Of a DNA stretch of 64,000 bases, positions 1 through 64,000 are shown in pieces. This DNA is from Fermentibacter sp963718745 [NCBI: Candidatus Fermentibacterota bacterium] (lineage in GTDB: Bacteria > Fermentibacterota > Fermentibacteria > Fermentibacterales): assembly GCA_963718745.1 (NCBI GenBank), contig OY970370.1:744001-808000 (forward strand), read 5' to 3'. The number at the start of each line of letters is the position of its first letter. The stretch's first letter is position 1. The notes under the pieces were generated by a model. That model was not told where the DNA came from. It searched no databases and saw only the letters and a list, made by a program, of their open reading frames with translations. Made by a program: the position numbers and the translations under genes.

Positions 1-263
1 TCGGCCGCCTGCTCGCCCACCTCGACGTTGCCACCCGCACCCAGGCCCCTCGTCGCCCTGGGTCCGATCTGGATCTTACTGTCCGCCATACAGTTGTTCA
101 GAGCCTGCATGTCGGTGTTCACTGCGACGAACTCGACCCCGGTGAGATTGGCGCGGATCATCCTGTTGACTGCGTTGCATCCGCAGCCCCCGACCCCCAC
201 GACCTTCAGCCGCGCCCTCCCGGTCGTCTCCTCGCCCACTTCAACGAGTTGCGTTACGACCAT
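1..263 (-). CDS. ftsZ: Cell division protein FtsZ, N-terminal part (cut by window edge)
   Basis: Tubulin-like GTPase that forms the cytokinetic ring. The visible 87 residues hold the start of the GTPase domain: a [17 protein letters not shown] stretch (family consensus GVGGGGxNAVN, here with a Cys in the glycine loop), then [13 protein letters not shown] and KIQIG...[13 protein letters not shown]. The ATG at 263-261 follows a strong Shine-Dalgarno (GGGAGGAGG). It lies 16 nt downstream of ftsA, the usual ftsA-ftsZ order at the end of a dcw cluster. The rest of the protein, including the T7 synergy loop and the C-terminal anchor peptide, lies outside the window. Confidence 0.96.
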
Positions 264-279
264 CTCCCCTCCTCCCGGC

Positions 280-1518
280 TCATCTGAGCCTGCCCGCTAT
301 TCCCGATATCCACCTTGCGAATTCAGAAAGAAAACCGCTGCGCCTGCGCCCGGCCGCCTCGCGTCTCGCGCGCCCGAGCACAACCAACCCCGCAGCCGTC
401 GAGAACTCCGGTGCCAGGACCAGATCCGTCGCTGTCTCGAAGCCCACGGGCACCCCTATCTCCGAGGGCAGACCGGTGATCCTGCCTGCGAGTTCCGCGA
501 TGCCGCGAAGCCTGCTGGTCCCGCCCGTCAGGATCAGGCCACCCGGCAGATCGACCTGATCGATGCCGGATCTCGATATCTCCTGCGAGACTGCCTCGAA
601 GATCTCCTCCACCCTCTGTCCGGCAACCTGTGACACGACCGCATGCGAGATGCTGAAGGTCCCCCTGCCGCCGAGCCTCATCACTCTCGTGCTCTGGTTG
701 GGATCGACCAGTTCGTTGGAGGCTACCGCCCAGTCGGTCTTCAGCTTCTCCGCCTGGTCCCAGGGCACTCTCAGCGCCTGGAGGTCGCAGGTGATGGCGT
801 TGCCTCCGAGAGGAACAACCCCCAGGTAGGCCAGTGTACCGTTCTTGAACACCGCGACATCCGTGGTCCCTCCGCCGATGTCCGCAAGGGCTACGCCCAT
901 ATCCGTCTCGTCGTCGGTGAGGACGGCGGCGCCGCTGGCCAGAGCCGCGGGGATGATCCCCTCCACGTCCAGGCCGGCCGAGGCGACGGCGCTCTCGATG
1001 TTCGACACCGCGAGCTTGTCCGCCATGACCGTGTATATCCTGGCGCTGATCTGCTCCGCTATCAGCCCGATCGGAGGGCGTCTGATCCTGTCGAATCCGT
1101 CGACGCAGTAATCACGTTTCACGACATCGAGGATCCTGCACCCCTGAGGCAGCCGGACCAGCCTTGCCGCCTCCTCCGCCCGGGTCACATCCTCCTCGGT
1201 TATCTCGTGGGGGTTGTCGCCGTCAGGCTTTTCGACACTCACGGTGCCGACTCCGTCGAAACCCCTCACATGGGAGCCGCTTATCGAGACGAATACGCTG
1301 TCGATGTCCTCGGTGCAGAGGAGCGCCGCTTCCGAGACTGCTTTCCTGATAGCCTCGACAGCCGTCGAGACGTCCAGCAGCACCCCTTCTCTTATCGCGC
1401 CATCCACAGGCGCCTGGCCTGCCCCCACGATCCGGACTCCGCCACCCGGCAGCGGCTCGGCCGCCACGCAGGTGATGGACGAAGTCCCGATATCCAGACC
1501 CGCTATCAGATCACTCAT
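280..1518 (-). CDS. ftsA: Cell division protein FtsA
   Basis: Actin-like ATPase that tethers FtsZ to the membrane. It is 412 aa, normal for the family. Phosphate-binding motifs are visible as LDIGTSSI near residues 8-15 and [14 protein letters not shown] near 211-224, with an adenosine-loop-like [10 protein letters not shown] near 330. The C-terminus ([13 protein letters not shown]) is a short amphipathic, basic helix of the kind that binds membrane. Its start overlaps the ftsQ stop by 4 nt (ATGA), so translation is probably coupled. Confidence 0.96.
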
Positions 1519-2222
1519 ATCGACACGCCTCCGGGTCCGGTTGGAGTCTCCCTCAGGATGAGCTGTCCGTCGAACCTCGCATCAGCCTCGACCCAGCCGC
1601 CGCGGAGCGCCGACCTGCCTCCGGACGAGAGGAAGGTTTCCAGCCTGCCGTCGAAATCCGTGTATCCGAGAACGATCCTCATCCCGTCCGAGGAGACGGC
1701 AACAGCACCGGAAGGCTCGACGAGAATGCTGTCCACCTCTCGAGGAATTCCCCCGGATGCAGCCCATGCAGCCAACCCCGGGAGCACTCCGAGATACCCC
1801 CCGCCTGCGGTCACGACCCTGGTCAGGGTGTCTGAGCGGAAGGAGGCGGGCAGCGGCTCGCACCCGGCTGTCAGGGCGGTCTCGGAACCGCCGTCGCACA
1901 GCACGAGCACGGGGACTGCCAGTTCTACGATCACGCAGGCCCTGTCAGGCAGCTCGAACCAGACTTCGGCCGAGTCGATCCCCGGCACTGCCGCTAGGGA
2001 TTCCTCGATCTCGCTCTCCGACAGGCCTGTGACGGGGAGGCCCAGATATGGCTGCATGCAGCGGGAGACCGATGCGGAATCCTCGGTCCTGCATCCGTAC
2101 ACTCCCACCTCCCTCAAGTCGAACTCGCCGCTGTTCTCCATGAACCTGAAGAGGATGAGCAGAAGCGCAGTGAGCAGGAGGACACCAGAGCCGCCTGCGA
2201 GGAACGCCCTGCGCCCGGTCAT
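1515..2222 (-). CDS. ftsQ: Cell division protein FtsQ/DivIB
   Basis: Bitopic division protein of the FtsQLB subcomplex. The 235 aa protein has a short basic N-terminus, one transmembrane helix at about residues 12-28 (VLLLTALLLILFRF), then a POTRA-like segment beginning FDLREVGVYGC and an extracytoplasmic beta domain. FtsQ diverges strongly in sequence, so the name rests on topology, length and position between murC and ftsA. It overlaps both neighbours by 4 nt. Confidence 0.85.
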   Translation of the reverse strand: MTGRRAFLAGGSGVLLLTALLLILFRFMENSGEFDLREVGVYGCRTEDSASVSRCMQPYLGLPVTGLSESEIEESLAAVPGIDSAEVWFELPDRACVIVELAVPVLVLCDGGSETALTAGCEPLPASFRSDTLTRVVTAGGGYLGVLPGLAAWAASGGIPREVDSILVEPSGAVAVSSDGMRIVLGYTDFDGRLETFLSSGGRSALRGGWVEADARFDGQLILRETPTGPGGVSI

Positions 2223-3526
2223 CGCTGCTCTCCCAGGAAATCGCGCGCATAGACATCGCTCATCCCCGCGCCCATGAAGACCACGGTCCCGCAGTCACAG
2301 GCGTCGACGAAGGCTCGTACCGACCCCGGGTCCACCACCGAGCAGCGCGCTCCGGCACGCATGGCGCCATCCGCGACCAGCCCGGAATCGACACCCTCCA
2401 TGGGTTCCTCCCGTGCCGCATACACGGGGAGCACCGCGGAGGCATCAGCCAGCGCAAGGGCCGCTCCCATCGCGTCGTGCAGCACGGAGGTCCGCGAGTA
2501 GAGGTGCGGCTCGAAGACCACGGCGATCCGGCCGGTGACTGCCCTGCGGAGGGCTCCGATGGACGCCTCCATCTCCCTCGGGTGGTGAGCGTAATCGGAG
2601 ATGACGAGCACGCCTCCGCGGCTGCCCAGCCTCTCGAGACGGCGACGGGTCCCGGGGAAACCGGACAGGGCCGAGGCAGCCCTCGAAGGATCCAGCCCGG
2701 CCATATGGAGGAGGGCGTGCGCAGTTGCTGCATTGCGGAGGTTCTGGAGGCCGGGCAGGCGGAGGAGGCCTTCCGTTTCTCCGAGTTCGTAGCGCTCACC
2801 CCACCCCGAGGGTCCGAGGGGGAGGCAGTCGAACATCCCTCCCGGCCCTGTCGAGTAGATGGTCCGACCGATCCTCGCCGCCCATCTGCCCAGGGACTCC
2901 TCCTCCACGGGCACGGCTATGCCGCCCCCGGGCGACGTCAGTTCGAGGAAGACCTCGAATGCGAACCTGAGGGCCTCCTGCGAGCCGTAGCATTCGAGAT
3001 GCTCGTCGTCGAAGCTCGTAACGGCGGAGTGGCGGTGCGGTATCCTCAGGAAGGCCCTGTCGAACTCGTCTGCTTCGATCACTGCAAGGGATCCTCCGGG
3101 CCTGAACCCGGAAGTCCAGCCGGGGACATCTCCTCCCACCAGGACGGTCGGGTCCATCCCGGCCTCCTGGAGCGCCCAGCCTGTCATGGCTGCGGTCGTC
3201 GTCTTCCCGTGGGCTCCGGACACGGCCATCACCACGTGCCCCGAAGCGAGCTCCGCGAGCATCTCGCTCCTGCGGAGCACACGCACCGAGGCTGCCTTCG
3301 CCGCCAAAATCTCGGGATTGTCCGGCCTGACCGCGGCGCTGTACACGAGTACATCCACGCCGTACAGATGAGAGGGGTCGTGGCCCGGAAGCAGTCTGAT
3401 CCCGTTTTCACTCCGCTCTGACAAGGCGCTCCTGTCGCATCCGTCGACCAGGTGCCCGAGATGGAGCAGCCAGCGCGAAAGCCCGCTCATGCCGCTGCCG
3501 GACATGCCCATCAGATGGACCCTCAT
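2219..3526 (-). CDS. murC: UDP-N-acetylmuramate--L-alanine ligase MurC
   Basis: ATP-dependent Mur ligase that adds L-Ala to UDP-MurNAc in the cytoplasm. I place the start at the ATG giving MRVHLMGMSGSGMS, which overlaps the murG stop as ATGA; that gives 435 aa, normal for MurC. The N-terminal Rossmann-like UDP-binding domain shows GMSGSGMS. The ATP-binding P-loop is SGAHGKTTTAAM near residues 103-114 (most MurC have GTHGKTT). The central domain has EADEFDRAFL and the C-terminal domain YAHHPREMEAS. An open frame continues upstream inside murG but has no coding support. Confidence 0.95.
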   Translation of the reverse strand: MRVHLMGMSGSGMSGLSRWLLHLGHLVDGCDRSALSERSENGIRLLPGHDPSHLYGVDVLVYSAAVRPDNPEILAAKAASVRVLRRSEMLAELASGHVVMAVSGAHGKTTTAAMTGWALQEAGMDPTVLVGGDVPGWTSGFRPGGSLAVIEADEFDRAFLRIPHRHSAVTSFDDEHLECYGSQEALRFAFEVFLELTSPGGGIAVPVEEESLGRWAARIGRTIYSTGPGGMFDCLPLGPSGWGERYELGETEGLLRLPGLQNLRNAATAHALLHMAGLDPSRAASALSGFPGTRRRLERLGSRGGVLVISDYAHHPREMEASIGALRRAVTGRIAVVFEPHLYSRTSVLHDAMGAALALADASAVLPVYAAREEPMEGVDSGLVADGAMRAGARCSVVDPGSVRAFVDACDCGTVVFMGAGMSDVYARDFLGEQR

Positions 3527-4605
3527 CGCCCGCTCCCTCCTGCTTCGATCAGGAGCCCCGCAACCGTTCCGGCCGAGTCGGGAGGAAAGAGGACGCCCAT
3601 CCCGGCCGACATCGAGGCAAGCCTGGACCTGTCCGCAAGGAGACCGGAGACCAATTCCCAGAATGCACGCGTGTCTAGCCCTGATTCCCGGACTATCAGC
3701 GCTCCGCCGGTCTCGGCTGCCGCTTCGGCGTTGGCCGTCTGATGGTCGAGGGCTGCGGAAGGGTATGGGATCAGGATGGACGGGAGACTGAAGCGGCAGA
3801 GCTCTGCGAGCGTCATGGCCCCCGCCCTCGCGACCGCCAGCGAGGCGCAGGAGTAGAGAGCGGACGGATCGTCCTCGAAAGCCCTCACGACAAAGCCCCT
3901 CCTGCCCGCCGCCACTGCGTTCATCCTCTCCATGTCGCGCTCTCCGCACTGAAGCACGATCCGGATGCCCTCCGGCGCCGACAGGGCGAGGTCGTTCAGG
4001 GCTCGCGCCCCCTGGCTTCCACCCAGGAAGAGTATCACAGGCTCCTGGGTCTCCTCCAGGCCAATCCTCACCGCGGCTTCTCCGGCCGGAAGCGCCTTCA
4101 GGCAGCTCCTGACGGGATTGCCTGTCACCGTAGCAGTCCCTTTCCCGAAGAATGCGGCCGCTCTCCGGAAACCCAGCAGGACCCCGTCAGCGAACCGTGC
4201 CGCCGCGCGGTTGGCGCGTCCGGGGATCGCATTGCTCTCGTGCAGCAGCACAGGAACCCCGAGGGTGCGCCCGACGGCTGCGCAGAAAAAGGAGGAGTAC
4301 CCTCCGGTGCAGAGTATCGCCTCGGGTCCCAGCTCCCTGATCAGCTTCCGGGCGGCTCCGAACGCGCGCGCTGCGCCGGTGGCGAATCTCAGGACCCCCC
4401 GGAGCCCTCCGTCGATCCGGGGAGGGTCGAGGTAATGGACCCTCTCCCCGTATCCACCGTACATCCTCCTGTCCACCGGCCTCGGCGTGGCGGCGAAATG
4501 CACCTCGACGGAGCTCCCCAGCCTCGCCTCGACAGCCTCGGCGACTGCGATGGCCGGCGAGATGTGCCCGCCCGTGCCTCCCCCGGCGAAGAGGAAGACC
4601 CTCAT
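3523..4605 (-). CDS. murG: UDP-GlcNAc--lipid I transferase MurG
   Basis: GT28 glycosyltransferase that converts lipid I to lipid II at the inner face of the membrane. It is 360 aa. The N-terminal glycine loop AGGGTGGHISPAIAVAEA, HESNAIPGRANR and the donor-binding GGSQGAR plus ASLAVARAGAMTLAEL segments are all present. The start overlaps the ftsW stop by 4 nt and the stop overlaps the murC start by 4 nt. Confidence 0.96.
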   Translation of the reverse strand: MRVFLFAGGGTGGHISPAIAVAEAVEARLGSSVEVHFAATPRPVDRRMYGGYGERVHYLDPPRIDGGLRGVLRFATGAARAFGAARKLIRELGPEAILCTGGYSSFFCAAVGRTLGVPVLLHESNAIPGRANRAAARFADGVLLGFRRAAAFFGKGTATVTGNPVRSCLKALPAGEAAVRIGLEETQEPVILFLGGSQGARALNDLALSAPEGIRIVLQCGERDMERMNAVAAGRRGFVVRAFEDDPSALYSCASLAVARAGAMTLAELCRFSLPSILIPYPSAALDHQTANAEAAAETGGALIVRESGLDTRAFWELVSGLLADRSRLASMSAGMGVLFPPDSAGTVAGLLIEAGGSGR

Positions 4606-5711
4606 CGTCTGGACTCCGCCGAGATCCTGGCCGCCATCGCTATCGTGACGATGGTGAACACGATGCTGGTGCCCCCCCAGGAGATGAGGGGGAGCGTGAC
4701 CCCGGTGGCCGGGAGCAGCCTCGTGGCAACGGCTATGTGGAGGAAGCTCCCGACAGCGATTGAGGCCGTGACTCCTCCGGTGAGGATCGAGCCGAAGAAG
4801 TCGTCAGCCCTCTCGGATATCCTCCATCCGATCCAGAAGAGGACGCAGAAGGCCGAGAGGACGAGTCCGGTTCCAACCAGGCCGGCCTCCTCGCCGATCA
4901 CGGCAAGGATGAAATCGGAAAATGCCTCGGGCAGGAAGCCCCTCTGCTGCCTTCCGTGTCCGAGACCCCTTCCGAAGAGGCCTCCGCTCCCCAGGGCGAT
5001 GCACGACTGCTGAGGCTGGAAGTTGTTGTCGCTGAAGCCTTCGGTCGGGTTGATCCAGCCTTCGACACGGTCCATCCTGTAGCTCGAGGTGATGATGAAG
5101 ACCGAGCCGAGAATCGCGATGGCCGCGAAGAGGAGAAGGATGTGGCTGAACCTTGCCTCGGCCAGGTAGAGCATGACCGTCATCATGACGAGCATGTAGA
5201 TGGATCCGGCGAAGTCCGAGTGGGCGATGGTGAAGGCCGCAGGGGGGAGCGCCAGAGCCGTCATCCTGATGAAGCCCTCGGGAGTCCGCGCGGTTATCTG
5301 GCCCTTCGATATCAGTGTCGCGGCGAGCAGGATGTAGGAAACCCTCGCGAGCTCGGACGGCATGAACCTGGCGGGTCCGATCACGAGCCAGCGGCTCGAG
5401 CCGTTGATCACGGGCGCGATCGCGGAGCCGCTCGCGAAGACGGTCAGCGCGAGGCAGAGGATGGAGACGCCGTACAGCGGCCATGCCGCGATCTTCCAGA
5501 TCCTGGGGCCGGATGCATATGCCAGCGCACCGAGCAGCAGCCCCGTCACGACACGGATGATGTGGCCGGTCGCGTAGTGGTGGCTGTTGCCGAAAGCCTT
5601 CATCGAGGCGAAGGAGCTCGCGGAATAGACGGCGAGGACTCCTATCACGAGAAGTACGAGGGCCGAGGAGACCAGCAGCCTTCCATCCCTGCCGAGCGGA
5701 AGCGTCGTCAT
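4602..5711 (-). CDS. ftsW: Lipid II polymerase FtsW (SEDS family)
   Basis: Multi-pass SEDS glycosyltransferase that polymerises septal peptidoglycan with FtsI. The 369 aa sequence has about ten hydrophobic segments. Family features visible are the TM1 pattern VLLVIGVLAVYSASS, NGSSRWLVIGPARFMPSELARV in the middle, QQSCIALGSGGLFGRGLGHGRQQ, and the C-terminal LLPATGVTLPLISWGGTSI. The name FtsW rather than RodA or SpoVE rests on position in the dcw cluster. Confidence 0.94.
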   Translation of the reverse strand: MTTLPLGRDGRLLVSSALVLLVIGVLAVYSASSFASMKAFGNSHHYATGHIIRVVTGLLLGALAYASGPRIWKIAAWPLYGVSILCLALTVFASGSAIAPVINGSSRWLVIGPARFMPSELARVSYILLAATLISKGQITARTPEGFIRMTALALPPAAFTIAHSDFAGSIYMLVMMTVMLYLAEARFSHILLLFAAIAILGSVFIITSSYRMDRVEGWINPTEGFSDNNFQPQQSCIALGSGGLFGRGLGHGRQQRGFLPEAFSDFILAVIGEEAGLVGTGLVLSAFCVLFWIGWRISERADDFFGSILTGGVTASIAVGSFLHIAVATRLLPATGVTLPLISWGGTSIVFTIVTIAMAARISAESRR

Positions 5712-7051
5712 TCGAGCGCCTCCACCAGTGAGCGGAAGTGCTCGCCCCGCCTCTCGAAGTTCTCGTACTGGTCGAAGCTTGCGCAGGCGGGCGAGAGAAG
5801 GACGACGTCTCCGTTCGAAGCAAGCTTCCTCGCGAGCGACACGGCCTTAACCATGTCCCCGGCCCTGTGGACGGGACCGGCTCCGTCCCATGCCAGTGCG
5901 AGCTCCTCGGTGGCATCGCCGATCAGGATGATCTCCCTGGCCTTCCTTGCGACCAGGTCCCTGAGGTCGCCATACGAGGTCTTCTTGGAGAGGCCTCCGG
6001 CGATGAGCAGCACAGGTTCCTCGAAACTCTCCAGAGCCACCTTGAGGGAGTCCTGGTTGGTCGACTTGGAATCGTTGACCCATGTAACCCCGTCCAGGAT
6101 CCTGACGGTCTCGATCCGGTGGGGCACCCCTCCGAAGGTCGACAGGCCCTCGACCAGCGAGTCGTTCCTTATTCCCGCCCTCCCGGCGAGACACACCACT
6201 GCGAGCGCGTTCTCGAGATTGTGCCGCCCCGGGAGCGAGATATCCGATGCCTTCATCAGCGCGGCACGGGATCCCTCCCGGGCGATTACTATGTCGCCGT
6301 CGATGCAGTCGGCCCCGCTCCTGACGCCTCTGGTGAGGCTGAAGTGCATCTCGATCCCCCTGGTCATCCCCATGAGCGAGAGCGACTCGTGATCGTCGCA
6401 GTTCAGGACGGTGAGATCCTCGGAGTGCTGGTTCATGAAGATCCGAGCCTTTGCGTCCCTGTACCCCTCCATGTCGCCGTGCCTCTGCAGATGGTCCGGG
6501 GTGAGGTTCAGGACCGCCGCAGCGGCGGGTCTGAAGGTATCCGCCGTCTCCAGCTGGTAGCTGCTCAGCTCGAGAACGAACCAGTCCGGATAGGGATTCT
6601 CGATGACGGCAAGGCTGAACGGATAGCCAACGTTGCCGGCCACCGACACCCGCAGTCCGGCTCCGGCCAGAACGTGCCCCAGCCATTCCGCAGTGGTCGT
6701 CTTGCCGTTCGACCCGGTGACGGCCAGCATGGGCGCCTGGGCGTACCTCGAAGCGAGCTCGATCTCGCCCGTCACCGGGATCCCGGCGTCGCGGGCAGCC
6801 TGCGGCAGCGGCGACGAGAGTGCTATGCCCGGGCTCAGGACCAATCCCTCCAGCCCTTCGAGCCTGTCCGTGGAGCCGGGTCCCAGGTGTGTCGAAGAGC
6901 ACCATTCGCACCCGGCGGTCGAGGGATCGTCATCGAAGCCCGTCACGACGAAGCCGTTCGTCGAGAGGAGCCTCGCCGCGGCTCTGCCGCTGCGGCCCAG
7001 GCCGGCCACCCCGATCCTCCTGCCGCCTCCCCTGGTCCAATAGTCGAGCAT
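5708..7051 (-). CDS. murD: UDP-MurNAc-L-Ala--D-Glu ligase MurD
   Basis: Cytoplasmic Mur ligase adding D-glutamate. The 447 aa protein has the N-terminal nucleotide-binding GVAGLGRSGRAAARLL, the P-loop AVTGSNGKTTTAEW, LELSSYQLE, and the C-terminal WVNDSKSTNQDS, which is the characteristic MurD D-S-K-x-T-N segment. It overlaps ftsW by 4 nt and starts 6 nt after the mraY stop. Confidence 0.96.
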   Translation of the reverse strand: MLDYWTRGGGRRIGVAGLGRSGRAAARLLSTNGFVVTGFDDDPSTAGCEWCSSTHLGPGSTDRLEGLEGLVLSPGIALSSPLPQAARDAGIPVTGEIELASRYAQAPMLAVTGSNGKTTTAEWLGHVLAGAGLRVSVAGNVGYPFSLAVIENPYPDWFVLELSSYQLETADTFRPAAAAVLNLTPDHLQRHGDMEGYRDAKARIFMNQHSEDLTVLNCDDHESLSLMGMTRGIEMHFSLTRGVRSGADCIDGDIVIAREGSRAALMKASDISLPGRHNLENALAVVCLAGRAGIRNDSLVEGLSTFGGVPHRIETVRILDGVTWVNDSKSTNQDSLKVALESFEEPVLLIAGGLSKKTSYGDLRDLVARKAREIILIGDATEELALAWDGAGPVHRAGDMVKAVSLARKLASNGDVVLLSPACASFDQYENFERRGEHFRSLVEALE

Positions 7052-7057
7052 GCCGTC

Positions 7058-8206
7058 CTACCTGATCTTCAGGGTCGAGAGCCCGAGGAGGCCGAGGAGC
7101 GCGGCGACTATCCAGAAGCGCACCACGACCTTGCTCTCGGTCCAACCCATCAGCTCGAAATGGTGGTGTATCGGAGCCATCTTCAGGAGACGCCGTCCCG
7201 TCCTCTTGAAGTGCCCCACCTGGAGAGTCACGCTCAGGACCTCGGCTACGAAGACACCCCCGACTATCACGAGCAGGAGTTCGCACCTCGTCACGACGGC
7301 CATGGAGCCGATCGCACCTCCCAGGGCGAGAGACCCGGTGTCCCCCATGAACACGGATGCGGGAGCGGCATTGTACCACAGGAACCCGAGACACGCTCCG
7401 GCCATGGCTCCGGCGAACACTGCGATCTCCCCCGCCCCGTTCAGGAATGGGAATTGCAGGTAGCCCGCATAGTTCGAATTCCCGAGGAGGTAGGCCATGA
7501 TCCCGAATGCAAGCACGGAGATGAGGCTCACGCCCGTGGCGAGCCCGTCCAGACCATCGGTCAGATTGACCGAGTTCGCCGAACCGGCGAGAACCCAGGC
7601 CACGAACAGGATATAGAGGACTCCGAAGTCGAGCCTCAGCTCCTTGAAGAAGGGGACGGTCGTCTCCGTCGGCAGGATGGAGACGTTCCCGGTGCCGAGG
7701 TCCAGGGTTCGAATCGACGGAAGCAGGCTGGATCCGCCGTCACCCACGAGGGGGACGAGGTAGAGCCAGAGGCCTATCCCCAGACCCAGTGCGAACTGCC
7801 CCAGGAGCTTGTAGCGTCCGATCAGGCCGTTGGGGTACTTCTTGACCACCTTCAGGTAGTCGTCCAGCAGTCCGATGAGGCCCATCCAGATCGTGGAGAC
7901 GAGCACGATGAGGAGATAGCGGTTGTCCAGCCTCCCCCAGAGGAGTACAGGTACGAGCACCGACATCAGTATGAGGAGACCGCCCATCGTGGGAGTCCCC
8001 TCCTTCGAGAGATGGCTCCGGGGGCCGTCCGCCCGTACGTGCTGGCCGATCTGATGCCTTCGGAGAGCCCTTATGACGACCGGACCCATGAAGAATGCAA
8101 TGAGCAACGCTGTCACGGTGGCGTAGGCAGCCCTGAAGGAGATGTAGCCGAACAGGTTGAACAGCGAGATATCCGACCTGAGAGGATACAGCAGCCAGTA
8201 GAGCAT
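7058..8206 (-). CDS. mraY: Phospho-MurNAc-pentapeptide transferase MraY
   Basis: Polytopic enzyme that transfers phospho-MurNAc-pentapeptide to undecaprenyl phosphate, making lipid I. I start it at the ATG giving MLYWLLYPLRSD, which overlaps the murF stop by 1 nt (TGATG); the product is 382 aa. It has about ten TM helices. The signatures are HLSKEGTPTMGG, LLGLLDDYLKV-type GLIGLLDDYLKVV, and VNLTDGLDGLATG (catalytic Asp residues). The C-terminal IHHHFELMGW is diagnostic. The frame stays open upstream only because of the frameshift in murF. Confidence 0.96.
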   Translation of the reverse strand: MLYWLLYPLRSDISLFNLFGYISFRAAYATVTALLIAFFMGPVVIRALRRHQIGQHVRADGPRSHLSKEGTPTMGGLLILMSVLVPVLLWGRLDNRYLLIVLVSTIWMGLIGLLDDYLKVVKKYPNGLIGRYKLLGQFALGLGIGLWLYLVPLVGDGGSSLLPSIRTLDLGTGNVSILPTETTVPFFKELRLDFGVLYILFVAWVLAGSANSVNLTDGLDGLATGVSLISVLAFGIMAYLLGNSNYAGYLQFPFLNGAGEIAVFAGAMAGACLGFLWYNAAPASVFMGDTGSLALGGAIGSMAVVTRCELLLVIVGGVFVAEVLSVTLQVGHFKRTGRRLLKMAPIHHHFELMGWTESKVVVRFWIVAALLGLLGLSTLKIR

Positions 8207-9520
8207 CACGCCTCCGATCGGAGAACTTCGACCAGCTGGTCGAGTCCGACTGAGTGGCTGCCCTTCACCAGGAGCACGAGCCCTTCGGTCCTGTATCCCG
8301 AGAGAGCTTCGAGAGCCCCTTCCGGCGAGTCGGCGAACGAGAGGCCGGTACTGGTGCCCTCCAGAACGGAGGAGGCGATGCGCATCGAGGGTCCCACGAG
8401 GATCAGGTATTCGAGGCCGCACTCGGCGGCCTTTTCCAATACGGCCGCGTGGAGTCGTCCGGATGCCTCTCCCAGTTCGAGCATGTCCCCGAGTATCGCC
8501 GCCTTTCGTCCGGGTCTGGACGAGAGCGCCTCGAGGCAGGCTATCACGGAGTCGGGATTGGCGTTGTAGCTCTCGTCCACAACCGTCATCCCCCGCGAAG
8601 AGAAAGTGCCGCCGCGCCCGGCGAGCCCCGCGAAGGGAGCCTGCGCCAGGGCGGCAGCGTGGGGATCCACTCCCATCCCGGCTGCGCAGACGACCGCCAG
8701 GGCCGCGTCCGTCAGGAGATGGTCCCCGGGAACGGAGAGGTTCAGCCGGACGCCGAAGGGCTGGAGGAAGCATTCCCCGCCCCTCTTCTCGAGCCAGAAG
8801 TCCCCCCCGGGGCCGAAGGTCCTTGCGGCCAGGCCCGAAGCCGACGCCACCTGCCGAAGTACGGGTTCGCCCGCCGGGATCACGCAGAATCCGCCCGGGG
8901 CGGTGGTCTCGAGCAGTTCCGCCTTGGCTCTCGCCAGGGCGTCGTGGCCGCTGAAAAACTCGATATGGGCGCTGCCGACGTTTGTTATGACAGTTGCGTC
9001 CGGCTGCGCGACCCTCCCCAGCTCCCGGAGCTCGCCTTCGTGGTTCATCCCCAGTTCGAGCACGACCGCTCCGGCGTTCTGATCGAGATTCAGGATGGAG
9101 AGGGGGAGGCCGATTCTGTTGTTGTAAGTTTCCCCTTGTCGAGTCGACCCTGTACGAGGCCGAGAGCGCAAGCGCGAGCAGCTCCTTCGTGGTGGTCTTC
9201 CCGCTCGAGCCCGTCACGGCCGCCACCCTGCCGCAATGGAGCTTCCGCATGGCTGCTCCCGCTGCGAGCAGGGCGTCCGGCACGGATCGGACCATTATCG
9301 TTCCCGGCAAATGGGGTCCCGAGGAGACCACGGCGTATGACCCCGACTCGAGGACAGCCCCGACGAACGCGTGTCCATCGGTACGGCTTCCGGGCATCGC
9401 GAAGAAGACGCTCCCCGCGACTGCCTCCCGGGAGTCGACGAAGGCTCCGGAGACGGCCTTGTCCGGCCCGGCAAGCACCCCTCCGGTCGCAGCGGCGAGT
9501 TCGGATAGAGCGTATCTCAT
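8206..9520 (-). pseudogene. murF: UDP-MurNAc-tripeptide--D-Ala-D-Ala ligase MurF, interrupted by a 1-nt frameshift
   Basis: The Mur ligase that adds D-Ala-D-Ala. The first ~132 residues (start MRYALSELAAATGG, P-loop TGSSGKTTTKELL) are read in one frame and end sensibly at TRGN. The remainder (NNRIGLPLSILNLD, LELGMNHEGEL, VVDESYNANPDS) is in another frame. Removing one T of AACTTAC (one of + positions 9126-9127) restores GNYNNRIGLPLS, exactly the family motif, and yields 437 aa. Because murF is essential and the rest is well conserved, a sequencing or assembly error is more likely than decay. It starts right after the murE stop (4-nt overlap). Confidence 0.9.
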
Positions 9521-10965
9521 CGCGCCAGCCTCGCCCTCAGGGCCAGACGGGCCTCCTCCCTGTCGTCGAAGTGGTGTCTGACACCGTTCACGATCTGGTA
9601 GTCCTCGTGACCCTTGCCTGCGATGATCACGACGTCGCCGGACGTCGCCGCCTCTATCGCAGCCCGGATGGCGGCCCTCCTGTCGGGCTCCTCCAGGACG
9701 AGTGCGGGTCCGTCTATCCCCGCCAGTATCTCCCTGATTATCGAGGCCGGATCCTCGCTCCTCGGGTTGTCGCTGGTCACGTAGACGATGTCCGCAAGCT
9801 CGGATGCCATGGCCCCCATGAGGGGCCGCTTGGTCCTGTCCCTGTCCCCTCCCGCTCCGATCACCGCGACCACCCTGCCCGTGGTCATCTCGCGGGCCTG
9901 CAGGAGGACCCTCTCGACTGCGTCGGGAGTGTGCGCGTAGTCGACCGCCACCAGGAAGTCCTGGCCCTCGTCCACGACCTCCAGCCTCCCCGGCACACCC
10001 CGGAAGCCCTCGAGCGCCGATGCACAGTCGCCGAGGTCGAAACCGAGGAGAGAACAGGCCGCGACCGCCCCTGCCGCGTTGAAGACGTTGACCCGGCCGG
10101 GGATGCGCAGCGACACATCGACAGCCTCGCCGTCGTGCAGGAGCCTGAACCGGGAACCGGATGCTGTCACACCGACATCCGTGATCGAAAAGCCGTCACT
10201 CTCCGAGGGACCGAATGTCGAAGCTCCACGGGGGACAGGCGATCCGGGGCTGTACGTTCCGACCAGGGCTCTGCCGGCAGGCTTGAGGAGGCCGAAGATC
10301 CTCTCCTTTGCGGCGAGGTACTCCTGCATCGAGCCGTGGAAGTCCAGATGGTCCTGGGTGATGTTCGTGAAGACGGCGACGTCGAAGCGGATGTCCTCGA
10401 CCCTGGACAGGGTGAGGGCATGGCTGGAAACCTCCATGACACACGCCCTGTCGCCCTCCAGGACCATCCTGTGCATCAGGGAGGCGGTCTCTACGGAGTC
10501 GGGAGTGGTCTCCCTGGCCTCCACCATCCTTCCGCCGATGCGGTGGCCGACGGTACCCAGGATCCCGCACGGAAGACCCAGCCTGCCCAGTATCCAGGCG
10601 ATCATGTGGGCCGTCGACGTCTTGCCGTTCGTCCCGGTGATGCCGATCGTCCGGAGCTGCTCCCATGGAGATCCATGCATCCTCGCGGAAAGGAGGCTCA
10701 GCAGGCGCCTGTTCTCGCCGGCAGGATTGACCAGGAGCCTGTCATCGCAGCCTTCGACCGGCCTTTCGGAGATCGCGGCCACCGAACCCGCCTCCAGCGC
10801 GACGCGGACATAGGAGTGGCCGTCGTCCCGGAATCCCTTGACGGCAACGAAGACGCATCCGGGTCCGGCCTTCCTGGAATCGTTGGTCACGAACGACACA
10901 TCTACGTCCGAAAGGCGTTCGGGAATCTGCAATCCACATCCCTGGAGGAGAGTCGAGAGGATCAA
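9517..10965 (-). CDS. murE: UDP-MurNAc-L-Ala-D-Glu--meso-DAP ligase MurE
   Basis: Cytoplasmic Mur ligase that adds the third stem residue. I choose the TTG at 10965-10963 (LILSTLLQGCGLQIP): it overlaps the ftsI stop as TTGA, has a GGGGAGG Shine-Dalgarno just upstream, and gives 482 aa. An upstream ATG at 11049 would extend the protein with an arginine-rich tail lying wholly inside ftsI. The P-loop is GITGTNGKTSTAHM. The substrate motif is DNPR (SDNPRSEDP), which in characterised MurE enzymes selects meso-diaminopimelate, so the peptidoglycan is predicted to be DAP-type. Confidence 0.94.
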   Translation of the reverse strand: MILSTLLQGCGLQIPERLSDVDVSFVTNDSRKAGPGCVFVAVKGFRDDGHSYVRVALEAGSVAAISERPVEGCDDRLLVNPAGENRRLLSLLSARMHGSPWEQLRTIGITGTNGKTSTAHMIAWILGRLGLPCGILGTVGHRIGGRMVEARETTPDSVETASLMHRMVLEGDRACVMEVSSHALTLSRVEDIRFDVAVFTNITQDHLDFHGSMQEYLAAKERIFGLLKPAGRALVGTYSPGSPVPRGASTFGPSESDGFSITDVGVTASGSRFRLLHDGEAVDVSLRIPGRVNVFNAAGAVAACSLLGFDLGDCASALEGFRGVPGRLEVVDEGQDFLVAVDYAHTPDAVERVLLQAREMTTGRVVAVIGAGGDRDRTKRPLMGAMASELADIVYVTSDNPRSEDPASIIREILAGIDGPALVLEEPDRRAAIRAAIEAATSGDVVIIAGKGHEDYQIVNGVRHHFDDREEARLALRARLAR

Positions 10966-12695
10966 GGCCCGCCCTCCCCGATCCCGTCGAGGCTGGCCAG
11001 GGCGGGGGCCGGAGCGGCGCTTCCGTCGAGCGCGAGCCCGGGCTCGCATGAGATTATCTGGGACATCATCCTGGAGAAGGCCGGCGCTGCCAGCATGCTG
11101 CCGTACCTGTAGGCAAAGCCCGGCCTGTCGATGACCACGACTGCAACGAGCTCCGGCTGCTCTGCGGGGATCATCCCAGCGAAGGCGGACAGGTATGCGC
11201 CGCTTCCGAATGCCAGCCTCTCCGCGGTCCCGGTCTTTCCTGCGACCGTCACTCCCTCGACCGCGGCGGAGATTCCCGTTCCGTAGTCCACGGCGCAGGC
11301 GAGGATCCGGCGGACCTCACGGGCAGTTTCGACCGAGACCACCCTCCGTGAACGGAACGATGCCCAGCTCCTCCAGGAGCCGTCCTCCCTGCTCGCCATT
11401 ATCAGTCTCGGCTGATAGAGTATCCCGCCGTTCGCAACGGCGCTGAAGGCCATCGCGAGCTGCAGAGGGGTCACTCCAACCTCCTGCCCGATGGCCAGGC
11501 AGGCATGGGACAGACCGGACCACTGCGCGGGCGGCCTCAGAATGCCGCCCTCCTCGCCGGGCAGTTCCAGCCCGGTCCTGAAACCGAAGCCGAAAGCCCT
11601 GCAGTAGTCGTACAGAGTCGAATCGGAGAGCATCTGAGCGAGCCGGATCGTCCCCACGTTGCTCGAGTGGGCGATTATCCCCTCCACGCTCAGGACGCCG
11701 TAGACGTGGCAGTCCGAGATCGTCCGGTCGGCGACGGGGATCATCCCCCGGCTGCAGTCGAACGAGTCGGCGGCCGTCACCAGGCTTTCCTCGAGGCAGG
11801 CAGCAAGCGTGACCAGCTTGAATGTCGAGCCGGGTTCATGTATGCTGCCGATGCAGTTGTTCACCGCGATGGAGCCGTCAGGCGCCCTCAGCGGCCAGCT
11901 TCCCATGGCAAGAACGTCACCGTTGGAAGGGTCCACCACTACGGCGGCGCCCCAGCTGCCGCCGGACAGCTCGACCGCCGCGCGGAGCTCCTCCTGGACA
12001 ATGCACTGGAATCTGGAGTCTATCGTGAGCATCAGGTCCGATCCATCGACGGGAAGGACGTTGTCTGCCCGGGAATCGGTCACGCTCATGCCGGGATAGG
12101 CGCTCCGCTCGACGAACCTGACCCCTCCCGTGCCCGAGAGGAGCTGGTCGAATTCGGCCTCGAGGCCTTCGAGGCAGCCGCCCCCGGCCCTCCCCAGGAT
12201 CATCGAGGTCTGATCCCCCAGGGGATATGTCCTCCGCTCGCCGACTCTCAGATTGACTCCCCTCGGGAGGCCCGCTTCGATGAAGGGGAGAGCCTTCTCG
12301 TACGGGATGTCCCGCACCAGGACCTGATTGATGCCGGTCCTGTCCGGTGTGACTGCGCTCTCGCCCGAATCCCTGAGTTCGATGCAGAGGCTGTCGATGG
12401 CGCCCTCGCACCCGTGGGGAACGTTAGGCCAGTAAACCTCGAAGGTGACGACCGGGGTGTTCCCCGCCAGGAGGAAGCCGTTCCTGTCGAGTATCCGCCC
12501 CCTCCGGGGCTCGAGGGATTCCCGGCGGGTGTGCTGGGCATCGGCGATCGAGGAGAAATGAGCATGTTCGATCAGCTGGATGCGGACCAGCCTGGCCAGT
12601 GCGACGCCGAAGAGCGCGAGCGTGAGCACGGCAGCCAGCCGGATCCTGGCTGTCCGCCTGTCGCAGGACATTTCATCTGAGCTGTGCAACGGCAT
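10962..12695 (-). CDS. ftsI: Septal transpeptidase FtsI (PBP3, class B penicillin-binding protein)
   Basis: Septum-specific DD-transpeptidase that partners FtsW. It has one N-terminal TM helix (RLAAVLTLALFGVALARLV), a PBP dimerisation domain beginning RRGRILDRNG, and the transpeptidase domain. The active-site motifs are STFK (EPGSTFKLVTLA), SSN (AHSSNVGTI) and KTGT (AGKTGTAERL). I choose the ATG at 12695 (MPLHSSDEMSCD, 577 aa) because GGGAGGAG precedes it. The alternative ATG at 12676 overlaps the ftsL stop as ATGA but lacks a ribosome-binding site. Confidence 0.94.
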   Translation of the reverse strand: MPLHSSDEMSCDRRTARIRLAAVLTLALFGVALARLVRIQLIEHAHFSSIADAQHTRRESLEPRRGRILDRNGFLLAGNTPVVTFEVYWPNVPHGCEGAIDSLCIELRDSGESAVTPDRTGINQVLVRDIPYEKALPFIEAGLPRGVNLRVGERRTYPLGDQTSMILGRAGGGCLEGLEAEFDQLLSGTGGVRFVERSAYPGMSVTDSRADNVLPVDGSDLMLTIDSRFQCIVQEELRAAVELSGGSWGAAVVVDPSNGDVLAMGSWPLRAPDGSIAVNNCIGSIHEPGSTFKLVTLAACLEESLVTAADSFDCSRGMIPVADRTISDCHVYGVLSVEGIIAHSSNVGTIRLAQMLSDSTLYDYCRAFGFGFRTGLELPGEEGGILRPPAQWSGLSHACLAIGQEVGVTPLQLAMAFSAVANGGILYQPRLIMASREDGSWRSWASFRSRRVVSVETAREVRRILACAVDYGTGISAAVEGVTVAGKTGTAERLAFGSGAYLSAFAGMIPAEQPELVAVVVIDRPGFAYRYGSMLAAPAFSRMMSQIISCEPGLALDGSAAPAPALASLDGIGEGGP

Positions 12696-12984
12696 CTCCG
12701 GACTCCTCCCGGGAAGCTGGCGAGTCCTGGATTGAAATCCTGTCGAGCGGCATTGGAGCAAGGCCCAGGCTGTCTCCCAGGAGTTCCAGGCGGACCGGCG
12801 AGAGCAGCCCGGCGGTCTCGTTCTGGAGCTCCTCTATCTCCCGCTCCAGCGACGTGCATTCCGCTGCCGTACTCTGCAGCTGCAGGGACCGGTGGAGACG
12901 CAGATTGAAGAGGACCACCTGGCTCATCGCCAGCATGGCGAGCAGCGACGCGGCGGCCAGGAGCACCCTCAGTGCTGTCTTCAC
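12673..12984 (-). CDS. ftsL: Cell division protein FtsL-like
   Basis: Small bitopic division protein of 103 aa. It has an N-terminal TM helix (residues about 5-27, LRVLLAAASLLAMLAMSQVVLF) followed by a heptad-rich coiled coil (LQLQSTAAECTSLEREIEELQNET-type pattern). FtsL sequences diverge, so the call rests on topology, size and the rsmH-ftsL-ftsI context. It overlaps rsmH by 4 nt. Confidence 0.82.
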   Translation of the reverse strand: MKTALRVLLAAASLLAMLAMSQVVLFNLRLHRSLQLQSTAAECTSLEREIEELQNETAGLLSPVRLELLGDSLGLAPMPLDRISIQDSPASREESGDAVAQLR

Positions 12985-13856
12985 ACCCGAACCCCGCGTC
13001 TCAGCCGGGCGGAGCGCGATCTCGGGTTGGCGCGGATCTCCTCCCTGGAGGGGACCTCCCAGGGCGGCGCGGCGTGGACGAAAGTTCCCGAATCCATGAA
13101 GAACCTCTTCACGATCCTGTCCTCCAGGGAATGGAAGGTGAGAAACGCGACCGCCCCACCGCTCCTCACCCAGCCGCTCATTCCCGCAAGAAGCGCCGAG
13201 AGCTCCCCGAATTCGTCGTTGACGGCTATCCTGAGGGCCTGGAAAATCTTGGAGAGCGCCCTTGCTGGATTCCCACGCAGCGAGCGCCGGACTGCATCGA
13301 CGAGATCAGCGGTCGTAACGAGAGGTCTCGCGGCTACTATCGCCCTGGCGAGCGACCTGCTCCTCCCCTCCTCGCCGAAGCGGAAGATGATGTCCGCCAG
13401 TTCCTTTTCGGATGTGCGATTCAAGAGATCGGCAGCTCTGGGCACGTTCTCGAGAGCGGAGAACCTCATGTCCAGCGGGCTGTCGAAACGGTGCGAGAAT
13501 CCCCTCTCCGGATCGTCCAGCTGCAGGGAGGACATGCCCAGATCGAACAATGCGGCGTCCGCCTGGCCGAAACCGGAGGCTTCGACGACCGAGGGCAGCT
13601 TCGAGTAGCTGCACGAGCGCACCAGCAGTCGATCTGATCCCGGCGGAAGACCGGGGATGACCGCAGGGTCCCTGTCGACAGCAATGAACTTCGCGTCGGG
13701 AAAGGATTGCATCAGCAGCCTCAGATGCCCGCCTCCGCCAGCGGTGCCGTCGACTATCACACGCGGCCCGACCGCACCGAGGAAGGCCGTAACCTCGGCT
13801 ACCATGACGGGCTGGTGCTGCAGGGGCGCTGCGCGTCCGGCTGCACCGATCACCAC
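12981..13856 (-). CDS. rsmH: 16S rRNA m4C1402 methyltransferase RsmH (MraW)
   Basis: SAM-dependent N4-methyltransferase of 16S rRNA C1402, 291 aa. Visible signatures are HQPVMVAEV near the N-terminus, the SAM-binding VDGTAGGGGHLRLL, DRDPAVI, the LFDLGMSSLQLDDPERGFS block, and the C-terminal VAFLTFHSLEDRIVKRFF. It is the second gene of the dcw cluster, 23 nt after mraZ, its standard position. Confidence 0.96.
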   Translation of the reverse strand: MVIGAAGRAAPLQHQPVMVAEVTAFLGAVGPRVIVDGTAGGGGHLRLLMQSFPDAKFIAVDRDPAVIPGLPPGSDRLLVRSCSYSKLPSVVEASGFGQADAALFDLGMSSLQLDDPERGFSHRFDSPLDMRFSALENVPRAADLLNRTSEKELADIIFRFGEEGRSRSLARAIVAARPLVTTADLVDAVRRSLRGNPARALSKIFQALRIAVNDEFGELSALLAGMSGWVRSGGAVAFLTFHSLEDRIVKRFFMDSGTFVHAAPPWEVPSREEIRANPRSRSARLRRGVRV

Positions 13857-13879
13857 CAGAGACCCCCTTCAGCCGCGGG

Positions 13880-14317
13880 CTAAAGCTCTACATCGAGCCC
13901 CTCTGCAACCTCTTCGTAGGAAATGTCTCGCCTTGCCATCACTTCGCCGAGCCTTACCGGATCCCAGAGCTCGATCGTATCCATCTGCCCGAGGAAGACT
14001 ACGACCGACCCGATCCCGGCGAGCGACTGGAGGTCGGCCGGAATCCCTATCCTGCCTTGTGCATCGATGTTGACAGGTCTGAGATGGCTCGCGAACCTGC
14101 GCAGGAAGAATCTCTGCTTCTCCTGACCGCGGCTGAGCTTCCGCAGCCCGTCGCGCAGGGCCTGCCACTTCTCCGGAGGGTAGAGCTCGAGGCAGCCGTC
14201 CATGCCTAGATTGAGGTACAGATCCTCGCCCGTGATCTGCCGTCTGAAGACGGCCGGCACGCTGACCCGCCCCTTCTCGTCGAGCACATGCTCGTGTCTG
14301 CCTGTGAACTCGGCCAT
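13880..14317 (-). CDS. mraZ: Transcriptional regulator MraZ
   Basis: AbrB-like DNA-binding protein that represses its own dcw operon. It is 145 aa with two SpoVT/AbrB-like repeats carrying the DxKGRxxxP signature: LDEKGRVSVPAVFR and IDAQGRIGIPADLQ. I choose the ATG at 14317 (MAEFTGRHEHVL). An upstream ATG at 14332 would lie before the inferred transcription start (about 14326), and the GGGAGGG ribosome-binding site sits between the two. Confidence 0.95.
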   Translation of the reverse strand: MAEFTGRHEHVLDEKGRVSVPAVFRRQITGEDLYLNLGMDGCLELYPPEKWQALRDGLRKLSRGQEKQRFFLRRFASHLRPVNIDAQGRIGIPADLQSLAGIGSVVVFLGQMDTIELWDPVRLGEVMARRDISYEEVAEGLDVEL

Positions 14318-14332
14318 GACCCTCCCGGGCAT

Positions 14333-14360
14333 ATTCTATCCCACTTTGACCCACTGTCAA
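14333..14360 (-). promoter_or_regulatory. Sigma-70-type promoter of the dcw operon
   Basis: On the minus strand TTGACA (14360-14355, perfect -35) is followed after 16 nt by TAGAAT (14338-14333, -10). The first purine at the expected distance is about 14326, leaving a leader of about 9 nt made of the ribosome-binding site GGGAGGG plus two bases before the mraZ ATG. Confidence 0.85.
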
Positions 14361-14367
14361 CCCTTTT
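14338..14367 (-). promoter_or_regulatory. Three tandem MraZ boxes (10-bp period)
   Basis: Reading the minus strand, three consecutive 10-mers AAAAGGGTTG, ACAGTGGGTC and AAAGTGGGAT repeat the MraZ recognition pattern (AAAGTGGG or TGGG spaced 10 bp, known from E. coli and Mycoplasma). They fill the spacer of the mraZ promoter and overlap its -35, so bound MraZ should block RNA polymerase directly. Confidence 0.85.
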
Positions 14368-14475
14368 AGTGGGATTTCACTCCACCAGGGATGGGACCAT
14401 CCGGGTTCACGGCTGAGCGTGACTACGCAAATGCTTGCTGTAGTAGTGTTTATGGATGTGGGACGGAGGAGCGGG
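14368..14475. other. Intergenic spacer between the polysaccharide operon and the dcw cluster
   Basis: 108 bases holding the upstream edge of the mraZ promoter and the 3' end region of the kinase gene. I see no strong hairpin with a T tract, so read-through from the kinase operon into mraZ is possible. Confidence 0.5.
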
Positions 14476-16719
14476 TCAGCGGTTCCTGCGGCCGCGTTTC
14501 TTTCCAGAACCCTCCGAGTAGTAGTAGTAGTAGTACCTGTACGTGTAGTAGCCGTAGGAGGTGTACATCCGGAGTGGATCGAAGCCGTTGAGGACGGCTC
14601 CGACGATGAACGCGGAGGTCCGGGCCAGTTTCGAGAGGGAGGTCTGGAGCACGCGCCTGTTCCCGAGCTTCGCCCCGACGACCAGGAGTGTCCCGTCCAC
14701 CTCGGGGCTCAGGAGGAGTGCGTCCGTGACGACCGCCATCGGCGGGCTGTCGATTATCAGCATGTCGTACTGCGCCGAGAGAAGCCCGATTATCTCCTTC
14801 ATGCGCTTTCCGCCCAGCAGCTCGGACGGGTTGTGCGGGATGAAGCCGCTCGGGAGCACGGACAGGTTCTCGATCGATGTCTGGCGCACGCACTCGTCGA
14901 GGGGTACTACTCCGGCTGCCGCCTCCGAGAGACCGGGTTCGCGGTCCATGCCGAAGATGTTGTGTATGACCGGCCTGCGAAGGTCGGCGTCGACGATGAC
15001 GCACCGCTGACCCGACTGGGCGAAGGCTACGGCCAGGTTGGCCGATGTGGTCGACTTCCCCTCCTTGGGACCCGCGCTGGTCACAAGAATGCTCTTCACC
15101 GGCTGGTCCGCCCTTGCGAAACGGAGGCTCGTCCTGAGGTCCCGGTAAGCTTCGCTTATCGGATCGCGTGGGGCGAAGTGGGTCACGAGGGTGGAGGAGA
15201 ACACGGACTTGCTCGCGCGAGCTGTGAAGGCGCTGCGCGGGAGATGGGGGATGACGCCGAGGATCGAGACGCCGAGAGCCTCCACCTGCTCCGGGCTGGA
15301 CAGGCTGTTGTCGAGCTGCTGCTTGAGGAAGACGGTGCCTATCCCGAGCGCGAGCCCTATAAGGAGTCCCATCATGAGGTTCTTCTGCCTCGAGGGTCTT
15401 ATCAAACCCCCGGGAAGCGCGGTGTCTATGATCGTGACGTTCCCGATCTGGCCGGCCTCGGCTATCCTGATCTCCTCATATCTGTTGCGGAGCAGGAGGT
15501 AGACGTTCTCGCTCACCTGCCTGTTCCGTTCCAGCCTTGCCAGAGCCATCTCGGCGGCCGGCAGCATGGACAGCTCGGTCTCGAGGCCGCCGGTCTGGGA
15601 TCGCAGCACTGTCTCCCGGGTGCGCTCCGCACGAAGCGTCGCCTCGATCTCCGTCAGCTGGTTGACCAGGGTCTGCACGGCGCTGGTGGGGTTTTCCGGG
15701 TAGCGTGCCGACACGAGTCCACCCAGGGCCGTCTCGAGAGACGTCCTCCGGAGTTCGACCTCCGCCTCCAGAGCGACCAGGGCCGGATCACCGGCGGGGA
15801 CTCCGTCGGCGAGCAGTGACGCCCGCGAGGATTCCAACAGGGCGAGTTCCTGCTGGAGCGTGTTGATGTAGGTGTCGTTGATGGAGGCGATCTCGTCCGC
15901 CATGCCGGATCTGAAGTCCTCGAGGTTCTGCGAGAGGTAGCTCCTCTGGGCCTCGAGCGCACCTATCTCGGTACGGGTGTTGGCAGAGGCCGTCTCCAGC
16001 GAGATGAGCCTGGAGACCGTCTCACGCGCCTCGGTGGAGAGATCGATGAAATCGTTGCGCTCCTTGAAGTCACGAAGAGAATCCTCGTCGATGGCGAGCT
16101 GGAGTTCCATGCTCAGCATCTGTTCGTCGAGGAATTCGCGGATCTCCCTGTTCTCGCCCCTGGTCTCCTCGAGGTTCCTCCTGTAGTAGGACTGTACCGC
16201 GAGGTTGGCGAGCACCGCCGAGGCCTCGGGTGAACCCCCGACGGCCGAGAGGACGAAGAAGTCCGTATCCTTCATCACGCTGACGGATATGCTCCCTCCT
16301 ACGAGGCCTACGAGTGATGCACGCAGGGCCTGGGGAGGAGGCGGACTCCCGTCGAACAGGAGCGATGCGAGGCTGTCCGAATCGGGGGACCTGAGAATGG
16401 AGTCGGCGATCGCCTCCGCCATGCTGCGGCTGCGGATTATCTGTATCTGATTGTTCTTGGCGGACTCGACCTCGAACCAGAACACGCCCGGGAAGTCGAG
16501 TGCCTGGGACATGTTGCTGCTGAAGTCGTACAGGAAGGTGGCGGACGAGCGGAAGACGGGCTTCGTCCTCATCGTGATGTAGACGCTCGCGATGACGGAC
16601 AGCACCACGAAGGTGAGTATGATCCACTTGCCCTGGCGTATCAGCCAGACATACTCCCCTATTCGCAGGGACTCGCGCTCCTCCTGCGGAGGGCTGATCA
16701 ACGTTCCGCCATCACCCAT
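14476..16719 (-). CDS. Polysaccharide co-polymerase / bacterial tyrosine kinase (Wzc-like)
   Basis: Inner-membrane Wzz-type chain-length regulator fused to a cytoplasmic BY-kinase. The N-terminal TM helix is WIILTFVVLSVIASVYITM, followed by a long periplasmic coiled-coil region and a second TM (NLMMGLLIGLALGIGTVF). The kinase domain has Walker A SAGPKEGKSTTSANLA, Walker A' VIVDADLRRP and Walker B MLIIDSPPM. The C-terminus is a tyrosine cluster (YTSYGYYTYRYYYYYY), the expected autophosphorylation tail. The start is uncertain: the ATG at 16719 (MGDGGTLISPP) overlaps the upstream SLBB gene by 22 nt and gives 747 aa. Confidence 0.9.
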   Translation of the reverse strand: MGDGGTLISPPQEERESLRIGEYVWLIRQGKWIILTFVVLSVIASVYITMRTKPVFRSSATFLYDFSSNMSQALDFPGVFWFEVESAKNNQIQIIRSRSMAEAIADSILRSPDSDSLASLLFDGSPPPPQALRASLVGLVGGSISVSVMKDTDFFVLSAVGGSPEASAVLANLAVQSYYRRNLEETRGENREIREFLDEQMLSMELQLAIDEDSLRDFKERNDFIDLSTEARETVSRLISLETASANTRTEIGALEAQRSYLSQNLEDFRSGMADEIASINDTYINTLQQELALLESSRASLLADGVPAGDPALVALEAEVELRRTSLETALGGLVSARYPENPTSAVQTLVNQLTEIEATLRAERTRETVLRSQTGGLETELSMLPAAEMALARLERNRQVSENVYLLLRNRYEEIRIAEAGQIGNVTIIDTALPGGLIRPSRQKNLMMGLLIGLALGIGTVFLKQQLDNSLSSPEQVEALGVSILGVIPHLPRSAFTARASKSVFSSTLVTHFAPRDPISEAYRDLRTSLRFARADQPVKSILVTSAGPKEGKSTTSANLAVAFAQSGQRCVIVDADLRRPVIHNIFGMDREPGLSEAAAGVVPLDECVRQTSIENLSVLPSGFIPHNPSELLGGKRMKEIIGLLSAQYDMLIIDSPPMAVVTDALLLSPEVDGTLLVVGAKLGNRRVLQTSLSKLARTSAFIVGAVLNGFDPLRMYTSYGYYTYRYYYYYYSEGSGKKRGRRNR

Positions 16720-17117
16720 ACCAGGTTCACCGTCACAATGATCTTGTAGGCAATGTCCAGCGCTTCCTTCCACCAGTCGGAATGCGAGACGGGCACGTAC
16801 ACGGTCGCACCCGGCGACAGGGCGGGCGATACGGCGCCGTAACCCCTCAGAAAGGCGTCGAGGTCATACTCGAACTCTCCGAGAGGCGTCACTATCCGCA
16901 CGTCGTCGAGATCGGCAGTGTCCGAGGGACCTCCGGCCGCCGAGACTGCGGCGACCACGTCCGCGTCTATCGGGAGGAGATACGTTCCGGGGGACATGAC
17001 CTGCCCCCAGACGTGCACGTTCATCCGGACTTCGCCCGTTTCGATCCCGGGGACAACGTACCCGTCCAGCCCCTGGGCCTCCAGCACGGCGATCAGGACC
17101 GGCAGCAGCACGTTCAT
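16698..17117 (-). CDS. SLBB-domain polysaccharide export protein, short form
   Basis: 139 aa, with a signal-like N-terminus (MNVLLPVLIAVLEAQG), one SLBB domain (VHVWGQVMSPGTYLLPIDADVVAAVSAAGG, then DDVRIVTP and YVPVS) and a C-terminal hydrophobic segment (AYKIIVTVNLVWVMA). It lacks the Poly_export/Wza barrel domain, so it is a stand-alone SLBB module and probably assists the Wzc-like protein encoded immediately downstream. It lies 9 nt after ugd. Confidence 0.8.
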   Translation of the reverse strand: MNVLLPVLIAVLEAQGLDGYVVPGIETGEVRMNVHVWGQVMSPGTYLLPIDADVVAAVSAAGGPSDTADLDDVRIVTPLGEFEYDLDAFLRGYGAVSPALSPGATVYVPVSHSDWWKEALDIAYKIIVTVNLVWVMAER

Positions 17118-17126
17118 CGTCCCGTC

Positions 17127-18428
17127 CTATCTCCTGCCTATGCCGTGGTATTCGAACCCCTGCTTCTTCAGCTTCTCGGGATTCCAGACATTCCTGCCGT
17201 CGAAGACGACCTTCCTCTTCATGATGGAAGAGAGCCTGCCGAAATCCGGTTCCCTGAACTCCATCCACTCGGTCAGGAGCAGCAGTGCGTCTGCACCCTC
17301 GGCGGCTTCGTATCCGCTCCTGCAGTACTCGATCCCGTCTCCGAGGATCGACCGGGCATTCCTCATGGCCTGGGGGTCGTACACCGATACGGTCGCCCCC
17401 CTCTCCAGCAGGCCCTTCACGATCACGATCGAGGGGGCCTCCCTCATATCGTCCGTGCTGGGCTTGAAGGACAGGCCCCAGATGGCGACCTTCATCCCGC
17501 GCAGGGAGGATCCGAACACGGTGTCCATCTTGCTCAGGATCACCTTCTTCTGGTCCTCGTTAGCCTCGGTGGCCGCCTCCAGAGTCCTGATGCGGGATCC
17601 CTGCTCGCGCGCGGTGGCCATCAGAGCTCTGACATCCTTCGGGAAGCAGGACCCCCCGAAGCCGACCCCCGGGAAAAGGAAGCTCGTGCCTATCCTGTGG
17701 TCCGACCCGACGCCTATCCTCACTTCGCTCACGTCGGCATCCATGATGTCGCACAGGTTCGCGATCTCGTTCATGAAGGAGATCCTTGCCGCAAGCAGGC
17801 TGTTGGCGACGTACTTGGTCATCTCCGCACTGCGGTTGCTCATCACCAGGACGGGATTGTTGGTGCGCACGAACGGAGAGTACAGCTCCCTCATGGCGTC
17901 GGCGGCGGCGGGGTCCGACGTTCCTATTACGACCCTGTCGGGCTTCAGGAAGTCGTCGATGGCCGTCCCCTCCTTGAGGAACTCGGGGTTGCTGACGATG
18001 CTCACGGGATGGCTGGTGTGCCGCTCGATCTCGGCCTTCACCATGTCCGCCGTGCCCACCGGCACAGTGCTCTTGTTCACTACGATCCTGGGACCGTCCA
18101 TGTTCCTGCCGATTTCGCCGGCAACAGCGATGACGTGCTTGAGGTCGGCCGAGCCGTCCTCGTCCGGAGGAGTGCCGACTGCTATGAAGATGATCCCGCA
18201 CCTGCGGACGGCGTCGGGAAGATCCGTCGTGAATGTGAGGCGGCCCTCCGCCCGGTTCCTCTGGACCATCTCCTCGAGTCCCGGTTCGTATATGGGGATT
18301 CCTCCGCCGTTCAGCAGCTCGATCTTGTTGCGGTCCCTGTCCACCGAAACGACATCGTTGCCGGTCTCTGCGAAGCAAGTTGCAGCTACGAGGCCTACAT
18401 AGCCGCTTCCGACTACTGCAATGCGCAT
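17127..18428 (-). CDS. ugd: UDP-glucose 6-dehydrogenase
   Basis: Oxidises UDP-glucose to UDP-glucuronate with two NAD+, supplying acidic sugars for capsule or exopolysaccharide. It is 433 aa. The NAD-binding loop is VVGSGYVGLVAATCFAETG. The catalytic cysteine lies in FGGSCFPKDVRAL, and the C-terminal domain has WGLSFKPSTDDMREAPS. A UDP-ManNAc dehydrogenase is a less likely relative. It is transcribed ahead of the SLBB and kinase genes, consistent with one polysaccharide operon. Confidence 0.93.
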   Translation of the reverse strand: MRIAVVGSGYVGLVAATCFAETGNDVVSVDRDRNKIELLNGGGIPIYEPGLEEMVQRNRAEGRLTFTTDLPDAVRRCGIIFIAVGTPPDEDGSADLKHVIAVAGEIGRNMDGPRIVVNKSTVPVGTADMVKAEIERHTSHPVSIVSNPEFLKEGTAIDDFLKPDRVVIGTSDPAAADAMRELYSPFVRTNNPVLVMSNRSAEMTKYVANSLLAARISFMNEIANLCDIMDADVSEVRIGVGSDHRIGTSFLFPGVGFGGSCFPKDVRALMATAREQGSRIRTLEAATEANEDQKKVILSKMDTVFGSSLRGMKVAIWGLSFKPSTDDMREAPSIVIVKGLLERGATVSVYDPQAMRNARSILGDGIEYCRSGYEAAEGADALLLLTEWMEFREPDFGRLSSIMKRKVVFDGRNVWNPEKLKKQGFEYHGIGRR

Positions 18429-18483
18429 CTATCCGTCCTCCAAGCAGGCCGTGGGCCGGGGCGCGGAGCCCCGGGTGAGCGCC
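18429..18483. other. Short spacer between selB and ugd
   Basis: 55 bases; I see no clear terminator, so ugd may be co-transcribed with selB. Confidence 0.4.
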
Positions 18484-20370
18484 TCATTCCCTGACGTCCG
18501 ACGATACGGCGGATCTCAGCTCTCCGTTCCTCTGCGTGTATCCCAGTCCGTCCAGGACACCGGCCCAGAGGACCGCCAGCCGTCTCGGCACGCCCATGAT
18601 CTCCCTCATCTCCCCGAGGCGGAACTCCTCCGCCCCGAATGCGCCTGAAAGTACATCCCTGGCCCTGCGGGCAACATCGGGAGTCGTGACAATACCCTTC
18701 TCGAGCTCTATGACAAGACCCCTCTCGAGGAGAGCCTCTGCGCCGCCCTGATCCATCCCGGCGCAATCGAAGCCTGCGAAGCCCGCCCTGTCGATCTCCG
18801 ACAGCATCAGAGACAATGTGTTGTTCAATTCATCAGATAGCTCGGAGGGATGGGTCGAAAGAGCCATCCTGTCCCCATCTCTCCTGGTGGCCCCGGTTTC
18901 GGCCAGACGCGCAAGGACGCCCTTCACGAACCACTGCGGGAACTCGGGAAACAGCCTGCCGATCCCTGACGTGGGCATGCCCCTGCTGAGGGGTCTCTCC
19001 GCGTGGTAGGTCCTGAGTGCCGACAGGAGCGTCCCGGCGGACCGGTCGAACTGCTCCTGGAGTACTAGCCTCTCGCCGGAGCCGTCCTTCATGAAGAGGA
19101 CATCTCCGCTCCCGACGAGCGACAGGGCTGCTTCGTTCATCTCAGCCGCGGTCCTGCCCACCTCGCGCGAAGTCTCCGGGATGGAGAGGCCGGCGGTCGG
19201 TCTCGCTCTGAGCCGCTCCAGGAGGAAGCCACCGATGTCGCCATCCGCGAGCATCCCGACCCTCCTCAGCCTGTCCTCCCTGTTCTTCAGCCTCACCTTC
19301 GCCGTTCCGGACTCCAGTATCTGCCCGCCACCCATCGTGGTCACGGGGGAGAAACGCCTTATCACGAACCTGTCCCCGGGGATCGACACCACAGGTTCCT
19401 CGAGCTGGAAGTGGACGAAACCGGACGATCCCTGCTCGAGATCCGAGCCTTCCATCGGGACTGCCCGAGCCATGACCTCGGCCGTTCCGCAGTGGAACCT
19501 GACCCTCTGTCTCATCTCGAGGGGGAACCCAGGGAGAAGAGTGAGTTCGGTATCCAGTGCGGAGGATGCCTCCATCCAGCCGGGAGTTGCGAGACTGCTG
19601 CCCCTCCGGGCCTCCTCCCGCTCCAGCCCCACCAGGTTCAGGGCGACCCTGTCCCCTGCGGTGCCGGCCCCGTGGGTCCTTCCCTCGTTCACGCGCATCT
19701 CTCTGACCCGGAATGTCTTGCCGCCGGGAAGGAGCTCCAGGCTATCCCCCTGGTTGACGCTTCCGGATAGCACCGTGCCCGCGACTATCGAACCGTGGCC
19801 CTGGAGGGTGAACACCCTGTCTATGGCGAGCCTGAACCTGGGGTCGGGCTGGGACCTGCCGTAACTCCCCGCCATCTCCACGAGCGCGGAGCGGAGCTCC
19901 TCCATCCCGGCTCCGGTGACAGAGGAAACCCTGTAGACCGGGCTGCCCGCATACGGTCCGGCGGAGAGAAGATCCTCTATCTCGGCTTCCGCGAGGTCCT
20001 GGATGTCCTGATCGACCATGTCGCACTTGGTGAGGGCTACGATGCCCTTCCCGACTCCCAGGAGCCGCAGGATGTCCAGGTGCTCCCTGGTCTGGGGCAT
20101 CACCCCCTCGTCGGCCGCCACCACGAGCATGAAGAAATCCACGGTGGCGACGCCGGCGACCATCTGCCTGACGAACTTCTCATGCCCCGGGACGTCGATG
20201 AATGCGAGCACTCCGCCGTCCGGAAGGGGCATGAAGACATAGCCCAGCTCGATCGTTATACCGCGCAGCTTCTCCTCTTCGAGCCTGTCCGGGTCGACAC
20301 CGGTGAGCCAGCGCATGAGCGAACTCTTGCCATGATCCACATGTCCCGCGGTACCGGCAACTACTCCCAC
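18484..20370 (-). CDS. selB: Selenocysteine-specific elongation factor SelB
   Basis: Delivers Sec-tRNA(Sec) to UGA codons by binding the SECIS hairpin in mRNA. I choose the GTG start at 20370 (VGVVAGTAGHVDHGKSS) because GGGAGG precedes it; it overlaps selA by 10 nt and gives 628 aa, normal for SelB. The GTPase domain has GHVDHGKSSL, GITIELGY, DVPGHEKFVRQM and TKCD. The beta-barrel domains follow, and then C-terminal winged-helix repeats (PTSGIGRLFPEFPQ, then LGEMREIMGVPRRLAVLW), which bind SECIS. An open frame continues upstream inside selA without coding support. Confidence 0.95.
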   Translation of the reverse strand: MGVVAGTAGHVDHGKSSLMRWLTGVDPDRLEEEKLRGITIELGYVFMPLPDGGVLAFIDVPGHEKFVRQMVAGVATVDFFMLVVAADEGVMPQTREHLDILRLLGVGKGIVALTKCDMVDQDIQDLAEAEIEDLLSAGPYAGSPVYRVSSVTGAGMEELRSALVEMAGSYGRSQPDPRFRLAIDRVFTLQGHGSIVAGTVLSGSVNQGDSLELLPGGKTFRVREMRVNEGRTHGAGTAGDRVALNLVGLEREEARRGSSLATPGWMEASSALDTELTLLPGFPLEMRQRVRFHCGTAEVMARAVPMEGSDLEQGSSGFVHFQLEEPVVSIPGDRFVIRRFSPVTTMGGGQILESGTAKVRLKNREDRLRRVGMLADGDIGGFLLERLRARPTAGLSIPETSREVGRTAAEMNEAALSLVGSGDVLFMKDGSGERLVLQEQFDRSAGTLLSALRTYHAERPLSRGMPTSGIGRLFPEFPQWFVKGVLARLAETGATRRDGDRMALSTHPSELSDELNNTLSLMLSEIDRAGFAGFDCAGMDQGGAEALLERGLVIELEKGIVTTPDVARRARDVLSGAFGAEEFRLGEMREIMGVPRRLAVLWAGVLDGLGYTQRNGELRSAVSSDVRE

Positions 20371-21734
20371 AGGCCTCCCGCCGTCTCGTTGAGCAATCCG
20401 GCAAGGGTCCCGATCTCCTCCGGGAATACGGTTCTCAGATCGAGATAGAGCCTGCCGTTCTCGAGCCTGCCGGCCACGGCCGGGCGGCACCTGCGGAGCG
20501 CTCCGGCCAGGGCGCCGCAGTCGGGGGCGTCGATGACCAGGCCCCATGACGGGATCGCGGAGTCGGGAAGCGCGCCGCTGCCGACGAAGCTGCTCATCGC
20601 GGTGGCGGAGACGCTGCACGTCGCAGGAAGATCGAGCAGGTCGAGCAGGGATTGAGCCGAGTCGCGGAGGCTCTCCAGGTCGGCCGAGAGCATCGTGTAC
20701 ACGGGGTGGTTCGCCCTGATGTAGTCAGACCCCTCCAGGAACAGCTTGAGGGTTGCCTCCAATGCTGCCATGGTCAGCTTGCACACCCGCAGCGCACGGG
20801 CGAGCGGATGCTTCCTGATGATGCCTACAAGCTCCCTGCTGCCTGCTATGATGCCCGACTGCGGGCCGCCGATCAGCTTGTCCCCCGAACTGGTCACAAC
20901 GGCCGCACCGGACCTGATGCTCTCCGGAACGGTGGGTTCGGAGGGCAGGCCGAACGATGTGAGGTCGACCAGGGAACCGGCGCCCAGATCGTCCATGACG
21001 GGCAGTCCGGACTCGCGGCCCAGGGCTACGAGGTCTTCGAGCGCCACCTCGGAGGAGAAACCCCTTATCCTGTAATTGGATGGATGGACCCTCAGGAGGA
21101 GGGCCGTCTGCGGATTGACCGCCGACCGGTAATCACGGAGGTGCGTGCGGTTGGTGCATCCCACCTCGCGCATGATCGCACCGCTCTGCCTCATCACGTC
21201 CGGTATGCGGAACGAACCGCCGATCTCCACGAGCTGTCCCCTGGATACAACGACCTCCCTGCCGGCCGCGAGGGCAGTCAGCACGAGGAGGGTCGCTCCG
21301 GCATTGTTGTTCACGACCGTTGCCGCATCCGCTCCGGTGAGCTCGCAGATGAGACTCTCCACATGAGCATCCCTCTCGCCCCTGGCTCCGGCTTCCCAGT
21401 CCCACTGGAGGCTGCAGAAGCCCCGCGCAGCGGAGGCGAGCGCCTCGATCGCGGAAGGAGGCAGGGTCGCCCTTCCGAATGCCGTGTGCAACACTATCCC
21501 GGTGGCGTTTATCACGGGTCCGAGGCTGGTCCGGGAGAGAGCAAGGGCCTCCTCGACAGCCTTCTCCCCGGGATCCCCGGGGTCCTTCCCCAGCGCTATG
21601 GCGGTCCGGGCGCGTTCGAGGGCGGACCGGGCCGCACGTCTGGCAAGTGCGTGAGGGACTCCGGGAAGGCGGTCCGAGATCAGCGCCAGCAGATCGTTGA
21701 CCGCCGGGAGGCTCCTGAAGTCCCCTTCAGCCAT
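20361..21734 (-). CDS. selA: L-seryl-tRNA(Sec) selenium transferase SelA
   Basis: PLP enzyme that converts Ser-tRNA(Sec) to Sec-tRNA(Sec) using selenophosphate. It is about 457 aa from the ATG at 21734 (MAEGDFRSLP); a GTG at 21746 is an alternative start. The N-terminal domain (RLPGVPHALARRAAR), NATGIVLHTAFGRATL, VNNNAGATLLVL and the PLP lysine in SSGDKLIGGPQSG are all in place. It begins 4 nt after rnfB. A complete pathway also needs selD and selC, which are not in this window. Confidence 0.95.
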   Translation of the reverse strand: MAEGDFRSLPAVNDLLALISDRLPGVPHALARRAARSALERARTAIALGKDPGDPGEKAVEEALALSRTSLGPVINATGIVLHTAFGRATLPPSAIEALASAARGFCSLQWDWEAGARGERDAHVESLICELTGADAATVVNNNAGATLLVLTALAAGREVVVSRGQLVEIGGSFRIPDVMRQSGAIMREVGCTNRTHLRDYRSAVNPQTALLLRVHPSNYRIRGFSSEVALEDLVALGRESGLPVMDDLGAGSLVDLTSFGLPSEPTVPESIRSGAAVVTSSGDKLIGGPQSGIIAGSRELVGIIRKHPLARALRVCKLTMAALEATLKLFLEGSDYIRANHPVYTMLSADLESLRDSAQSLLDLLDLPATCSVSATAMSSFVGSGALPDSAIPSWGLVIDAPDCGALAGALRRCRPAVAGRLENGRLYLDLRTVFPEEIGTLAGLLNETAGGLWE

Positions 21735-21738
21735 TCCT

Positions 21739-22788
21739 CTACACACCTTCCCTGGTGTATGACAGGGCTCCGAGCATCCGGATCGACTTCTTCGGGCACT
21801 TCGGAGCGCAGAGGCCGCATCCGACGCACTTGTCTATGTTGACCGAGTGCTTTTCCTTGAGTTCTCCGGAGATGGCGTTCACCGGGCAAAGCTTTGCACA
21901 TATCGTGCACCCGATGCACCCGTTGTCGATGAAGGCCTTCGGCCTGGCCGGGGCTCTGTCCACTATGGCCCCCGTGGGGCACACCGTCGCGCACAGCCCG
22001 CAGTTGATGCATTTCTCCGGGTCGATTGAAGCCAGGTTGTCGGCTACGGTGATGGCGTTGACCGGGCACGCCTTCTCGCACTTGCCGCACGCGATGCAGG
22101 CGACCGCGCACGCCTTCCGGGCGGTCGGCCCCCTGTCCTTGTTGCTGCAGGCCACGGTGACCTGCCTGTTCTCCGGCCAGAGCGAGATTATCCTCTTGGG
22201 GCAGGCCTTCGTGCATTTGCCGCAGCCGGTGCACCTGGCGGGGTCGACGACAGGCACTCCGTTGTCGCCAATCCGTATCGCACCGAAGGGGCACGACTTC
22301 ACGCAGTCACCCATACCCATGCAGCCGAACCTGCACGACCTGTCCCCGCCCATGACCATCATCGCGGAAGCGCAGGAATGCGGTCCGTCGTAGACGAATG
22401 CCCTGCCGGCCGAGTGTCCTCCGTTGCAGCGGACCATGGCGATCTTCCTGACGGAATCCTGTATCTCCACGCCCATCGCGCCTGCCAGCGCGGAAACGGT
22501 CGCAGGATTGGCCGCGACGCATGACGAGGGCTGGGTCTCGCCCCTTGCCAGGGCGCCGGCAAAGCCGCTGCATCCGGGGAAGCCGCAGCCGCCGCAGTTG
22601 GCTCCCGGCAGGAGCGACTCGAGCTTTTCGACGAGGGGATCCTTCTGCACGGCGAGCTTGCGCGCCGCGATGGCCAGGCCGAGTCCCAGGACCAGGCCCG
22701 TTGCCCCGAGCAGGACTGCCGGATAGAGCACGGCCTCGGTCGAGGCGGTCTGGGAGATGGAGGCAAGCAGCATCAACGCGCCCTGCAT
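21739..22788 (-). CDS. rnfB: Rnf electron transport complex subunit RnfB
   Basis: Iron-sulfur subunit that takes electrons from ferredoxin into the Rnf complex. The 349 aa protein has an N-terminal TM helix (AVLLGATGLVLGLGLAIAARKL) and the Fe-S domain LLPGANCGGCGFPGCSGFA. It then carries a chain of ferredoxin-type CxxCxxCxxxC motifs (CTGCGKCTKACP, CIACGKCEKACP, CINCGLCATVCP, CIGCTICAKLCP, CVGCGLCAPKCP) plus an extra cluster around CMGMGDCVKSCP. It is longer than proteobacterial RnfB and resembles the multi-cluster acetogen/Thermotoga type. Confidence 0.95.
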   Translation of the reverse strand: MQGALMLLASISQTASTEAVLYPAVLLGATGLVLGLGLAIAARKLAVQKDPLVEKLESLLPGANCGGCGFPGCSGFAGALARGETQPSSCVAANPATVSALAGAMGVEIQDSVRKIAMVRCNGGHSAGRAFVYDGPHSCASAMMVMGGDRSCRFGCMGMGDCVKSCPFGAIRIGDNGVPVVDPARCTGCGKCTKACPKRIISLWPENRQVTVACSNKDRGPTARKACAVACIACGKCEKACPVNAITVADNLASIDPEKCINCGLCATVCPTGAIVDRAPARPKAFIDNGCIGCTICAKLCPVNAISGELKEKHSVNIDKCVGCGLCAPKCPKKSIRMLGALSYTREGV

Positions 22789-22789
22789 C

Positions 22790-23428
22790 TCACACCCCCA
22801 GCCCTGCGAAGCCCAGGAAGGCGATGGACATGACGCCGGCGAGGATGAAGGTGATGGGCTTGCCCTTCATCGCGTCGGGAGTGTCCGAGAACTCGAGCCG
22901 CTCCCTCAGGCCGGCCATGAGGATCAGCGCGAGCGCGAATCCCAGAGCGCCGGCAACCGCGTTGACAACGCTGAGACCCAGGTTGTAGCCGGCGTCCTTG
23001 TTCAGGACGGCTACTCCCAGCACGGCACAGTTGGTCGTGATGAGGGGGAGATAGATGCCGAGCGCCCTGTAGAGCGCAGGGCTGAACTTGAGCAGGATCA
23101 TCTCGACGAGCTGGACCAGCGCCGCGATTATGAGGATGAAAACAATCGTGCTCAGATACTCCAGGTGCAGAGGTACGAGGAGCAGCTGCCAGAGGACGTA
23201 GCAGCCCGCCGCCGCCATCGCCATCACGAAGACGACTGCGGCGCCCATCCCCAGAGCGGAGTCGAGCTGCTTGGAGACCCCGAGGAAGGGGCATATCCCC
23301 AGGAAGCGCGAGAGCACGTAGTTGTTTATCAGGATTCCGCCTATGACCAGGCCCATTATCTGGGCCAGGCTCGCGCCGCCGCCGGGGGCGGCTCCGACGA
23401 GCGTGGAGAACAGGAGTGAATGTGTCAT
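22790..23428 (-). CDS. rnfA: Rnf complex subunit RnfA
   Basis: Polytopic ion-translocating subunit, 212 aa with about six TM helices. The family core is INNYVLSRFLGICPFLGVSK, GMGAAVVFVMAMAA, and LPLITTNCAVLGVAVLN. The half-membrane Cys residues that coordinate a 2Fe-2S cluster with RnfE in known structures (FLGICPFLG and TTNCAVLG) are conserved. The start MTHSLLFS overlaps the rnfE stop by 4 nt, so the longer upstream open frame is not used. Confidence 0.94.
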   Translation of the reverse strand: MTHSLLFSTLVGAAPGGGASLAQIMGLVIGGILINNYVLSRFLGICPFLGVSKQLDSALGMGAAVVFVMAMAAAGCYVLWQLLLVPLHLEYLSTIVFILIIAALVQLVEMILLKFSPALYRALGIYLPLITTNCAVLGVAVLNKDAGYNLGLSVVNAVAGALGFALALILMAGLRERLEFSDTPDAMKGKPITFILAGVMSIAFLGFAGLGV

Positions 23429-24033
23429 GCGGCACGCTCCTTCCTGCGGTCGATGACTGCGAAGGCCGCGAGGACGAAGCCCATCAGCACGAAGGCTCCG
23501 GGCGGCAGTATGGCGATCAGCACGGGCTGGTTCGAGTAGCTCTGGCCCAGGATGCTGATGCCGTACCATGTCCCGCTTCCCAGTATCTCGCGGATGGTCG
23601 CCATCAGAGCCATTGCCAGGGTGAAGCCGATGCCCATGCCTACGCCGTCGAGGAACGAGCTGAGGACCGTGTTCTTGTTCGCGAAGGCCTCGGCCCTGCC
23701 CAGGATGATGCAGTTCACGACGATCAGGGGTATGTAGATCCCCAGCGCCTTGTGGAGCGACGGTGCGTAGGCCGCCATCGTCATGTCGACCAGGCTCACG
23801 AACGTCGCGATGAAGACGATGTAGCAGGGAATCCTGATCTTGTCCGGGATCACGTTGCGGAGGGCGGATATCGCCACGTTCGACCAGATGAGGACGAATG
23901 TGGCGGCGGCGCCCATCCCTACGGCGTTCTCAACGGAGGTGCTGAGCGCCAGGAAGGGGCACATACCCAGGCTGATCCTGAAGATGGGGTTCTCCTTGTA
24001 GAACCCGTTGCTGAAGTCCCTCCAGAGGCTCAT
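23425..24033 (-). CDS. rnfE: Rnf complex subunit RnfE
   Basis: Polytopic paralogue of RnfA, 202 aa from MSLWRDFSNGFYKENP, a typical RnfE opening. The sequence has SLGMCPFLALSTS and PLIVVNCIILGRAEAFA, the RnfE counterparts of the Cys motifs in RnfA, and about six TM helices. It overlaps rnfG and rnfA by 4 nt on either side. Confidence 0.95.
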   Translation of the reverse strand: MSLWRDFSNGFYKENPIFRISLGMCPFLALSTSVENAVGMGAAATFVLIWSNVAISALRNVIPDKIRIPCYIVFIATFVSLVDMTMAAYAPSLHKALGIYIPLIVVNCIILGRAEAFANKNTVLSSFLDGVGMGIGFTLAMALMATIREILGSGTWYGISILGQSYSNQPVLIAILPPGAFVLMGFVLAAFAVIDRRKERAA

Positions 24034-24620
24034 TCCGCACCCCCGCCCGTGAAGAGGCCTGCATCGCGAAGGGCGCTGACGCCGTCGGAAACGGAACCGG
24101 TTATCGCCCTTCCGCTCACGGTGGCTCCCGTCACCGCGCTCACCTGTCCCCCATCCTTCTCGAGGGCAACCGCCGCGCCATCCATTCCCTGGAGCTGGCC
24201 GAGCCACCCGGGGGCGGCATACCTCGTGCCCAGGCCGGGAGTCTCTGACTGGAAGAGGATCGTGCTGCCGACGACGACACCCTGTGTGTCGAGCGCCACC
24301 AGAGTCTCTATGACGCTGGAGTAGCCCTTCCTGTAGGCTGTGAAGATGAAACCGACCCTCGAGGTCCCGGAGCGCACCTCGACCACCGCCAGTTCACGGC
24401 CTGTCTCGGCATACGGATTGGTCAGTCCGGGCACCTGGAGCGAATCGAACACGAGGCTGTCACCGAGTGTCGCGGAGACCAGGTTCATGGCCTCGGCCTT
24501 CGCCAGCTCCCTCTGTTCGGCGATCCGGCCCTCGGTCTGCCCGTTCACGAAACCCAGGGCGGCAGCGCAGAGTAGGCTCATCGCCATCAGGATGAATCCG
24601 AGTTTCAGCATTTCACGCAT
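24030..24620 (-). CDS. rnfG: Rnf complex subunit RnfG (covalent flavoprotein)
   Basis: 196 aa with one N-terminal TM helix (LGFILMAMSLLCAAALGFV) and an extracytoplasmic FMN-binding domain. The motif VSAVTGATVSGRAIT contains the S/T-G-A-T threonine to which FMN is attached by a phosphoester bond. ETPGLGTRYA is the usual upstream motif. It overlaps rnfD by 8 nt. Confidence 0.94.
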   Translation of the reverse strand: MREMLKLGFILMAMSLLCAAALGFVNGQTEGRIAEQRELAKAEAMNLVSATLGDSLVFDSLQVPGLTNPYAETGRELAVVEVRSGTSRVGFIFTAYRKGYSSVIETLVALDTQGVVVGSTILFQSETPGLGTRYAAPGWLGQLQGMDGAAVALEKDGGQVSAVTGATVSGRAITGSVSDGVSALRDAGLFTGGGAE

Positions 24621-25691
24621 GCTTCCGCACCTCCCCGAGCATCCTGGGCCTCGAGAACCTGTCGATGAGGGGCGTGGCGAGGTTCATGAGGAGAATGGAA
24701 TAGGAACAGCCCTCGGGATATCCTCCCCATCGCCTGATAATCACTGTGATGAGGCCGGCCCCCAGGCCGAAGATCAGGCGCCCGCGCCGCGTCACCGGGC
24801 TGGTCACCATGTCCGTCGCCATGAAGAAGCCGCCCAGGACGGCACCTCCGGTGAGGACGCTGAAGAGCGGGTCTCCGTCGAAGAAACCGGCACCCCCGAA
24901 GACCCAGCCGAACAGCGCCACGGCTCCCAGGTAGGTCAGAGGTATCCTCCACTCGAGGACCTTCCTGATGAACAGGAACAGCGCTCCGAGCAGGAGGAGG
25001 ACCACCGAAGTCTCGCCTATGCAGCCTCCCCGCCTTCCGGTGAGGAGGTTCATCAGGGCGCCCGGGCTGCTCAGGCCCTCCCTGACGGCCTGCCCGGAGT
25101 GCGCTTCCATGCCGAAGGAGTCCTTCCAGGCGCGAAGGGGCGTGGCGCCGGTCACGGCGTCAGCCTCGGGCATCGCGGCCATCTCGGCCGCCGGGATGCC
25201 GTGGGTCCCGAAGCCGGCTCCGGTGCTGCGCCACTCGAACGGGGCGCTCCAGCCCGCCGTCATCAGGACCGGGAAGCTCGCTACGAGGAAGGCCCTGCCG
25301 AGGAGCGCGGGATTGACGAGGTTGCTTCCCAGGCCTCCGAAGAGCCTGCTTGCCGACAACGATCGCGAAGACGGAACCCAGGACCGGGAGCCACCAGGGC
25401 ACGCCCGGAGGAAGGTTGAACGCGAGGAGTATCCCGGTGACGATCGCGCTGCCGTCCAGCGCCGCAGAGGTATTCCGTTTCATGAGGCGGAGGCATGCGT
25501 ACTCGGCTGCGATCGCAGCCGCTACGCTCAGTCGCCACCGGCATGAGGGCCCCGCCGAAGCCGAAGAGCCACACGGCGCCGGCCAGGGCGGGGAGCAGGG
25601 CGATGACCACGTCGTACATCACCCTGCGCGTCGACTGTGCCGAGCCGAAATGCGGCGACATGGAAAGCTGGAAGGTCCTCGCCTCGGCCAT
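24613..25691 (-). pseudogene. rnfD: Rnf complex subunit RnfD, interrupted by two 1-nt frameshifts
   Basis: Polytopic covalent flavoprotein of Rnf. Three frames must be joined: MAEARTFQLSMSPHFG...FGFGGALMPVA, then LSVAAAIAAEYACLRLMKRN plus DGSAIVTGILLAFNLPPG and FAIVVGKQ, then LFGGLGSNLVNPALLGRAFL to the end. One extra base at about 25532 and one extra C at 25345-25346 explain both shifts. The corrected product is 358 aa, normal for RnfD, with the FMN-threonine motif DAVTGATPLR intact. All five other rnf genes are intact, so sequencing error is likelier than decay. The start overlaps the rnfC stop by 1 nt. Confidence 0.88.
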
Positions 25692-27004
25692 CACGCCTCC
25701 TTCGCTCTCTTGGAGGCCCGGATCACGTCCTGGGCTCTCTTGATGTAGTGGACGAGGAAGCGGTCGCTCGGGCAGACGAAGCTGCAAGTCCCGCAGGCCA
25801 TGCAGTTCAGGGCGCCCAGTTCGTCGGCTGCCGTCCATTTTTCGTTCTGCGCATTGGATGCGATGAGGCATGGCACGAGGTGCATCGGACATGCGTCCAC
25901 GCACTTGGCGCACTTGATGCACGGCCCTTCCGAGAGCTTCCTGGCCTCCGACGAGTTCAGAGCCACGATTCCGCTGGTCCCCTTCGTGACGGGGACGGCG
26001 TCGGTGAACTGGGCCAGGCCCATCATCGGTCCCCCGGAGAGCAGTCTGCAGACGTCATCGCCATACCCGCCGGCCTCTTCGATCAGTTTCGAGAAGGGGG
26101 TGCCCACCGCGGCGTCGAAGTTCCCGGGGGTCTTCACACCCGCTCCGGAGACGGTCACGATCCTCCTCAGGGAGGGCTCACCGTCACGCACGGCCTGGGC
26201 AACGGCCGCAGCGGTGCCGACGTTCTGCACCACGGCCCCTATGTCGAGAGGCAGCCCCCCGACGGGCACTTCACGTCCGGTGATGGCCTTGATGAGCTGC
26301 TTTTCGGCGCCCTGGGGGTACTTGACCTTCAGTTCCTCGACTCTGACCCCGGCCTTGCGGAAGGCTTCGACGGCATCGGGCTTGTTGTCCTCTATGCCTA
26401 TCGCCGCATCCTCCACGCCCAGAGCGAATGCAAGTATCCTCATGCCGAGGAGGACATCGGCAGTCCTCTCGATCATCAGGCGGTGGTCAGCGGTCAGGTA
26501 CGGTTCGCACTCGGCCCCGTTGAGGATGAGTGTGTCGATCTTCTTGCCCGGAGGCGGCGTCAGTTTGACGTAGGTGGGGAAGCTCGCGCCTCCCATCCCG
26601 CAGACTCCGGCAAGCTTGATCCTCTCGATGATCTCGGCGGGGGTCCGGGAGGAGAAGTCCGGCCATGGATCGAACAGGGGTCCGCCGTCCTCCGACTCGG
26701 TCTCGATCACCACGACAGGCCCGGATCTGCGATGAGGCAGGGGGGCCTCCTCGATTCCCGCGACGGTCCCGTTTACGGGAGAATGCGTGGGAAGGCTTAT
26801 GAAACCGTTCTGGGTGCCGATCTCCTGGCCCCTGGTGACTTTGTCGCCCTTCTTGACCGCGGGGTTGGAGGGAGCGCCGAGGTGCTGACACAGCGCCACC
26901 CTGAGGAGTTCGGGCGCGGGGATGCGCCGGACGGCGCTCCTCTCCGCCAGCTCCTTGTGTTCGTCCGGGTGCGCGCCTCCCGGGAACGTCCTCTGCTTCG
27001 TCAT
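25691..27004 (-). CDS. rnfC: Rnf complex subunit RnfC
   Basis: Peripheral NADH- and FMN-binding, iron-sulfur subunit of the ferredoxin:NAD+ oxidoreductase. The start MTKQRTFPGGAHPDEHK follows AGGAGGG and gives 437 aa. It has GVCGMGGASFPTYVKL (FMN/NADH region), LILNGAECEPYLTADHR, and two ferredoxin motifs, CIKCAKCVDACP and CMACGTCSFVCPS. It is first in the order rnfC-D-G-E-A-B, the order used in Acetobacterium-type operons. Confidence 0.95.
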   Translation of the reverse strand: MTKQRTFPGGAHPDEHKELAERSAVRRIPAPELLRVALCQHLGAPSNPAVKKGDKVTRGQEIGTQNGFISLPTHSPVNGTVAGIEEAPLPHRRSGPVVVIETESEDGGPLFDPWPDFSSRTPAEIIERIKLAGVCGMGGASFPTYVKLTPPPGKKIDTLILNGAECEPYLTADHRLMIERTADVLLGMRILAFALGVEDAAIGIEDNKPDAVEAFRKAGVRVEELKVKYPQGAEKQLIKAITGREVPVGGLPLDIGAVVQNVGTAAAVAQAVRDGEPSLRRIVTVSGAGVKTPGNFDAAVGTPFSKLIEEAGGYGDDVCRLLSGGPMMGLAQFTDAVPVTKGTSGIVALNSSEARKLSEGPCIKCAKCVDACPMHLVPCLIASNAQNEKWTAADELGALNCMACGTCSFVCPSDRFLVHYIKRAQDVIRASKRAKEA

Positions 27005-27095
27005 GGCCCTCCTGATGTCATCGACCCGTGGAAAAACCACCCCCCTCGGGGGTTGCGTATGAAATCATGGAAGCGCGGAGCGCAGCCGCATTCAT

Positions 27096-27132
27096 AAGAA
27101 AAGAGAAGGCCCCGGGAAAGCCCGGGAAACGC
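27096..27132 (-). terminator. Rho-independent terminator after nrdR
   Basis: On the minus strand a GC-rich hairpin (CCCGGG, short loop CTTT, CCCGGGG) is followed by TTCTCTTTTCTT. It lies directly downstream of the nrdR stop and separates nrdR from rnfC. Confidence 0.75.
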
Positions 27133-27133
27133 T

Positions 27134-27589
27134 TCAGCGGGACCGGAGCAGACCGTCCAGCTCCTCGCGGAACTGAGCCACGTCCCTGAACTTCCGGTAG
27201 ACGCTCGCGAAACGGACATAGGCGACCTCGTCGACTGACTTCAGGAGTTCCATGACGCATTCGCCTATGTGGTCGGAGGTCACCTCCTCGGGGAACTCCT
27301 CCGAGACGGAGGCCGTAAGCTTCTCGACCATGTCCTTGACCTGCTTCGCCGAGACGGGCCGCTTCTCGCAGGCTCGCGCGATGCCCTTCTCGAGCTTGGC
27401 GGGATCGAAGGGCTCCCTCCTGCCGTCCTTCTTCACGACCGACGGGTAGCTGGTTTCGATGAACTCGTAGGTTGTGTAGCGGTAACCGCAGTCGAGACAC
27501 TCCCTGCGCCTGCGCGTAGCCCTTCCCTCCTTGACTATGCGGGAGTCGACGACCCTGTCATCCATGCTTCCGCATCGGGGACATCTCAT
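27134..27589 (-). CDS. nrdR: Transcriptional repressor NrdR
   Basis: Nucleotide-sensing repressor of ribonucleotide reductase genes, 151 aa, full length. It has an N-terminal zinc ribbon (MRCPRCGSMDDRVVDSR and RRECLDCGYRYTTYE) and then an ATP-cone domain (VVKKDGRREPFDPAKLEKGI). It has its own promoter and terminator. No ribonucleotide reductase gene is in the window. Confidence 0.96.
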   Translation of the reverse strand: MRCPRCGSMDDRVVDSRIVKEGRATRRRRECLDCGYRYTTYEFIETSYPSVVKKDGRREPFDPAKLEKGIARACEKRPVSAKQVKDMVEKLTASVSEEFPEEVTSDHIGECVMELLKSVDEVAYVRFASVYRKFRDVAQFREELDGLLRSR

Positions 27590-27625
27590 AGGTTTCCACC
27601 AGACAGCAAGAGTGATAGAAGCATT

Positions 27626-27654
27626 AGCGTATCCTGTCGGAGAATCGGCGTCAA
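27626..27654 (-). promoter_or_regulatory. Promoter of nrdR
   Basis: On the minus strand TTGACG (27654-27649) and TACGCT (27631-27626) are separated by 17 nt, about 37 nt upstream of the nrdR ATG. It is back to back with the tRNA-His promoter. Confidence 0.55.
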
Positions 27655-27666
27655 GAGCGGCGCTTC

Positions 27667-27695
27667 TTGACTTTGCGGCTCTTTCGCCCTAGAAT
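27667..27695 (+). promoter_or_regulatory. Promoter of the tRNA-His/tRNA-Lys unit
   Basis: TTGACT (27667-27672), a 17-nt spacer and TAGAAT (27690-27695), about 11 nt before the tRNA-His G-1. The -10 hexamer is the same as at the mraZ promoter. Confidence 0.75.
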
Positions 27696-27706
27696 CGGTG
27701 CGCTCT

Positions 27707-27783
27707 GGTGGGAGTAGTTCAGTTGGCAGAGCCCTTGACTGTGGATCAAGTGGTCGCCGGTTCGAGTCCGGTCTCCCACCCCA
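27707..27783 (+). tRNA. tRNA-His (anticodon GTG)
   Basis: The cloverleaf folds with acceptor GTGGGAG/CTCCCAC and an anticodon loop CTGTGGA (GTG) on stem CTTGA/TCAAG. The TTCGAGT T-loop is present. The extra G-1 at 27707 pairs with C73, the tRNA-His identity pair. CCA is encoded (27781-27783). Confidence 0.96.
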
Positions 27784-27789
27784 GGTTTT

Positions 27790-27865
27790 GCGCCCCTAGC
27801 TCAGCTGGTAGAGCAACGGACTCTTAATCCGTAGGTTCCGGGTTCGATCCCCGGGGGGCGTACCA
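27790..27865 (+). tRNA. tRNA-Lys (anticodon CTT)
   Basis: The acceptor GCGCCCC pairs with GGGGCGT (a G1-U72 wobble). The anticodon loop is CTCTTAA (CTT) on stem ACGGA/TCCGT, and the T-loop is TTCGATC. The discriminator is A and CCA is encoded. It lies 6 nt after tRNA-His and is probably co-transcribed. Confidence 0.95.
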
Positions 27866-27871
27866 TATCGG

Positions 27872-27902
27872 GAGCCCCGGCTTGCATGAGCCGGGGCTTC
27901 TC
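27872..27902 (+). terminator. GC-rich hairpin after tRNA-Lys
   Basis: AGCCCCGGCT and AGCCGGGGCT flank a 6-nt loop, followed by TCTCGCTC. It is placed to end the tRNA transcript, but the T tract is weak. A second perfect palindrome (TCATTCCCGCG with its complement) follows at about 27905-27929. Confidence 0.5.
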
Positions 27903-27948
27903 GCTCATTCCCGCGCCCGCGGGAATGAGCAGGCCCGACAGGTCTCGA

Positions 27949-28007
27949 ATCCCGCAAAGCGGGATGAGTCTAGCGGCAGCACGGTCCGCGAAGCGGACCT
28001 GCGAGAG
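27949..28007 (+). repeat. Two-hairpin repeat, copy A
   Basis: Stem 1 is ATCCCGC-aaa-GCGGGAT, a linker reads gagtctagcggcagca, stem 2 is GGTCCGC-gaa-GCGGACC, and the tail is TGCGAGAG. The architecture and tail match copies B-D, while the stem bases differ in pairs. Confidence 0.75.
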
Positions 28008-28037
28008 CTATCAAGCCGGTGACCACATGCACGCACA

Positions 28038-28099
28038 CTCGCAGGTTCACTCCGTGAACCATGCTGTTGTGCTACCTATCAGTTTCGCTTTGCGAAACT
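28038..28099 (-). repeat. Two-hairpin repeat, copy B (inverted)
   Basis: Read on the + strand it starts CTCGCA, then GGTTCAC-tcc-GTGAACC, the linker ATGCTGTTGTGCTACC, and AGTTTCGC-ttt-GCGAAACT. It is the reverse orientation of copy C, with compensatory changes in both stems. Confidence 0.78.
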
Positions 28100-28209
28100 G
28101 AAGTGGCGGACCGCGAGAGGGTCCGAACGTTCTTCATCATCACACAGGCACGCGCACCCGTTCTTGTTCCCGATCTGCCGCGAAGCTATACTTTCAGCCT
28201 CTCAACGGT

Positions 28210-28286
28210 GCGCCCGTAGCTCAGATGGATAGAGCAGCGGACTTCTAATCCGCAGGTCTCGCGTTCGAGTCGCGACGGGCGTGCCA
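28210..28286 (+). tRNA. tRNA-Arg (anticodon TCT)
   Basis: The acceptor GCGCCCG pairs with CGGGCGT (G1-U72). The anticodon loop is CTTCTAA (TCT) on stem GCGGA/TCCGC. The discriminator is G and CCA is encoded. The last nine bases (GGCGTGCCA) recur at 30515-30523 as the start of a long direct repeat. Confidence 0.95.
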
Positions 28287-28461
28287 GATCTCCAGTTCCG
28301 CGAAGCGGAACTGGTTCGTAGCACGACAGCATGGTTCCCGCAGGGAACCTGCGAGAGTGCGTGCAGGATCTGGATCTTCACCAGGATCTGGATCTACACC
28401 ATTAACAGGGGCACTGGTCCAGTTAAGCAGCACAGTGCTCGAACTCTCAGTCTGTAGTTCG
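28278..28461 (+). repeat. 184-bp direct repeat, copy 1 (starts in the tRNA-Arg 3' end)
   Basis: Begins with GGCGTGCCAGATCTCC and runs to TCTGTAGTTCG. It contains two-hairpin copy C, a tandem AGGATCTGGATCT motif and ATTAACAGGGGCACTGG. It is nearly identical to 30515-30699. Confidence 0.88.
28294..28357 (+). repeat. Two-hairpin repeat, copy C
   Basis: AGTTCCGC-gaa-GCGGAACT, the linker ggttcgtagcacgacagcat, GGTTCCC-gca-GGGAACC, and the tail TGCGAGAG. It begins 7 nt after the CCA of tRNA-Arg. Confidence 0.78.
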
Positions 28462-28508
28462 AATCACTGCAGACCATGCTTGAGACCTGGACCATGAAAA
28501 GCTCATAA

Positions 28509-28529
28509 CCTGCCGCGAAACGGCAGGCA
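28509..28529 (-). terminator. Possible terminator of the FG-GAP gene
   Basis: CCTGCCG and CGGCAGG flank a CGAAA loop 10 nt beyond the FG-GAP stop codon on the minus strand. The downstream run GAGCTTTT is only moderately T-rich and starts several bases after the stem. Confidence 0.45.
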
Positions 28530-28539
28530 CGGACTGCCG

Positions 28540-30039
28540 CTAGAGCCTTACCACCCGGAGCGAGGACACCTGCCCATCGACAGCCCCCTGGATCAGGAAG
28601 GTGCCCATGGGGACCTCTTCCCCCGAGCCGTCATGCCCATCCCACAGGAAAGATGATCCTTGCCGGTCAGAGAGGCTGCGGATAAGTCTGCCAGTGAGGT
28701 CGTAGACCATGAGCTGCCCCGGCAGAGCCTCGCCCTCGCAGGTGATCGTGACCGATGAGCTGAAGGGGTTGGCAGAGGGGTGCAGCGATAGCATTCCCGG
28801 GACAGACTCTTCCCCTTCGATGCCTTCCTGAATCGTCTCGTTGGGGATGACGTAGATGCCGGAAGGGTATTCGGTCGAGCCATCGTATCTCGTCACCGCG
28901 ACATCCGTATCGCCGTCCTCGTCGAAGTCGCCACGTGCGGTTTCGAGACCTCCGAAGCCGATCACGAACCACAGCGTCTGAGTGGCATCGAAAGATCCAT
29001 CCCCGAAACCCCGGAGAAACACCGCATCATCAGTCCAGCCGAGCGACGCCCCCAGGTCGAGATGACCGTCCAGGTTGAGGTCTTCGCAGAAGATGTCGAA
29101 GAAGCTGTAACCATCGATATAGCAGTAGTCCGGGTTGACGGAGAAAGTCCCATCGCCCTGGTTCAGGAACACGAACAGGGTCCACGAACCGATACCCTCA
29201 CCTGCGGTCACCGCGACGTCATTCCAGCCGTCCTCGTCGAAGTCACCGCAGCAGGCGTCACCGTCTCCCATGCCGGGTCCGCTGTAGCCTCCGCCCGTGG
29301 TACAAGTACCGAAGGTGCCATCCCCCAGGCCGGGGAAGATTCCGAAAGACTGATGACCAACCAAGATCAGGTCCAGGATTCCGTCGTTGTCGACATCCCC
29401 CGACTCGACACTGATGCACCCAGTACTGGAAGAGGTTAACCCCCAAGATCTCGCGAATATCCCGTCGCCCGCCCCAAGGTACACCTCGACGGAGTCGAAG
29501 GCGGCCAACGCGATGTCGCGGTTGCCATCGGAATCGTAGTCAGCAACGTCCGTGTGATTCGGAAGTACACCGCCGCCGATCAGCATGAGGAATCCGGGCA
29601 CGCCGATCGGCTCGGCGAACTGCCCGTCGCCGACGCTCAGATAGCACTGCGCAGTGTCGCCCGGCATGTAGCCGTCGAAATCCTTGACCAGCACATCGTC
29701 GAGCCCGTCGTTGTCGAAGTCTCCCACCGCCCAGGCCCAGATCTCCTTCGTCGCGACATGATCCAGCGCCTGGAACGTCCCGTCGCCGTTCCCCAGGAAG
29801 ACTTCGAGGTACCCCTCCGTGGTCGACGTGCGTGCGCCGAGCACGAAGTCAGCATGATCGTCCCCGTCGAAGTCGCCTGAGCTGAGGTAGTTGTGAATGA
29901 ACAGTTCTTCCTCGTGCAGGTACATGTAGTTCGCGACGTGGAAGATGAAGTCGGCCTCGGAAACCCCAGCCAGGACGAGGGCTGCGCCCGGCAGTATCGC
30001 TGCCAGTATCACCTGTCGGGCGCCAACCCATTTCGTCAT
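28540..30039 (-). CDS. Secreted FG-GAP/VCBS beta-propeller protein with FlgD-like C-terminal sorting domain
   Basis: 499 aa with a signal peptide (VILAAILPGAALVLAGVSEA). About seven FG-GAP-type repeats carry the calcium-binding DxDxDG loop (GDFDGDDHADFV, GDFDNDGLDDVL, DYDSDGNRDIAL, GDVDNDGILDLI, GDFDEDGWNDVA, DLNLDGHLDLG, GDFDEDGDTDVA), predicting one seven-bladed propeller. The C-terminal ~75 residues (NPFSSSVTITCEG, VYDLTGRLIRSL, WDGHDGSGEEVPMGTFLI) form a FlgD/Por-secretion-like Ig domain, a cell-surface sorting tag in FCB bacteria. The ligand is unknown. The gene is flanked by the two copies of the 184-bp direct repeat. Confidence 0.85.
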   Translation of the reverse strand: MTKWVGARQVILAAILPGAALVLAGVSEADFIFHVANYMYLHEEELFIHNYLSSGDFDGDDHADFVLGARTSTTEGYLEVFLGNGDGTFQALDHVATKEIWAWAVGDFDNDGLDDVLVKDFDGYMPGDTAQCYLSVGDGQFAEPIGVPGFLMLIGGGVLPNHTDVADYDSDGNRDIALAAFDSVEVYLGAGDGIFARSWGLTSSSTGCISVESGDVDNDGILDLILVGHQSFGIFPGLGDGTFGTCTTGGGYSGPGMGDGDACCGDFDEDGWNDVAVTAGEGIGSWTLFVFLNQGDGTFSVNPDYCYIDGYSFFDIFCEDLNLDGHLDLGASLGWTDDAVFLRGFGDGSFDATQTLWFVIGFGGLETARGDFDEDGDTDVAVTRYDGSTEYPSGIYVIPNETIQEGIEGEESVPGMLSLHPSANPFSSSVTITCEGEALPGQLMVYDLTGRLIRSLSDRQGSSFLWDGHDGSGEEVPMGTFLIQGAVDGQVSSLRVVRL

Positions 30040-30194
30040 CTCAGCACTACCACCTTCTGCGTGAACTCCGTGTCACCCTGCTCCACCACAACCATATAGC
30101 AATCCACCGGCAGGAAGTCACCCGCGGAAGGCATTACTACCTGCAGCCCGGTTTCGGCCTCGGCAGGCACCTGCTCCACCGGCTGGATCCTCAT
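30036..30194 (-). pseudogene. Remnant of a C-terminal sorting domain
   Basis: A 52-codon reading frame whose end (LPVDCYMVVVEQGDTEFTQKVVVLR) looks like the last strands of a FlgD-like or type-IX-like sorting domain, with no preceding passenger and a UGA UGA pair in frame just upstream. It ends on the ATGA shared with the FG-GAP start, so it probably is the broken 3' end of a lost neighbour gene. Confidence 0.5.
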
Positions 30195-30514
30195 GATGGC
30201 CGGGCAATCTCTGTATCATCATTATTATCATGACTATAGATCCTCCCTTACGGGAGATGTCTTCCGGGCTCGTCTGGAGATCGACAAGGTCTGGAGATCA
30301 GTAGACGAGGGGTCTGAACCGCTGGAGGTCAGGGATCCCCAGAGGACCACCATATAGATCTAGAGATCCATCTGGTAGAGGATATCTGGGCGGGATCATA
30401 CTCCCCGGGCAATCGAGGGTGGGCGCGACGTCCGACCACCCTATGCCGATTTCCTCTCGATCGAAGCCAATCCCCGTATCCAGGCAAGGCAGGAGTTCGA
30501 ACTAACTTCAATCC

Positions 30515-30699
30515 GGCGTGCCAGATCTCCAGTTCCGCGAGGCGGAACTGGTTCGGTAGCACGACAGCACGGTTCCCGAAGGGAACCTGCGAGAGTGCGT
30601 GCAGGATCTGGATCTTCACCAAGATCTGGATCTACACCATTAACAGGGGCACTGGTCCAGTTAGCAGCACAGCGCTCTCACTCTCAGCCTGTAGTTCGG
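30515..30699 (+). repeat. 184-bp direct repeat, copy 2
   Basis: Starts GGCGTGCCAGATCTCC like the tRNA-Arg tail and matches 28278-28461 with a few substitutions and single-base indels (for example TTCGGTAGC versus TTCGTAGC). Only the last 9 bases of the tRNA are duplicated, so it is not a second tRNA. Confidence 0.88.
30531..30595 (+). repeat. Two-hairpin repeat, copy D
   Basis: AGTTCCGC-gag-GCGGAACT, the linker ggttcggtagcacgacagca, GGTTCCC-gaa-GGGAACC, and the tail TGCGAGAG. The loops differ from copy C while the stems are kept. Confidence 0.78.
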
Positions 30700-31071
30700 A
30701 TCTCCACCATTAACTGGGGCACACCTCTCGTTATCCAAGGGAGTGAACCGCCCCGGTGTTCCGGATTCTCGACATTCATGAGTACGGGGTCGATGCACGG
30801 GCGGGTGCGTTTCGAGCAGCAGGGGGTTCATGCACGCTGCCGGGGCGGCATATCCAGTATCCAGCCATACTGCGCGCGAATGGGGTTGCGAGCATATTTC
30901 CGAGTCGAAAGAGCATAATCGCGTTATCTACAGGCCGGGGACAACCACTGGGATTCCTGGTGCATACATCTACTCACGCATTTCTAGTTCATCTATTTGC
31001 GATCGTCGCACCGCAATCTCCGTCAAGATGTTGGAGCACATGGAGATGTCGATGCATCTGAAGTATCTGAA

Positions 31072-31109
31072 ACCAGGAACCGGCCTAGGAACCGGCCTAC
31101 GGAACCGGC
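31072..31109. repeat. Three tandem 13-bp repeats
   Basis: Three successive copies of GGAACCGGCCTA with one variable base, immediately after the stop of the PQQ-propeller gene. The core AACCGGCCTA is partly palindromic. Confidence 0.7.
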
Positions 31110-32813
31110 CTACGGCAGCAGCAGCAGCAGCTTCAGGGCAGAAGCTCCCTGCCCGGACTCGAATCTGACGAGGTAGCACCCCGGGAAGACACGTCCCCCG
31201 GATCCGTCCAGACCGTCCCAGGACACGGTATGCGTTCCGGCCGGGAGGAATCCGCTCTCCAGCGTGACGACGAGTCGCCCCCCGAGGTCGAACACCTTCA
31301 GGTTCGCATACCCGGATGAGAGCATCTCGAACGAGATGTCGGAAGCCACCGAGAACGGGTTTGGGGCCGCAGCCAGGCTCGGATCGACTCCCGGACCGGG
31401 CTCGATGCCGGTCTGAGTGACCGAAAACTGGATCGTGTCGCCTGCGGCCACCGCGCCGCCGGACCAGGAGTTCACGACCAGCAGCTGGCTATCCCCCACC
31501 TCTGCGAAGAGATCATCCCGGTAGGTCCACTTCAGCCCCGAACCAAAGGCGTAGAGGTTACCATCATGCGCCGGCATGTAGACGATTCCGTCACTGACCG
31601 CAGGAGTACCGGCAAACCATTCTGCTTCGACGGCGTACGTCCACACTGTCTCCCCGGTGGCGCAGTCGAGGGCGATGAGTCTCGCTTCCATGCCGAAATT
31701 CGTCTCGCCGAAGAATACAAGACCGCCTGCAACGCTCGGTGAACCATGTATGCTGAAAGCACGGCTCCATTGGATCTGACCGGTCGATGCATCCACTCGA
31801 ACGAACACTCCGTCCGTACCGGACTGATCCGTTCCTACGAACAGACTCCCATCGTGACAGGCCGGTGTCGCCGTGATCGGATCTTCGAGGGGAGTATCCC
31901 ACATGATCTGCCCCGTCAGGCAGTCAAGGGCAATCAGAGAGCCGCCGAAGGTGCCGATGAAGATGGTGCCGTCGACGATCACCGGTGACGAGTCCCAGAA
32001 TCCCCCATCTACGGTCGTCGACCAGATCACGCCGCCGGTCGAAGCATCCAACGCATAGAGAGGGCTTGGGTCGGCACCGTAACTGGAGGACGTAGGCACG
32101 AACAGGATCCCCTCCCAGATCGCCATGCAGCTTCCTGAGTATCCGGAGAGCCGCTCGGTCCACTCCACCTCTCCCGAACTCGCATCGAAACAGATGATGT
32201 CGCCGAGCTGAGGACTGATGCAGTTCCCGCCATACACCCTGTCATCAAAGACGACGGGAGTGTTTCCGCTTGCATTCGAGGCCCCGCTCGCCCAGAGCCT
32301 GTCTCCGTCGAGAGCATCGAAGCAGTACAATGAATCCCCGCTGTTGGTGAAGAGAAGACCCTCCTTCACCGTCACGGCATCATCCGTGGAACCGACCAGG
32401 TACTTCCAGATGACCTCCCCGGTAGCAGCATCGAGTGCATAGAGCGAATCTGTCCCGTAGTTCGAGGGGTAATAGACGATTCCTTCGACAATCACCGGGT
32501 TGGGGAACTCATGAGTCGTCCCGCATACGGGTGCAATCCACAGGATCGAAGGGTCGATGGGTGCGGGGGATTCCGAGAATCCGGTGTGCAGATCATCACC
32601 CTTGTAGGTGTACCAGTCCGTGTAGAGCCTTGGAACAGGTTGGAACGCTTCCCCGTTGAGCGAGAAGGTCACGGAGTCCGGCAGGACGCCATCATTTTCA
32701 ACCAGCACCCTCAGGGTCAGCCAGTCCCCGGTGTATACGCCCCCGTCCACTGGTTTGAGGATTTCGACATCCACGGCCGACAATGCAGCGAGAAGGGCGA
32801 GGGTTATGCTCAT
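31110..32813 (-). CDS. Secreted PQQ-like beta-propeller protein with FlgD-like C-terminal sorting domain
   Basis: 567 aa from the ATG giving MSITLALLAALSAVD, which follows AAGGAG and starts a signal peptide. After an N-terminal Ig-like segment come about seven PQQ/quinoprotein-type repeats with the D-A-x-T-G-x-x-x-W hallmark (DAATGEVIWKY, DALDGDRLWAS, DASSGEVEWTE, DASTGGVIWST, DCLTGQIMWDT, DASTGQIQWSR, DCATGETVWTY). The C-terminus (NPFSVASDISFEM, VFDLGGRLVVTL, WDGLDGSGGRVFPGCYLVRFESG) is a sorting domain of the same class as in the FG-GAP protein. No cofactor residues can be assigned, so an enzymatic role is unproven. Confidence 0.85.
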   Translation of the reverse strand: MSITLALLAALSAVDVEILKPVDGGVYTGDWLTLRVLVENDGVLPDSVTFSLNGEAFQPVPRLYTDWYTYKGDDLHTGFSESPAPIDPSILWIAPVCGTTHEFPNPVIVEGIVYYPSNYGTDSLYALDAATGEVIWKYLVGSTDDAVTVKEGLLFTNSGDSLYCFDALDGDRLWASGASNASGNTPVVFDDRVYGGNCISPQLGDIICFDASSGEVEWTERLSGYSGSCMAIWEGILFVPTSSSYGADPSPLYALDASTGGVIWSTTVDGGFWDSSPVIVDGTIFIGTFGGSLIALDCLTGQIMWDTPLEDPITATPACHDGSLFVGTDQSGTDGVFVRVDASTGQIQWSRAFSIHGSPSVAGGLVFFGETNFGMEARLIALDCATGETVWTYAVEAEWFAGTPAVSDGIVYMPAHDGNLYAFGSGLKWTYRDDLFAEVGDSQLLVVNSWSGGAVAAGDTIQFSVTQTGIEPGPGVDPSLAAAPNPFSVASDISFEMLSSGYANLKVFDLGGRLVVTLESGFLPAGTHTVSWDGLDGSGGRVFPGCYLVRFESGQGASALKLLLLLP

Positions 32814-33024
32814 GTTCCGCTCCTTCGGCCGGAAACCCGGTTGTCCATGAGCGGAGGCGGCCATATCAGCAGCTCTCCTGGCGCCTCCTTCGAGACAGAA
32901 CCAACGGAATGCTGATTGAGTATGGCCCTAGACTCCGAACAAGTCCACCATACAAGAGAGCGATCATTGATTTCCGCAGATCAGGATGCGCTGAGATGTT
33001 CAGAAGAAGACTACGCAACGATTA

Positions 33025-33054
33025 AGGGGGGCACCCGATCGTGTATGCCCCCCT
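33025..33054 (-). terminator. Hairpin after the LamG-like secreted gene
   Basis: AGGGGGGCA and TGCCCCCCT form a 9-bp GC-rich stem with a 12-nt loop, 14 nt downstream of the stop at 33068. The tail TTAATCG is only weakly T-rich, so this is a plausible but not classical terminator. Confidence 0.5.
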
Positions 33055-33067
33055 CAACACGACTCTG

Positions 33068-34387
33068 TCAGTCCTGCAGTACTACAAATCGTCTGCAATC
33101 ATGATAACCGGGGGCCTCCATCCTGCAGAGATATGTTCCACTGGACAGGTTGTTGATCTGCATGCTGTAATCTCCGGCTGTCATATCCTCGTCAAGGATT
33201 TGATCGACCATTCGTCCCGATATGTCGAACAGATCAATACTTACATGTCCGTCTCCGGGAATGGAGAAATCGACAAGAGCATCACTTCCTGAGGGGTTGG
33301 AGACAGAAAAGAGAGTACCGTCTGACCAGCCCTGTTCTTCTATAGAAACGGAGTACTCCCACCCGATTGAAACCTCTTCAAAGACTGGAGAAACCGCTAC
33401 ATTCTCGGCATCCATCAGGACTCGGTACTGAAAGTACCTGTCAGTACTATCACAGTAATCTCCGAGAGGAATCCCGCTGACTTCCAACTCCTCAGACCAA
33501 CCACCCATGTCTTCAGCATCATCGGAAGCGCGCACCTGCATCGATACGTTCGTCCCCGCCGGTTCTGTGCAGATCCAGGACAGCGAGTACCACTCGACAG
33601 ATCCGTCAGCCTGATACACGTCAAGTATCGACGATGTCAGATAGGCCTCGTCATGGCACGAGCAGACCGCCACATCCTCGAACCAGTTGTCCGAGGGTGT
33701 TCCGTTGCCGTTTGTGACGAACCTTATGTTGTCTGCCGTATTCTGACTGCAGAAAGCAGTGTATTTGAGCTGACCGTCAATGTACAGTTTCGCTGTCATG
33801 TCATCAACGACTACCGAGTAGTCCTTCCAAACCCCACCCTGCCTGTTCTCTATCTGATAGAGGGAGCCATCTACCAGGAAGCATAGCTTCCCCGAGACTT
33901 CCTCCTGCCTCACACCTACAACGACTTGAGCACCATTGTTCAGGGTCAACCATGAGCTGTGCCCGGTGGTGTACTTCCAGGAGAACGACAGGACATAGGT
34001 ATCAGCGCTTTCCGTGAGTATCGATATCGCTTTGGGATCATGCACAGCACTGTTGTCGTCTATGAATCCCACGTTCTCTGTGATACTCCAGTCGGCGTTG
34101 TCAGGATATTCATAGGTATATGTCCCACCGATATCCGGAGTCCCCCAGTTGCTGGGGCAGAACCTATCGAAACTATCGAAGAAGAGAGTGTCCGAACCGA
34201 TGGACAACTCACCCGGCTCCATCCAGTTCATCCACATCGACTCACAGAATTCCTCTCCCCAGGTCAACACTGGCCCTGGAGGCACAGTACCTCCCGACCA
34301 GTCGGACTGAGAAGCAGAGTTCGCAGAGACCTCCCCGGCGAGAAGGGTGGCAAGCACTGCAAATAGCACCACAACATGGATTCTCAT
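33068..34387 (-). CDS. Secreted protein with LamG-like region and type-IX-like C-terminal sorting domain
   Basis: 439 aa from MRIHVVVLFAVLATLLAG, preceded by GGAGGAG. The middle part (FFDSFDRFCPSNWGT, SFSWKYTTGHSSW, VDDMTAKLYIDGQL) has the look of a concanavalin/LamG beta-sandwich. A fibronectin-like stretch follows. The C-terminus (GSDALVDFSIPGDGHVSIDLFDISGRM, NNLSSGTYLCRMEAPGY, FVVLQD) is a clear sorting domain. The base composition looks less GC-rich than its neighbours by eye, a possible sign of transfer. The function is unknown beyond being a surface or released protein. Confidence 0.8.
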   Translation of the reverse strand: MRIHVVVLFAVLATLLAGEVSANSASQSDWSGGTVPPGPVLTWGEEFCESMWMNWMEPGELSIGSDTLFFDSFDRFCPSNWGTPDIGGTYTYEYPDNADWSITENVGFIDDNSAVHDPKAISILTESADTYVLSFSWKYTTGHSSWLTLNNGAQVVVGVRQEEVSGKLCFLVDGSLYQIENRQGGVWKDYSVVVDDMTAKLYIDGQLKYTAFCSQNTADNIRFVTNGNGTPSDNWFEDVAVCSCHDEAYLTSSILDVYQADGSVEWYSLSWICTEPAGTNVSMQVRASDDAEDMGGWSEELEVSGIPLGDYCDSTDRYFQYRVLMDAENVAVSPVFEEVSIGWEYSVSIEEQGWSDGTLFSVSNPSGSDALVDFSIPGDGHVSIDLFDISGRMVDQILDEDMTAGDYSMQINNLSSGTYLCRMEAPGYHDCRRFVVLQD

Positions 34388-34544
34388 GTCTCCTCCAGAC
34401 TGGATTGAGCTATTCTGTCTGTAACATCGAACCGGCTTCCTCCATGGATTGCACACACCCTAAGTTGCATGCGCACAAAGCCTCTATTGACATCTCCATC
34501 GCCAATACCTGCGCAGATTCGGCAGCTTGTATCTCTGAAGAGCA
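34388..34544. other. Spacer between the secreted-protein and signalling genes
   Basis: About 157 bases that are less GC-rich than the surroundings. No gene or strong promoter could be assigned. Confidence 0.4.
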
Positions 34545-35105
34545 TCAGGGCAACCACCGGGAGCCAGAGGCCAGGCTATCAAGCGACGAGTGGTGGAATG
34601 CCATCAGAGCAGCAGCTGCCGCGAGAGTAGGCAGGGTTGCGGCAAGAACCGTCGCCAGGCAGCCCTTCCGGGCAGGTCCCGAACGGGATGCGCTGCCACG
34701 ACCCCTTTGGGGAACAGCGTCGTTAATCACGGACTCCCTGGCAGGCCTGGCGCCTCTCTCACGAACCACCGGCCCGTGTGGGAACACCGTGCTTCCCGGA
34801 CAACCGTTCTCGCAATCCTCGGCGCGATGCCTGAAAGGATCCGGCATGAGCCACTTGAGGATCGCCGGATCGTCCCAGTCGAGAGTCCACTGCTTCGAGA
34901 GCTGGATGCTGTCCCCGGGCTGGATTCGCTGCAGGCCCCGAACCTCGATCCCGTTCAGATAGGTGTGGTTGGCCGACTCGAGATCCTCGAGATACAGGCG
35001 AATCCCCTCCCGGATCAGCCTGGCATGGAACCGCGAGATGTAGCCGCTGTCGGCGACGATGTCATTGTCGCGATCAGAACCGATGGTCAGTGTCTCGCCC
35101 GGCAT
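34545..35105 (-). CDS. FHA-domain protein with C-terminal membrane anchor
   Basis: 186 aa. The N-terminal half is a forkhead-associated phosphothreonine-binding domain: LTIGSDRDNDIVADSGYISRFHARL holds the conserved G-S/R, S-R-x-H core, and NHTYLNGIEV the N-G motif. A basic linker is followed by a TM helix near the C-terminus (CLATVLAATLPTLAAAAALMAF). The start is tight against the domain: the ATG at 35105 follows GGAGAGGAG but omits the first predicted strand. It is the last gene of a group with TIR and TPR-SLOG proteins, suggesting a phospho-dependent adaptor. Confidence 0.8.
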   Translation of the reverse strand: MPGETLTIGSDRDNDIVADSGYISRFHARLIREGIRLYLEDLESANHTYLNGIEVRGLQRIQPGDSIQLSKQWTLDWDDPAILKWLMPDPFRHRAEDCENGCPGSTVFPHGPVVRERGARPARESVINDAVPQRGRGSASRSGPARKGCLATVLAATLPTLAAAAALMAFHHSSLDSLASGSRWLP

Positions 35106-35400
35106 CTCCAGCGTCTCCTCTCCGGGGCGCTTCCGCTGTGTGAATCCACCGGCACCGCTCCTTCCGTGATCCCCGTGGTGAGGTCCATGCGGCCCACCCC
35201 CGTATAGTCTTTGTTAGCAATGAACTAAGATCAGAAGCGAGGGAGGGCAAGGCCATGAATATCATGGTTGTTGCCTGTATTTGTGAATCAGATCAGCACG
35301 TCTTAGATATCACTGAGTTTCGTGATACTTTGTGCATAGTTGTGGACCGATGATCCCGCGCCATCCAGCCGGATGAAGGAAACCGGGCGAGAAGGGGGTG
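35106..35400. other. Intergenic region between the FHA and TPR-SLOG genes
   Basis: 295 bases, moderately AT-rich around 35220-35350. No gene, RNA or convincing hairpin terminator was seen; it probably holds the promoter of the FHA gene. Confidence 0.4.
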
Positions 35401-37230
35401 CTACAGGTTCGAACCGGAGGGATGGATCTGGAAGAGTCTCAGCCCACGGCCCTGATCAGTCGCGAATACTCCTCTGTACTCGAGCCTGAGCTCCTCGCAT
35501 CCCCGTATTGAGAGGAATGACTTCACCTGGAGGCTGCAGAAGAAGCCCTTCGGGATGGTCCCGCTCCCGGCTGCAGCAGCCGCCTCCTCGAGCTCCCTGC
35601 AGTAGCAGCCTGCGCTCCTGCCGGACCGGGATGTCCGGAGCGCCAGACCCGCGTGTACGACCATCGACTCCATCTGCAAACCGGACATCCTCTCGCAGCA
35701 GGTCGCGAGGAACCTGCCCATGTCCTGCGGCGGACTCGCAGTAAAGCATATCATCCCAGGCATCAGGCAGCTCTGATCTATCCGGAGCGACTCGTAACGA
35801 CCAATCTCGTCGAGTGCTGTCGAGATGTCTGACAAAACCCGCGCCCCCTCCTCGTCGGAGATGCATCCTTCATAAACAGTCACCACGCCTGTCAGGGAGA
35901 CGAAAGGCGATTCGAAGCCGCCCCCGGAGGTCTCTTCCTCCTCGTGGGAGGCAACAACTCTCTTTGCCCCGGCAGGAGGGGGGATCCTCAAGGGTTTCAC
36001 ACCCAGTTCACGCAGTCTCGAAACGAGATAGGAGGTTCCTCCCCCCAGAGGCGCATCCCTCCCGTCCCAGACGACAATGGGCGATAGTTCTGCGTCGTAC
36101 TGCCTCACAACATCCATGGAAAGTCCCAGCATGAAATCCGAACAGAAACGGTACAGTGCGCTCGATTCGGATGAAAGACGCGAGATCGAAGCGATCTCCA
36201 CCCTGTCCGCTCCGTCCATCACCGCATCGAACCGTTCAGCCCAGACGGGTCCGGCGTTTTCATTGATCCTGCTCCTGAAGAGCTCGGCCGGGTATGGCAG
36301 GACGACCGTCGAGGATCTCCCAAGCTCCATCATGCACTCGTGGAACAGGATGTCCGATCCGTCAGCTCCGGATGCGATGCCGATATCGATTCCGAGGTCC
36401 GTTATCGCCTTCCTTAGCTTCTGTTTCAGAGCCCCGGTCGCATCGCGCGGGAACCTCGGCATATCGCTCCTGGCCCTGTCCAGCCTGTGCCCCGCGAAGA
36501 CCGACACTCTGAGAGAGGGGATCGAGCAGAGGACTTCGGTTACGATCGTCCCCTCAGAACCCATTGCCTCGAGCAGCAGCCTCGCATTGCTCCTGGTGGA
36601 TGCCACCCATCCGAAGTTACCTCCGAGATGGCTGCGGGCCGTCCGGAACCATGCCATGGCCGAATCGTAGTCCTTCCTGACCAGAAATGCCTCGCCGAGA
36701 GAGGCCGGAACCCAGAAGACGCTGGCAGTTCCGTTCTGCTCGTACTCCGACCAGCACATGTCTATGACTTCACCCGCAAGCCTGTCTGCGAGCGCGGTCT
36801 GGCCGTCGATCCTCGCCAGTGTAGCGGCATTCACAGAGGACCAGTAGCCTCCACCACATCCTGCGCTCTCCTGATAACTCCGCAGAGACATTCTCAGGAG
36901 GTCTGCCGCACCTGCAGCTCTCCCTCCGCAGGCAGCAAGCCACTTCCGCTTATAGAACCCGCCCAGCAGCGCGTGATACTCCGGATCGGCGATCGGAACC
37001 CCGCCTGAGGCCCACTCGAGCATCTGAACCGCTTCGTCGTTCATGCCGAGCAGGGAGGAGCATCTGGCCAGCAGCTTGGCCTTCTCGAGCAGCGCATGCC
37101 CCCGGTCCGCCTCGATCCTGCGGCACAGGTCGAACGCCCTCAGGTACTCGCCCCTGTCCAGGAGCAGCCTGACCGAGCCGGTCTCCGGATCTACGACGGA
37201 GGAGGACCGGAATTCACTCAGTATGGTCAC
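35401..37230 (-). CDS. TPR-SLOG (TPR-S-like) signalling protein with degenerate cyclase-like C-terminus
   Basis: About 609 aa. The first ~230 residues are helical repeats of TPR/TRAFs-binding (DUF4071) type. Residues about 240-345 (RVSVFAGHRLDRA, LGIDIGIASGADGSDILFHECMMEL, VVLPYPAELFR) have the Rossmann-like G-x-x-x-G-S/A-D pattern of the SLOG superfamily, whose members are proposed to bind or process nucleotide ligands in conflict systems. The last ~160 residues (SLTGVVTVYEG, MVVHAGLALRTS, CRELEEAAAAAGSGTIP) resemble a class III cyclase fold without the metal-binding aspartates. The start is uncertain: GTG at 37230 has GAGG upstream; TTG at 37281 is the alternative. The family name is inference. 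Confidence 0.6.
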   Translation of the reverse strand: MTILSEFRSSSVVDPETGSVRLLLDRGEYLRAFDLCRRIEADRGHALLEKAKLLARCSSLLGMNDEAVQMLEWASGGVPIADPEYHALLGGFYKRKWLAACGGRAAGAADLLRMSLRSYQESAGCGGGYWSSVNAATLARIDGQTALADRLAGEVIDMCWSEYEQNGTASVFWVPASLGEAFLVRKDYDSAMAWFRTARSHLGGNFGWVASTRSNARLLLEAMGSEGTIVTEVLCSIPSLRVSVFAGHRLDRARSDMPRFPRDATGALKQKLRKAITDLGIDIGIASGADGSDILFHECMMELGRSSTVVLPYPAELFRSRINENAGPVWAERFDAVMDGADRVEIASISRLSSESSALYRFCSDFMLGLSMDVVRQYDAELSPIVVWDGRDAPLGGGTSYLVSRLRELGVKPLRIPPPAGAKRVVASHEEEETSGGGFESPFVSLTGVVTVYEGCISDEEGARVLSDISTALDEIGRYESLRIDQSCLMPGMICFTASPPQDMGRFLATCCERMSGLQMESMVVHAGLALRTSRSGRSAGCYCRELEEAAAAAGSGTIPKGFFCSLQVKSFLSIRGCEELRLEYRGVFATDQGRGLRLFQIHPSGSNL

Positions 37231-37305
37231 TGACGCCTCGATTCCATGATCGGGATGGTGCCGGAGAGCCTTGTAGGACAACGTTGAACGAGGATGGCAT
37301 ACCCC

Positions 37306-38037
37306 TCAGTCGAGGGTTCTGACCAGCAGGTTGTCGTGGAAGACGCGGCCCCATGAACCGGAGCGGTTGCCGAGGACGACCGAGAGGGCCCCGATGTCCC
37401 GGGTAAGAGTACTCTCGCTGTGGAACAGCAGAAGGTCGTCTACGAAGAAGGAGACAGTCCTGTCCATTTCGACCACGATTCTGTACCTGTGCCAGGAATC
37501 GAGGTAGTCGTTGAAGTGGAGGCGCTCGCACTCGTCTTTCTCACCGTCCGGAGAATAGACGCTGGTGACCATCTGACCCTGGAGATGCGGACAGGACCAG
37601 TTCGCCTCCCCGGCGTAGTTGTAGCTGAGGCGGGCGACCATGGAGGCGATTCCGTCCTGTCCGTAGACGGCCGTCTCTGCTTCGATCAGCCCGATCGTCC
37701 CCGCTATCCAGGCACCTCTCTGGTTGGATGTGATGTACATGTCGCACTCCACTACGAGACCTTCCGAACAGTCCCAGGAGCCTCGCGACATGGCTCCACT
37801 GTCGTACATCGAGTCGCCGTTGTTGTCGAAGCTCGGTGCGGGAAGGCCGGTCGAATCCGAAAGAATGGGTAGAGGCTCCCCGAACAGGATCCATCCCTCC
37901 CGGAGCGGCCCCGAGAAGTCGTCATCGAAGAGCACGCCTGCTTCGCCGACTGGGGACGTACAGGCCAGAATGGCGATTGTCAGAGGAAATCGCACTGAGT
38001 GAACCACTCTCGATCTCACTGGATCACCATCTCCCAT
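37306..38037 (-). CDS. Secreted LamG/concanavalin-like domain protein
   Basis: 243 aa with a signal peptide (FPLTIAILACTSPVGEAG) followed by a single beta-sandwich domain (FDDDFSGPLREGWILFGE, VVECDMYITSNQRGAWIAG, DSWHRYRIVVEMDRTVSFFVDDLLLF, FHDNLLVRTLD). It overlaps the end of the TIR gene by 14 nt. Its fold looks like the C-terminal domain of that TIR protein, so the two probably arose by duplication or act on related ligands. No sorting tail is present. Confidence 0.72.
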   Translation of the reverse strand: MGDGDPVRSRVVHSVRFPLTIAILACTSPVGEAGVLFDDDFSGPLREGWILFGEPLPILSDSTGLPAPSFDNNGDSMYDSGAMSRGSWDCSEGLVVECDMYITSNQRGAWIAGTIGLIEAETAVYGQDGIASMVARLSYNYAGEANWSCPHLQGQMVTSVYSPDGEKDECERLHFNDYLDSWHRYRIVVEMDRTVSFFVDDLLLFHSESTLTRDIGALSVVLGNRSGSWGRVFHDNLLVRTLD

Positions 38038-40282
38038 GGAACAGCCTTATGTCGTCCAGCCTGTGGGGTGAGGAGTCCGAGTTACCGTTCAGGACTATCC
38101 GTACTGAATCGGGCAGGTTGCCTTCCAGTGGGGCCTCCATGAACAGCCGGCCTCCGACGTGGAAACGGATCGTTCCACTGCAGAGCTCTATCGCGAGCGG
38201 AATGCCGGCAGCATATCCGATCCATCCGGAGTCGTCCGCAACCTTCTCGAAGAGGGAGTCACCCAGGAAGCATCGAGCCCGGATCGAACGCGACAGATCC
38301 CCCGCCCCGCCGGTGTAGATCCACTGAAGATCGGCCGACGGAGTCGAGGCGGGATCCCTCAGATAGGAGTCGGCATCCTCGCTCGTGAGCCCTATCGAGA
38401 CACAGTTCGAACCGGAGACCGAGGGCGCGTCGTTCACGTAGACCTCGGCAGAGAGGCGAACCCCTGGGGAGGCTCTGAAACCCGCCCTGCTGACGAGCGG
38501 GACGCAGTTCAGGTCGACCGCCGCATCGCCCGTAAGTGAGTCGGTCAGGATGGTCGGGGAATAATTCCTGTTGCTGCCCATGAGCCAGATGCCCTGGTCG
38601 AGAAAACCCCGCTGCCAATCCTCCCGGAAAATGTCGATGCCGGTCCGGATCTCTTCGGAGAAGCTTCCGTCCTCCGACAGTTCGATGATCCATGCGTCCG
38701 GGTCGCCGTCGCGGCTGACTGATCCCGCAGCGAGAAACCCACCACCGGGCAGCGCTGCGAGGCTCGACACGTATTCGCTTCCACCGAGGTCGATCACGGT
38801 CTCGTTCCTGAGCCTGCCTTCATCGTCCAGAAGAAGGATCCAGCCGTCCGGGGATCCGTCTCCGAAGGACATTGTGCTTCCGCCTATGAGGATCGATCCA
38901 TCCTGCAGCACGGTCACAGCCGACGCCCCGTCCCAGAGGTCTCCCCCGAAAGTACTCTCCCAGTTCCGGACGAGTCCGGGAGAGATCACCATGACGACCA
39001 GGTCTCCGTTCCCGGCGACATAGCTGTTGCTCGTGAGACAGAGGACGAGATCTCCCTCATCGGTCAGAGTCGCGCATCCGGCCTGTGTCCGGTTGTCTCC
39101 GATCACGATCTTGCGAGTTTCGGATCCTCCGGCAGGAGTGTACGAAACCCCTACCGCGCGAGACTCCGATTCCTGGTACACGTTGAAGATCCCCGCGGAA
39201 CTGTCGGTGAGGTAGGCATACGATTCATGGCAGCCCGGAATCGTGTCCCAGGTCATGGCCCCGTCACCGGGATGCAGCTCGACCAGATGGATCGCGTCAC
39301 CCGCCCCCCTGTTCCGCGACCGGAGTGTGAAGGCCAGGCGGACCAGCCCGTCCGGTCCCTGCTCTATGCTTCCGAAGACCGGCTGTACCGCGCCAGGCCA
39401 CTCGATCCTCAGGAGCCTGTTCCAAGCCTGGGAACCCATGGAGTCGAGCCTGGAGGCCTCGACCCAGAATCCGGTATGGTCGAAATCCGCATACTGCCCG
39501 TAACCTACGATCACCCCTCCGTCCGGGGTTGAGACGAGCCTCGGTTCGCACTCCCCGGCAAGCGAGTCCGACCAGGACCAGAGCAGCCGGCCCTTCTCGT
39601 CGAATCTCGCCACCCATGCCTCGCTCCAGAAACCCGAGTCCCACGTGCCGGATACGAAGAAGCGTCCGTTCTCGCAGACAATTACATCGGTCGCATAATC
39701 CCACGAGTCGGTTCCCCCGACGATGAGGTTGATCATCTCGGGTGAACCGCCCCCTCCCCTGTCCATCATGATTCCGACTGTGGCGGGGATCGCCATGGCA
39801 AGAGCGGATCCGGCCGCAATCCAGCGCCAGGAACGGGAGCGTCCCTTCGGGCCGCCGGTTACTGCTTCAGGTCCCGCGCCGCCCGTGTGCACAGCCAGGG
39901 CGGCGGAGAGAATGTCGGCCAGCAGTCGCTCGCCTCCAGAACCGCTCTCGTCCAGCCACTGGTGCGAACTGGTGAAGTACCTGATCCCCTTGCACACCTC
40001 GGTGTCGTCCAGACGGACCGGGATTATCGGGATCTTCAGATTGGTCGCTATGTCCAGCTCGTTCCGAACCTGCCAGGATGCGTTCGAGTGTTCGCTGAAG
40101 AGGAGGATTAGAGCCCGGCTGGAAGAGATGGCGTTGTATATTGTCTCGGCCCAGTCTGAACCCGGAGGGATGTCCCGTCCAGAGGACCAGCATCGGACTC
40201 CTCCGGCCTCCAGATGACTGACGACCTTCTCGACGAGGACCGAGTCCCGGCTGGAGTGGCTGATGAAGAAGAGGTCACCCAA
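38024..40282 (-). CDS. TIR domain - transmembrane - extracytoplasmic propeller/LamG protein
   Basis: 752 aa from the TTG at 40282, chosen because AAGGTG precedes it and the product begins exactly as TIR proteins do (LGDLFFISHSSRDS). An ATG 69 nt upstream has no ribosome-binding site. The TIR domain covers residues about 1-125; the helix SNASWQVRNELDIA carries the glutamate (about residue 75) aligned with the catalytic Glu of TIR NADases. A TM helix follows (WRWIAAGSALAMAIPATVGIMM). The outer part has repeats of GGTDSWDYATDVIV and DGGVIVGYGQY type, then a C-terminal LamG-like domain. The topology suggests outside-in signalling. Neighbours encode FHA and TPR-SLOG proteins. Confidence 0.82.
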   Translation of the reverse strand: MGDLFFISHSSRDSVLVEKVVSHLEAGGVRCWSSGRDIPPGSDWAETIYNAISSSRALILLFSEHSNASWQVRNELDIATNLKIPIIPVRLDDTEVCKGIRYFTSSHQWLDESGSGGERLLADILSAALAVHTGGAGPEAVTGGPKGRSRSWRWIAAGSALAMAIPATVGIMMDRGGGGSPEMINLIVGGTDSWDYATDVIVCENGRFFVSGTWDSGFWSEAWVARFDEKGRLLWSWSDSLAGECEPRLVSTPDGGVIVGYGQYADFDHTGFWVEASRLDSMGSQAWNRLLRIEWPGAVQPVFGSIEQGPDGLVRLAFTLRSRNRGAGDAIHLVELHPGDGAMTWDTIPGCHESYAYLTDSSAGIFNVYQESESRAVGVSYTPAGGSETRKIVIGDNRTQAGCATLTDEGDLVLCLTSNSYVAGNGDLVVMVISPGLVRNWESTFGGDLWDGASAVTVLQDGSILIGGSTMSFGDGSPDGWILLLDDEGRLRNETVIDLGGSEYVSSLAALPGGGFLAAGSVSRDGDPDAWIIELSEDGSFSEEIRTGIDIFREDWQRGFLDQGIWLMGSNRNYSPTILTDSLTGDAAVDLNCVPLVSRAGFRASPGVRLSAEVYVNDAPSVSGSNCVSIGLTSEDADSYLRDPASTPSADLQWIYTGGAGDLSRSIRARCFLGDSLFEKVADDSGWIGYAAGIPLAIELCSGTIRFHVGGRLFMEAPLEGNLPDSVRIVLNGNSDSSPHRLDDIRLFHGRW

Positions 40283-40468
40283 GAGACACCTTCGTTCGGA
40301 AGCCGGGATGACTATACCTGCTGCAGGAGTGCGACATGCCTTCATCTGCAAGGTGCGATCGCACTAGACATGGCCTGCCGGATGCAATCGGTAACCGCCA
40401 CCAGACAGAGGTGACGGATGGATCCCGGACCGGTTCCCGGACAGCCCTCTTTCCTCCAAACAACCCTT

Positions 40469-41347
40469 TCAGCGGAAGAACCTGTCCAGCGGGCTCTGGA
40501 TGCGGAGAGGGCTTCGCCTGCGAACCAGCGAAAGATACGGCGCGAGCATCGAATCGGTCTTCAGACCGAGAAGCTCCCGGACCAGACCCTTCTCGATCCC
40601 GTCCTCCATGAGGTGCACTGCAAAGGAGAACCTCAGATCCGAGGGTGACGCAGGCCGGCGGATTCCGGCCGCCCGCAGGGCATCATGGAAAGCTCGATGA
40701 ACTGTCTTACCAGAGATTTTCGACATGCTCCGCCTCCCCTGGAGGAGGTACGGGTTCCTTTCCGAGCGCGCTTCGAGGAGGCTCGCTATCTCCCGGGCGG
40801 CGGCGGCGGAGATGATCGTGTCCCTGAGGAATCCTCCGTTCGAGTCGTTCACGTGGATGACAGGTGTCTCGAGATCGACTCCGCCGGCCAGCAGGCAGAT
40901 GGCTTCCTCCACGGTGAGCCCGGACGAATAGACCAGCATCAGGGCCGTCCTGTACCTGGCATCAGGAATGCTCCTCAGTATCCCGGCTATCTCTCCCCTC
41001 GTGAAGACCCGGTGGAGCGGGCTCCTCCCGGGGAGCCTGATCGGCGACGGGAGCGGATCCGGCCTGCCGAGCACCCTGACGTAGAGGAACCTGATCGCAC
41101 TCCTGGCCTGACGCATCCCGGCGAAGGACTTCACCGCCGGATAGGTGCGTTCGAGATAACCCTCCATCTCACCTGTCGAGAGTGACCCTGCACGCTCTCC
41201 GAAGACGGCGCCGAGGCGTTTCAAATGGGACATGTAAGCTGACGATGTCGAGCCGCCCGCGCCGGTCTCCCGGAGACTATCCTCCGCCAGCTCGAGCAAT
41301 CGCTGCATCCCGCCCACGTCCGTCTGCCGCACCCGATGCTCACGCAT
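40469..41347 (-). CDS. Tyrosine recombinase/integrase family protein with degenerate active site
   Basis: About 292 aa from the ATG at 41347; upstream and internal starts are possible. It has the SAM-like N-terminal core-binding domain (SSAYMSHLKRLGAVFGE, FAGMRQARSAIRFLYVRVL) and the XerC/D-type catalytic fold. Family positions have changed: the first Arg (usually G-L-R) is Thr in YSSGLTVEEAICL, and the H-x-L-R-H motif is SDLRFSFAVHLM, keeping only the Arg. The usual G-H before the nucleophile is LKTDSML, while a candidate Tyr remains in LAPYLSL. It is probably inactive for strand cleavage, or a DNA-binding regulator. Confidence 0.75.
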   Translation of the reverse strand: MREHRVRQTDVGGMQRLLELAEDSLRETGAGGSTSSAYMSHLKRLGAVFGERAGSLSTGEMEGYLERTYPAVKSFAGMRQARSAIRFLYVRVLGRPDPLPSPIRLPGRSPLHRVFTRGEIAGILRSIPDARYRTALMLVYSSGLTVEEAICLLAGGVDLETPVIHVNDSNGGFLRDTIISAAAAREIASLLEARSERNPYLLQGRRSMSKISGKTVHRAFHDALRAAGIRRPASPSDLRFSFAVHLMEDGIEKGLVRELLGLKTDSMLAPYLSLVRRRSPLRIQSPLDRFFR

Positions 41348-41476
41348 GCCGGTATTTAGCGATGGCCGCCGCAGGCGGCAAGCTTGGACGGTTGGCTGCA
41401 AATGAATGACCGGGCAGTGGACGCCTTGAATGACCTGAGGGTGAATCAGGACCAGATGTTGGAACCGATCCTGGCT

Positions 41477-41499
41477 GCCCGGGGTGGTACACCCGGGCG
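41477..41499 (-). terminator. Hairpin after the tandem UGA-containing genes
   Basis: GCCCGGG and CCCGGGC (mirror-complementary, about 8-nt loop) start 3 nt beyond the TAA of the second gene. There is no T tract, so this is a structural candidate only. Confidence 0.45.
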
Positions 41500-41501
41500 G
41501 G

Positions 41502-42143
41502 TTACTCCGACAGGACCGACTTTATCTCTGCGAAGGTTGCGCCCTCGAGAGAAGATTCCCCTGACAGCATGAGCATCGGGATGATGCTCGTAAGGCTGCC
41601 CGAGGACGCATCGTACTGCCCCGATGCGCACCTCATCGCCTCCGTGTTCCACTGCCATGTGTAGACGCACTCCGTCCCCAGCTCCTCGCCGCCCGACCAC
41701 ATGATTTCGACGACCAGGTTGTGTGTCCCGCCGTACCAGTAGGGCGTTGCGAGCTGGAAGTCGAACCAGGTGTCCGGATCGACGCTGAGGTACAGGCTGT
41801 CGCTGCTGTAGACCAGGGTTCGCGTCCCCGACATGAAGTTCGCGTCGAATACGGGCGTCAGGGCGTCAAGGTCGGTGAGGGAGAACCAGATCTCGAAATC
41901 CTGGAATACGGAGGGGGCGGATGTGGAGCCGGAGCTGTGCCTCTTCAGGCTAATGACGTCGATCTCGAACGCACCGTCGATCTCCTCCTGCAGCACTACC
42001 GCCTGGTAGCGCAGGCTCTCTATTCAAGAGCAGCAGAGGGGTTCGCCGGAGGAGAGCTCCGCAGAACCGATCACGAGGGAGTCGGCGCCGGCCGAGGCTG
42101 CCATCATGAATAGGACGAGGGCCAGCCTTGTGTTGATCTTCAT
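41502..42143 (-). CDS. Putative secreted selenoprotein 2 (in-frame UGA at codon 40)
   Basis: The full frame from the ATG at 42143 (GGAGGGGAATGAGGCG upstream, 4 nt after the previous stop) reads a signal peptide (RLALVLFMMAASAGA), then VIGSAELSSGEPLCCS, UGA, IESLRYQAVVL and 163 further residues to TAA. Read through, it is 213 aa, with UGA forming C37-x-x-U40. The body is beta-rich with ATPYWYGGTHNLVVEIMW, TWQWNTEAMR and a final SLEGATFAEIKSVL, all shared with the upstream paralogue. An 8-bp hairpin begins 11 nt after the UGA. The family is not one I recognise. If UGA were a stop, no exported product would be made. Confidence 0.75.
41993..42012 (-). promoter_or_regulatory. SECIS-like hairpin of putative selenoprotein 2
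   Basis: On the mRNA strand GCGCTACC-AGGC-GGTAGTGC (one G-U pair), starting 11 nt downstream of the in-frame UGA (42026-42024). Same place, stem and near-identical loop as in the paralogue. Confidence 0.6.
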
Positions 42144-42147
42144 CGCC

Positions 42148-42774
42148 TCATTCCCCTCCTATGGTGAGGGTCTTGATGCCGGCGAAGGTCGTCCCGTCCA
42201 GAGAGAGGGTTCCGGTGATCTGTAGTTCCGACATCTGCGTCGAGAGAACCCCCGTCGCCGAGCCGAGGCTGGTCGCCTTGACCGATCTGGCCGCACCCGT
42301 GTTCCACTTCCAGGTGTAGAAGCTGTAGTTGGTGTCGGCTGAAGCCCACTGCACCTCGATGAGCAGGTTGTCCTGGCCGTTGTACCAGTAGGGAGTCTGG
42401 AGGGTCACCGGCTCCCATTCGCCGGGCGAGGCGCTCAGATCCAGCTGTGCCGTCTCGAACACCAGCGTCTTGGAGCCAGGGATCCAGTTGTTCTCGAAGT
42501 TGGAGGACAGCTCGTCCGATGCGCAGAGGCCCATGTAGATCTTCGCAGTGTAGTAGTGGCCCTGGTCGTCACCGGCTGCGGCACGCTGCCAGGCGATCGA
42601 GGAGATGTCCATGGCGTTTCCGATCTCGCTGTCGAGCGCTACCACCTGGTAGCGCATCTGGGCGCTTCAGGAACCGCACCAGGGATCGCTCGAAGGCGCC
42701 TCCTGGCTCCCGATGACTACCGTCGATGCAGCGGCAGGAAGAGCCGCCAGCAGAATTGCGAGAACCTTCATCAT
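42148..42774 (-). CDS. Putative secreted selenoprotein 1 (in-frame UGA at codon 36)
   Basis: The frame from the ATG at 42774 (AAGGAG six bases upstream) encodes a signal peptide (KVLAILLAALPAAAS), then TVVIGSQEAPSSDPWCGS, UGA, SAQMRYQVVALDSEIG and the rest, 208 aa in all. The UGA gives C33-G-S-U36, a W-C-G-x-U sequence reminiscent of the thioredoxin W-C-G-P-C active site. The C-terminal body matches its downstream paralogue (TPYWYNGQDNLLIEVQW, TWKWNTGAARS, GTLSLDGTTFAGIKTL). Other UGA codons in the window act as stops, so global code change is unlikely. selA and selB lie about 20 kb away on the same strand. Confidence 0.78.
42636..42655 (-). promoter_or_regulatory. SECIS-like hairpin of putative selenoprotein 1
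   Basis: On the mRNA strand a perfect 8-bp stem GCGCTACC-AGGT-GGTAGCGC begins 11 nt after the UGA at 42669-42667. The loop AGGU matches the apical G-U-containing loop of the E. coli fdhF SECIS, which from memory is also about 11 nt from its UGA. Confidence 0.65.
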
Positions 42775-42846
42775 TCCATGCTCCTTCACCGGTCGCTTCC
42801 GATCCGGGCATGACCTGCGACGTCACATCGCCGTAAGAAGACCGGG

Positions 42847-44058
42847 TCAAGGGAGCCCCTGGAGGGATCCCTCCTCCCGACGCAAATATTCCGCAAGTTG
42901 TGCAAATTGCCAAGAATCGTTGTAGAGCTGGGCGGAGATGCGCAGGAGGCGCAGGCGTGCGGACCGGATGTATGAGACCGGGGCCTCGATGCGGCATTCC
43001 TCCAGGAGCCTTCGCTGGAGCGGGTCCATCCATTCCCAGTCGGGTCTGGGCGGGTCGGGGGGATCGATCCAGGGGAGCTCGAACGAGGCCATGGCCCCGA
43101 CCATGGAGTCCGGACACGGGGGCTCGACGCCCAGAGCGTCGCAGACGAGACTCCGCGCGGAGAGAACCATGGATCGGTTCGCCTCCATGACCGCCTCGAG
43201 CCCGCCGGGGAGGAGCCCCAAGAGGAAACGGCCGGCTTTGGATACGCACAGGGCGGCCGTCGGGTCGGGCGTCCCGTTCCACTGGAACTCGATCCTGAAC
43301 GGGGACTGGCGGCCGTCGAAGTCTCCCTGCACGTGACTCGTGGCGAGCGGATGGATCCTGTCCTGCATGTCCGGCCTGACGTAGAGCATCGCGCAGACCT
43401 TCGGCGAGCAGAGCCACTTGTGGAAATTGCCGGTGTAGAAGGCGGCCCCCATGGCCTTCATGTCCAGGGGGACCATGCCGGGACCGTGAGCCCCGTCGAC
43501 CAGGGTCTCGACCCCCCTGTTCCTCAGTTCGGCCACAAGGGGAGTCGGATCCGCCACGAAGCCGGTGGCGCTCGTGATGTGATCGACGACAACAAGCCTC
43601 GTCGCAGGGGTGACCCGGGAGAGGAAGGCATCGGCGATGTCGCCGGGACAGGTCACCGGGAACGGCATCGGGACCACGGTGCACCTCGCTCCAGCCCTCT
43701 CGCAGTGGAACCTGCAGGCGTTCAGCGTGGCGAAGTACTCATGGCTGCCGACAAGTACCTCGTCCCCGGGCCGGAGCCCGAAGGAGGCGAGGACCGTGTT
43801 GACTCCGTGCGTTGCGTTCTGGACGAGGGCGACCGTGCCGGGCTGTGCTTTGACAAGATCTTCGACATAGGCGTATTCGGCCCACAGGAGCTCCGGCAGC
43901 CGCCTGACGAGGAACTCCATCGGCCTGGCCTCGAGGTCCCGGATAAGCTCCTCACGGTATTCGAGGACTTCCCCGGGGCATGCTCCGAAGGAGCCGTGGT
44001 TCAGATAGACGGTTTCCGGATCGAGAGCCCAGTGAGACGAGAACCGGTTCGGCGCCAT
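42847..44058 (-). CDS. Class V aminotransferase family protein (isopenicillin-N-epimerase-like)
   Basis: 403 aa PLP enzyme of the cysteine desulfurase/selenocysteine lyase/isopenicillin N epimerase branch. The N-terminal VYLNHGSFGACPGEVLEY is the hallmark of the epimerase-like group. TSATG-type DHITSATGFVADP, DGAHGPGM and the Schiff-base lysine in YTGNFHKWLCSPK are present. The exact substrate cannot be told from sequence; these proteins are often named only aminotransferase class V. It lies 14 nt downstream of the first PEBP gene. Confidence 0.88.
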   Translation of the reverse strand: MAPNRFSSHWALDPETVYLNHGSFGACPGEVLEYREELIRDLEARPMEFLVRRLPELLWAEYAYVEDLVKAQPGTVALVQNATHGVNTVLASFGLRPGDEVLVGSHEYFATLNACRFHCERAGARCTVVPMPFPVTCPGDIADAFLSRVTPATRLVVVDHITSATGFVADPTPLVAELRNRGVETLVDGAHGPGMVPLDMKAMGAAFYTGNFHKWLCSPKVCAMLYVRPDMQDRIHPLATSHVQGDFDGRQSPFRIEFQWNGTPDPTAALCVSKAGRFLLGLLPGGLEAVMEANRSMVLSARSLVCDALGVEPPCPDSMVGAMASFELPWIDPPDPPRPDWEWMDPLQRRLLEECRIEAPVSYIRSARLRLLRISAQLYNDSWQFAQLAEYLRREEGSLQGLP

Positions 44059-44071
44059 CCGGACTTCCCGC

Positions 44072-44542
44072 TCAACGCCGGCGGGAGTAGAGACCGGTGA
44101 GCGACGCGCTGCCGATCACATGGCCCTGCATCGCCTCGTGCAGCTCGGCGGCCGAGGCTCCGGTGTCCGGGTCGAGCAGGGTGTCCAGCGCATAGATCCT
44201 GAAGATGTACCGGTGGACCCCGGAAGGGGGGCATGGACCGCCGTACCCGTTCTCCCCCCAGCTGTTGACGCCCTGCACGGTGCCGTCCGCAAGCAGGGGG
44301 TCCCTGCTGCAGCCTTCCGGTAGGCCGCGCGACGACGGCGGGATGTTCCAGACGACCCAGTGCGTCCATGTGCCGCCCGGGGCATCCGGGTCCTCGCAGA
44401 CGAGGGCGAAGGAAAGTGTTCCGGGAGGGGGACCGCTCCACGCGAGCGGAGGGGAGATGTCCTCTCCGTCGCAGGTGTAGAGGGCGGGGACGGTCGAGCC
44501 GTCCGTGAATGCCTGGCTTGCGAGCAGGAATGCCTCTATCAT
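44072..44542 (-). CDS. PEBP / YbhB-YbcL family protein 1
   Basis: 156 aa phosphatidylethanolamine-binding-like (Raf kinase inhibitor-like) protein. The signatures are YTCDGEDISPPLAWSGPPPG, CEDPDAPGGTWTHWVVWNIPP and YGGPCPPSGVHRYIFRIYALD, lining the conserved anion pocket. There is no signal peptide, so it should be cytoplasmic. The bacterial role is unknown. It is adjacent to a second divergent copy. Confidence 0.9.
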   Translation of the reverse strand: MIEAFLLASQAFTDGSTVPALYTCDGEDISPPLAWSGPPPGTLSFALVCEDPDAPGGTWTHWVVWNIPPSSRGLPEGCSRDPLLADGTVQGVNSWGENGYGGPCPPSGVHRYIFRIYALDTLLDPDTGASAAELHEAMQGHVIGSASLTGLYSRRR

Positions 44543-44551
44543 GGTGGTTCC

Positions 44552-45013
44552 TCAGACCCTTCCGATGTACTTCGCGGTGAAACCGTCCGAGGCAAGGATC
44601 GACCCCTCCATCGCCCTTCGAAGCGTTTCCGCGTCAGAACCGGCGGGTATTTCCAGACGCCTGTCCAGAGCGTATCCGGTGAACCGGAGCAGCCTCAGTC
44701 CGCCTGTCTCCTCCGGGCCGGTCCAGCCAGGAACTCCGAAGCTGTTGACTCCCTGTCCCGCGCCGTTCTCGAGATCCGGCTCCACCGGAAGGCCTCCATA
44801 GATCCCGGGCGGTTCCGGAGGAAGGTTGAAGAGCAGCCAGTGATGGACCAGGGTCTCTCCAGGATCTTCCTCGCAGATGATCGCGATGGTGGCGGTCCCC
44901 CTGGGGACATTGGCCCAGCCCAGCGGGGGGGAGGAGTTGTTCATCGTCCTCGAGTACCAGCCCGGCAGGAATCCGTCCTTGTCCACGGCACTGCTGGTCA
45001 GCTTGAATGCCAT
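44552..45013 (-). CDS. PEBP / YbhB-YbcL family protein 2
   Basis: 153 aa, the same fold as the next gene but divergent: NNSSPPLGWANVPRGTATIAIICEEDPGETLVHHWLLFNLPP and GWTGPEETGGLRLLRFTGYALD keep the pattern, while the D-P-D-A-P motif is E-D-P-G-E. It lies 9 nt upstream of PEBP 1, forming a tandem pair. Confidence 0.85.
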   Translation of the reverse strand: MAFKLTSSAVDKDGFLPGWYSRTMNNSSPPLGWANVPRGTATIAIICEEDPGETLVHHWLLFNLPPEPPGIYGGLPVEPDLENGAGQGVNSFGVPGWTGPEETGGLRLLRFTGYALDRRLEIPAGSDAETLRRAMEGSILASDGFTAKYIGRV

Positions 45014-45111
45014 TTCACCACCTCCCGGAATCCGGGCGCCTTCGCCGACATGGTCGGGCAGCCCGGCTGCAATATGCAGGAAAGCCCCCCACCACTCAAC
45101 ACAGGCGCGCT

Positions 45112-46314
45112 TCAGGTGCTCTGGAGTATCAGCCCCTTCAGGTAGCCGCCCTGGGGGTAGGAGAGAAGCACGGGATGATCCGGGGACTGGTCCATCCGGC
45201 CGATGATCCGCATTTCACGACCGCTGTCTATCGACGACGAGAAGACAACCTTCTGGAACAGCTCCTCTCCCATCAGACCGGAGCAGGAGAAGGTGAACAG
45301 GAGGCCCCCCGGTTCCAGGAGGTTCATGGCCTGCATGTTGATGTCCTTGTAAGCCCGGGCGCCGCGCTGCAGGCCTTCCTTGCCCGCCACATACCTGGGA
45401 GGATCGATGATGATGGCCCCGAACCGGGCTCCCTCGTCCCTCATCCGTCTCAGATATGAAGGCACGTCGGCATCCAGCGTCGAGTACCGGCTGCCGGTGA
45501 AGCCGTTGAGCTCCATGTTCCGGGCTGCGGTCTCGAGGGCGGGCCGGGAGGAATCCACGCTCGTCACCGAGGAGGCACCCCCGAGGGCGGCTGCCACGCT
45601 GAAACCCCCGGTGTAGCAGAAGCAGTTGAGGACATTCCTGTCGCGCATGAAGCCTCTGGAGAGTACCCTGTTCCGTGCCTGGTCGAGATACGTGCCCGTC
45701 TTGTGCCCGTTCCTCACGTCGACCAGAAGCCTGGCTCCGCCCTCGACTATCTCGATCTCGACCGGAGGCTCCTCGCCTGCGAGCGGTCCGTGAACCCGCT
45801 TCATCCCCTCCTTGGTCCTGGCGTCGGTGTCGCTCCTCTCCCATGCCCCCTTTGCGGAGGTGAGCTCCATCGCCTCCGAGACGACCAGGTCCTTGAGCCT
45901 GTCCATGCCCAGCACGAGGAACTGCATGACCAGGAAACCCGCGTACCAGTCGACGATCAGGCCGGGCAGGAAGTCCGAATCGGAGTGCACCATCCGGAAG
46001 GCACCGCTATCGTCGGGGAAGGAGGGCAGCCCCCGCCTGAGAGCGAGAGCAGCGGCCAGCCTCCGTCTCCAGAACGCGTCCCCGGGGACGTCCTCCCCGT
46101 TCCAGGAGAAGAGGTGGACGGCTATCTCGGATGCGGGGTTGTAGAATCCCCTGGCCAGCCACTCCCCGTCGTGGCTCGTGACTTCGACGATGTCTCCGGG
46201 AGAGGCTCCCTTGTCGACCTCGAGCAAGGCTCCGGAATAGATCCACGGATGCCTGTTCCTTATGCTCTTCTCCCTGTCGGGCTTGATCCTTACCTTGCAG
46301 CTGGCTGTACTCAT
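45112..46314 (-). CDS. rlmI: 23S rRNA (cytosine) methyltransferase, RlmI-like
   Basis: 400 aa class I SAM methyltransferase with an N-terminal PUA domain (RIKPDREKSIRNRHPWIYSGAL, GDIVEVTSHDGEWLARGFYNP). Motif I is VLNCFCYTGGFSVAAAL, motif IV IIIDPPRY, and the catalytic-Cys region FTFSCSG, as in RlmI which makes m5C1962. The start is MSTASCKVRI; a GTG 12 nt upstream is possible, and neither has a strong ribosome-binding site. The long upstream open frame lacks coding features. Confidence 0.88.
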   Translation of the reverse strand: MSTASCKVRIKPDREKSIRNRHPWIYSGALLEVDKGASPGDIVEVTSHDGEWLARGFYNPASEIAVHLFSWNGEDVPGDAFWRRRLAAALALRRGLPSFPDDSGAFRMVHSDSDFLPGLIVDWYAGFLVMQFLVLGMDRLKDLVVSEAMELTSAKGAWERSDTDARTKEGMKRVHGPLAGEEPPVEIEIVEGGARLLVDVRNGHKTGTYLDQARNRVLSRGFMRDRNVLNCFCYTGGFSVAAALGGASSVTSVDSSRPALETAARNMELNGFTGSRYSTLDADVPSYLRRMRDEGARFGAIIIDPPRYVAGKEGLQRGARAYKDINMQAMNLLEPGGLLFTFSCSGLMGEELFQKVVFSSSIDSGREMRIIGRMDQSPDHPVLLSYPQGGYLKGLILQST

Positions 46315-46802
46315 CAGGTCTCGCACCTTTCGAATGCCCCGGGTCCTGGACCCCGAGGCGGGACAGTTCATTACATGTTCCGGTCCCCGGGGGACGCTGC
46401 GCTCGACAATCGATTCGCCTCGATCAGGGTCCGCGTCCGCGGCGGCGAGTGGAGATCCTGCATGACTCAGCCGGCATTCGTGGTTCCCGCACGGCTCGAT
46501 CCCGCTCGTACGGAAGGGGCGAGGGTTCACACAGCTCCGGAGACTCGAATCCTGAAGCGCCCCGGCCACCCGCGGGCAAGACCGGGATTTGACGCAGACC
46601 GGACGGCCCCGAGACGGACGGGTCTCCGCGGCAGGGAGTCTTCCGCGCATCCTCCTGCGACCCTGCGGCTGTCAGACAGAGAGACGAACCTTCTCCGTCC
46701 TCCGGCCGGACCGGAAGGGATCGGTCGTCATCCGGCACCCGGCCTGGTGAGCCTGCCGAGCTCTATCCCCGGCGGGGAACCGGCCACGGAATTGCCTGCC
46801 TG
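46315..46802. other. Gene-free spacer
   Basis: About 490 bases, high GC. Open frames exist on both strands but their translations are Arg/Pro/Gly-rich and lack family features. No tRNA, hairpin terminator or clear promoter was found. Confidence 0.5.
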
Positions 46803-47744
46803 TCAGCTCTCCAGCAGGAAGTAGCGAAGACCGAGCCCCAGGTATCCCCTGCTCTCTATCGAGGGGAGGACGGCCTGCATGACTTCGAATGCATCACCGA
46901 GCAGCGTGGTCTCGGAGAACATGACGGTGACCTCCACCTGGCGCTCGCCGAGATCCCTGTTCTGGAGTCTCCGTGATACCTGCGTGAGCACGCTGTCGAG
47001 CTTCGCCTGGTTGAACTCGCCGTCCGGGAGCGGAGACGGGATCTCTATCGAGAACTCCTCGATGCGACCGACCAGCCACTGGTCGGTGAAGAGGATCTTC
47101 AGCGCGACCGGCCTCGTGGCACTGGTGTCCGGCGTGGCCGGCTGGACTATGAGCGGGAGCGTCTCGAACGCCGTCCTCGTCTCGTCGGTCCAGAGGCAGA
47201 GCTGGTCGAGGTCGAGAGCGGCCTGATCGCCTTCGCGGTTCTTCTGGTCCATGTATATGACGAGCGGTTTGATGGGAACCGTGCCCGATGCGATGAAGGC
47301 GACGGTGCTGCCCTCGGGAATCAGGCTGAGGTTGAGGTTGGTGTGAGGCTCCGCGCTGTTCGCGGCGTCGTTGAGTTCATAGACTATGTCGCTTCCGACG
47401 CGGACGGGCAGCGAGTCGACCGGGAGATCGGGGACGTTCTCGTTCGACAACGCGTTCGTCTCCATGCTCGTGGCGACCTCTGCCCTCTGGAAGGATGCCA
47501 GGATGATGATGCAGCCTATCAGGCCCAGGATGCCCAGGGCCACACCGAAGAGTCCGGTCCTCTTGTGCGCGAACACCTCGAGGTGCTTCGATCCTTCGAG
47601 GTGGAGGGGCTTGTCGAGGACCTTCTGAAGAGGTTCCCTCTGCTCCTTCAGCGGCCTGTTCTGATATTCGAGGTCGAACCCGCACTTGCTGCAGGTCCCG
47701 GTTCCCCTGTCTCCGTTGTCATGGCCACAGATACGACAAAACAT
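46803..47744 (-). CDS. Zinc-ribbon membrane protein with ExbD-like C-terminal region
   Basis: 313 aa from MFCRICGHDNGDRGTG. A zinc ribbon (CRICGHDN ... CSKCGFD) opens the protein. A basic cytoplasmic segment, one TM helix (GVALGILGLIGCIIILASF) and an extracytoplasmic domain follow. The last 50 residues (VEVTVMFSETTLLGDAFEVMQAVLPSIESRGYLGLGLRY) recall the periplasmic beta-alpha-beta of ExbD/TolR. No ExbB/TolQ partner is adjacent. Its start overlaps the parvulin gene's stop by 1 nt (TGATG). The function is unknown. Confidence 0.65.
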   Translation of the reverse strand: MFCRICGHDNGDRGTGTCSKCGFDLEYQNRPLKEQREPLQKVLDKPLHLEGSKHLEVFAHKRTGLFGVALGILGLIGCIIILASFQRAEVATSMETNALSNENVPDLPVDSLPVRVGSDIVYELNDAANSAEPHTNLNLSLIPEGSTVAFIASGTVPIKPLVIYMDQKNREGDQAALDLDQLCLWTDETRTAFETLPLIVQPATPDTSATRPVALKILFTDQWLVGRIEEFSIEIPSPLPDGEFNQAKLDSVLTQVSRRLQNRDLGERQVEVTVMFSETTLLGDAFEVMQAVLPSIESRGYLGLGLRYFLLES

Positions 47745-49390
47745 CAGTGAACCCCCGGGTGGTCCTGTCCGGAAGCGCTTTCGCTCCAGAAACGGGAGAA
47801 GAAGTCCCAGTCTATCTTCCAAGCATACGCCGATTTCAGACTGTCTACAAGCCCGGCGAGGGCCTCTTCCTGCCTCTGCGTGACGAGCATCCTCTCGAGT
47901 GTCGGGCGGGCTTCCTCCAGGGAGGCTTCGCTCGCGGGAAGTATCTCCTCCAGAGAGAGATGCAGCATGCCGCCGCCGGATAGGGAGCATGTCATCACTC
48001 CGCCGGGCTCGAGAGCGAAGGCCTGTGCGTCGGCTTCGTCCGGCAGTTCGCCCTGTTCGAGGGGCCTGGTGAGTTCAGGGTCCTCGGCCGACATCAGTGT
48101 GGCAGGCACTGTCAGAGCGAGGGCGCTGTCGAAGGGATCCCCGTCCTGCGCGAGTATCGAGGCGAGGAGGGAAGCCTGCTCCCCGGGCTGGGCGTAGACC
48201 AGACGGAAGACCCTTCGCTCGGGATTGAGGAGCATCGATCTGTTGGAGTTCCACGCATCCTCGATCTCCTGGTCGTTCACGAGGATCCTCGGTTCGATCA
48301 CCGATGAGTACCATGCATCGAGGAGGATATCCTCCTGAGCGGCGCGGATATCCATGGAGACCGCGGGGTGCTCGTCCAGTCCCAGTTCCAGAGCCCTTGC
48401 AGCCATTATGTCGTACAGGCCCAGCAGGGCGCAGTAGTCGGCCACCCAGGCGGGATCCCGGGCATCCCTGGGGAGCTGGACGGGGAGGCTCCTGATGTTG
48501 CAGGAAAGGGAGAGGACGGTCCTCTCTCCGCCTTCCCAGGAATAGGCCGCCATGCCGGCTTCGTCTTCGGAGTAGGGGGAGAACCCCCCGGTCGGAGCGA
48601 GGGCGTGGGATGCGATCAGGCCAGGTGCAGAGGGATTTATGGAAAGCGAATAGGCGGCCACCAGGCTGTCCTCGAGAGTGTGCTTGTATTCCTCGGAGAG
48701 ATGCGCCCAGATGAAGTCGCGGATCTCCACTCTGACCTCCTCGAGCGGCGGGACCTCTACCGTCGTCAGGGAGTCGAGCTTCAGGAAACGCCATCCGGAG
48801 GGGGTCGGGACGATCCGGGACAGTTCGCCGGGTAGAAGCCCTTCGAGGAGGCTCCCGTCGGTGACGCTCAGGCGCATCCGGTCGGTCGGACCGTATCTTC
48901 CCGCAGAGGGTCTGTCCTGGAGCAGATTGGTGTTCGCCGCAGCAACGTCTCGAGCGTCGGCACCCGCCTCGATCAGGGTCCGGAGGCTGTCGGCGACGAG
49001 GCTGTCGTCGCTCTGGATCGCCGTGTAGACAAGGATCTCGCCCATCCCGGCGTGGAAGGCGCGAATCGTGTCCTCCGGCACCGGGACCATGCCGAGCTTG
49101 TACTGGATGTAGATGTACTGGAGGCGGCTCCTGGCTTCGTCATAGATCTCGCTCGCGACCTCGGGATCCTCGTCCAGCCCCCGTGCGCAGGCGTCCTCGA
49201 GGATCAACAGGCGGGCCAGCATAGTCTCGGCATAGCCGGATACGGCGGCGGAGTCGCCCGTGTACTGCTCGACGACGGACTTCGCTTCTTCGTAGGAGAG
49301 GACCCTTCCCCCTGCGGTGATGGCGGCGTTTTCGTCCACCCTCCCGCACGAGACGCAGACTGCGGCCAGGATAGCTGCGAGGATACGCAT
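47744..49390 (-). CDS. Peptidyl-prolyl isomerase lipoprotein (SurA/PrsA-like)
   Basis: 548 aa. The N-terminus MRILAAILAAVCVSCGR has a lipobox-like end (cysteine at about residue 15), so it is probably a lipoprotein facing the periplasm. A SurA_N-like helical region with internal PpiC-type segments follows (GRYGPTDRMRLSVTDGSLLEGLLPGELSRIV and a C-terminal EGQLPDEADAQAFALEPGG-like repeat). The parvulin repeats look degenerate, so it may be a chaperone more than an isomerase. It has its own promoter, divergent from dacB. Confidence 0.75.
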   Translation of the reverse strand: MRILAAILAAVCVSCGRVDENAAITAGGRVLSYEEAKSVVEQYTGDSAAVSGYAETMLARLLILEDACARGLDEDPEVASEIYDEARSRLQYIYIQYKLGMVPVPEDTIRAFHAGMGEILVYTAIQSDDSLVADSLRTLIEAGADARDVAAANTNLLQDRPSAGRYGPTDRMRLSVTDGSLLEGLLPGELSRIVPTPSGWRFLKLDSLTTVEVPPLEEVRVEIRDFIWAHLSEEYKHTLEDSLVAAYSLSINPSAPGLIASHALAPTGGFSPYSEDEAGMAAYSWEGGERTVLSLSCNIRSLPVQLPRDARDPAWVADYCALLGLYDIMAARALELGLDEHPAVSMDIRAAQEDILLDAWYSSVIEPRILVNDQEIEDAWNSNRSMLLNPERRVFRLVYAQPGEQASLLASILAQDGDPFDSALALTVPATLMSAEDPELTRPLEQGELPDEADAQAFALEPGGVMTCSLSGGGMLHLSLEEILPASEASLEEARPTLERMLVTQRQEEALAGLVDSLKSAYAWKIDWDFFSRFWSESASGQDHPGVH

Positions 49391-49447
49391 ATGGTTGCTC
49401 CGCCGGGCTCAGGGCCGGATGTTGGAGTTGCTGGAATACAGCCAGTT

Positions 49448-49475
49448 AATGTAGGTTCGCCGAGATGTCTGTCAA
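49448..49475 (-). promoter_or_regulatory. Promoter of the parvulin lipoprotein operon
   Basis: TTGACA (49475-49470), a 16-nt spacer and TACATT (49453-49448) on the minus strand, with about 50 nt of leader before the ATG at 49390. It occupies the divergent spacer with dacB. Confidence 0.7.
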
Positions 49476-49496
49476 CACCGGAGGTGTGCCCGACCC

Positions 49497-50825
49497 ATGC
49501 TCATGATGACGCTGCAGCCCATCCTGATCCTCCTGGCGGCATTCCCCCAGCCGTCATCCGCATGGCGGACGGGGGTTCTCGCCGTAGACGCCGAGACAGG
49601 CGAGACGATAATCGAGACGAGGTCCGACGAACTCTTCAGGCCGGCATCGACGGTGAAGATCGTGACCACCCTGCTCGCCTTCAGCACCCTCGGGCCTTCA
49701 TACGTCATCGAGACCGAGATAATGGCCGACCACGCCGGCGGGACCCTCTACCTGCTCGGGGCCGGAGCGCCCCTCATTGAACCGGACGACATCGAGAGGG
49801 CTGCAGTCGAGGCTTCAGCCACCCTCGGGGACGGCTCCTGGAGGATCGTATTCGACACCTCCGCCTTCGCCGACTCGAACAGGTGCCCGGGCTGGGAGCA
49901 GGCTGACTGGGCCAGGGTCTACTGCCCTCCGGTCGAGGCGCTCACTCTCGGGGACAATGTGCTCGAACTCGTCGTCAACTCGCGGGGAGGAACCGTGACG
50001 GTCGAGGAGTATCCGGAGCTCCCGGGTCTGCAGTTCAGAGGATCGATCGCAATCGGAGCCGAGGGCGAGCCGACCGCCAGACCGGAGGGCTGGGCGACCT
50101 CCACCCCGGTGATAGTGCTCGGAGGCACTATCCCCCGTGATACGACCATCTTCGTCTATGTTCCCTTCGCCGGCGCGCCGCGTCAGTTCGCCGAAGTCTT
50201 CGCGAACGAGCTGGAAACGAGGGGCCTGAGCGTGACGGCCATCGAAAGCGGGACCGCCCCCCCCGGAGAGGTCCTCGAGAGTATAGCCGTGATCCGGTCC
50301 AGGCCGCTCAGCGAGATCGCAGCCCAGATGAACAAATGGAGCCTCAACGTAGTTGCGGAGCTGCTGCTGCGGATCTCGGCGGGTGTCCCCGGAAACGGCA
50401 CGGGCAGCACCGCGGCCGGCTGCGAGATGGCTGGGAGGATGCTGTCCGAGCTTCATCACGTGGAGGGCGCACAGCTCGCCGACGGATCGGGGCTCTCGCG
50501 GCTCGATCGCGTGAGTCCATCGCAGCTGGTGGAAGTTCTGCTCGCCGGATCGGGGTCTCTCGAATGGGGGCCGGAGTTCGTCGCGTCGCTCGCTGTCAAC
50601 GGTGTCGACGGGACGATGCGCTCGCGCCTCTCGGACCTGCCCCCGGGTGCGTTCAGGGGCAAGACCGGATCCCTCAGCGACACGGCCTCGCTCGCAGGCC
50701 TGCTGCGTACCGCGGGGGGCAGGACCATTGCCGTTGCGCTGATATGCGAAGTGCCGCAGGGTGCGGTCTATGCCGCGAGGAACTGGCAGGACTCGATGGT
50801 GAGGCAGCTCTACGAGTGCTACTGA
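49497..50825 (+). CDS. dacB: D-alanyl-D-alanine carboxypeptidase/endopeptidase (PBP4 family)
   Basis: Exported class C penicillin-binding protein that trims or cleaves peptidoglycan crosslinks; the only protein gene on the + strand. It has 442 aa with a signal peptide (LQPILILLAAFPQPSSAW). The active-site motifs are SxxK in PASTVKIVTT, SxN in WSLNVVAELLL, DGSGLSR, and KTG in RGKTGSLSD. It starts at MLMMTL, with GGAGGTG about 12 nt upstream. Its stop overlaps the convergent glycosyltransferase stop by 7 nt. Confidence 0.92.
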   Translation: MLMMTLQPILILLAAFPQPSSAWRTGVLAVDAETGETIIETRSDELFRPASTVKIVTTLLAFSTLGPSYVIETEIMADHAGGTLYLLGAGAPLIEPDDIERAAVEASATLGDGSWRIVFDTSAFADSNRCPGWEQADWARVYCPPVEALTLGDNVLELVVNSRGGTVTVEEYPELPGLQFRGSIAIGAEGEPTARPEGWATSTPVIVLGGTIPRDTTIFVYVPFAGAPRQFAEVFANELETRGLSVTAIESGTAPPGEVLESIAVIRSRPLSEIAAQMNKWSLNVVAELLLRISAGVPGNGTGSTAAGCEMAGRMLSELHHVEGAQLADGSGLSRLDRVSPSQLVEVLLAGSGSLEWGPEFVASLAVNGVDGTMRSRLSDLPPGAFRGKTGSLSDTASLAGLLRTAGGRTIAVALICEVPQGAVYAARNWQDSMVRQLYECY

Positions 50826-51535
50826 GACGGCCGGCGCCGGCTCAGGCGCAGGCGGACCGGGGTGATGAGCGATTCCGCCATGACTCTCGAGGATATCTTG
50901 GACTCTCCGCTTCTCCTCTCCACGAAGACGATCGGTATCTCGACTATCGAAAACCCTCCTCTCCAGGCCCTGAAGAGCATCTCGACGAGGAAGGCATAGC
51001 CTCCGGCGTATCTCCTGCCCGAGAGGAGCCCCCCCAGCCTCTCCGCCCTGATTCCGCGGAAACCGCTTGTGCAGTCCGAGAAGGGCATGCCGGTGACGGC
51101 TCTGATGTAGCTGTTGGCCGAGTAGCTCAGATTGAGCCTGACTATGGACCAGTTCAGGACGCTTACTCCCCTCGTGTACCTGGAGCCCAGGACCATGTCG
51201 TTCGAATCCAGGGCTTCGTCGAGCGAGGACAGGTGCGCGGGCTGGTGGGAGAGGTCGGCGTCCATCATGAACACCCTCTCGTACCGGCCGAACTCGTCTA
51301 GCCGCCTGAACGCCTCCTCGTAGGAGCGGCCGAACCCCCTCTCACCTGACCGCTCGAGGAGCTTCACTCCGGGATCGTCGCGCATGACGTCCCTGACTCT
51401 GTCCGCGGTTCCGTCCGGGGATCGATCGTCAACGAAGAGCACATCGAAACCGCAGCTCCGACGGATCGAGGCCGCCAGTTCCGCGACGTTGCCAGCTTCG
51501 TTGTAGGTCGGGACCACTATCAGCCGGTCGGACAT
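50819..51535 (-). CDS. Polyprenol-phosphate mannosyl/glycosyl transferase (GT2, DPM1-like)
   Basis: 238 aa soluble family 2 glycosyltransferase. It has VVPTYNEAGNVAELAASI, VDDRSPDGTADRV, the D-x-D site in MMDADLSHQP, and SDCTSGFRGIRAE, as in dolichol-phosphate mannose synthases that charge a polyprenyl phosphate for extracytoplasmic glycosylation. There is no C-terminal membrane domain. It lies 4 nt after efp. Confidence 0.9.
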   Translation of the reverse strand: MSDRLIVVPTYNEAGNVAELAASIRRSCGFDVLFVDDRSPDGTADRVRDVMRDDPGVKLLERSGERGFGRSYEEAFRRLDEFGRYERVFMMDADLSHQPAHLSSLDEALDSNDMVLGSRYTRGVSVLNWSIVRLNLSYSANSYIRAVTGMPFSDCTSGFRGIRAERLGGLLSGRRYAGGYAFLVEMLFRAWRGGFSIVEIPIVFVERRSGESKISSRVMAESLITPVRLRLSRRRPSQ

Positions 51536-51539
51536 CCCG

Positions 51540-52103
51540 TCAGCTCTTGACCCGCTCGATGTAGGTGTCGGTACGGGTGTCCACCTTCACCTTCTCCCCC
51601 TCCTTGAGGAAGAGAGGAACCTGTACGACCAGGCCGGTCTCCAGAGTGGCAGGCTTGGAGCCGCCGCTCGCCGTGTCGCCCTTCAGGCCGGGATCCGTCT
51701 CGATTATCAGGAGGTCCACGAAGGTCGGGGGTTCGATCGATATGGGCTCCGATCCGTTGAAGAGGACCTCGAGCCTGCAGTTGTCGACGAGATAGAGCGA
51801 TGCGTTCCCGACGACCCTGTCGTCGAGGATTATCTGTTCGAAGGTCTCCGGATCCATCACCACGAGGCCTTCCTCGGTCCTGTAGAGCATCTCGAACTGG
51901 CGCCTCTCGAGGCGTACGTCCTTGACCTTCTCGCCGGATCGCCAGCTCCTGTCGAGAACCTTGCCCGACTGCAGCTCGCGAAGCCTGGTCCTGATGAACG
52001 CGGGACCCTTGCCCGGCTTGACGTGCTGGTATTCCAGCACGAGCAGGAGCACTCCATCTACTTCGATTACGACGCCTTTCCTGAGCTCCGTGGTGTAGAT
52101 CAT
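51540..52103 (-). CDS. efp: Elongation factor P
   Basis: 187 aa translation factor that rescues ribosomes stalled at polyproline. The start is MIYTTELRKGVVIEVDG after GGAAGG. The domain I tip is KPGKGPAFIRTRL with a lysine at the modification position. The C-terminal signature is ADTASGGSKPATLETG-like (GDTASGGSKPATLETGLVV). Modification genes (epmA/B) are not in the window. Confidence 0.96.
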   Translation of the reverse strand: MIYTTELRKGVVIEVDGVLLLVLEYQHVKPGKGPAFIRTRLRELQSGKVLDRSWRSGEKVKDVRLERRQFEMLYRTEEGLVVMDPETFEQIILDDRVVGNASLYLVDNCRLEVLFNGSEPISIEPPTFVDLLIIETDPGLKGDTASGGSKPATLETGLVVQVPLFLKEGEKVKVDTRTDTYIERVKS

Positions 52104-52125
52104 GTCAGTATCCTTCCGGCCCTGT

Positions 52126-52581
52126 TCAGGTACCTTTCGAAAGCATGCCCGGAACGAGTTCCAGTGCAATCCTGTATCCAGCCGTCCCCGCCCCGCAGAT
52201 GAGTACGTCGGCGGCGCGGGCGGTCACCAGTATGCGCCTCTCCGGCTCCCGGGCCATCACCTGGCTCAGGTGGACCTCTATCACCGGGCCTTCGAAACCG
52301 TCCATGGCGTCCTGTATGGCAATCGACACGTGCGAGTATCCACCGGGATTGATGACGAGTGCATCATGCTTACCGGAAGCTCCCCAGATCCTGCTCACGA
52401 TCTCTCCCTCGCCATCGGACTGGAAGGTCTCCACATCGAGACCCAGGCCGTCCGCCCATGAGGAGATCGAGAGTGCGAGTTCGGGATAGCCGGTGCTGCC
52501 GTATAGCAACGGGTCCCGCCTGCCCAGGGCGCCGAGGCTCGGACCGTTCAGGACGAGCACCGAGGGTCTTGCCTTCAACAT
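52126..52581 (-). CDS. aroQ: 3-dehydroquinate dehydratase, type II
   Basis: 151 aa shikimate-pathway enzyme. It keeps LNGPSLGALGRRDPLLYGSTG (catalytic Arg and Tyr), NPGGYSHVSIAIQDA and EVHLSQVMAREPERR with the catalytic His in E-V-H. Variants are N-G-P-N to N-G-P-S and I-S-N to L-S-Q, both conservative. It lies between efp and a TPR gene in one operon. Confidence 0.93.
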   Translation of the reverse strand: MLKARPSVLVLNGPSLGALGRRDPLLYGSTGYPELALSISSWADGLGLDVETFQSDGEGEIVSRIWGASGKHDALVINPGGYSHVSIAIQDAMDGFEGPVIEVHLSQVMAREPERRILVTARAADVLICGAGTAGYRIALELVPGMLSKGT

Positions 52582-52588
52582 CCCGCGG

Positions 52589-53740
52589 TCACTTCTCCTC
52601 CTGCCGGTAGGGCTCGAGGAAGAGTTCCGAACGCTCCTCGGGCGAGAAGAGATCGAAGAGACTCCTCGGTTCCCGCCTCAGATTCTGGGGCTGCTTGGCC
52701 TCCGGCACTGCGAAGGCGCGTGCGGTCTTCGGCTCCTGGTTCAACGCCGCGGGTGCGGGATGTGATTCAGGCGCCGGCTGTGCTTCGGGCTGGATGCCCT
52801 GGTCCCGGAGGATCTTCTCCATCCGCTCCGTCCGCGGGAAGGCTGTCAGGGACTCTTCCTCCGGCTGGTCGACGGCGCCTTGTGCAACCGCCTCCAGGGG
52901 CGGCCCGGGTTCCGTCAGGGGTGGTTCGGCCGAAGGCTGTGCGGCGGGAGCACCGTAGCTCCATCCAGCAGAGGCGGAATCATCTCCAGTATCCGCTGCA
53001 GAGGCCCCGGGCAGGTGTTCTCCGGCGGGCATGGCGTCCGGTCCTGACGCAGGCTCCGATTCACCGGACAAGGAAGGCTCCTCCGTGATGACGGCGGCGG
53101 GCGGTTCTCCCGTTTCCTCCTGCATCGCGGAGACCGCCTCCGCTTCGATGAGCGGGGCGGCTTCCTCATCCACGGGTTCTTCCGTCGGGGGTTCTTCCGT
53201 CAGGGGTTCCTCCGCCGCGAGCTGCTCCGGGACATGCCCTGCGGCCTGTTCCACGGGCTCGGCGGAGAACCCGGCGGGATGCACCGGAACTTCGATCTGG
53301 GGAACCGTCAAAGGGGTGGGCGCGTTTCTCTCGAGCCTCCTGGCCTCCTCGAGCATCTGCTCCGCCTCGGGATCTCCAGGATTCTCGAAGAGGTAGTCGC
53401 CGAAGAGTCTGACCGCCTCCGCGCTGTGGCCGGCCTCGAGCGACATCTCCGCGAGGTTCTTGAGAGCGACCAGGTTGAACGGATCGGCCTTGAGGACGTC
53501 CTCGAAGGTCGAGCGCGACAGCTGGACGTCCCCGGAGCTCCTCAGGCATCTGGCCGTCACGACTCTGACTGAGTTGTTGGAAGGCCATTCCGCCTGCCCC
53601 TGCCGGGCGACCTCCAGGGCTTCATCGTTCCTCCCCGCCAGCCGGAGCCGCTCGGAGAGCCTGGCGCAGATCACCGGAGAGGGATTCGCGATCCAATCCT
53701 CGTAAAGCTGCCGGATTTCGGACTCGAGAGACTCAGCCAT
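52589..53740 (-). CDS. TPR protein with long acidic Pro/Glu/Ala-rich tail
   Basis: 383 aa from MAESLESEIRQLYEDW, overlapping the DUF4837 stop by 8 nt. Residues about 1-150 form three to four tetratricopeptide repeats (NDEALEVARQGQAEWPSN, GDVQLSRSTFEDVLKADPFN, GHSAEAVRLFGDYLFENPGD). The rest is low-complexity, acidic, with E-E-P-L/P-T-E-E-P repeats, ending in a short ordered motif LFDLFSPEERSELFLEPYRQ. It is probably a cytoplasmic scaffold; the function is unknown. Confidence 0.75.
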   Translation of the reverse strand: MAESLESEIRQLYEDWIANPSPVICARLSERLRLAGRNDEALEVARQGQAEWPSNNSVRVVTARCLRSSGDVQLSRSTFEDVLKADPFNLVALKNLAEMSLEAGHSAEAVRLFGDYLFENPGDPEAEQMLEEARRLERNAPTPLTVPQIEVPVHPAGFSAEPVEQAAGHVPEQLAAEEPLTEEPPTEEPVDEEAAPLIEAEAVSAMQEETGEPPAAVITEEPSLSGESEPASGPDAMPAGEHLPGASAADTGDDSASAGWSYGAPAAQPSAEPPLTEPGPPLEAVAQGAVDQPEEESLTAFPRTERMEKILRDQGIQPEAQPAPESHPAPAALNQEPKTARAFAVPEAKQPQNLRREPRSLFDLFSPEERSELFLEPYRQEEK

Positions 53741-54680
53741 CCTGGCCCTCCACGGCGAAGGTCTCGAAAAGCAGCCAGCCTTCGCGTATGTATGGCTCCT
53801 TCTCTGCACCGGGGTTGAACACCTCGGCATCGAGGAGGAAGGATCGGTTTCCTTGAAGAAGAACATAGCTCGTGAATCCGCCGGCGTTAAGATGCCGGGC
53901 GTTGGTCCAGGCTCCGGTGAGCCTCCATCCCGAAGCCCCGCCGACGGAGATGGGAATCGTCTCGAGCCTCGCACGGTCGACCGAGTCTCCCGAAGCGTTG
54001 TAGAAGAACCTCCTGGCCATCTCCTCCCGCCATCTGACGGCTTCCTGGGCGTCCATCGCGCCCAGCCCGTCTATCCAGCGGACGCTCACCATGAGCAGAC
54101 CTTCCTCCGAAACGGGCCGCTGGAACTGGACGAACCCGTCCTCCGGGCGCCATTCGCTCGTGGAGTACGACCTGGGGATGTCCAGGGTGAAGCCGAGTCC
54201 GGCGAGGCTGTCGATCCTCGCGGGGCTGCTCATCGAGGTGCTTACGAAGGTCCTGAAGAGGTAGTCCCTGAGGTGCACGTCATAGGCTCTCTCCAGGCTG
54301 TCCGAAAGAGCCGCGGGATCGAACTGCCCCGCGACCACGCCGAAGACGCGCTGGTTCCTGGCCCACAGGTCTCTGTCGGAGAACACCGGTCCCTCCCCGG
54401 AGAGATGCAGGTCGTCCGCGTCCCTCGTGATGAAGAGGATCGTGCGGCGGTTCACGAGGGAGCCCTCGAACTCGCTTTCGGAACAGAAGGCGAAGGAGAA
54501 GACCGGTTCCGGATCGATCGCCAGAACCGTTCTCTGCAGGAGGTCAGAGATGCTGTCCGCCATCAGCTCTTCGCCTTCGGGATAGACGACGAGCACACCC
54601 TTGAGAGGACCCTCGGACTCCCCCCTGCAACCGGCGGCCAGGACGACCGCCAGCATCGCGGCTGTCAGGAGTCTCTTCAT
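53733..54680 (-). CDS. DUF4837 family lipoprotein
   Basis: 315 aa from MKRLLTAAMLAVVLAAGCRG, a clear lipoprotein signal with Cys at residue 18. The body matches the DUF4837 pattern: early VVYPEGEELMADSISDLL, RTILFITRDADDL, FTLDIPRSYSTSEW, WRLTGAWTNARHLNAGGFTSYVL and a final EGWLLFETF. The family is known mainly from Bacteroidetes and relatives and has no assigned function. It is coupled to the next gene by a 4-nt overlap. Confidence 0.8.
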   Translation of the reverse strand: MKRLLTAAMLAVVLAAGCRGESEGPLKGVLVVYPEGEELMADSISDLLQRTVLAIDPEPVFSFAFCSESEFEGSLVNRRTILFITRDADDLHLSGEGPVFSDRDLWARNQRVFGVVAGQFDPAALSDSLERAYDVHLRDYLFRTFVSTSMSSPARIDSLAGLGFTLDIPRSYSTSEWRPEDGFVQFQRPVSEEGLLMVSVRWIDGLGAMDAQEAVRWREEMARRFFYNASGDSVDRARLETIPISVGGASGWRLTGAWTNARHLNAGGFTSYVLLQGNRSFLLDAEVFNPGAEKEPYIREGWLLFETFAVEGQDG

Positions 54681-55030
54681 CGCTTCCTCCTGGCGAAGAG
54701 CGGGGCGACGGTCCGCGCCACTCCCAGGGCCAGGGGGAGGTATCGGATCAATCCCGCGGCCACGGACCGCGTACCCTCCCTGTTGATGACCTCGACCGCG
54801 GATGTGATGGAACCCGCGGTGCGGGTCAGCTCCCTCCCCGTCCTGTCGAAGCTCTCGAGCGTGGACCCGATCCTGGGGAGCAGGGCCGAGACATCCCTCT
54901 GGAGCCTTTCGACCGAGGCTTCGAGCCTTCCCATGGTCCTCTGCGCCTTGATGACGGAGGCTACGACTATGGTCAGTGCGGTCCAGAGTCCCGCGACCCC
55001 GATGAGGACTATTATTTCGAGAGCACCCAT
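54677..55030 (-). CDS. Small membrane protein with coiled coil (DUF948-like)
   Basis: 117 aa: an N-terminal TM helix (EIIVLIGVAGLWTALTIVVASVI), a heptad region (MGRLEASVERLQRDVSALLPRIGSTLESFDRTGREL) and a short hydrophobic, basic C-terminus. This is the layout of DUF948/YtxG-like proteins. First gene of its operon. Confidence 0.6.
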   Translation of the reverse strand: MGALEIIVLIGVAGLWTALTIVVASVIKAQRTMGRLEASVERLQRDVSALLPRIGSTLESFDRTGRELTRTAGSITSAVEVINREGTRSVAAGLIRYLPLALGVARTVAPLFARRKR

Positions 55031-55172
55031 GACAAACCCCCGCTCTGATTCGACCCTTCCGGGTCCATGCCGGAGCAGCGGCCAACGGACGGTCCCGGAA
55101 GGATTCCGCCGGGCTCGACCGGATCTCCGGATCGATCATCTGCCTGTCGTACTATTATGAGTCGGAGCTGCG
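55031..55172. other. Spacer upstream of the DUF948-like operon
   Basis: 142 bases. It probably holds the promoter of the operon 55030 to 50819, but I could not find a well-spaced pair of hexamers. Confidence 0.35.
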
Positions 55173-56021
55173 TCAGGGAGTGACTCTGTCCCGGGCGAGC
55201 CGGCAGCGCGCGGTGTTCTTCATGAGCATGGCGATGGTCAGCGGTCCGACCCCGCCAGGGACTGGTGTGATGAACGAGGCGATGGGTTCGACCTCGTCGA
55301 AGGCGACATCACCCCTGGGCGCGCCGTCCACGTACGTCGTACCCACGTCGATCACGACCGCGCCCTCTCCGACCCATCCTCCACGGATGATCCCGGGCAC
55401 GCCCGCAGCCGAGACGAGGATGTCGGCGGTCCTGCAGAGCGATGGGAGGTCGGGCGTCCGGGAGTGGGCGATAGTGACGGTCGCATTCGCGGCGAGGAGC
55501 AGGGCGGCCATCGGCCGGCCCACAATTATGCTCCGCCCGAGGACGACTGCCCTTCGGCCCTCGGGGGATATCCCCGCATCGGCCAGGAGCATCATGATGC
55601 CCGCAGGAGTGCATGGAACGAGGCAGTCCTCGCCCCTCCAGAGCCTGCCGACGTTCTCCGGATGGAATCCGTCAACATCCTTGGCGGGATCGATTGCCGA
55701 GGCTACGGCAGCGGCGCTGATGCCTGCGGGGAGAGGCAGCTGACAGAGTATCGAATCTATCGAGTCATCAGAATTGAGCCCTGCGATCCTGGAAAGAACC
55801 GCCTCCTGGCTGGAGTCCTCCGGCAGCTCGACGAGCACGGACCTGATCCCGGTCCTGGCGCAGGCCTTCTCCTTGGAGCGGACGTAGCTCCTGCTGGCCG
55901 GGTCGTCGCCTACGAGAAGCACGGCAAGACCCGGGGGAGACTCCTCCCACCGGGCCGTGCTCTGCAGGACTTCCGCCTCGATCCGGCGGGCCAGGTTCCT
56001 CCCTGAGAGAACCGTGGCCAA
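55173..56021 (-). CDS. folD: Methylenetetrahydrofolate dehydrogenase / cyclohydrolase FolD
   Basis: Bifunctional one-carbon enzyme, 282 aa. The catalytic lysine is in SYVRSKEKACARTGI. CQLPLPAGIS, DVDGFHPENVGRLW, PCTPAGIMMLL, VVLGRSIIVGRPMAALL and TPVPGGVGPLTIAML are all family landmarks. It starts 4 nt after rplU, so folate and ribosomal genes share a transcript. Confidence 0.96.
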   Translation of the reverse strand: MATVLSGRNLARRIEAEVLQSTARWEESPPGLAVLLVGDDPASRSYVRSKEKACARTGIRSVLVELPEDSSQEAVLSRIAGLNSDDSIDSILCQLPLPAGISAAAVASAIDPAKDVDGFHPENVGRLWRGEDCLVPCTPAGIMMLLADAGISPEGRRAVVLGRSIIVGRPMAALLLAANATVTIAHSRTPDLPSLCRTADILVSAAGVPGIIRGGWVGEGAVVIDVGTTYVDGAPRGDVAFDEVEPIASFITPVPGGVGPLTIAMLMKNTARCRLARDRVTP

Positions 56022-56025
56022 GATC

Positions 56026-56340
56026 CTAGTTCCCGGCTATTTCCGTGATCTCCACGTTCGTGAGATCCTGCCTGTGCCCCGTGCGCTTCTCGTGACCCTT
56101 GCGGCGCTTGCGGTGGAAGACGGTGATCTTGGGACCCCTGGCGTGGGACAGCACCTTCGCCCTGACGACCGCGTGAGCGATCAGCGGAGTGCCGATCCGG
56201 ACGCCGTCGGCGCCGGACACTAGCATGACCTTGTCGAAGGAAACCGTCTCGCCTTCGCCCGTCTCGAGCTTGCCGACGGAGAGCTTCATGCCGGGTTCGA
56301 CTCTGTACTGGAGCCCGCCCGTCTCGATTACAGCGTACAA
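56026..56340 (-). CDS. rplU: 50S ribosomal protein L21
   Basis: 104 aa from a TTG start at 56340 (YAVIETGGLQYRVEPG), preceded by GGAGGTG, a near-perfect ribosome-binding site. The length matches E. coli L21. The C-terminus has KITVFHRKRRKGHEKRTGHRQ, the L21 signature. The usual partner rpmA (L27) is not adjacent; folD follows instead. Confidence 0.95.
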   Translation of the reverse strand: MYAVIETGGLQYRVEPGMKLSVGKLETGEGETVSFDKVMLVSGADGVRIGTPLIAHAVVRAKVLSHARGPKITVFHRKRRKGHEKRTGHRQDLTNVEITEIAGN

Positions 56341-56379
56341 GCTACACCTCCGGAATCGGATATCGGGAAAACACCCGCG

Positions 56380-56409
56380 TTTATAGGTCCGAACGGCCGA
56401 CCGGGTCAA
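56380..56409 (-). promoter_or_regulatory. Promoter of rplU-folD
   Basis: TTGACC (56409-56404), an 18-nt spacer and TATAAA (56385-56380) on the minus strand, in the 77-nt gap between rng and rplU. The predicted leader is about 33 nt. Confidence 0.7.
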
Positions 56410-56417
56410 CCCGCCGG

Positions 56418-57950
56418 CTACTGAAGGAACTGCTTCGTTATCTCCTCGTGCGAGTCGAGCGAGTAGACCCTGAACTCGTCGACGCGGAGCCTGTGGTCCT
56501 CGTGGAGCTCGATGTTGAGGCGCGCCTTCTCGGTCAGGTACTCGAAGCGCCTGCCCTCCTCCTCCATGAAGTAGGTCGCGAGCTCCGGATGAACGGAGAT
56601 CACGAGGTTCTTGTGCGCCTTCTTCACGGAAACCCGCTCGAGGAGCCTCTCGAGCCTGATCGATGCCGACAGCGGGGAGAGCACCCTCCCGCTGCCCCCG
56701 CAGCGGCTGCACGGTTCGGACAGCGACTGCGCGAGACTGGGTCTGACGCGCTTGCGAGTCATCTCCACCAGCCCCAGGGAGCTTATCTGGCATGTCTTCG
56801 TGGGTGACCGATCCCGGCCGAGTTCGCTCCTGAGGCAGTTCAGGACCTTCTCCCGGTGGTCCTCGGTGTCCATGTCGATGAAGTCGATGACAATGATGCC
56901 GCCGATGTCGCGGAGGCGCAGCTGCCTCGCCACTTCCTTGGCGGCTTCGAGGTTGGTCTTGAGGATCGTGTTCTCCTGGCTCTTGCGGCCTACGTAGCGC
57001 CTCGTGTTGACGTCTACGGCGACAAGGGCCTCGGTCTGGTCTATCACCAGCGCACCGCCCGACTTCAGGATCACTTCCCTGTCGGTGATGCCGATCATCT
57101 CCTGTTCGATTCCGTAGTGCTCGAAGATGGGCGTCCTGCCCCTGAAGAGCCTGATCCTGCCGGCAAGCTCGGGAGAGAGCTTCTTCAGGTATCCCCGGGC
57201 GGCGGTGTAGACGTCCTTCGAGTCCGTCACGAAGAGGGTCATGTCCGTGGAGACCAGGTCCCTGATCGTCATCGTGACCACGTCGTGCTCCTGGTGGAGC
57301 AGGGCGGGCGGGCGGGACTTGAGGGCGAGGGCTCCTATCTCCTTCCAGCGCTCGACTATCCTCTCGATGTCGGCCTTGAAGGATTCCTCCGTCTGGTCGG
57401 TCCCGGCGGTGCGGGCGATGATCCCGAATCCCTCGCTGCTCACCTTCGTCACGATGTCGCGGAGCCTGGAGCGCTCCTTCCTGTCGCCGATCTTCCTCGA
57501 GACACCGGCGACGGGATCCCCGGGCATGCTCACCACATATCTGCCCGCGATCGAGATCCGGCTGCTGACGCGCGCCCCCTTGGTACCGATGGGCTCCTTC
57601 GTGACCTGGACCAGCACCTCCTGGCCTCTCTTGATGAGGTCCTCTATCGGCCTGCCGGTCTCCTCCGCCGTGAGCGGCTTCTCGTCCACCAGCGACTGTG
57701 AGAAGCCCCTCGCGTCGACCACTCCGGTCCTTACGTCGGAGACGTGGAGGAAGGCGCTCCTCTCCAGACCGATGTCTACAAAGGCGGCCTGCATACCCGG
57801 CAGGACGGCATTGACCCGCCCCATGTAGATGTTGCCGACTATCCGCTTCTCGTCGGATTTCTCGACGATAAGCTCCATCAGGCGGCCGTCCTCCATGACG
57901 GCTATTCTCGTCACGTCGGGATGTGCGTTCACTATGAACTCGATCTTCAA
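56418..57950 (-). CDS. rng: Ribonuclease G (RNase E/G family)
   Basis: Endoribonuclease for rRNA and mRNA processing, 510 aa. It has an S1 domain (RIVGNIYMGRVNAVLPGMQAAFVDIG), the DNase-I-like catalytic region with IIVIDFIDMD (metal-binding Asp residues) and NTRRYVGRKSQENTILKTN. The zinc-link cysteines are in EPCSRCGGSGRV. It lacks the long RNase E scaffold tail. It overlaps the radical SAM gene by 4 nt. Confidence 0.95.
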   Translation of the reverse strand: MKIEFIVNAHPDVTRIAVMEDGRLMELIVEKSDEKRIVGNIYMGRVNAVLPGMQAAFVDIGLERSAFLHVSDVRTGVVDARGFSQSLVDEKPLTAEETGRPIEDLIKRGQEVLVQVTKEPIGTKGARVSSRISIAGRYVVSMPGDPVAGVSRKIGDRKERSRLRDIVTKVSSEGFGIIARTAGTDQTEESFKADIERIVERWKEIGALALKSRPPALLHQEHDVVTMTIRDLVSTDMTLFVTDSKDVYTAARGYLKKLSPELAGRIRLFRGRTPIFEHYGIEQEMIGITDREVILKSGGALVIDQTEALVAVDVNTRRYVGRKSQENTILKTNLEAAKEVARQLRLRDIGGIIVIDFIDMDTEDHREKVLNCLRSELGRDRSPTKTCQISSLGLVEMTRKRVRPSLAQSLSEPCSRCGGSGRVLSPLSASIRLERLLERVSVKKAHKNLVISVHPELATYFMEEEGRRFEYLTEKARLNIELHEDHRLRVDEFRVYSLDSHEEITKQFLQ

Positions 57951-60412
57951 ACCAGATCAACTCCTTCATGCATGGATAACAGCGGCACGGGGCAACCTTC
58001 CCCGGTTCCGAAGATCTCGGTCCTCCTCACGAGGATCGGCCTGTCCCGGAACGCTTCCGCTTCTGCAAGTATCCTGTCCGGTCTGGCGGCCTGTCTGCCC
58101 AGGGCGGCCACGACCAGTATCGTTTCATTCGCGTCGATCCTCAGATCGACAAGACCTTCGGCTTCCCGGAGGAGCCGGGCCGCATCGGAGGCATCATGCG
58201 CGCAGCGGATCTCGTAGGATGCGGTCGAGGACTCCGCCTCCGGCGAAGTGATCCGCCCTTCGACGAGCCTCGCCCCTGTGACAGAAAAACCGTCCGGTAG
58301 AAACCCTCCCAGTTCGGAGCATGTTTCAGCTACGGACAAGTCCAGGAGCAATATGTCAATATACTCTCCCGTGCTCTCAAAGCCGAGTGGCAACGCGGGA
58401 CCGAACCTCACACGCGGTCTGGTGACATGTCCGGAGGTCATCGCGACCGGGAGGCCGGCGCGCCGCACCACCCTCATCCAGAGTCTCGTCAGATCGAGCT
58501 GCGAAGTGAAGCGGACCACTCCCGTCCTGCCGAACCTCACCCTGAGCGTTGCGGAGACCTGCCCCGGGGTGCGGGGCTGCCGATGAGGCGGGGGGACGAT
58601 TGCGGGAACGGGGACGGATCCGGCCGCCGCACCGGATGCCGCGACGGCGCTCCCTGGGTCGCAGGCGCCGCAGGCGTTGCACTCGGACTCCCTGCAGTCG
58701 GGAGTGAGCCTCCCCTCGAGGAAGTTGGCGTATTCCCTCCTGAGGAATCCGACCGAGGATCCGGCATTCACGAATGACCAGCCGGGATCCGCCCGGGGGT
58801 CGAGACCGGAGGCGAGACGTTCGAGCAGCTCCGGGTGCTGCTGCGACACCTCCCGCCAGACATCCCTCCTGAAATGCTCCTTCCAGCCTTCGAAGCAGGC
58901 TCCGAGCCTCACGGCCTCCTCGATCAGCAGGGGAGTCTCCGATCCGTCTCCGAGTCCGAAGAGACCCTCGAGGAAGGCGGCTTCCGGATCGTTCCAGCCG
59001 ACTGTGACCCGTCGGGCGATCGATCTCACCAGGCCGATCCTCCTGCGGAGCTCCTCGACGGGAAGCTGGCCGCACCACTGGAGAGGGGTATGGGGCTTCG
59101 GGATGAACGGTGAGAGAGAAATCGATACGGCTCCCCCTCCCCTGCCTGCTCTCGAAGCCGCCCGGGAGGCTTCTGCGGAGAGATCGGCGATCGCCCGCAG
59201 GTCGTCGTCCGTCTCGCCGGGGAGCCCGACCATGAAATAGAGCTTCACTCCCGTGGCACCGAGCGAGAAGGCCATACTGACGGCCTCCAGTATCTGCCCG
59301 TCGCCCAGGTCCTTGTTGAGCCTCTTCCTGAACGTCTCCGAACCCACCTCCGGGGCCAGCGTGATCCTGCCGGAGATCCTCGAGCCCCCCGCGAGCCTGG
59401 TGAAAGTGTCGGGTCTGAGGGAGGGGCGCGAGATGTTGACGGAAAGGTCGCACTCCAGCCTGTCGACGGCGTGGAGCAGGGCCGGCAGGTCCGAGTAGTC
59501 AGAGAAGGAGAGCGTGAGCAGTCCGGCGTCCTCCCAGCCTGTCGACGAGACGGCCTGGCGAGCTATGGACTCGATGTCCTGCACACCCCGCTCCCTGACG
59601 GGTCTGGAAAGCTGGGTCGCCTGGCAGAACCGGCATCCCCTCGTGCATCCCCTGGCTATCTCCACCACGGCACGGTCATGGGTTATCCTGGCCGTGGGGA
59701 CGACCTGTCGTACGGGCGCTCCCGCCGTGGTGAGCACGGACGCCCTCTGCCACTTCACCGGACGGATGCCTTCCGACGGCACCCAGACGCCCGGAAGGGA
59801 TGCGGCGCAGGACAGCCTCGAGGCTCTCGACCCTCCGCCGCACAGAACATCCATGAGCTGTACGGCACCCGGTTCGGCGTCTCCCAGATAGAAGGCGTCG
59901 ATGAAGGGTGAGAGAGGAAGGGGGTTGGACAGCCCTCCCCCGCCGGCGACCACGATCGGATGATCTTCATCCCTGTCCGCGGCTCTCGTCGGGATTCCTG
60001 CCAGTCCGAGCAGCATCAGCACGTTGGGGTAGAGGATCTCGCAGGGGATGCCGAATGCGAGGACCTCGCCGTCCGAGACGGGGAACGAGTCCCCGAGCGT
60101 TACCCAGGGAAGGCCGCGGGCTCTCATGAGGGCCAGCATGTCCGGGGCCGGGCTGAACGCGCGCCTCACCCGGAACCTCCCGGTTTCGAGCAGGAGGTGC
60201 CTCACGACTGCGAGCCCGAAATTGGACATGCCGATCTCGTAGACATCCGGATAGACCAGGGTCACGCGGGGGCCGCGGGAAGGCCCGCCGCCCGAGTTCC
60301 ACTCGCCGCCGACATACTGCTGGGGAGCCTGTATCAGGGAGAGAATCCCCTCCCAGGGGTGTTCAGACCGCACTGGACGTATTGCCCGCCTGCGGCGCGC
60401 CCCCGCCGTCAT
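57947..60412 (-). CDS. Radical SAM protein (TIGR03960-type) fused to DUF2344
   Basis: Up to 821 aa. An N-terminal B12-binding-like region (VTLVYPDVYEIGMSNFGLAV) precedes the radical SAM core with CTRGCRFCQATQLSRPVRER. A Cys-rich patch (CRESECNACGAC) links to the C-terminal DUF2344 (LRVRFGRTGVVRFTSQLDLTRLW, PRVRFGPALPLGFES). In many bacteria this pair sits beside rng and rplU, as here, suggesting a role in RNA or ribosome modification. The start is uncertain: ATG 60412, or GTG 60373 beginning VRSEHPWEGIL. Confidence 0.87.
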   Translation of the reverse strand: MTAGARRRRAIRPVRSEHPWEGILSLIQAPQQYVGGEWNSGGGPSRGPRVTLVYPDVYEIGMSNFGLAVVRHLLLETGRFRVRRAFSPAPDMLALMRARGLPWVTLGDSFPVSDGEVLAFGIPCEILYPNVLMLLGLAGIPTRAADRDEDHPIVVAGGGGLSNPLPLSPFIDAFYLGDAEPGAVQLMDVLCGGGSRASRLSCAASLPGVWVPSEGIRPVKWQRASVLTTAGAPVRQVVPTARITHDRAVVEIARGCTRGCRFCQATQLSRPVRERGVQDIESIARQAVSSTGWEDAGLLTLSFSDYSDLPALLHAVDRLECDLSVNISRPSLRPDTFTRLAGGSRISGRITLAPEVGSETFRKRLNKDLGDGQILEAVSMAFSLGATGVKLYFMVGLPGETDDDLRAIADLSAEASRAASRAGRGGGAVSISLSPFIPKPHTPLQWCGQLPVEELRRRIGLVRSIARRVTVGWNDPEAAFLEGLFGLGDGSETPLLIEEAVRLGACFEGWKEHFRRDVWREVSQQHPELLERLASGLDPRADPGWSFVNAGSSVGFLRREYANFLEGRLTPDCRESECNACGACDPGSAVAASGAAAGSVPVPAIVPPPHRQPRTPGQVSATLRVRFGRTGVVRFTSQLDLTRLWMRVVRRAGLPVAMTSGHVTRPRVRFGPALPLGFESTGEYIDILLLDLSVAETCSELGGFLPDGFSVTGARLVEGRITSPEAESSTASYEIRCAHDASDAARLLREAEGLVDLRIDANETILVVAALGRQAARPDRILAEAEAFRDRPILVRRTEIFGTGEGCPVPLLSMHEGVDLV

Positions 60413-60908
60413 CGGCGGCTATCGCGCGCTGGGAGATGGGATTCGCCAGGAGGCCGTGGGAGCGGTCGCAGGCGACGGCGGCCTTCCAGGCCCTTGCAGC
60501 GGCATCCACCGCGTCCGTCCCGGCAGGGTACCCTAGAACCCACAGGACCGAGAGGTCTACCGAGGAGATGCTCCCGCCGCCGCGGGCGAGCAGTGTGGTC
60601 CAGCTTTCGGAGGCCCCGCTGGAGACATCCTCCACCCTGATCCCGGTCCAGACGGTTCCGTCCTGGGGCAGGGGCGGGAGGGCTCCGTCGAGGAAAAGCC
60701 CCCGCTGCTTGTTGGGATTGAGGATATCCGGGTATCCGGCGATTATCCCGGACAGCGCCTCCCTGCCTTCGTCCGACTCGAACCCCCACAGGTCGTAGCG
60801 GAGCATCTTCACGGGCGCAGTCTCCTCCATGAAGCCCCGGAGGGCACCGAGGGCGGTGATGGCCGCAGGATCGGGCGACTTGAGTGTTACCGCGAGCACG
60901 TGCCTCAT
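60363..60908 (-). CDS. Uncharacterised protein coupled to purQ (possible divergent PurS role)
   Basis: 181 aa, starting on the ATGA shared with the purQ stop. The opening MRHVLAVTLKSPDPAAITALGAL has the V-x-L-K-x-x-x-D-P pattern of PurS. The second half (TGIRVEDVSSGASESWTTLLA, DLSVLWVLGYPAGTDAVDA) matches nothing I know. Small-type PurL with separate PurQ needs PurS, and no PurS is otherwise visible. The functional link is inference from context. Confidence 0.55.
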   Translation of the reverse strand: MRHVLAVTLKSPDPAAITALGALRGFMEETAPVKMLRYDLWGFESDEGREALSGIIAGYPDILNPNKQRGLFLDGALPPLPQDGTVWTGIRVEDVSSGASESWTTLLARGGGSISSVDLSVLWVLGYPAGTDAVDAAARAWKAAVACDRSHGLLANPISQRAIAADDGGGAPQAGNTSSAV

Positions 60909-61732
60909 CTTGCGCCTCCGAGGAACGCGGCCAGGCTGTCGAAGAAGACCCGGCCCGGACCCGGCTGCCCGTGGATCCCGCCGCCCATGGCCGCCCTGCG
61001 CAGGTCTCCCCACGCCCCCGGAATCGAAGGCGGTACGTGCCACAGGTGGAATGCCCTCTCGGGATGGGGCATCATGGCCAGCACGTTGCCAGACGGGTTC
61101 AGGAGCCCTGCGAGAGAGCGGAACGAACCGTTCGGGTTGCCTGGATAGTCCGATGCTTCGACGCCTTCGGCGTTCGAGTAGACGAGCCCCGTCACCAGGG
61201 TGGAATCGAGTTTCTCCCGGTCGACATCCCCGGAGAACATGAAGCGGCCCTCTGCGTGTGCGATCGGAAGGGGGACGGGAGAAGCGGAAGCCTTCAGGAG
61301 CCAGGGGGAGCGCGTTGCCGAAGGACCGGGTACGACGTGTATCCATGCGGAAAGGTAGCCCGTCCTGCCGGTGATGTGGTTGGAGGCCAGGGCGGCTTCG
61401 ACCCTGCCTCCGGTCCAGCCCGGGACCAGCCCGCACTCGACCAGTATCTGAGCGCCGTTGCATATGCCCAGGACAGGTTTGCCGGCCATGGCGGCCTCGA
61501 AGACGGAGTCGGTCACCCTCTCCTTGGCGGCTACGGCTCCTGCACGGACCCGGTCCTGGAAAGAGAAGCCGCCGGGAAGCACGAACGCATCACAGGAGGA
61601 GAGCTCCGAAGCCGGGGTGTTCCAGCGGTACACCCTGCCGTCCATGCCGCTTTCAGAGAGACACCGGGCGGTCTCGTACTCGCAGTTGGATCCGGGGAAC
61701 TGGATGACTGCGATCCTCGGCAGAGGCTTCAT
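60905..61732 (-). CDS. purQ: Phosphoribosylformylglycinamidine synthase subunit PurQ
   Basis: Glutaminase subunit supplying ammonia to PurL, 275 aa from MKPLPRIAVIQFPGSNCEYE. The catalytic Cys is in VLGICNGAQILVECG, and the His-Glu pair in MMPHPERAF. It overlaps purL by 4 nt. It is slightly longer than typical Bacillus PurQ (~227 aa), with extra sequence around WHVPPSIPGAWG. Confidence 0.95.
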   Translation of the reverse strand: MKPLPRIAVIQFPGSNCEYETARCLSESGMDGRVYRWNTPASELSSCDAFVLPGGFSFQDRVRAGAVAAKERVTDSVFEAAMAGKPVLGICNGAQILVECGLVPGWTGGRVEAALASNHITGRTGYLSAWIHVVPGPSATRSPWLLKASASPVPLPIAHAEGRFMFSGDVDREKLDSTLVTGLVYSNAEGVEASDYPGNPNGSFRSLAGLLNPSGNVLAMMPHPERAFHLWHVPPSIPGAWGDLRRAAMGGGIHGQPGPGRVFFDSLAAFLGGAR

Positions 61733-63996
61733 TCCTCCCTCCAGACCATCGCTGCGAGCCTGTCGCGCCACTTCGGATGGAGCGTGGTGAGATCCAGCTC
61801 CCATCCGTTCCCGGAGATTGAGAACGAGGGTACGACCTCGCCGACGACCCTCGCGGGAACCGGAAGGCCGGAGAGCGCGGGCAGGTCCTCGGGCTTCACC
61901 TCGAGCAGGTATCCAGGAGTCTCGGAGTAGAGCAGCACGGGGTCCCTCGCGAAGTCCAGCCTGGCTCCAAGCCCGTTCACGGGGCCGGCGGCGAGGATCA
62001 TCTCGAGGGTGGCGAATGCGGCCCCCCCTTCCGAAATGTCGTGGGATGCCTGCACGATCCCCTTTCCGATCCAGTCGAGCACCAGCCCGGCCATGGCGAG
62101 TTCGAGACCACCCCTGAACCGGGGTACTGCTCCTCCCCTGTGTCCGAGGCACTCGCGATAGAAGAGGCTTCCGCCCAGCTCGTCCTCCCTGGCCCCGACG
62201 AGCACGAGGAGGTCGCCCGAGCGCTTCAGGGACATGTCGCGGGCCTTCGAGAAGTCATCTAGCCTGCCGAAGACCGCTACGATCGGTGATGGCGGAATGG
62301 CCGCCCCTGTTCTGCTCTGGTTGTAGAAGCTCACATTCCCGGAGACTATCGGAAGGGAATCCCCGCCTGCGATGGCCAGAGCCCTGCAGGCATCGGCGAT
62401 CCCCTCCACACCGCGGCTGAACTGCCACATGACGCCGGGGTTCTCGGGGCTTCCGTAGTTCAGGCAGTCCGTCGCCGCAAGTGGAAGGGCGCCTGTGGCT
62501 ACCACGTTCCTGAAGGCCTCGCCGACCGCGTGCGCACCTCCGAGATAGGGATCCAGCTCGCCGTAGAAGGGATTGCCGTCCCCACTCAGCGCGAGACCCG
62601 CCCTGGAGCCGGGGACCGGGACCACGACGACCGCATCGGCCTCACCGGGCCGCAGATGCGTGACTCCCTGGACTTCGCTGTCATAGAAGGAGAAGAGCGG
62701 GGCGCGCGAGACGCCCGAGGCCGAGAGCGCCATCCTCTCGAGGTCGCTCGCCGGGTCGACCGGCCTCGCGGACGGCTCCGGGAGGGATGCTGCGACCTCC
62801 AGTCCGGGGCGGTCGTGGTAGATCCCCTCGGTTATGGCGTCGACGGGGGCGCAGGCGACCTCTTTCCCGCAGTGGAGAACGAGATAGGTCCTGTCTCCGG
62901 TGAAACGTCCGATTATCGAGGCGCCCGCACCGGGGTAAAGCCGCGGAAGCTCGAATTCCTCGTTGTAGGTCTCCACGACGTCGTATGCGACATCCTGCGG
63001 CACGGCCAGGCCGAACCGCTCCTGGGTCTCCGCGCAGGCTATGACCTCCGGGGGCAGATCGGCCGCCGAGACGGGCACCCTGTCCAGCCAGAGCTCTATA
63101 CCCATCCCGCCGTGAGAGGCCATCTCGCTGCTGACGCAGGCGATCCCGCCAGCGCCGAGATCCTTGAAACCGAACTCGATCCCTCTTTCGAAGAGCATCT
63201 CGAGCACCCGTGCGTTCGCCTCGGAGACGACCCTCTTGAGGAACGGATCGGCCACCTGCACCGCTCCCATGCCTCCCGCAGAGTCGAGGTCGGCTGAAGC
63301 GAACGTGGCGCCACCGAATCCCGTCGCATCGGTCGGCTTCCCGACCAGGACGAGGACATAGGGGGTGTTGCGGGCAGCGGCGGGCACGAAACTGTGGACG
63401 ATCCGGTCGTGTCGTACGAGGCCGACGGAAACCACATTGACCAGGCAGTTCGATTCGTAGCCCTCGTGGAAGACCGTGTCACCGCCCAGGTTGGGCACTC
63501 CCAGAGCGTTGCCGTACTGCCACACGCCCTGTACGACCCCCCGCGCGACCGCCCTGGAGGAAGCAGTGGATGGAGGCCCGAACCGGAGGAGGTCCATGAC
63601 CCCGATGACCCTGGCACCCATGCAGTAGACGTCTCTGACGATGCCTCCGACCCCGGTCGCGGCTCCCTCGACCGGTAGCACCTGGGAGGGATGGTTGTGG
63701 CTCTCGTGAGCGACGACGAGGTCCCAGAGAACCCCCCCGCTCTCCGTGAAGCTCACTATCCCGGCATCCTCGCCGGGACCCAGAACCACCTGCGGCGCTG
63801 TAGTCGGGAGAGTCTTGAGGAGCTTCCTGGAGCTCTTGTAGGAGCAGTGCTCGCTCCACATCGTGTCGAAGAGGTGCAGTTCGAGCGGAGTCGGCATCCT
63901 CCCGACCCAGGATGCGACCTTCATCGCCTCCTCCAGAGTCATGGAGAGCCCCCGCGACTGCAGCTCGCCTGCTAGCTGGGAGGTGATGTCCTGCAT
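61729..63996 (-). CDS. purL: Phosphoribosylformylglycinamidine synthase subunit PurL (small type)
   Basis: Catalyses the ATP-dependent FGAR to FGAM step of purine synthesis. 755 aa, the small type that works with PurQ and PurS. It has MWSEHCSYKSSRKLLKTLP, VVAHESHNHPSQVLPVEGAATGVGG, KDLGAGGIACVSSEMA, and HDISEGGAAFATLEM. The ATG at 63996 lies 4 bases from the window end, so its ribosome-binding site and any earlier start cannot be checked. Confidence 0.95.
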   Translation of the reverse strand: MQDITSQLAGELQSRGLSMTLEEAMKVASWVGRMPTPLELHLFDTMWSEHCSYKSSRKLLKTLPTTAPQVVLGPGEDAGIVSFTESGGVLWDLVVAHESHNHPSQVLPVEGAATGVGGIVRDVYCMGARVIGVMDLLRFGPPSTASSRAVARGVVQGVWQYGNALGVPNLGGDTVFHEGYESNCLVNVVSVGLVRHDRIVHSFVPAAARNTPYVLVLVGKPTDATGFGGATFASADLDSAGGMGAVQVADPFLKRVVSEANARVLEMLFERGIEFGFKDLGAGGIACVSSEMASHGGMGIELWLDRVPVSAADLPPEVIACAETQERFGLAVPQDVAYDVVETYNEEFELPRLYPGAGASIIGRFTGDRTYLVLHCGKEVACAPVDAITEGIYHDRPGLEVAASLPEPSARPVDPASDLERMALSASGVSRAPLFSFYDSEVQGVTHLRPGEADAVVVVPVPGSRAGLALSGDGNPFYGELDPYLGGAHAVGEAFRNVVATGALPLAATDCLNYGSPENPGVMWQFSRGVEGIADACRALAIAGGDSLPIVSGNVSFYNQSRTGAAIPPSPIVAVFGRLDDFSKARDMSLKRSGDLLVLVGAREDELGGSLFYRECLGHRGGAVPRFRGGLELAMAGLVLDWIGKGIVQASHDISEGGAAFATLEMILAAGPVNGLGARLDFARDPVLLYSETPGYLLEVKPEDLPALSGLPVPARVVGEVVPSFSISGNGWELDLTTLHPKWRDRLAAMVWREE

Positions 63997-64000
63997 AATC

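What the first reader, a model, noticed from the sequence alone, without database searches (positions are those of the whole stretch)
41502..42774. Two tandem exported paralogues each read through an in-frame UGA: a likely undescribed selenoprotein pair
Both genes have a ribosome-binding site, ATG, signal peptide and about 15-20 mature residues, then UGA, then a continuous coding frame of more than 160 codons. The two proteins share sequence on both sides of the UGA (VIGS before; LRYQ or MRYQ after). The UGA falls in C-C-S-U in one and C-G-S-U in the other. A chance nonsense mutation would not hit the same codon in two paralogues that differ elsewhere, and both downstream parts remain under clear constraint. 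Sequence directly shows the frames; selenocysteine is inferred.
Basis: partly seen in the sequence, partly recalled or inferred. Interest (0 to 1): 0.93.

Follow-up and report, generated by a model that had tools for sequence, protein, structure and literature searches.

The report
Exported selenocysteine protein pair
Two neighbouring bacterial genes carry a 'stop' codon that is almost certainly read as selenocysteine, and they belong to a large, apparently uncatalogued family of exported selenium proteins found through most of one uncultured bacterial phylum, where they probably do redox chemistry outside the cytoplasm.

Summary
Observation confirmed; the selenoprotein reading is strongly supported and the finding is larger than reported. 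Genes A (42148-42774, -) and B (41502-42143, -) each have an in-frame UGA in a C-x-x-U motif after a signal-like N-terminus. SelA and SelB lie in the same window, about 20 kb away. The closest relatives found are Fermentibacteria. In 42 genomes of that phylum, 40 have homologues. Of 146 homologues read whose motif is visible (window pair included), 133 have UGA in the same short loop and 13 have Cys there instead; none lacks both, and no in-frame UGA occurs in 23,238 downstream residues. All 133 have a Cys within 10 residues of the UGA. A hairpin right after the UGA shows compensatory changes and is largely broken in Cys versions. selC, SelA and SelB are widespread in the phylum. No credible Pfam, NCBIfam or PDB sequence match; not in the passages read of a 2026 catalogue. 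Predicted fold: lectin-like jelly roll. Function is inferred: an extracytoplasmic selenol/thiol redox protein; 36 of 142 homologues have a gene for an exported Cys-repeat, membrane 4Fe-4S-type protein within 2 kb downstream.

The parts
42148..42774 (-). Gene A: exported protein, 208 codons including one in-frame UGA (motif W-C-G-S-U), terminated by a second UGA
   Evidence: falls in a starred set of 6 rows on the quick tree
42667..42669 (-). Sec-UGA codon of gene A
   Evidence: same column in orthologues
42636..42655 (-). SECIS-type hairpin of gene A (8-bp stem, apical loop AGGU), starting at the 12th nt after the UGA
41502..42143 (-). Gene B: exported paralogue, 213 codons including one in-frame UGA (motif L-C-C-S-U), starting 4 bases after gene A's stop codon
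   Evidence: falls in another starred set of 6 rows
42024..42026 (-). Sec-UGA codon of gene B
   Evidence: same column in orthologues
41993..42012 (-). SECIS-type hairpin of gene B (inner stem, apical loop AGGC)
20361..21746 (-). selA, L-seryl-tRNA(Sec) selenium transferase
   Evidence: TIGR00474 502.8 bits, cut-off 267.9
18484..20370 (-). selB, selenocysteine-specific elongation factor (start approximate)
   Evidence: TIGR00475 308.2 bits, cut-off 242.25
42847..44058 (-). Class-V PLP enzyme (cysteine desulfurase-like, all NCBIfam scores below cut-off) upstream of the pair; a homologue lies about 4.6 kb upstream of the pair in L001
   Evidence: substrate unknown, link to selenium not shown

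Best explanation
Shown by sequence: two tandem genes of a large exported protein family in Fermentibacteria in which an in-frame UGA is conserved as part of a Cys/Sec motif, with a conserved hairpin just after the UGA, and with Sec machinery in the window and in the phylum. Inferred with high confidence (this is what the stated confidence refers to): SelB with Sec-tRNA decodes the UGA as selenocysteine by reading that hairpin. Inferred with moderate confidence (about 0.6): the protein is exported as a jelly-roll domain whose N-terminal loop holds a reversible thiol/selenol (selenenylsulfide) pair, so it works as an extracytoplasmic redox protein. Inferred with lower confidence (about 0.4): in the members that have it nearby, a membrane 4Fe-4S-type protein passes electrons through its exported Cys repeats to the C-x-x-U site. 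The window pair lacks that neighbour and presumably draws on another reductant.
For: UGA in the loop in 133 of 146 homologues read and Cys there in the other 13; 0 in-frame UGA in 23,238 downstream residues. All 133 have a Cys within 10 residues of the UGA. Hairpin: mean z -1.80 in 133 Sec genes against -0.10 in 13 Cys genes (Mann-Whitney p 8e-6, related sequences counted as independent) and -0.06 to -0.37 at five other offsets in the Sec genes; the six inner pairs are 96-100% formed in 95 + 28 unique Sec sequences; covariation score 0.343 against 0.220 in shuffles, 0 of 500 as high. SelA and SelB in the window; selC over the cut-off in 36, selB in 35 and selA in 35 of 42 phylum genomes; G018 has no match to any of the three nor to the family at the thresholds used. 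45 of 129 Sec-type genes end in UGA, so UGA is not globally reassigned. Hydrophobic N-terminus by a crude count in 142 of 146. Fer4_5-type neighbour within 2 kb downstream of 36 of 142 members, 29 genomes.
Against: No measurement of selenium. selC was not seen for the window's own genome, which is not held. G020 has four UGA members but no selA, selB or selC match at the thresholds used, probably an incomplete assembly. Several hairpin pairs hardly vary and overlap coding constraint; two of the five shuffle measures are weaker (7 and 46 of 500 shuffles as high), one slid control (+2) has as many cells changed on both sides (34). 10 of the 13 Cys genes are one clade. No sequence similarity to a known oxidoreductase and a lectin-like predicted fold, so the redox role rests on motif and neighbours. 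The Fer4_5 neighbour is absent from the window and was not seen in 106 of 142 members, many with only about 400 nt of flank. Motif spacing varies (94 C-x-x-U, 22 C-U, 11 C-x-U, 6 other), which also fits metal binding.
Confidence: 0.92

Rival explanations
1. The UGA is read through but not as selenocysteine: the code is reassigned, or a suppressor or cysteine-charged opal tRNA inserts another amino acid.
For: Frames are open across the UGA; Cys replaces the UGA residue in 13 homologues, which a Cys-inserting UGA tRNA would also explain.
Against: 45 of 129 Sec-type genes, and gene A itself, end in UGA. SelA and SelB are encoded in the window and tRNA-SeC with anticodon TCA was found in 3 of 3 relatives' loci. 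The hairpin is conserved with compensatory changes in UGA genes and largely broken in Cys genes.
Confidence: 0.03
2. The UGAs are nonsense mutations or sequencing errors and the genes are pseudogenes.
For: Standard translation ends the gene at the UGA; one homologue of 133 (L100) has a further stop upstream of its loop and may be broken.
Against: The codon recurs in 133 homologues in 38 phylum genomes and the window, with dN below dS downstream in 7 of 7 pairs measured and no second in-frame UGA inside the matched domain.
Confidence: 0.005
3. Real selenoproteins, but the Cys/Sec loop binds a metal or metalloid (for example mercury, arsenic or copper) for sequestration or sensing instead of catalysing redox reactions.
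For: C-U, C-x-U and C-x-x-U spacings all occur. Orthologous pairs in L001, L003 and L197 lie near a transporter, a weakly DsbD-like protein and an exported thioredoxin, and L197 also near an arsenate-reductase-like frame; together they look like an arsenic operon (the arsenic labels are recalled).
Against: Those genes have no match in the window at E 1e-4. Part of the family has a membrane 4Fe-4S-type gene nearby, and 5 of 6 Cys-type neighbourhoods fetched contain an Omp28-like protein with a C-x-x-C motif, which points to electron transfer.
Confidence: 0.25
4. Real selenoproteins whose Sec/Cys pair is mainly structural or adhesive: a lectin-like surface protein using an Se-S link for stability or covalent attachment.
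For: The predicted fold resembles jelly rolls including carbohydrate-binding ones (VIA-align Z 12.0 to an acetyl-xylan esterase domain, 3.0 A over 153 residues), and relatives without Sec lie mostly in long open frames in other genomes.
Against: A structural link would not need selenium and its spacing should be fixed, yet spacing varies. The site lies in a low-confidence loop of the model, so its exposure is unproved.
Confidence: 0.15

Closest known systems
Glycine reductase selenoprotein A (GrdA, PF04723)
   Same: C-x-x-U motif (table passage of PMC13188914); named as a selenoprotein lacking Cys homologues (passage of PMC12013277), comparable to the Sec excess here
   Different: No Pfam hit here; GrdA is not an exported jelly-roll protein (recalled)
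TonB-dependent receptor, FCYXU motif type (NF049945)
   Same: C-x-x-U (table passage of PMC13188914) in a cell-envelope protein (location recalled)
   Different: No NCBIfam match; the proteins here are about 210 aa with a predicted jelly roll, not a receptor barrel
SaoC, KCU-star and other selenoproteins with C-U motifs (for example NF040734, NF033934; table passage)
   Same: Adjacent Cys-Sec, seen here in 22 of 133 members
   Different: No NCBIfam match for the 8 sequences scanned, all of the C-x-x-U type; the C-U members were not scanned
Unnamed jelly-roll domains in long open frames of other genomes (for example G182, 18 matches)
   Same: Distant relatives by profile
   Different: No UGA inside the match and no Cys/Sec pair where the loop is aligned; mostly parts of long frames, not stand-alone

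Membership tests
Bacterial selenoprotein | In-frame UGA conserved at one place across species, with flanking frames under constraint | tested here: met
   133 of 146 homologues read, same loop; dN below dS in 7 of 7 pairs
Bacterial selenoprotein | Homologues with Cys at the Sec position | tested here: met
   13 of 146, all C-x-x-C
Bacterial selenoprotein | SECIS hairpin immediately downstream of the UGA with a G near the start of the apical loop (consensus recalled) | tested here: met
   second loop base G in all 95 unique sequences of one spacing class and all 28 of the other
Bacterial selenoprotein | SelA and SelB in the same genome | tested here: met
   window 18484-21746
Bacterial selenoprotein | tRNA-Sec (selC) in the same genome | tested here: inconclusive
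   not in the window; own genome not held; over the cut-off in 36 of 42 phylum genomes
Bacterial selenoprotein | Selenium measured in the protein | not testable with these tools
   needs labelling or mass spectrometry
A selenoprotein family already in NCBIfam or Pfam | Match above the curated cut-off | tested here: not met
   8 pair-type proteins scanned (Sec given as Cys): best E 0.074 in NCBIfam and 0.13 in Pfam, none credible; other family branches were not scanned
Thioredoxin-like oxidoreductases | Thioredoxin fold around the C-x-x-U site | tested here: inconclusive
   model is a beta sandwich with a low-confidence loop at the motif; the fold lists cannot exclude families
Carbohydrate-binding modules (jelly roll) | Same fold | tested here: inconclusive
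   VIA-align Z 12.0 for A, close to unrelated jelly rolls such as a phage baseplate protein at 11.7; 8.3 for B, near background; Foldseek best E 1.7e-3
Carbohydrate-binding modules (jelly roll) | Sugar binding | not tested
   no binding data

The most novel reading that the evidence does not exclude
Fermentibacteria use a previously unknown extracytoplasmic redox system: a multigene family of exported jelly-roll selenoproteins whose Cys/Sec loops (C-x-x-U, C-x-U, C-U) serve as electron carriers or reductases, part of it fed by a dedicated, single-copy membrane protein that couples 4Fe-4S centres to exported cysteine repeats.
Probability: 0.4. Interest if true: 0.9.

Novelty: new variant of a known kind. 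Interest (0 to 1): 0.82.

Why it matters
Nearly all selenoenzymes are said to have far more abundant Cys versions (passage of PMC13188914); here Sec outnumbers Cys 133 to 13 among the homologues read. One family with as many as 9 matches per genome and Sec members in 38 of 42 genomes of a phylum, on a predicted fold not usually linked to selenium, with varying Cys/Sec spacing, gives a natural series for asking why Sec is kept and what spacing does. Many such genes are probably cut short in public annotations (inference; annotations were not examined). The nearby membrane 4Fe-4S-type gene makes a concrete electron-transfer hypothesis testable.

Tried and rejected
A first scan of genome contigs with gene B alone found no relatives. 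Pfam, NCBIfam and PDB sequence searches gave nothing credible. Foldseek gave no match at E <= 0.001; no thioredoxin-fold chain was among the 50 rows shown for model A or for model B, which excludes nothing. Global reassignment of UGA was rejected because 45 of 129 Sec-type genes end in UGA. A third in-frame UGA in the window (37306-37308) was considered: the 48 nt after it fold only to -7.0 kcal/mol without a compact hairpin, so I treat it as an ordinary stop; its homologues were not checked. Searches for selenoprotein with Fermentibacteria, and selenocysteine with Hyd24-12 or with Fermentibacter, returned 0 papers; in broader searches I saw listings only, and no listed title or abstract start described this family. 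Deng et al. 2026 (groundwater genomes, cited in PMC13188914) was not seen; it was not listed. A paper on selenoprotein neighbourhoods (PMC12013261) is not held. Either might mention related sequences.

Rows not counted: the match column sums to 182, but the call lists only the best; I fetched all the listed ones except four (G002:C14, G028:C8, G002:C3, G035:C46), and none of the unlisted. Of 152 profile hits, 3 were cut by a contig end before the motif and 3 were C-terminal pieces (the script labelled one of these 'Cys' and two 'other'); they were left out, giving 146. One Sec-type member (L100, G034) has a stop codon upstream of its loop; it is among the 133 but was left out of the alignments. 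The tree is a quick one with warnings about long branches.

Full report
WHAT IS THERE. Two genes lie in tandem on the minus strand. Gene A (42148-42774) has an in-frame UGA at codon 36 (42667-42669) and ends with a second UGA; gene B (41502-42143) has an in-frame UGA at codon 40 (42024-42026) and ends with UAA. AAGGAG lies upstream of A, and B starts 4 bases after A's stop codon, so they look like one transcription unit. Read through, they are 35% identical over 203 residues, E 2e-42, with the UGA in the same column.

WHOSE GENOME. No whole genome is held for the window. A genome-contig scan found three relatives, all Fermentibacteria (Hyd24-12): L001 (UBA5074), L002 (UBA6080) and L003 (RA.bin127). 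Each carries the tandem pair, and all 8 proteins (window included) have UGA at the same column, in W-C-G-S-U (copy A) or L-C-C-S-U / L-C-V-S-U (copy B).

FAMILY. A profile of these 8 (A3) matches 40 of 42 genomes of the phylum, up to 9 matches per genome. I fetched all but four of the listed matches and none of the unlisted ones. Among 152 profile hits, 146 have a readable motif: 133 with UGA in the N-terminal loop and 13 with Cys there. The other 6 are 3 contig-edge truncations and 3 C-terminal pieces. No in-frame UGA occurs in 23,238 residues downstream of the loop. The 133 are C-x-x-U (94), C-U (22), C-x-U (11) and other spacings (6); the UGA lies 7 or 8 residues before the same anchor residue (102 and 31 members), so in part of the family it is shifted by one residue against the strict column, which holds UGA in 98 rows. 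All 133 have a Cys within 10 residues of the UGA. They come from 38 phylum genomes plus the window. Copies A and B fall in separate starred sets of 6 rows, so the duplication predates these species and both copies kept the UGA. Cys forms need 3 changes on this quick tree, of which starred branches force only one.

SECIS. The 45 nt after the UGA fold better than dinucleotide shuffles in Sec genes (mean z -1.80, n 133) but not in Cys genes (mean z -0.10, n 13; p 8e-6, which treats related sequences as independent). Five other offsets give -0.06 to -0.37 in the Sec genes; in the Cys genes they give +0.45 to -0.98. The usual inner stem is CUACC or CUAUC facing GGUAG or GAUAG, closed by AGGU. The six inner pairs are formed in 96-100% of 95 + 28 unique Sec sequences, the two outer pairs in 25-59%; mean pairing over all eight is 0.89 and 0.81, against 0.47 in 11 unique Cys sequences, where one inner pair is formed in 0 of 11 and others in up to 9 of 11. 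Several inner pairs hardly vary; the informative ones are mainly 13-28 and 17-24, and 15-26 in the second spacing class. On 71 sequences chosen to be under 75% identical (of 72 selected, L100 left out), 91.0% of cells pair (84.7% in shuffles), 34 cells change on both sides (9.7) and the covariation score is 0.343 (0.220), each with 0 of 500 shuffles as high; two further measures are weaker (7 and 46 of 500). Sliding the partner lowers pairing to 19-74%; one slide (+2) also has 34 cells changed on both sides, but only 31.5% paired. The stem overlaps the codons for R/H-Y-Q-V-V, so part of its conservation may be protein; the compensatory changes and the break in Cys genes argue for RNA function. 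10 of the 13 Cys genes are one clade.

MACHINERY. The window encodes selA (20361-21746, TIGR00474, 502.8 bits) and selB (18484-20370, TIGR00475, 308.2 bits), both over their cut-offs, just after rnf genes. In the phylum selC is over the cut-off in 36 of 42 genomes, selB in 35 and selA in 35 (37 at a looser threshold). ARAGORN gives tRNA-SeC with anticodon TCA in 3 of 3 loci tested. Of 38 genomes with Sec members, 37 have at least one of the three genes; G020 has none at these thresholds. G018 has neither the family nor the machinery; G026 has the machinery but no family match. UGA is still a stop: 45 of 129 Sec-type genes end in UGA.

BEYOND THE PHYLUM. Among 290 relatives searched (248 outside the 42), 8 outside the phylum match at E <= 1e-6. 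Of their 27 matches only the one in G162 has a UGA (motif P-F-C-G-G-U); the sequence after it folds to -11.1 kcal/mol but not as the family hairpin. The others lie mostly in long open frames and show no Cys/Sec pair where the loop is aligned; G182 alone has 18. selC is over the cut-off in 6 of these 8 genomes.

FOLD AND CONTEXT. The model of A is a beta sandwich (pLDDT 73, pTM 0.75); B gives a weaker model (64, 0.66). Closest solved folds are jelly rolls: for A the domain of an acetyl-xylan esterase (7tog, Z 12.0, 3.0 A over 153 residues), a phage baseplate protein (11.7) and others; for B Z 8.3, near background. The motif lies in a low-confidence loop. Of 142 members with downstream sequence, 36, in 29 genomes and all C-x-x-U, have within 2 kb on the same strand an exported protein with repeated C-P-L-G...C...C...C-D-N units and a membrane part; the one scanned matches Fer4_5 (PF12801). 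In the 11 loci with full coordinates it is the next gene or follows the tandem partner. Absence elsewhere is weakly tested, as many loci had about 400 nt of flank. The label is scattered on the tree (7 changes). A profile of that protein matches 37 of 42 genomes, once each at E <= 1e-60. Five of 6 Cys-type neighbourhoods fetched, and one Sec-type, contain an Omp28-like exported protein (below the Pfam cut-off in the one scanned); the five with an intact N-terminus carry CGPC, CGYC or CSYC. Pair orthologues in L001, L003 and L197 lie near a transporter, a weakly DsbD-like protein and an exported thioredoxin. None of these has a match in the window at E 1e-4. Some members lie near selD-like, yedF-like (labels partly recalled) and selAB genes.

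HOW IT LIKELY WORKS. Decoding as Sec is supported as far as sequence can. The constant Cys partner, export and neighbours point to a selenol/thiol redox pair outside the cytoplasm; its substrate is unknown. Metal or metalloid binding and a structural or adhesive role remain possible.

KNOWN OR NEW. No credible Pfam, NCBIfam or PDB sequence match (8 pair-type sequences only). The selenoprotein table in a 2026 review (PMC13188914; passages seen, not the whole text) lists, in what I saw, no exported jelly-roll family of this kind. deep-Sep (PMC12013277; passages) reports other families. Searches with the phylum names gave 0 papers. I rate it a new selenoprotein family, hence a new variant of a known kind.

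Noticed in passing
window 27868-41500: In L001 the tRNA stretch and the rnf genes begin within about 0.6 kb after the pair; in the window about 13 kb separates them, with a tyrosine recombinase-like gene (40469-41401) at the pair's end. It looks like a genomic island.
   Followed up: partly
window 18484-27592: rnf genes followed directly by selA and selB; in G001 the pair, rnf and selAB lie on one contig in the same order.
   Followed up: partly
window 37306-37308: Another in-frame UGA joining two open frames (35401-38037); no compact hairpin follows, so probably an ordinary stop.
   Followed up: partly
L189, L191, L192, L194, L196, L198, L200, L203, L206, L209, L211: Exported Cys-repeat protein with a membrane Fer4_5-type part downstream of family members; its profile matches 37 of 42 phylum genomes once each.
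   Followed up: yes
L156 (G162): A UGA-bearing family member in a genome outside the phylum set, with selC present; horizontal transfer and contamination not distinguished.
   Followed up: partly
window 38024-40351: The N-terminus looks like a TIR domain (recalled from the sequence, not scanned).
   Followed up: no
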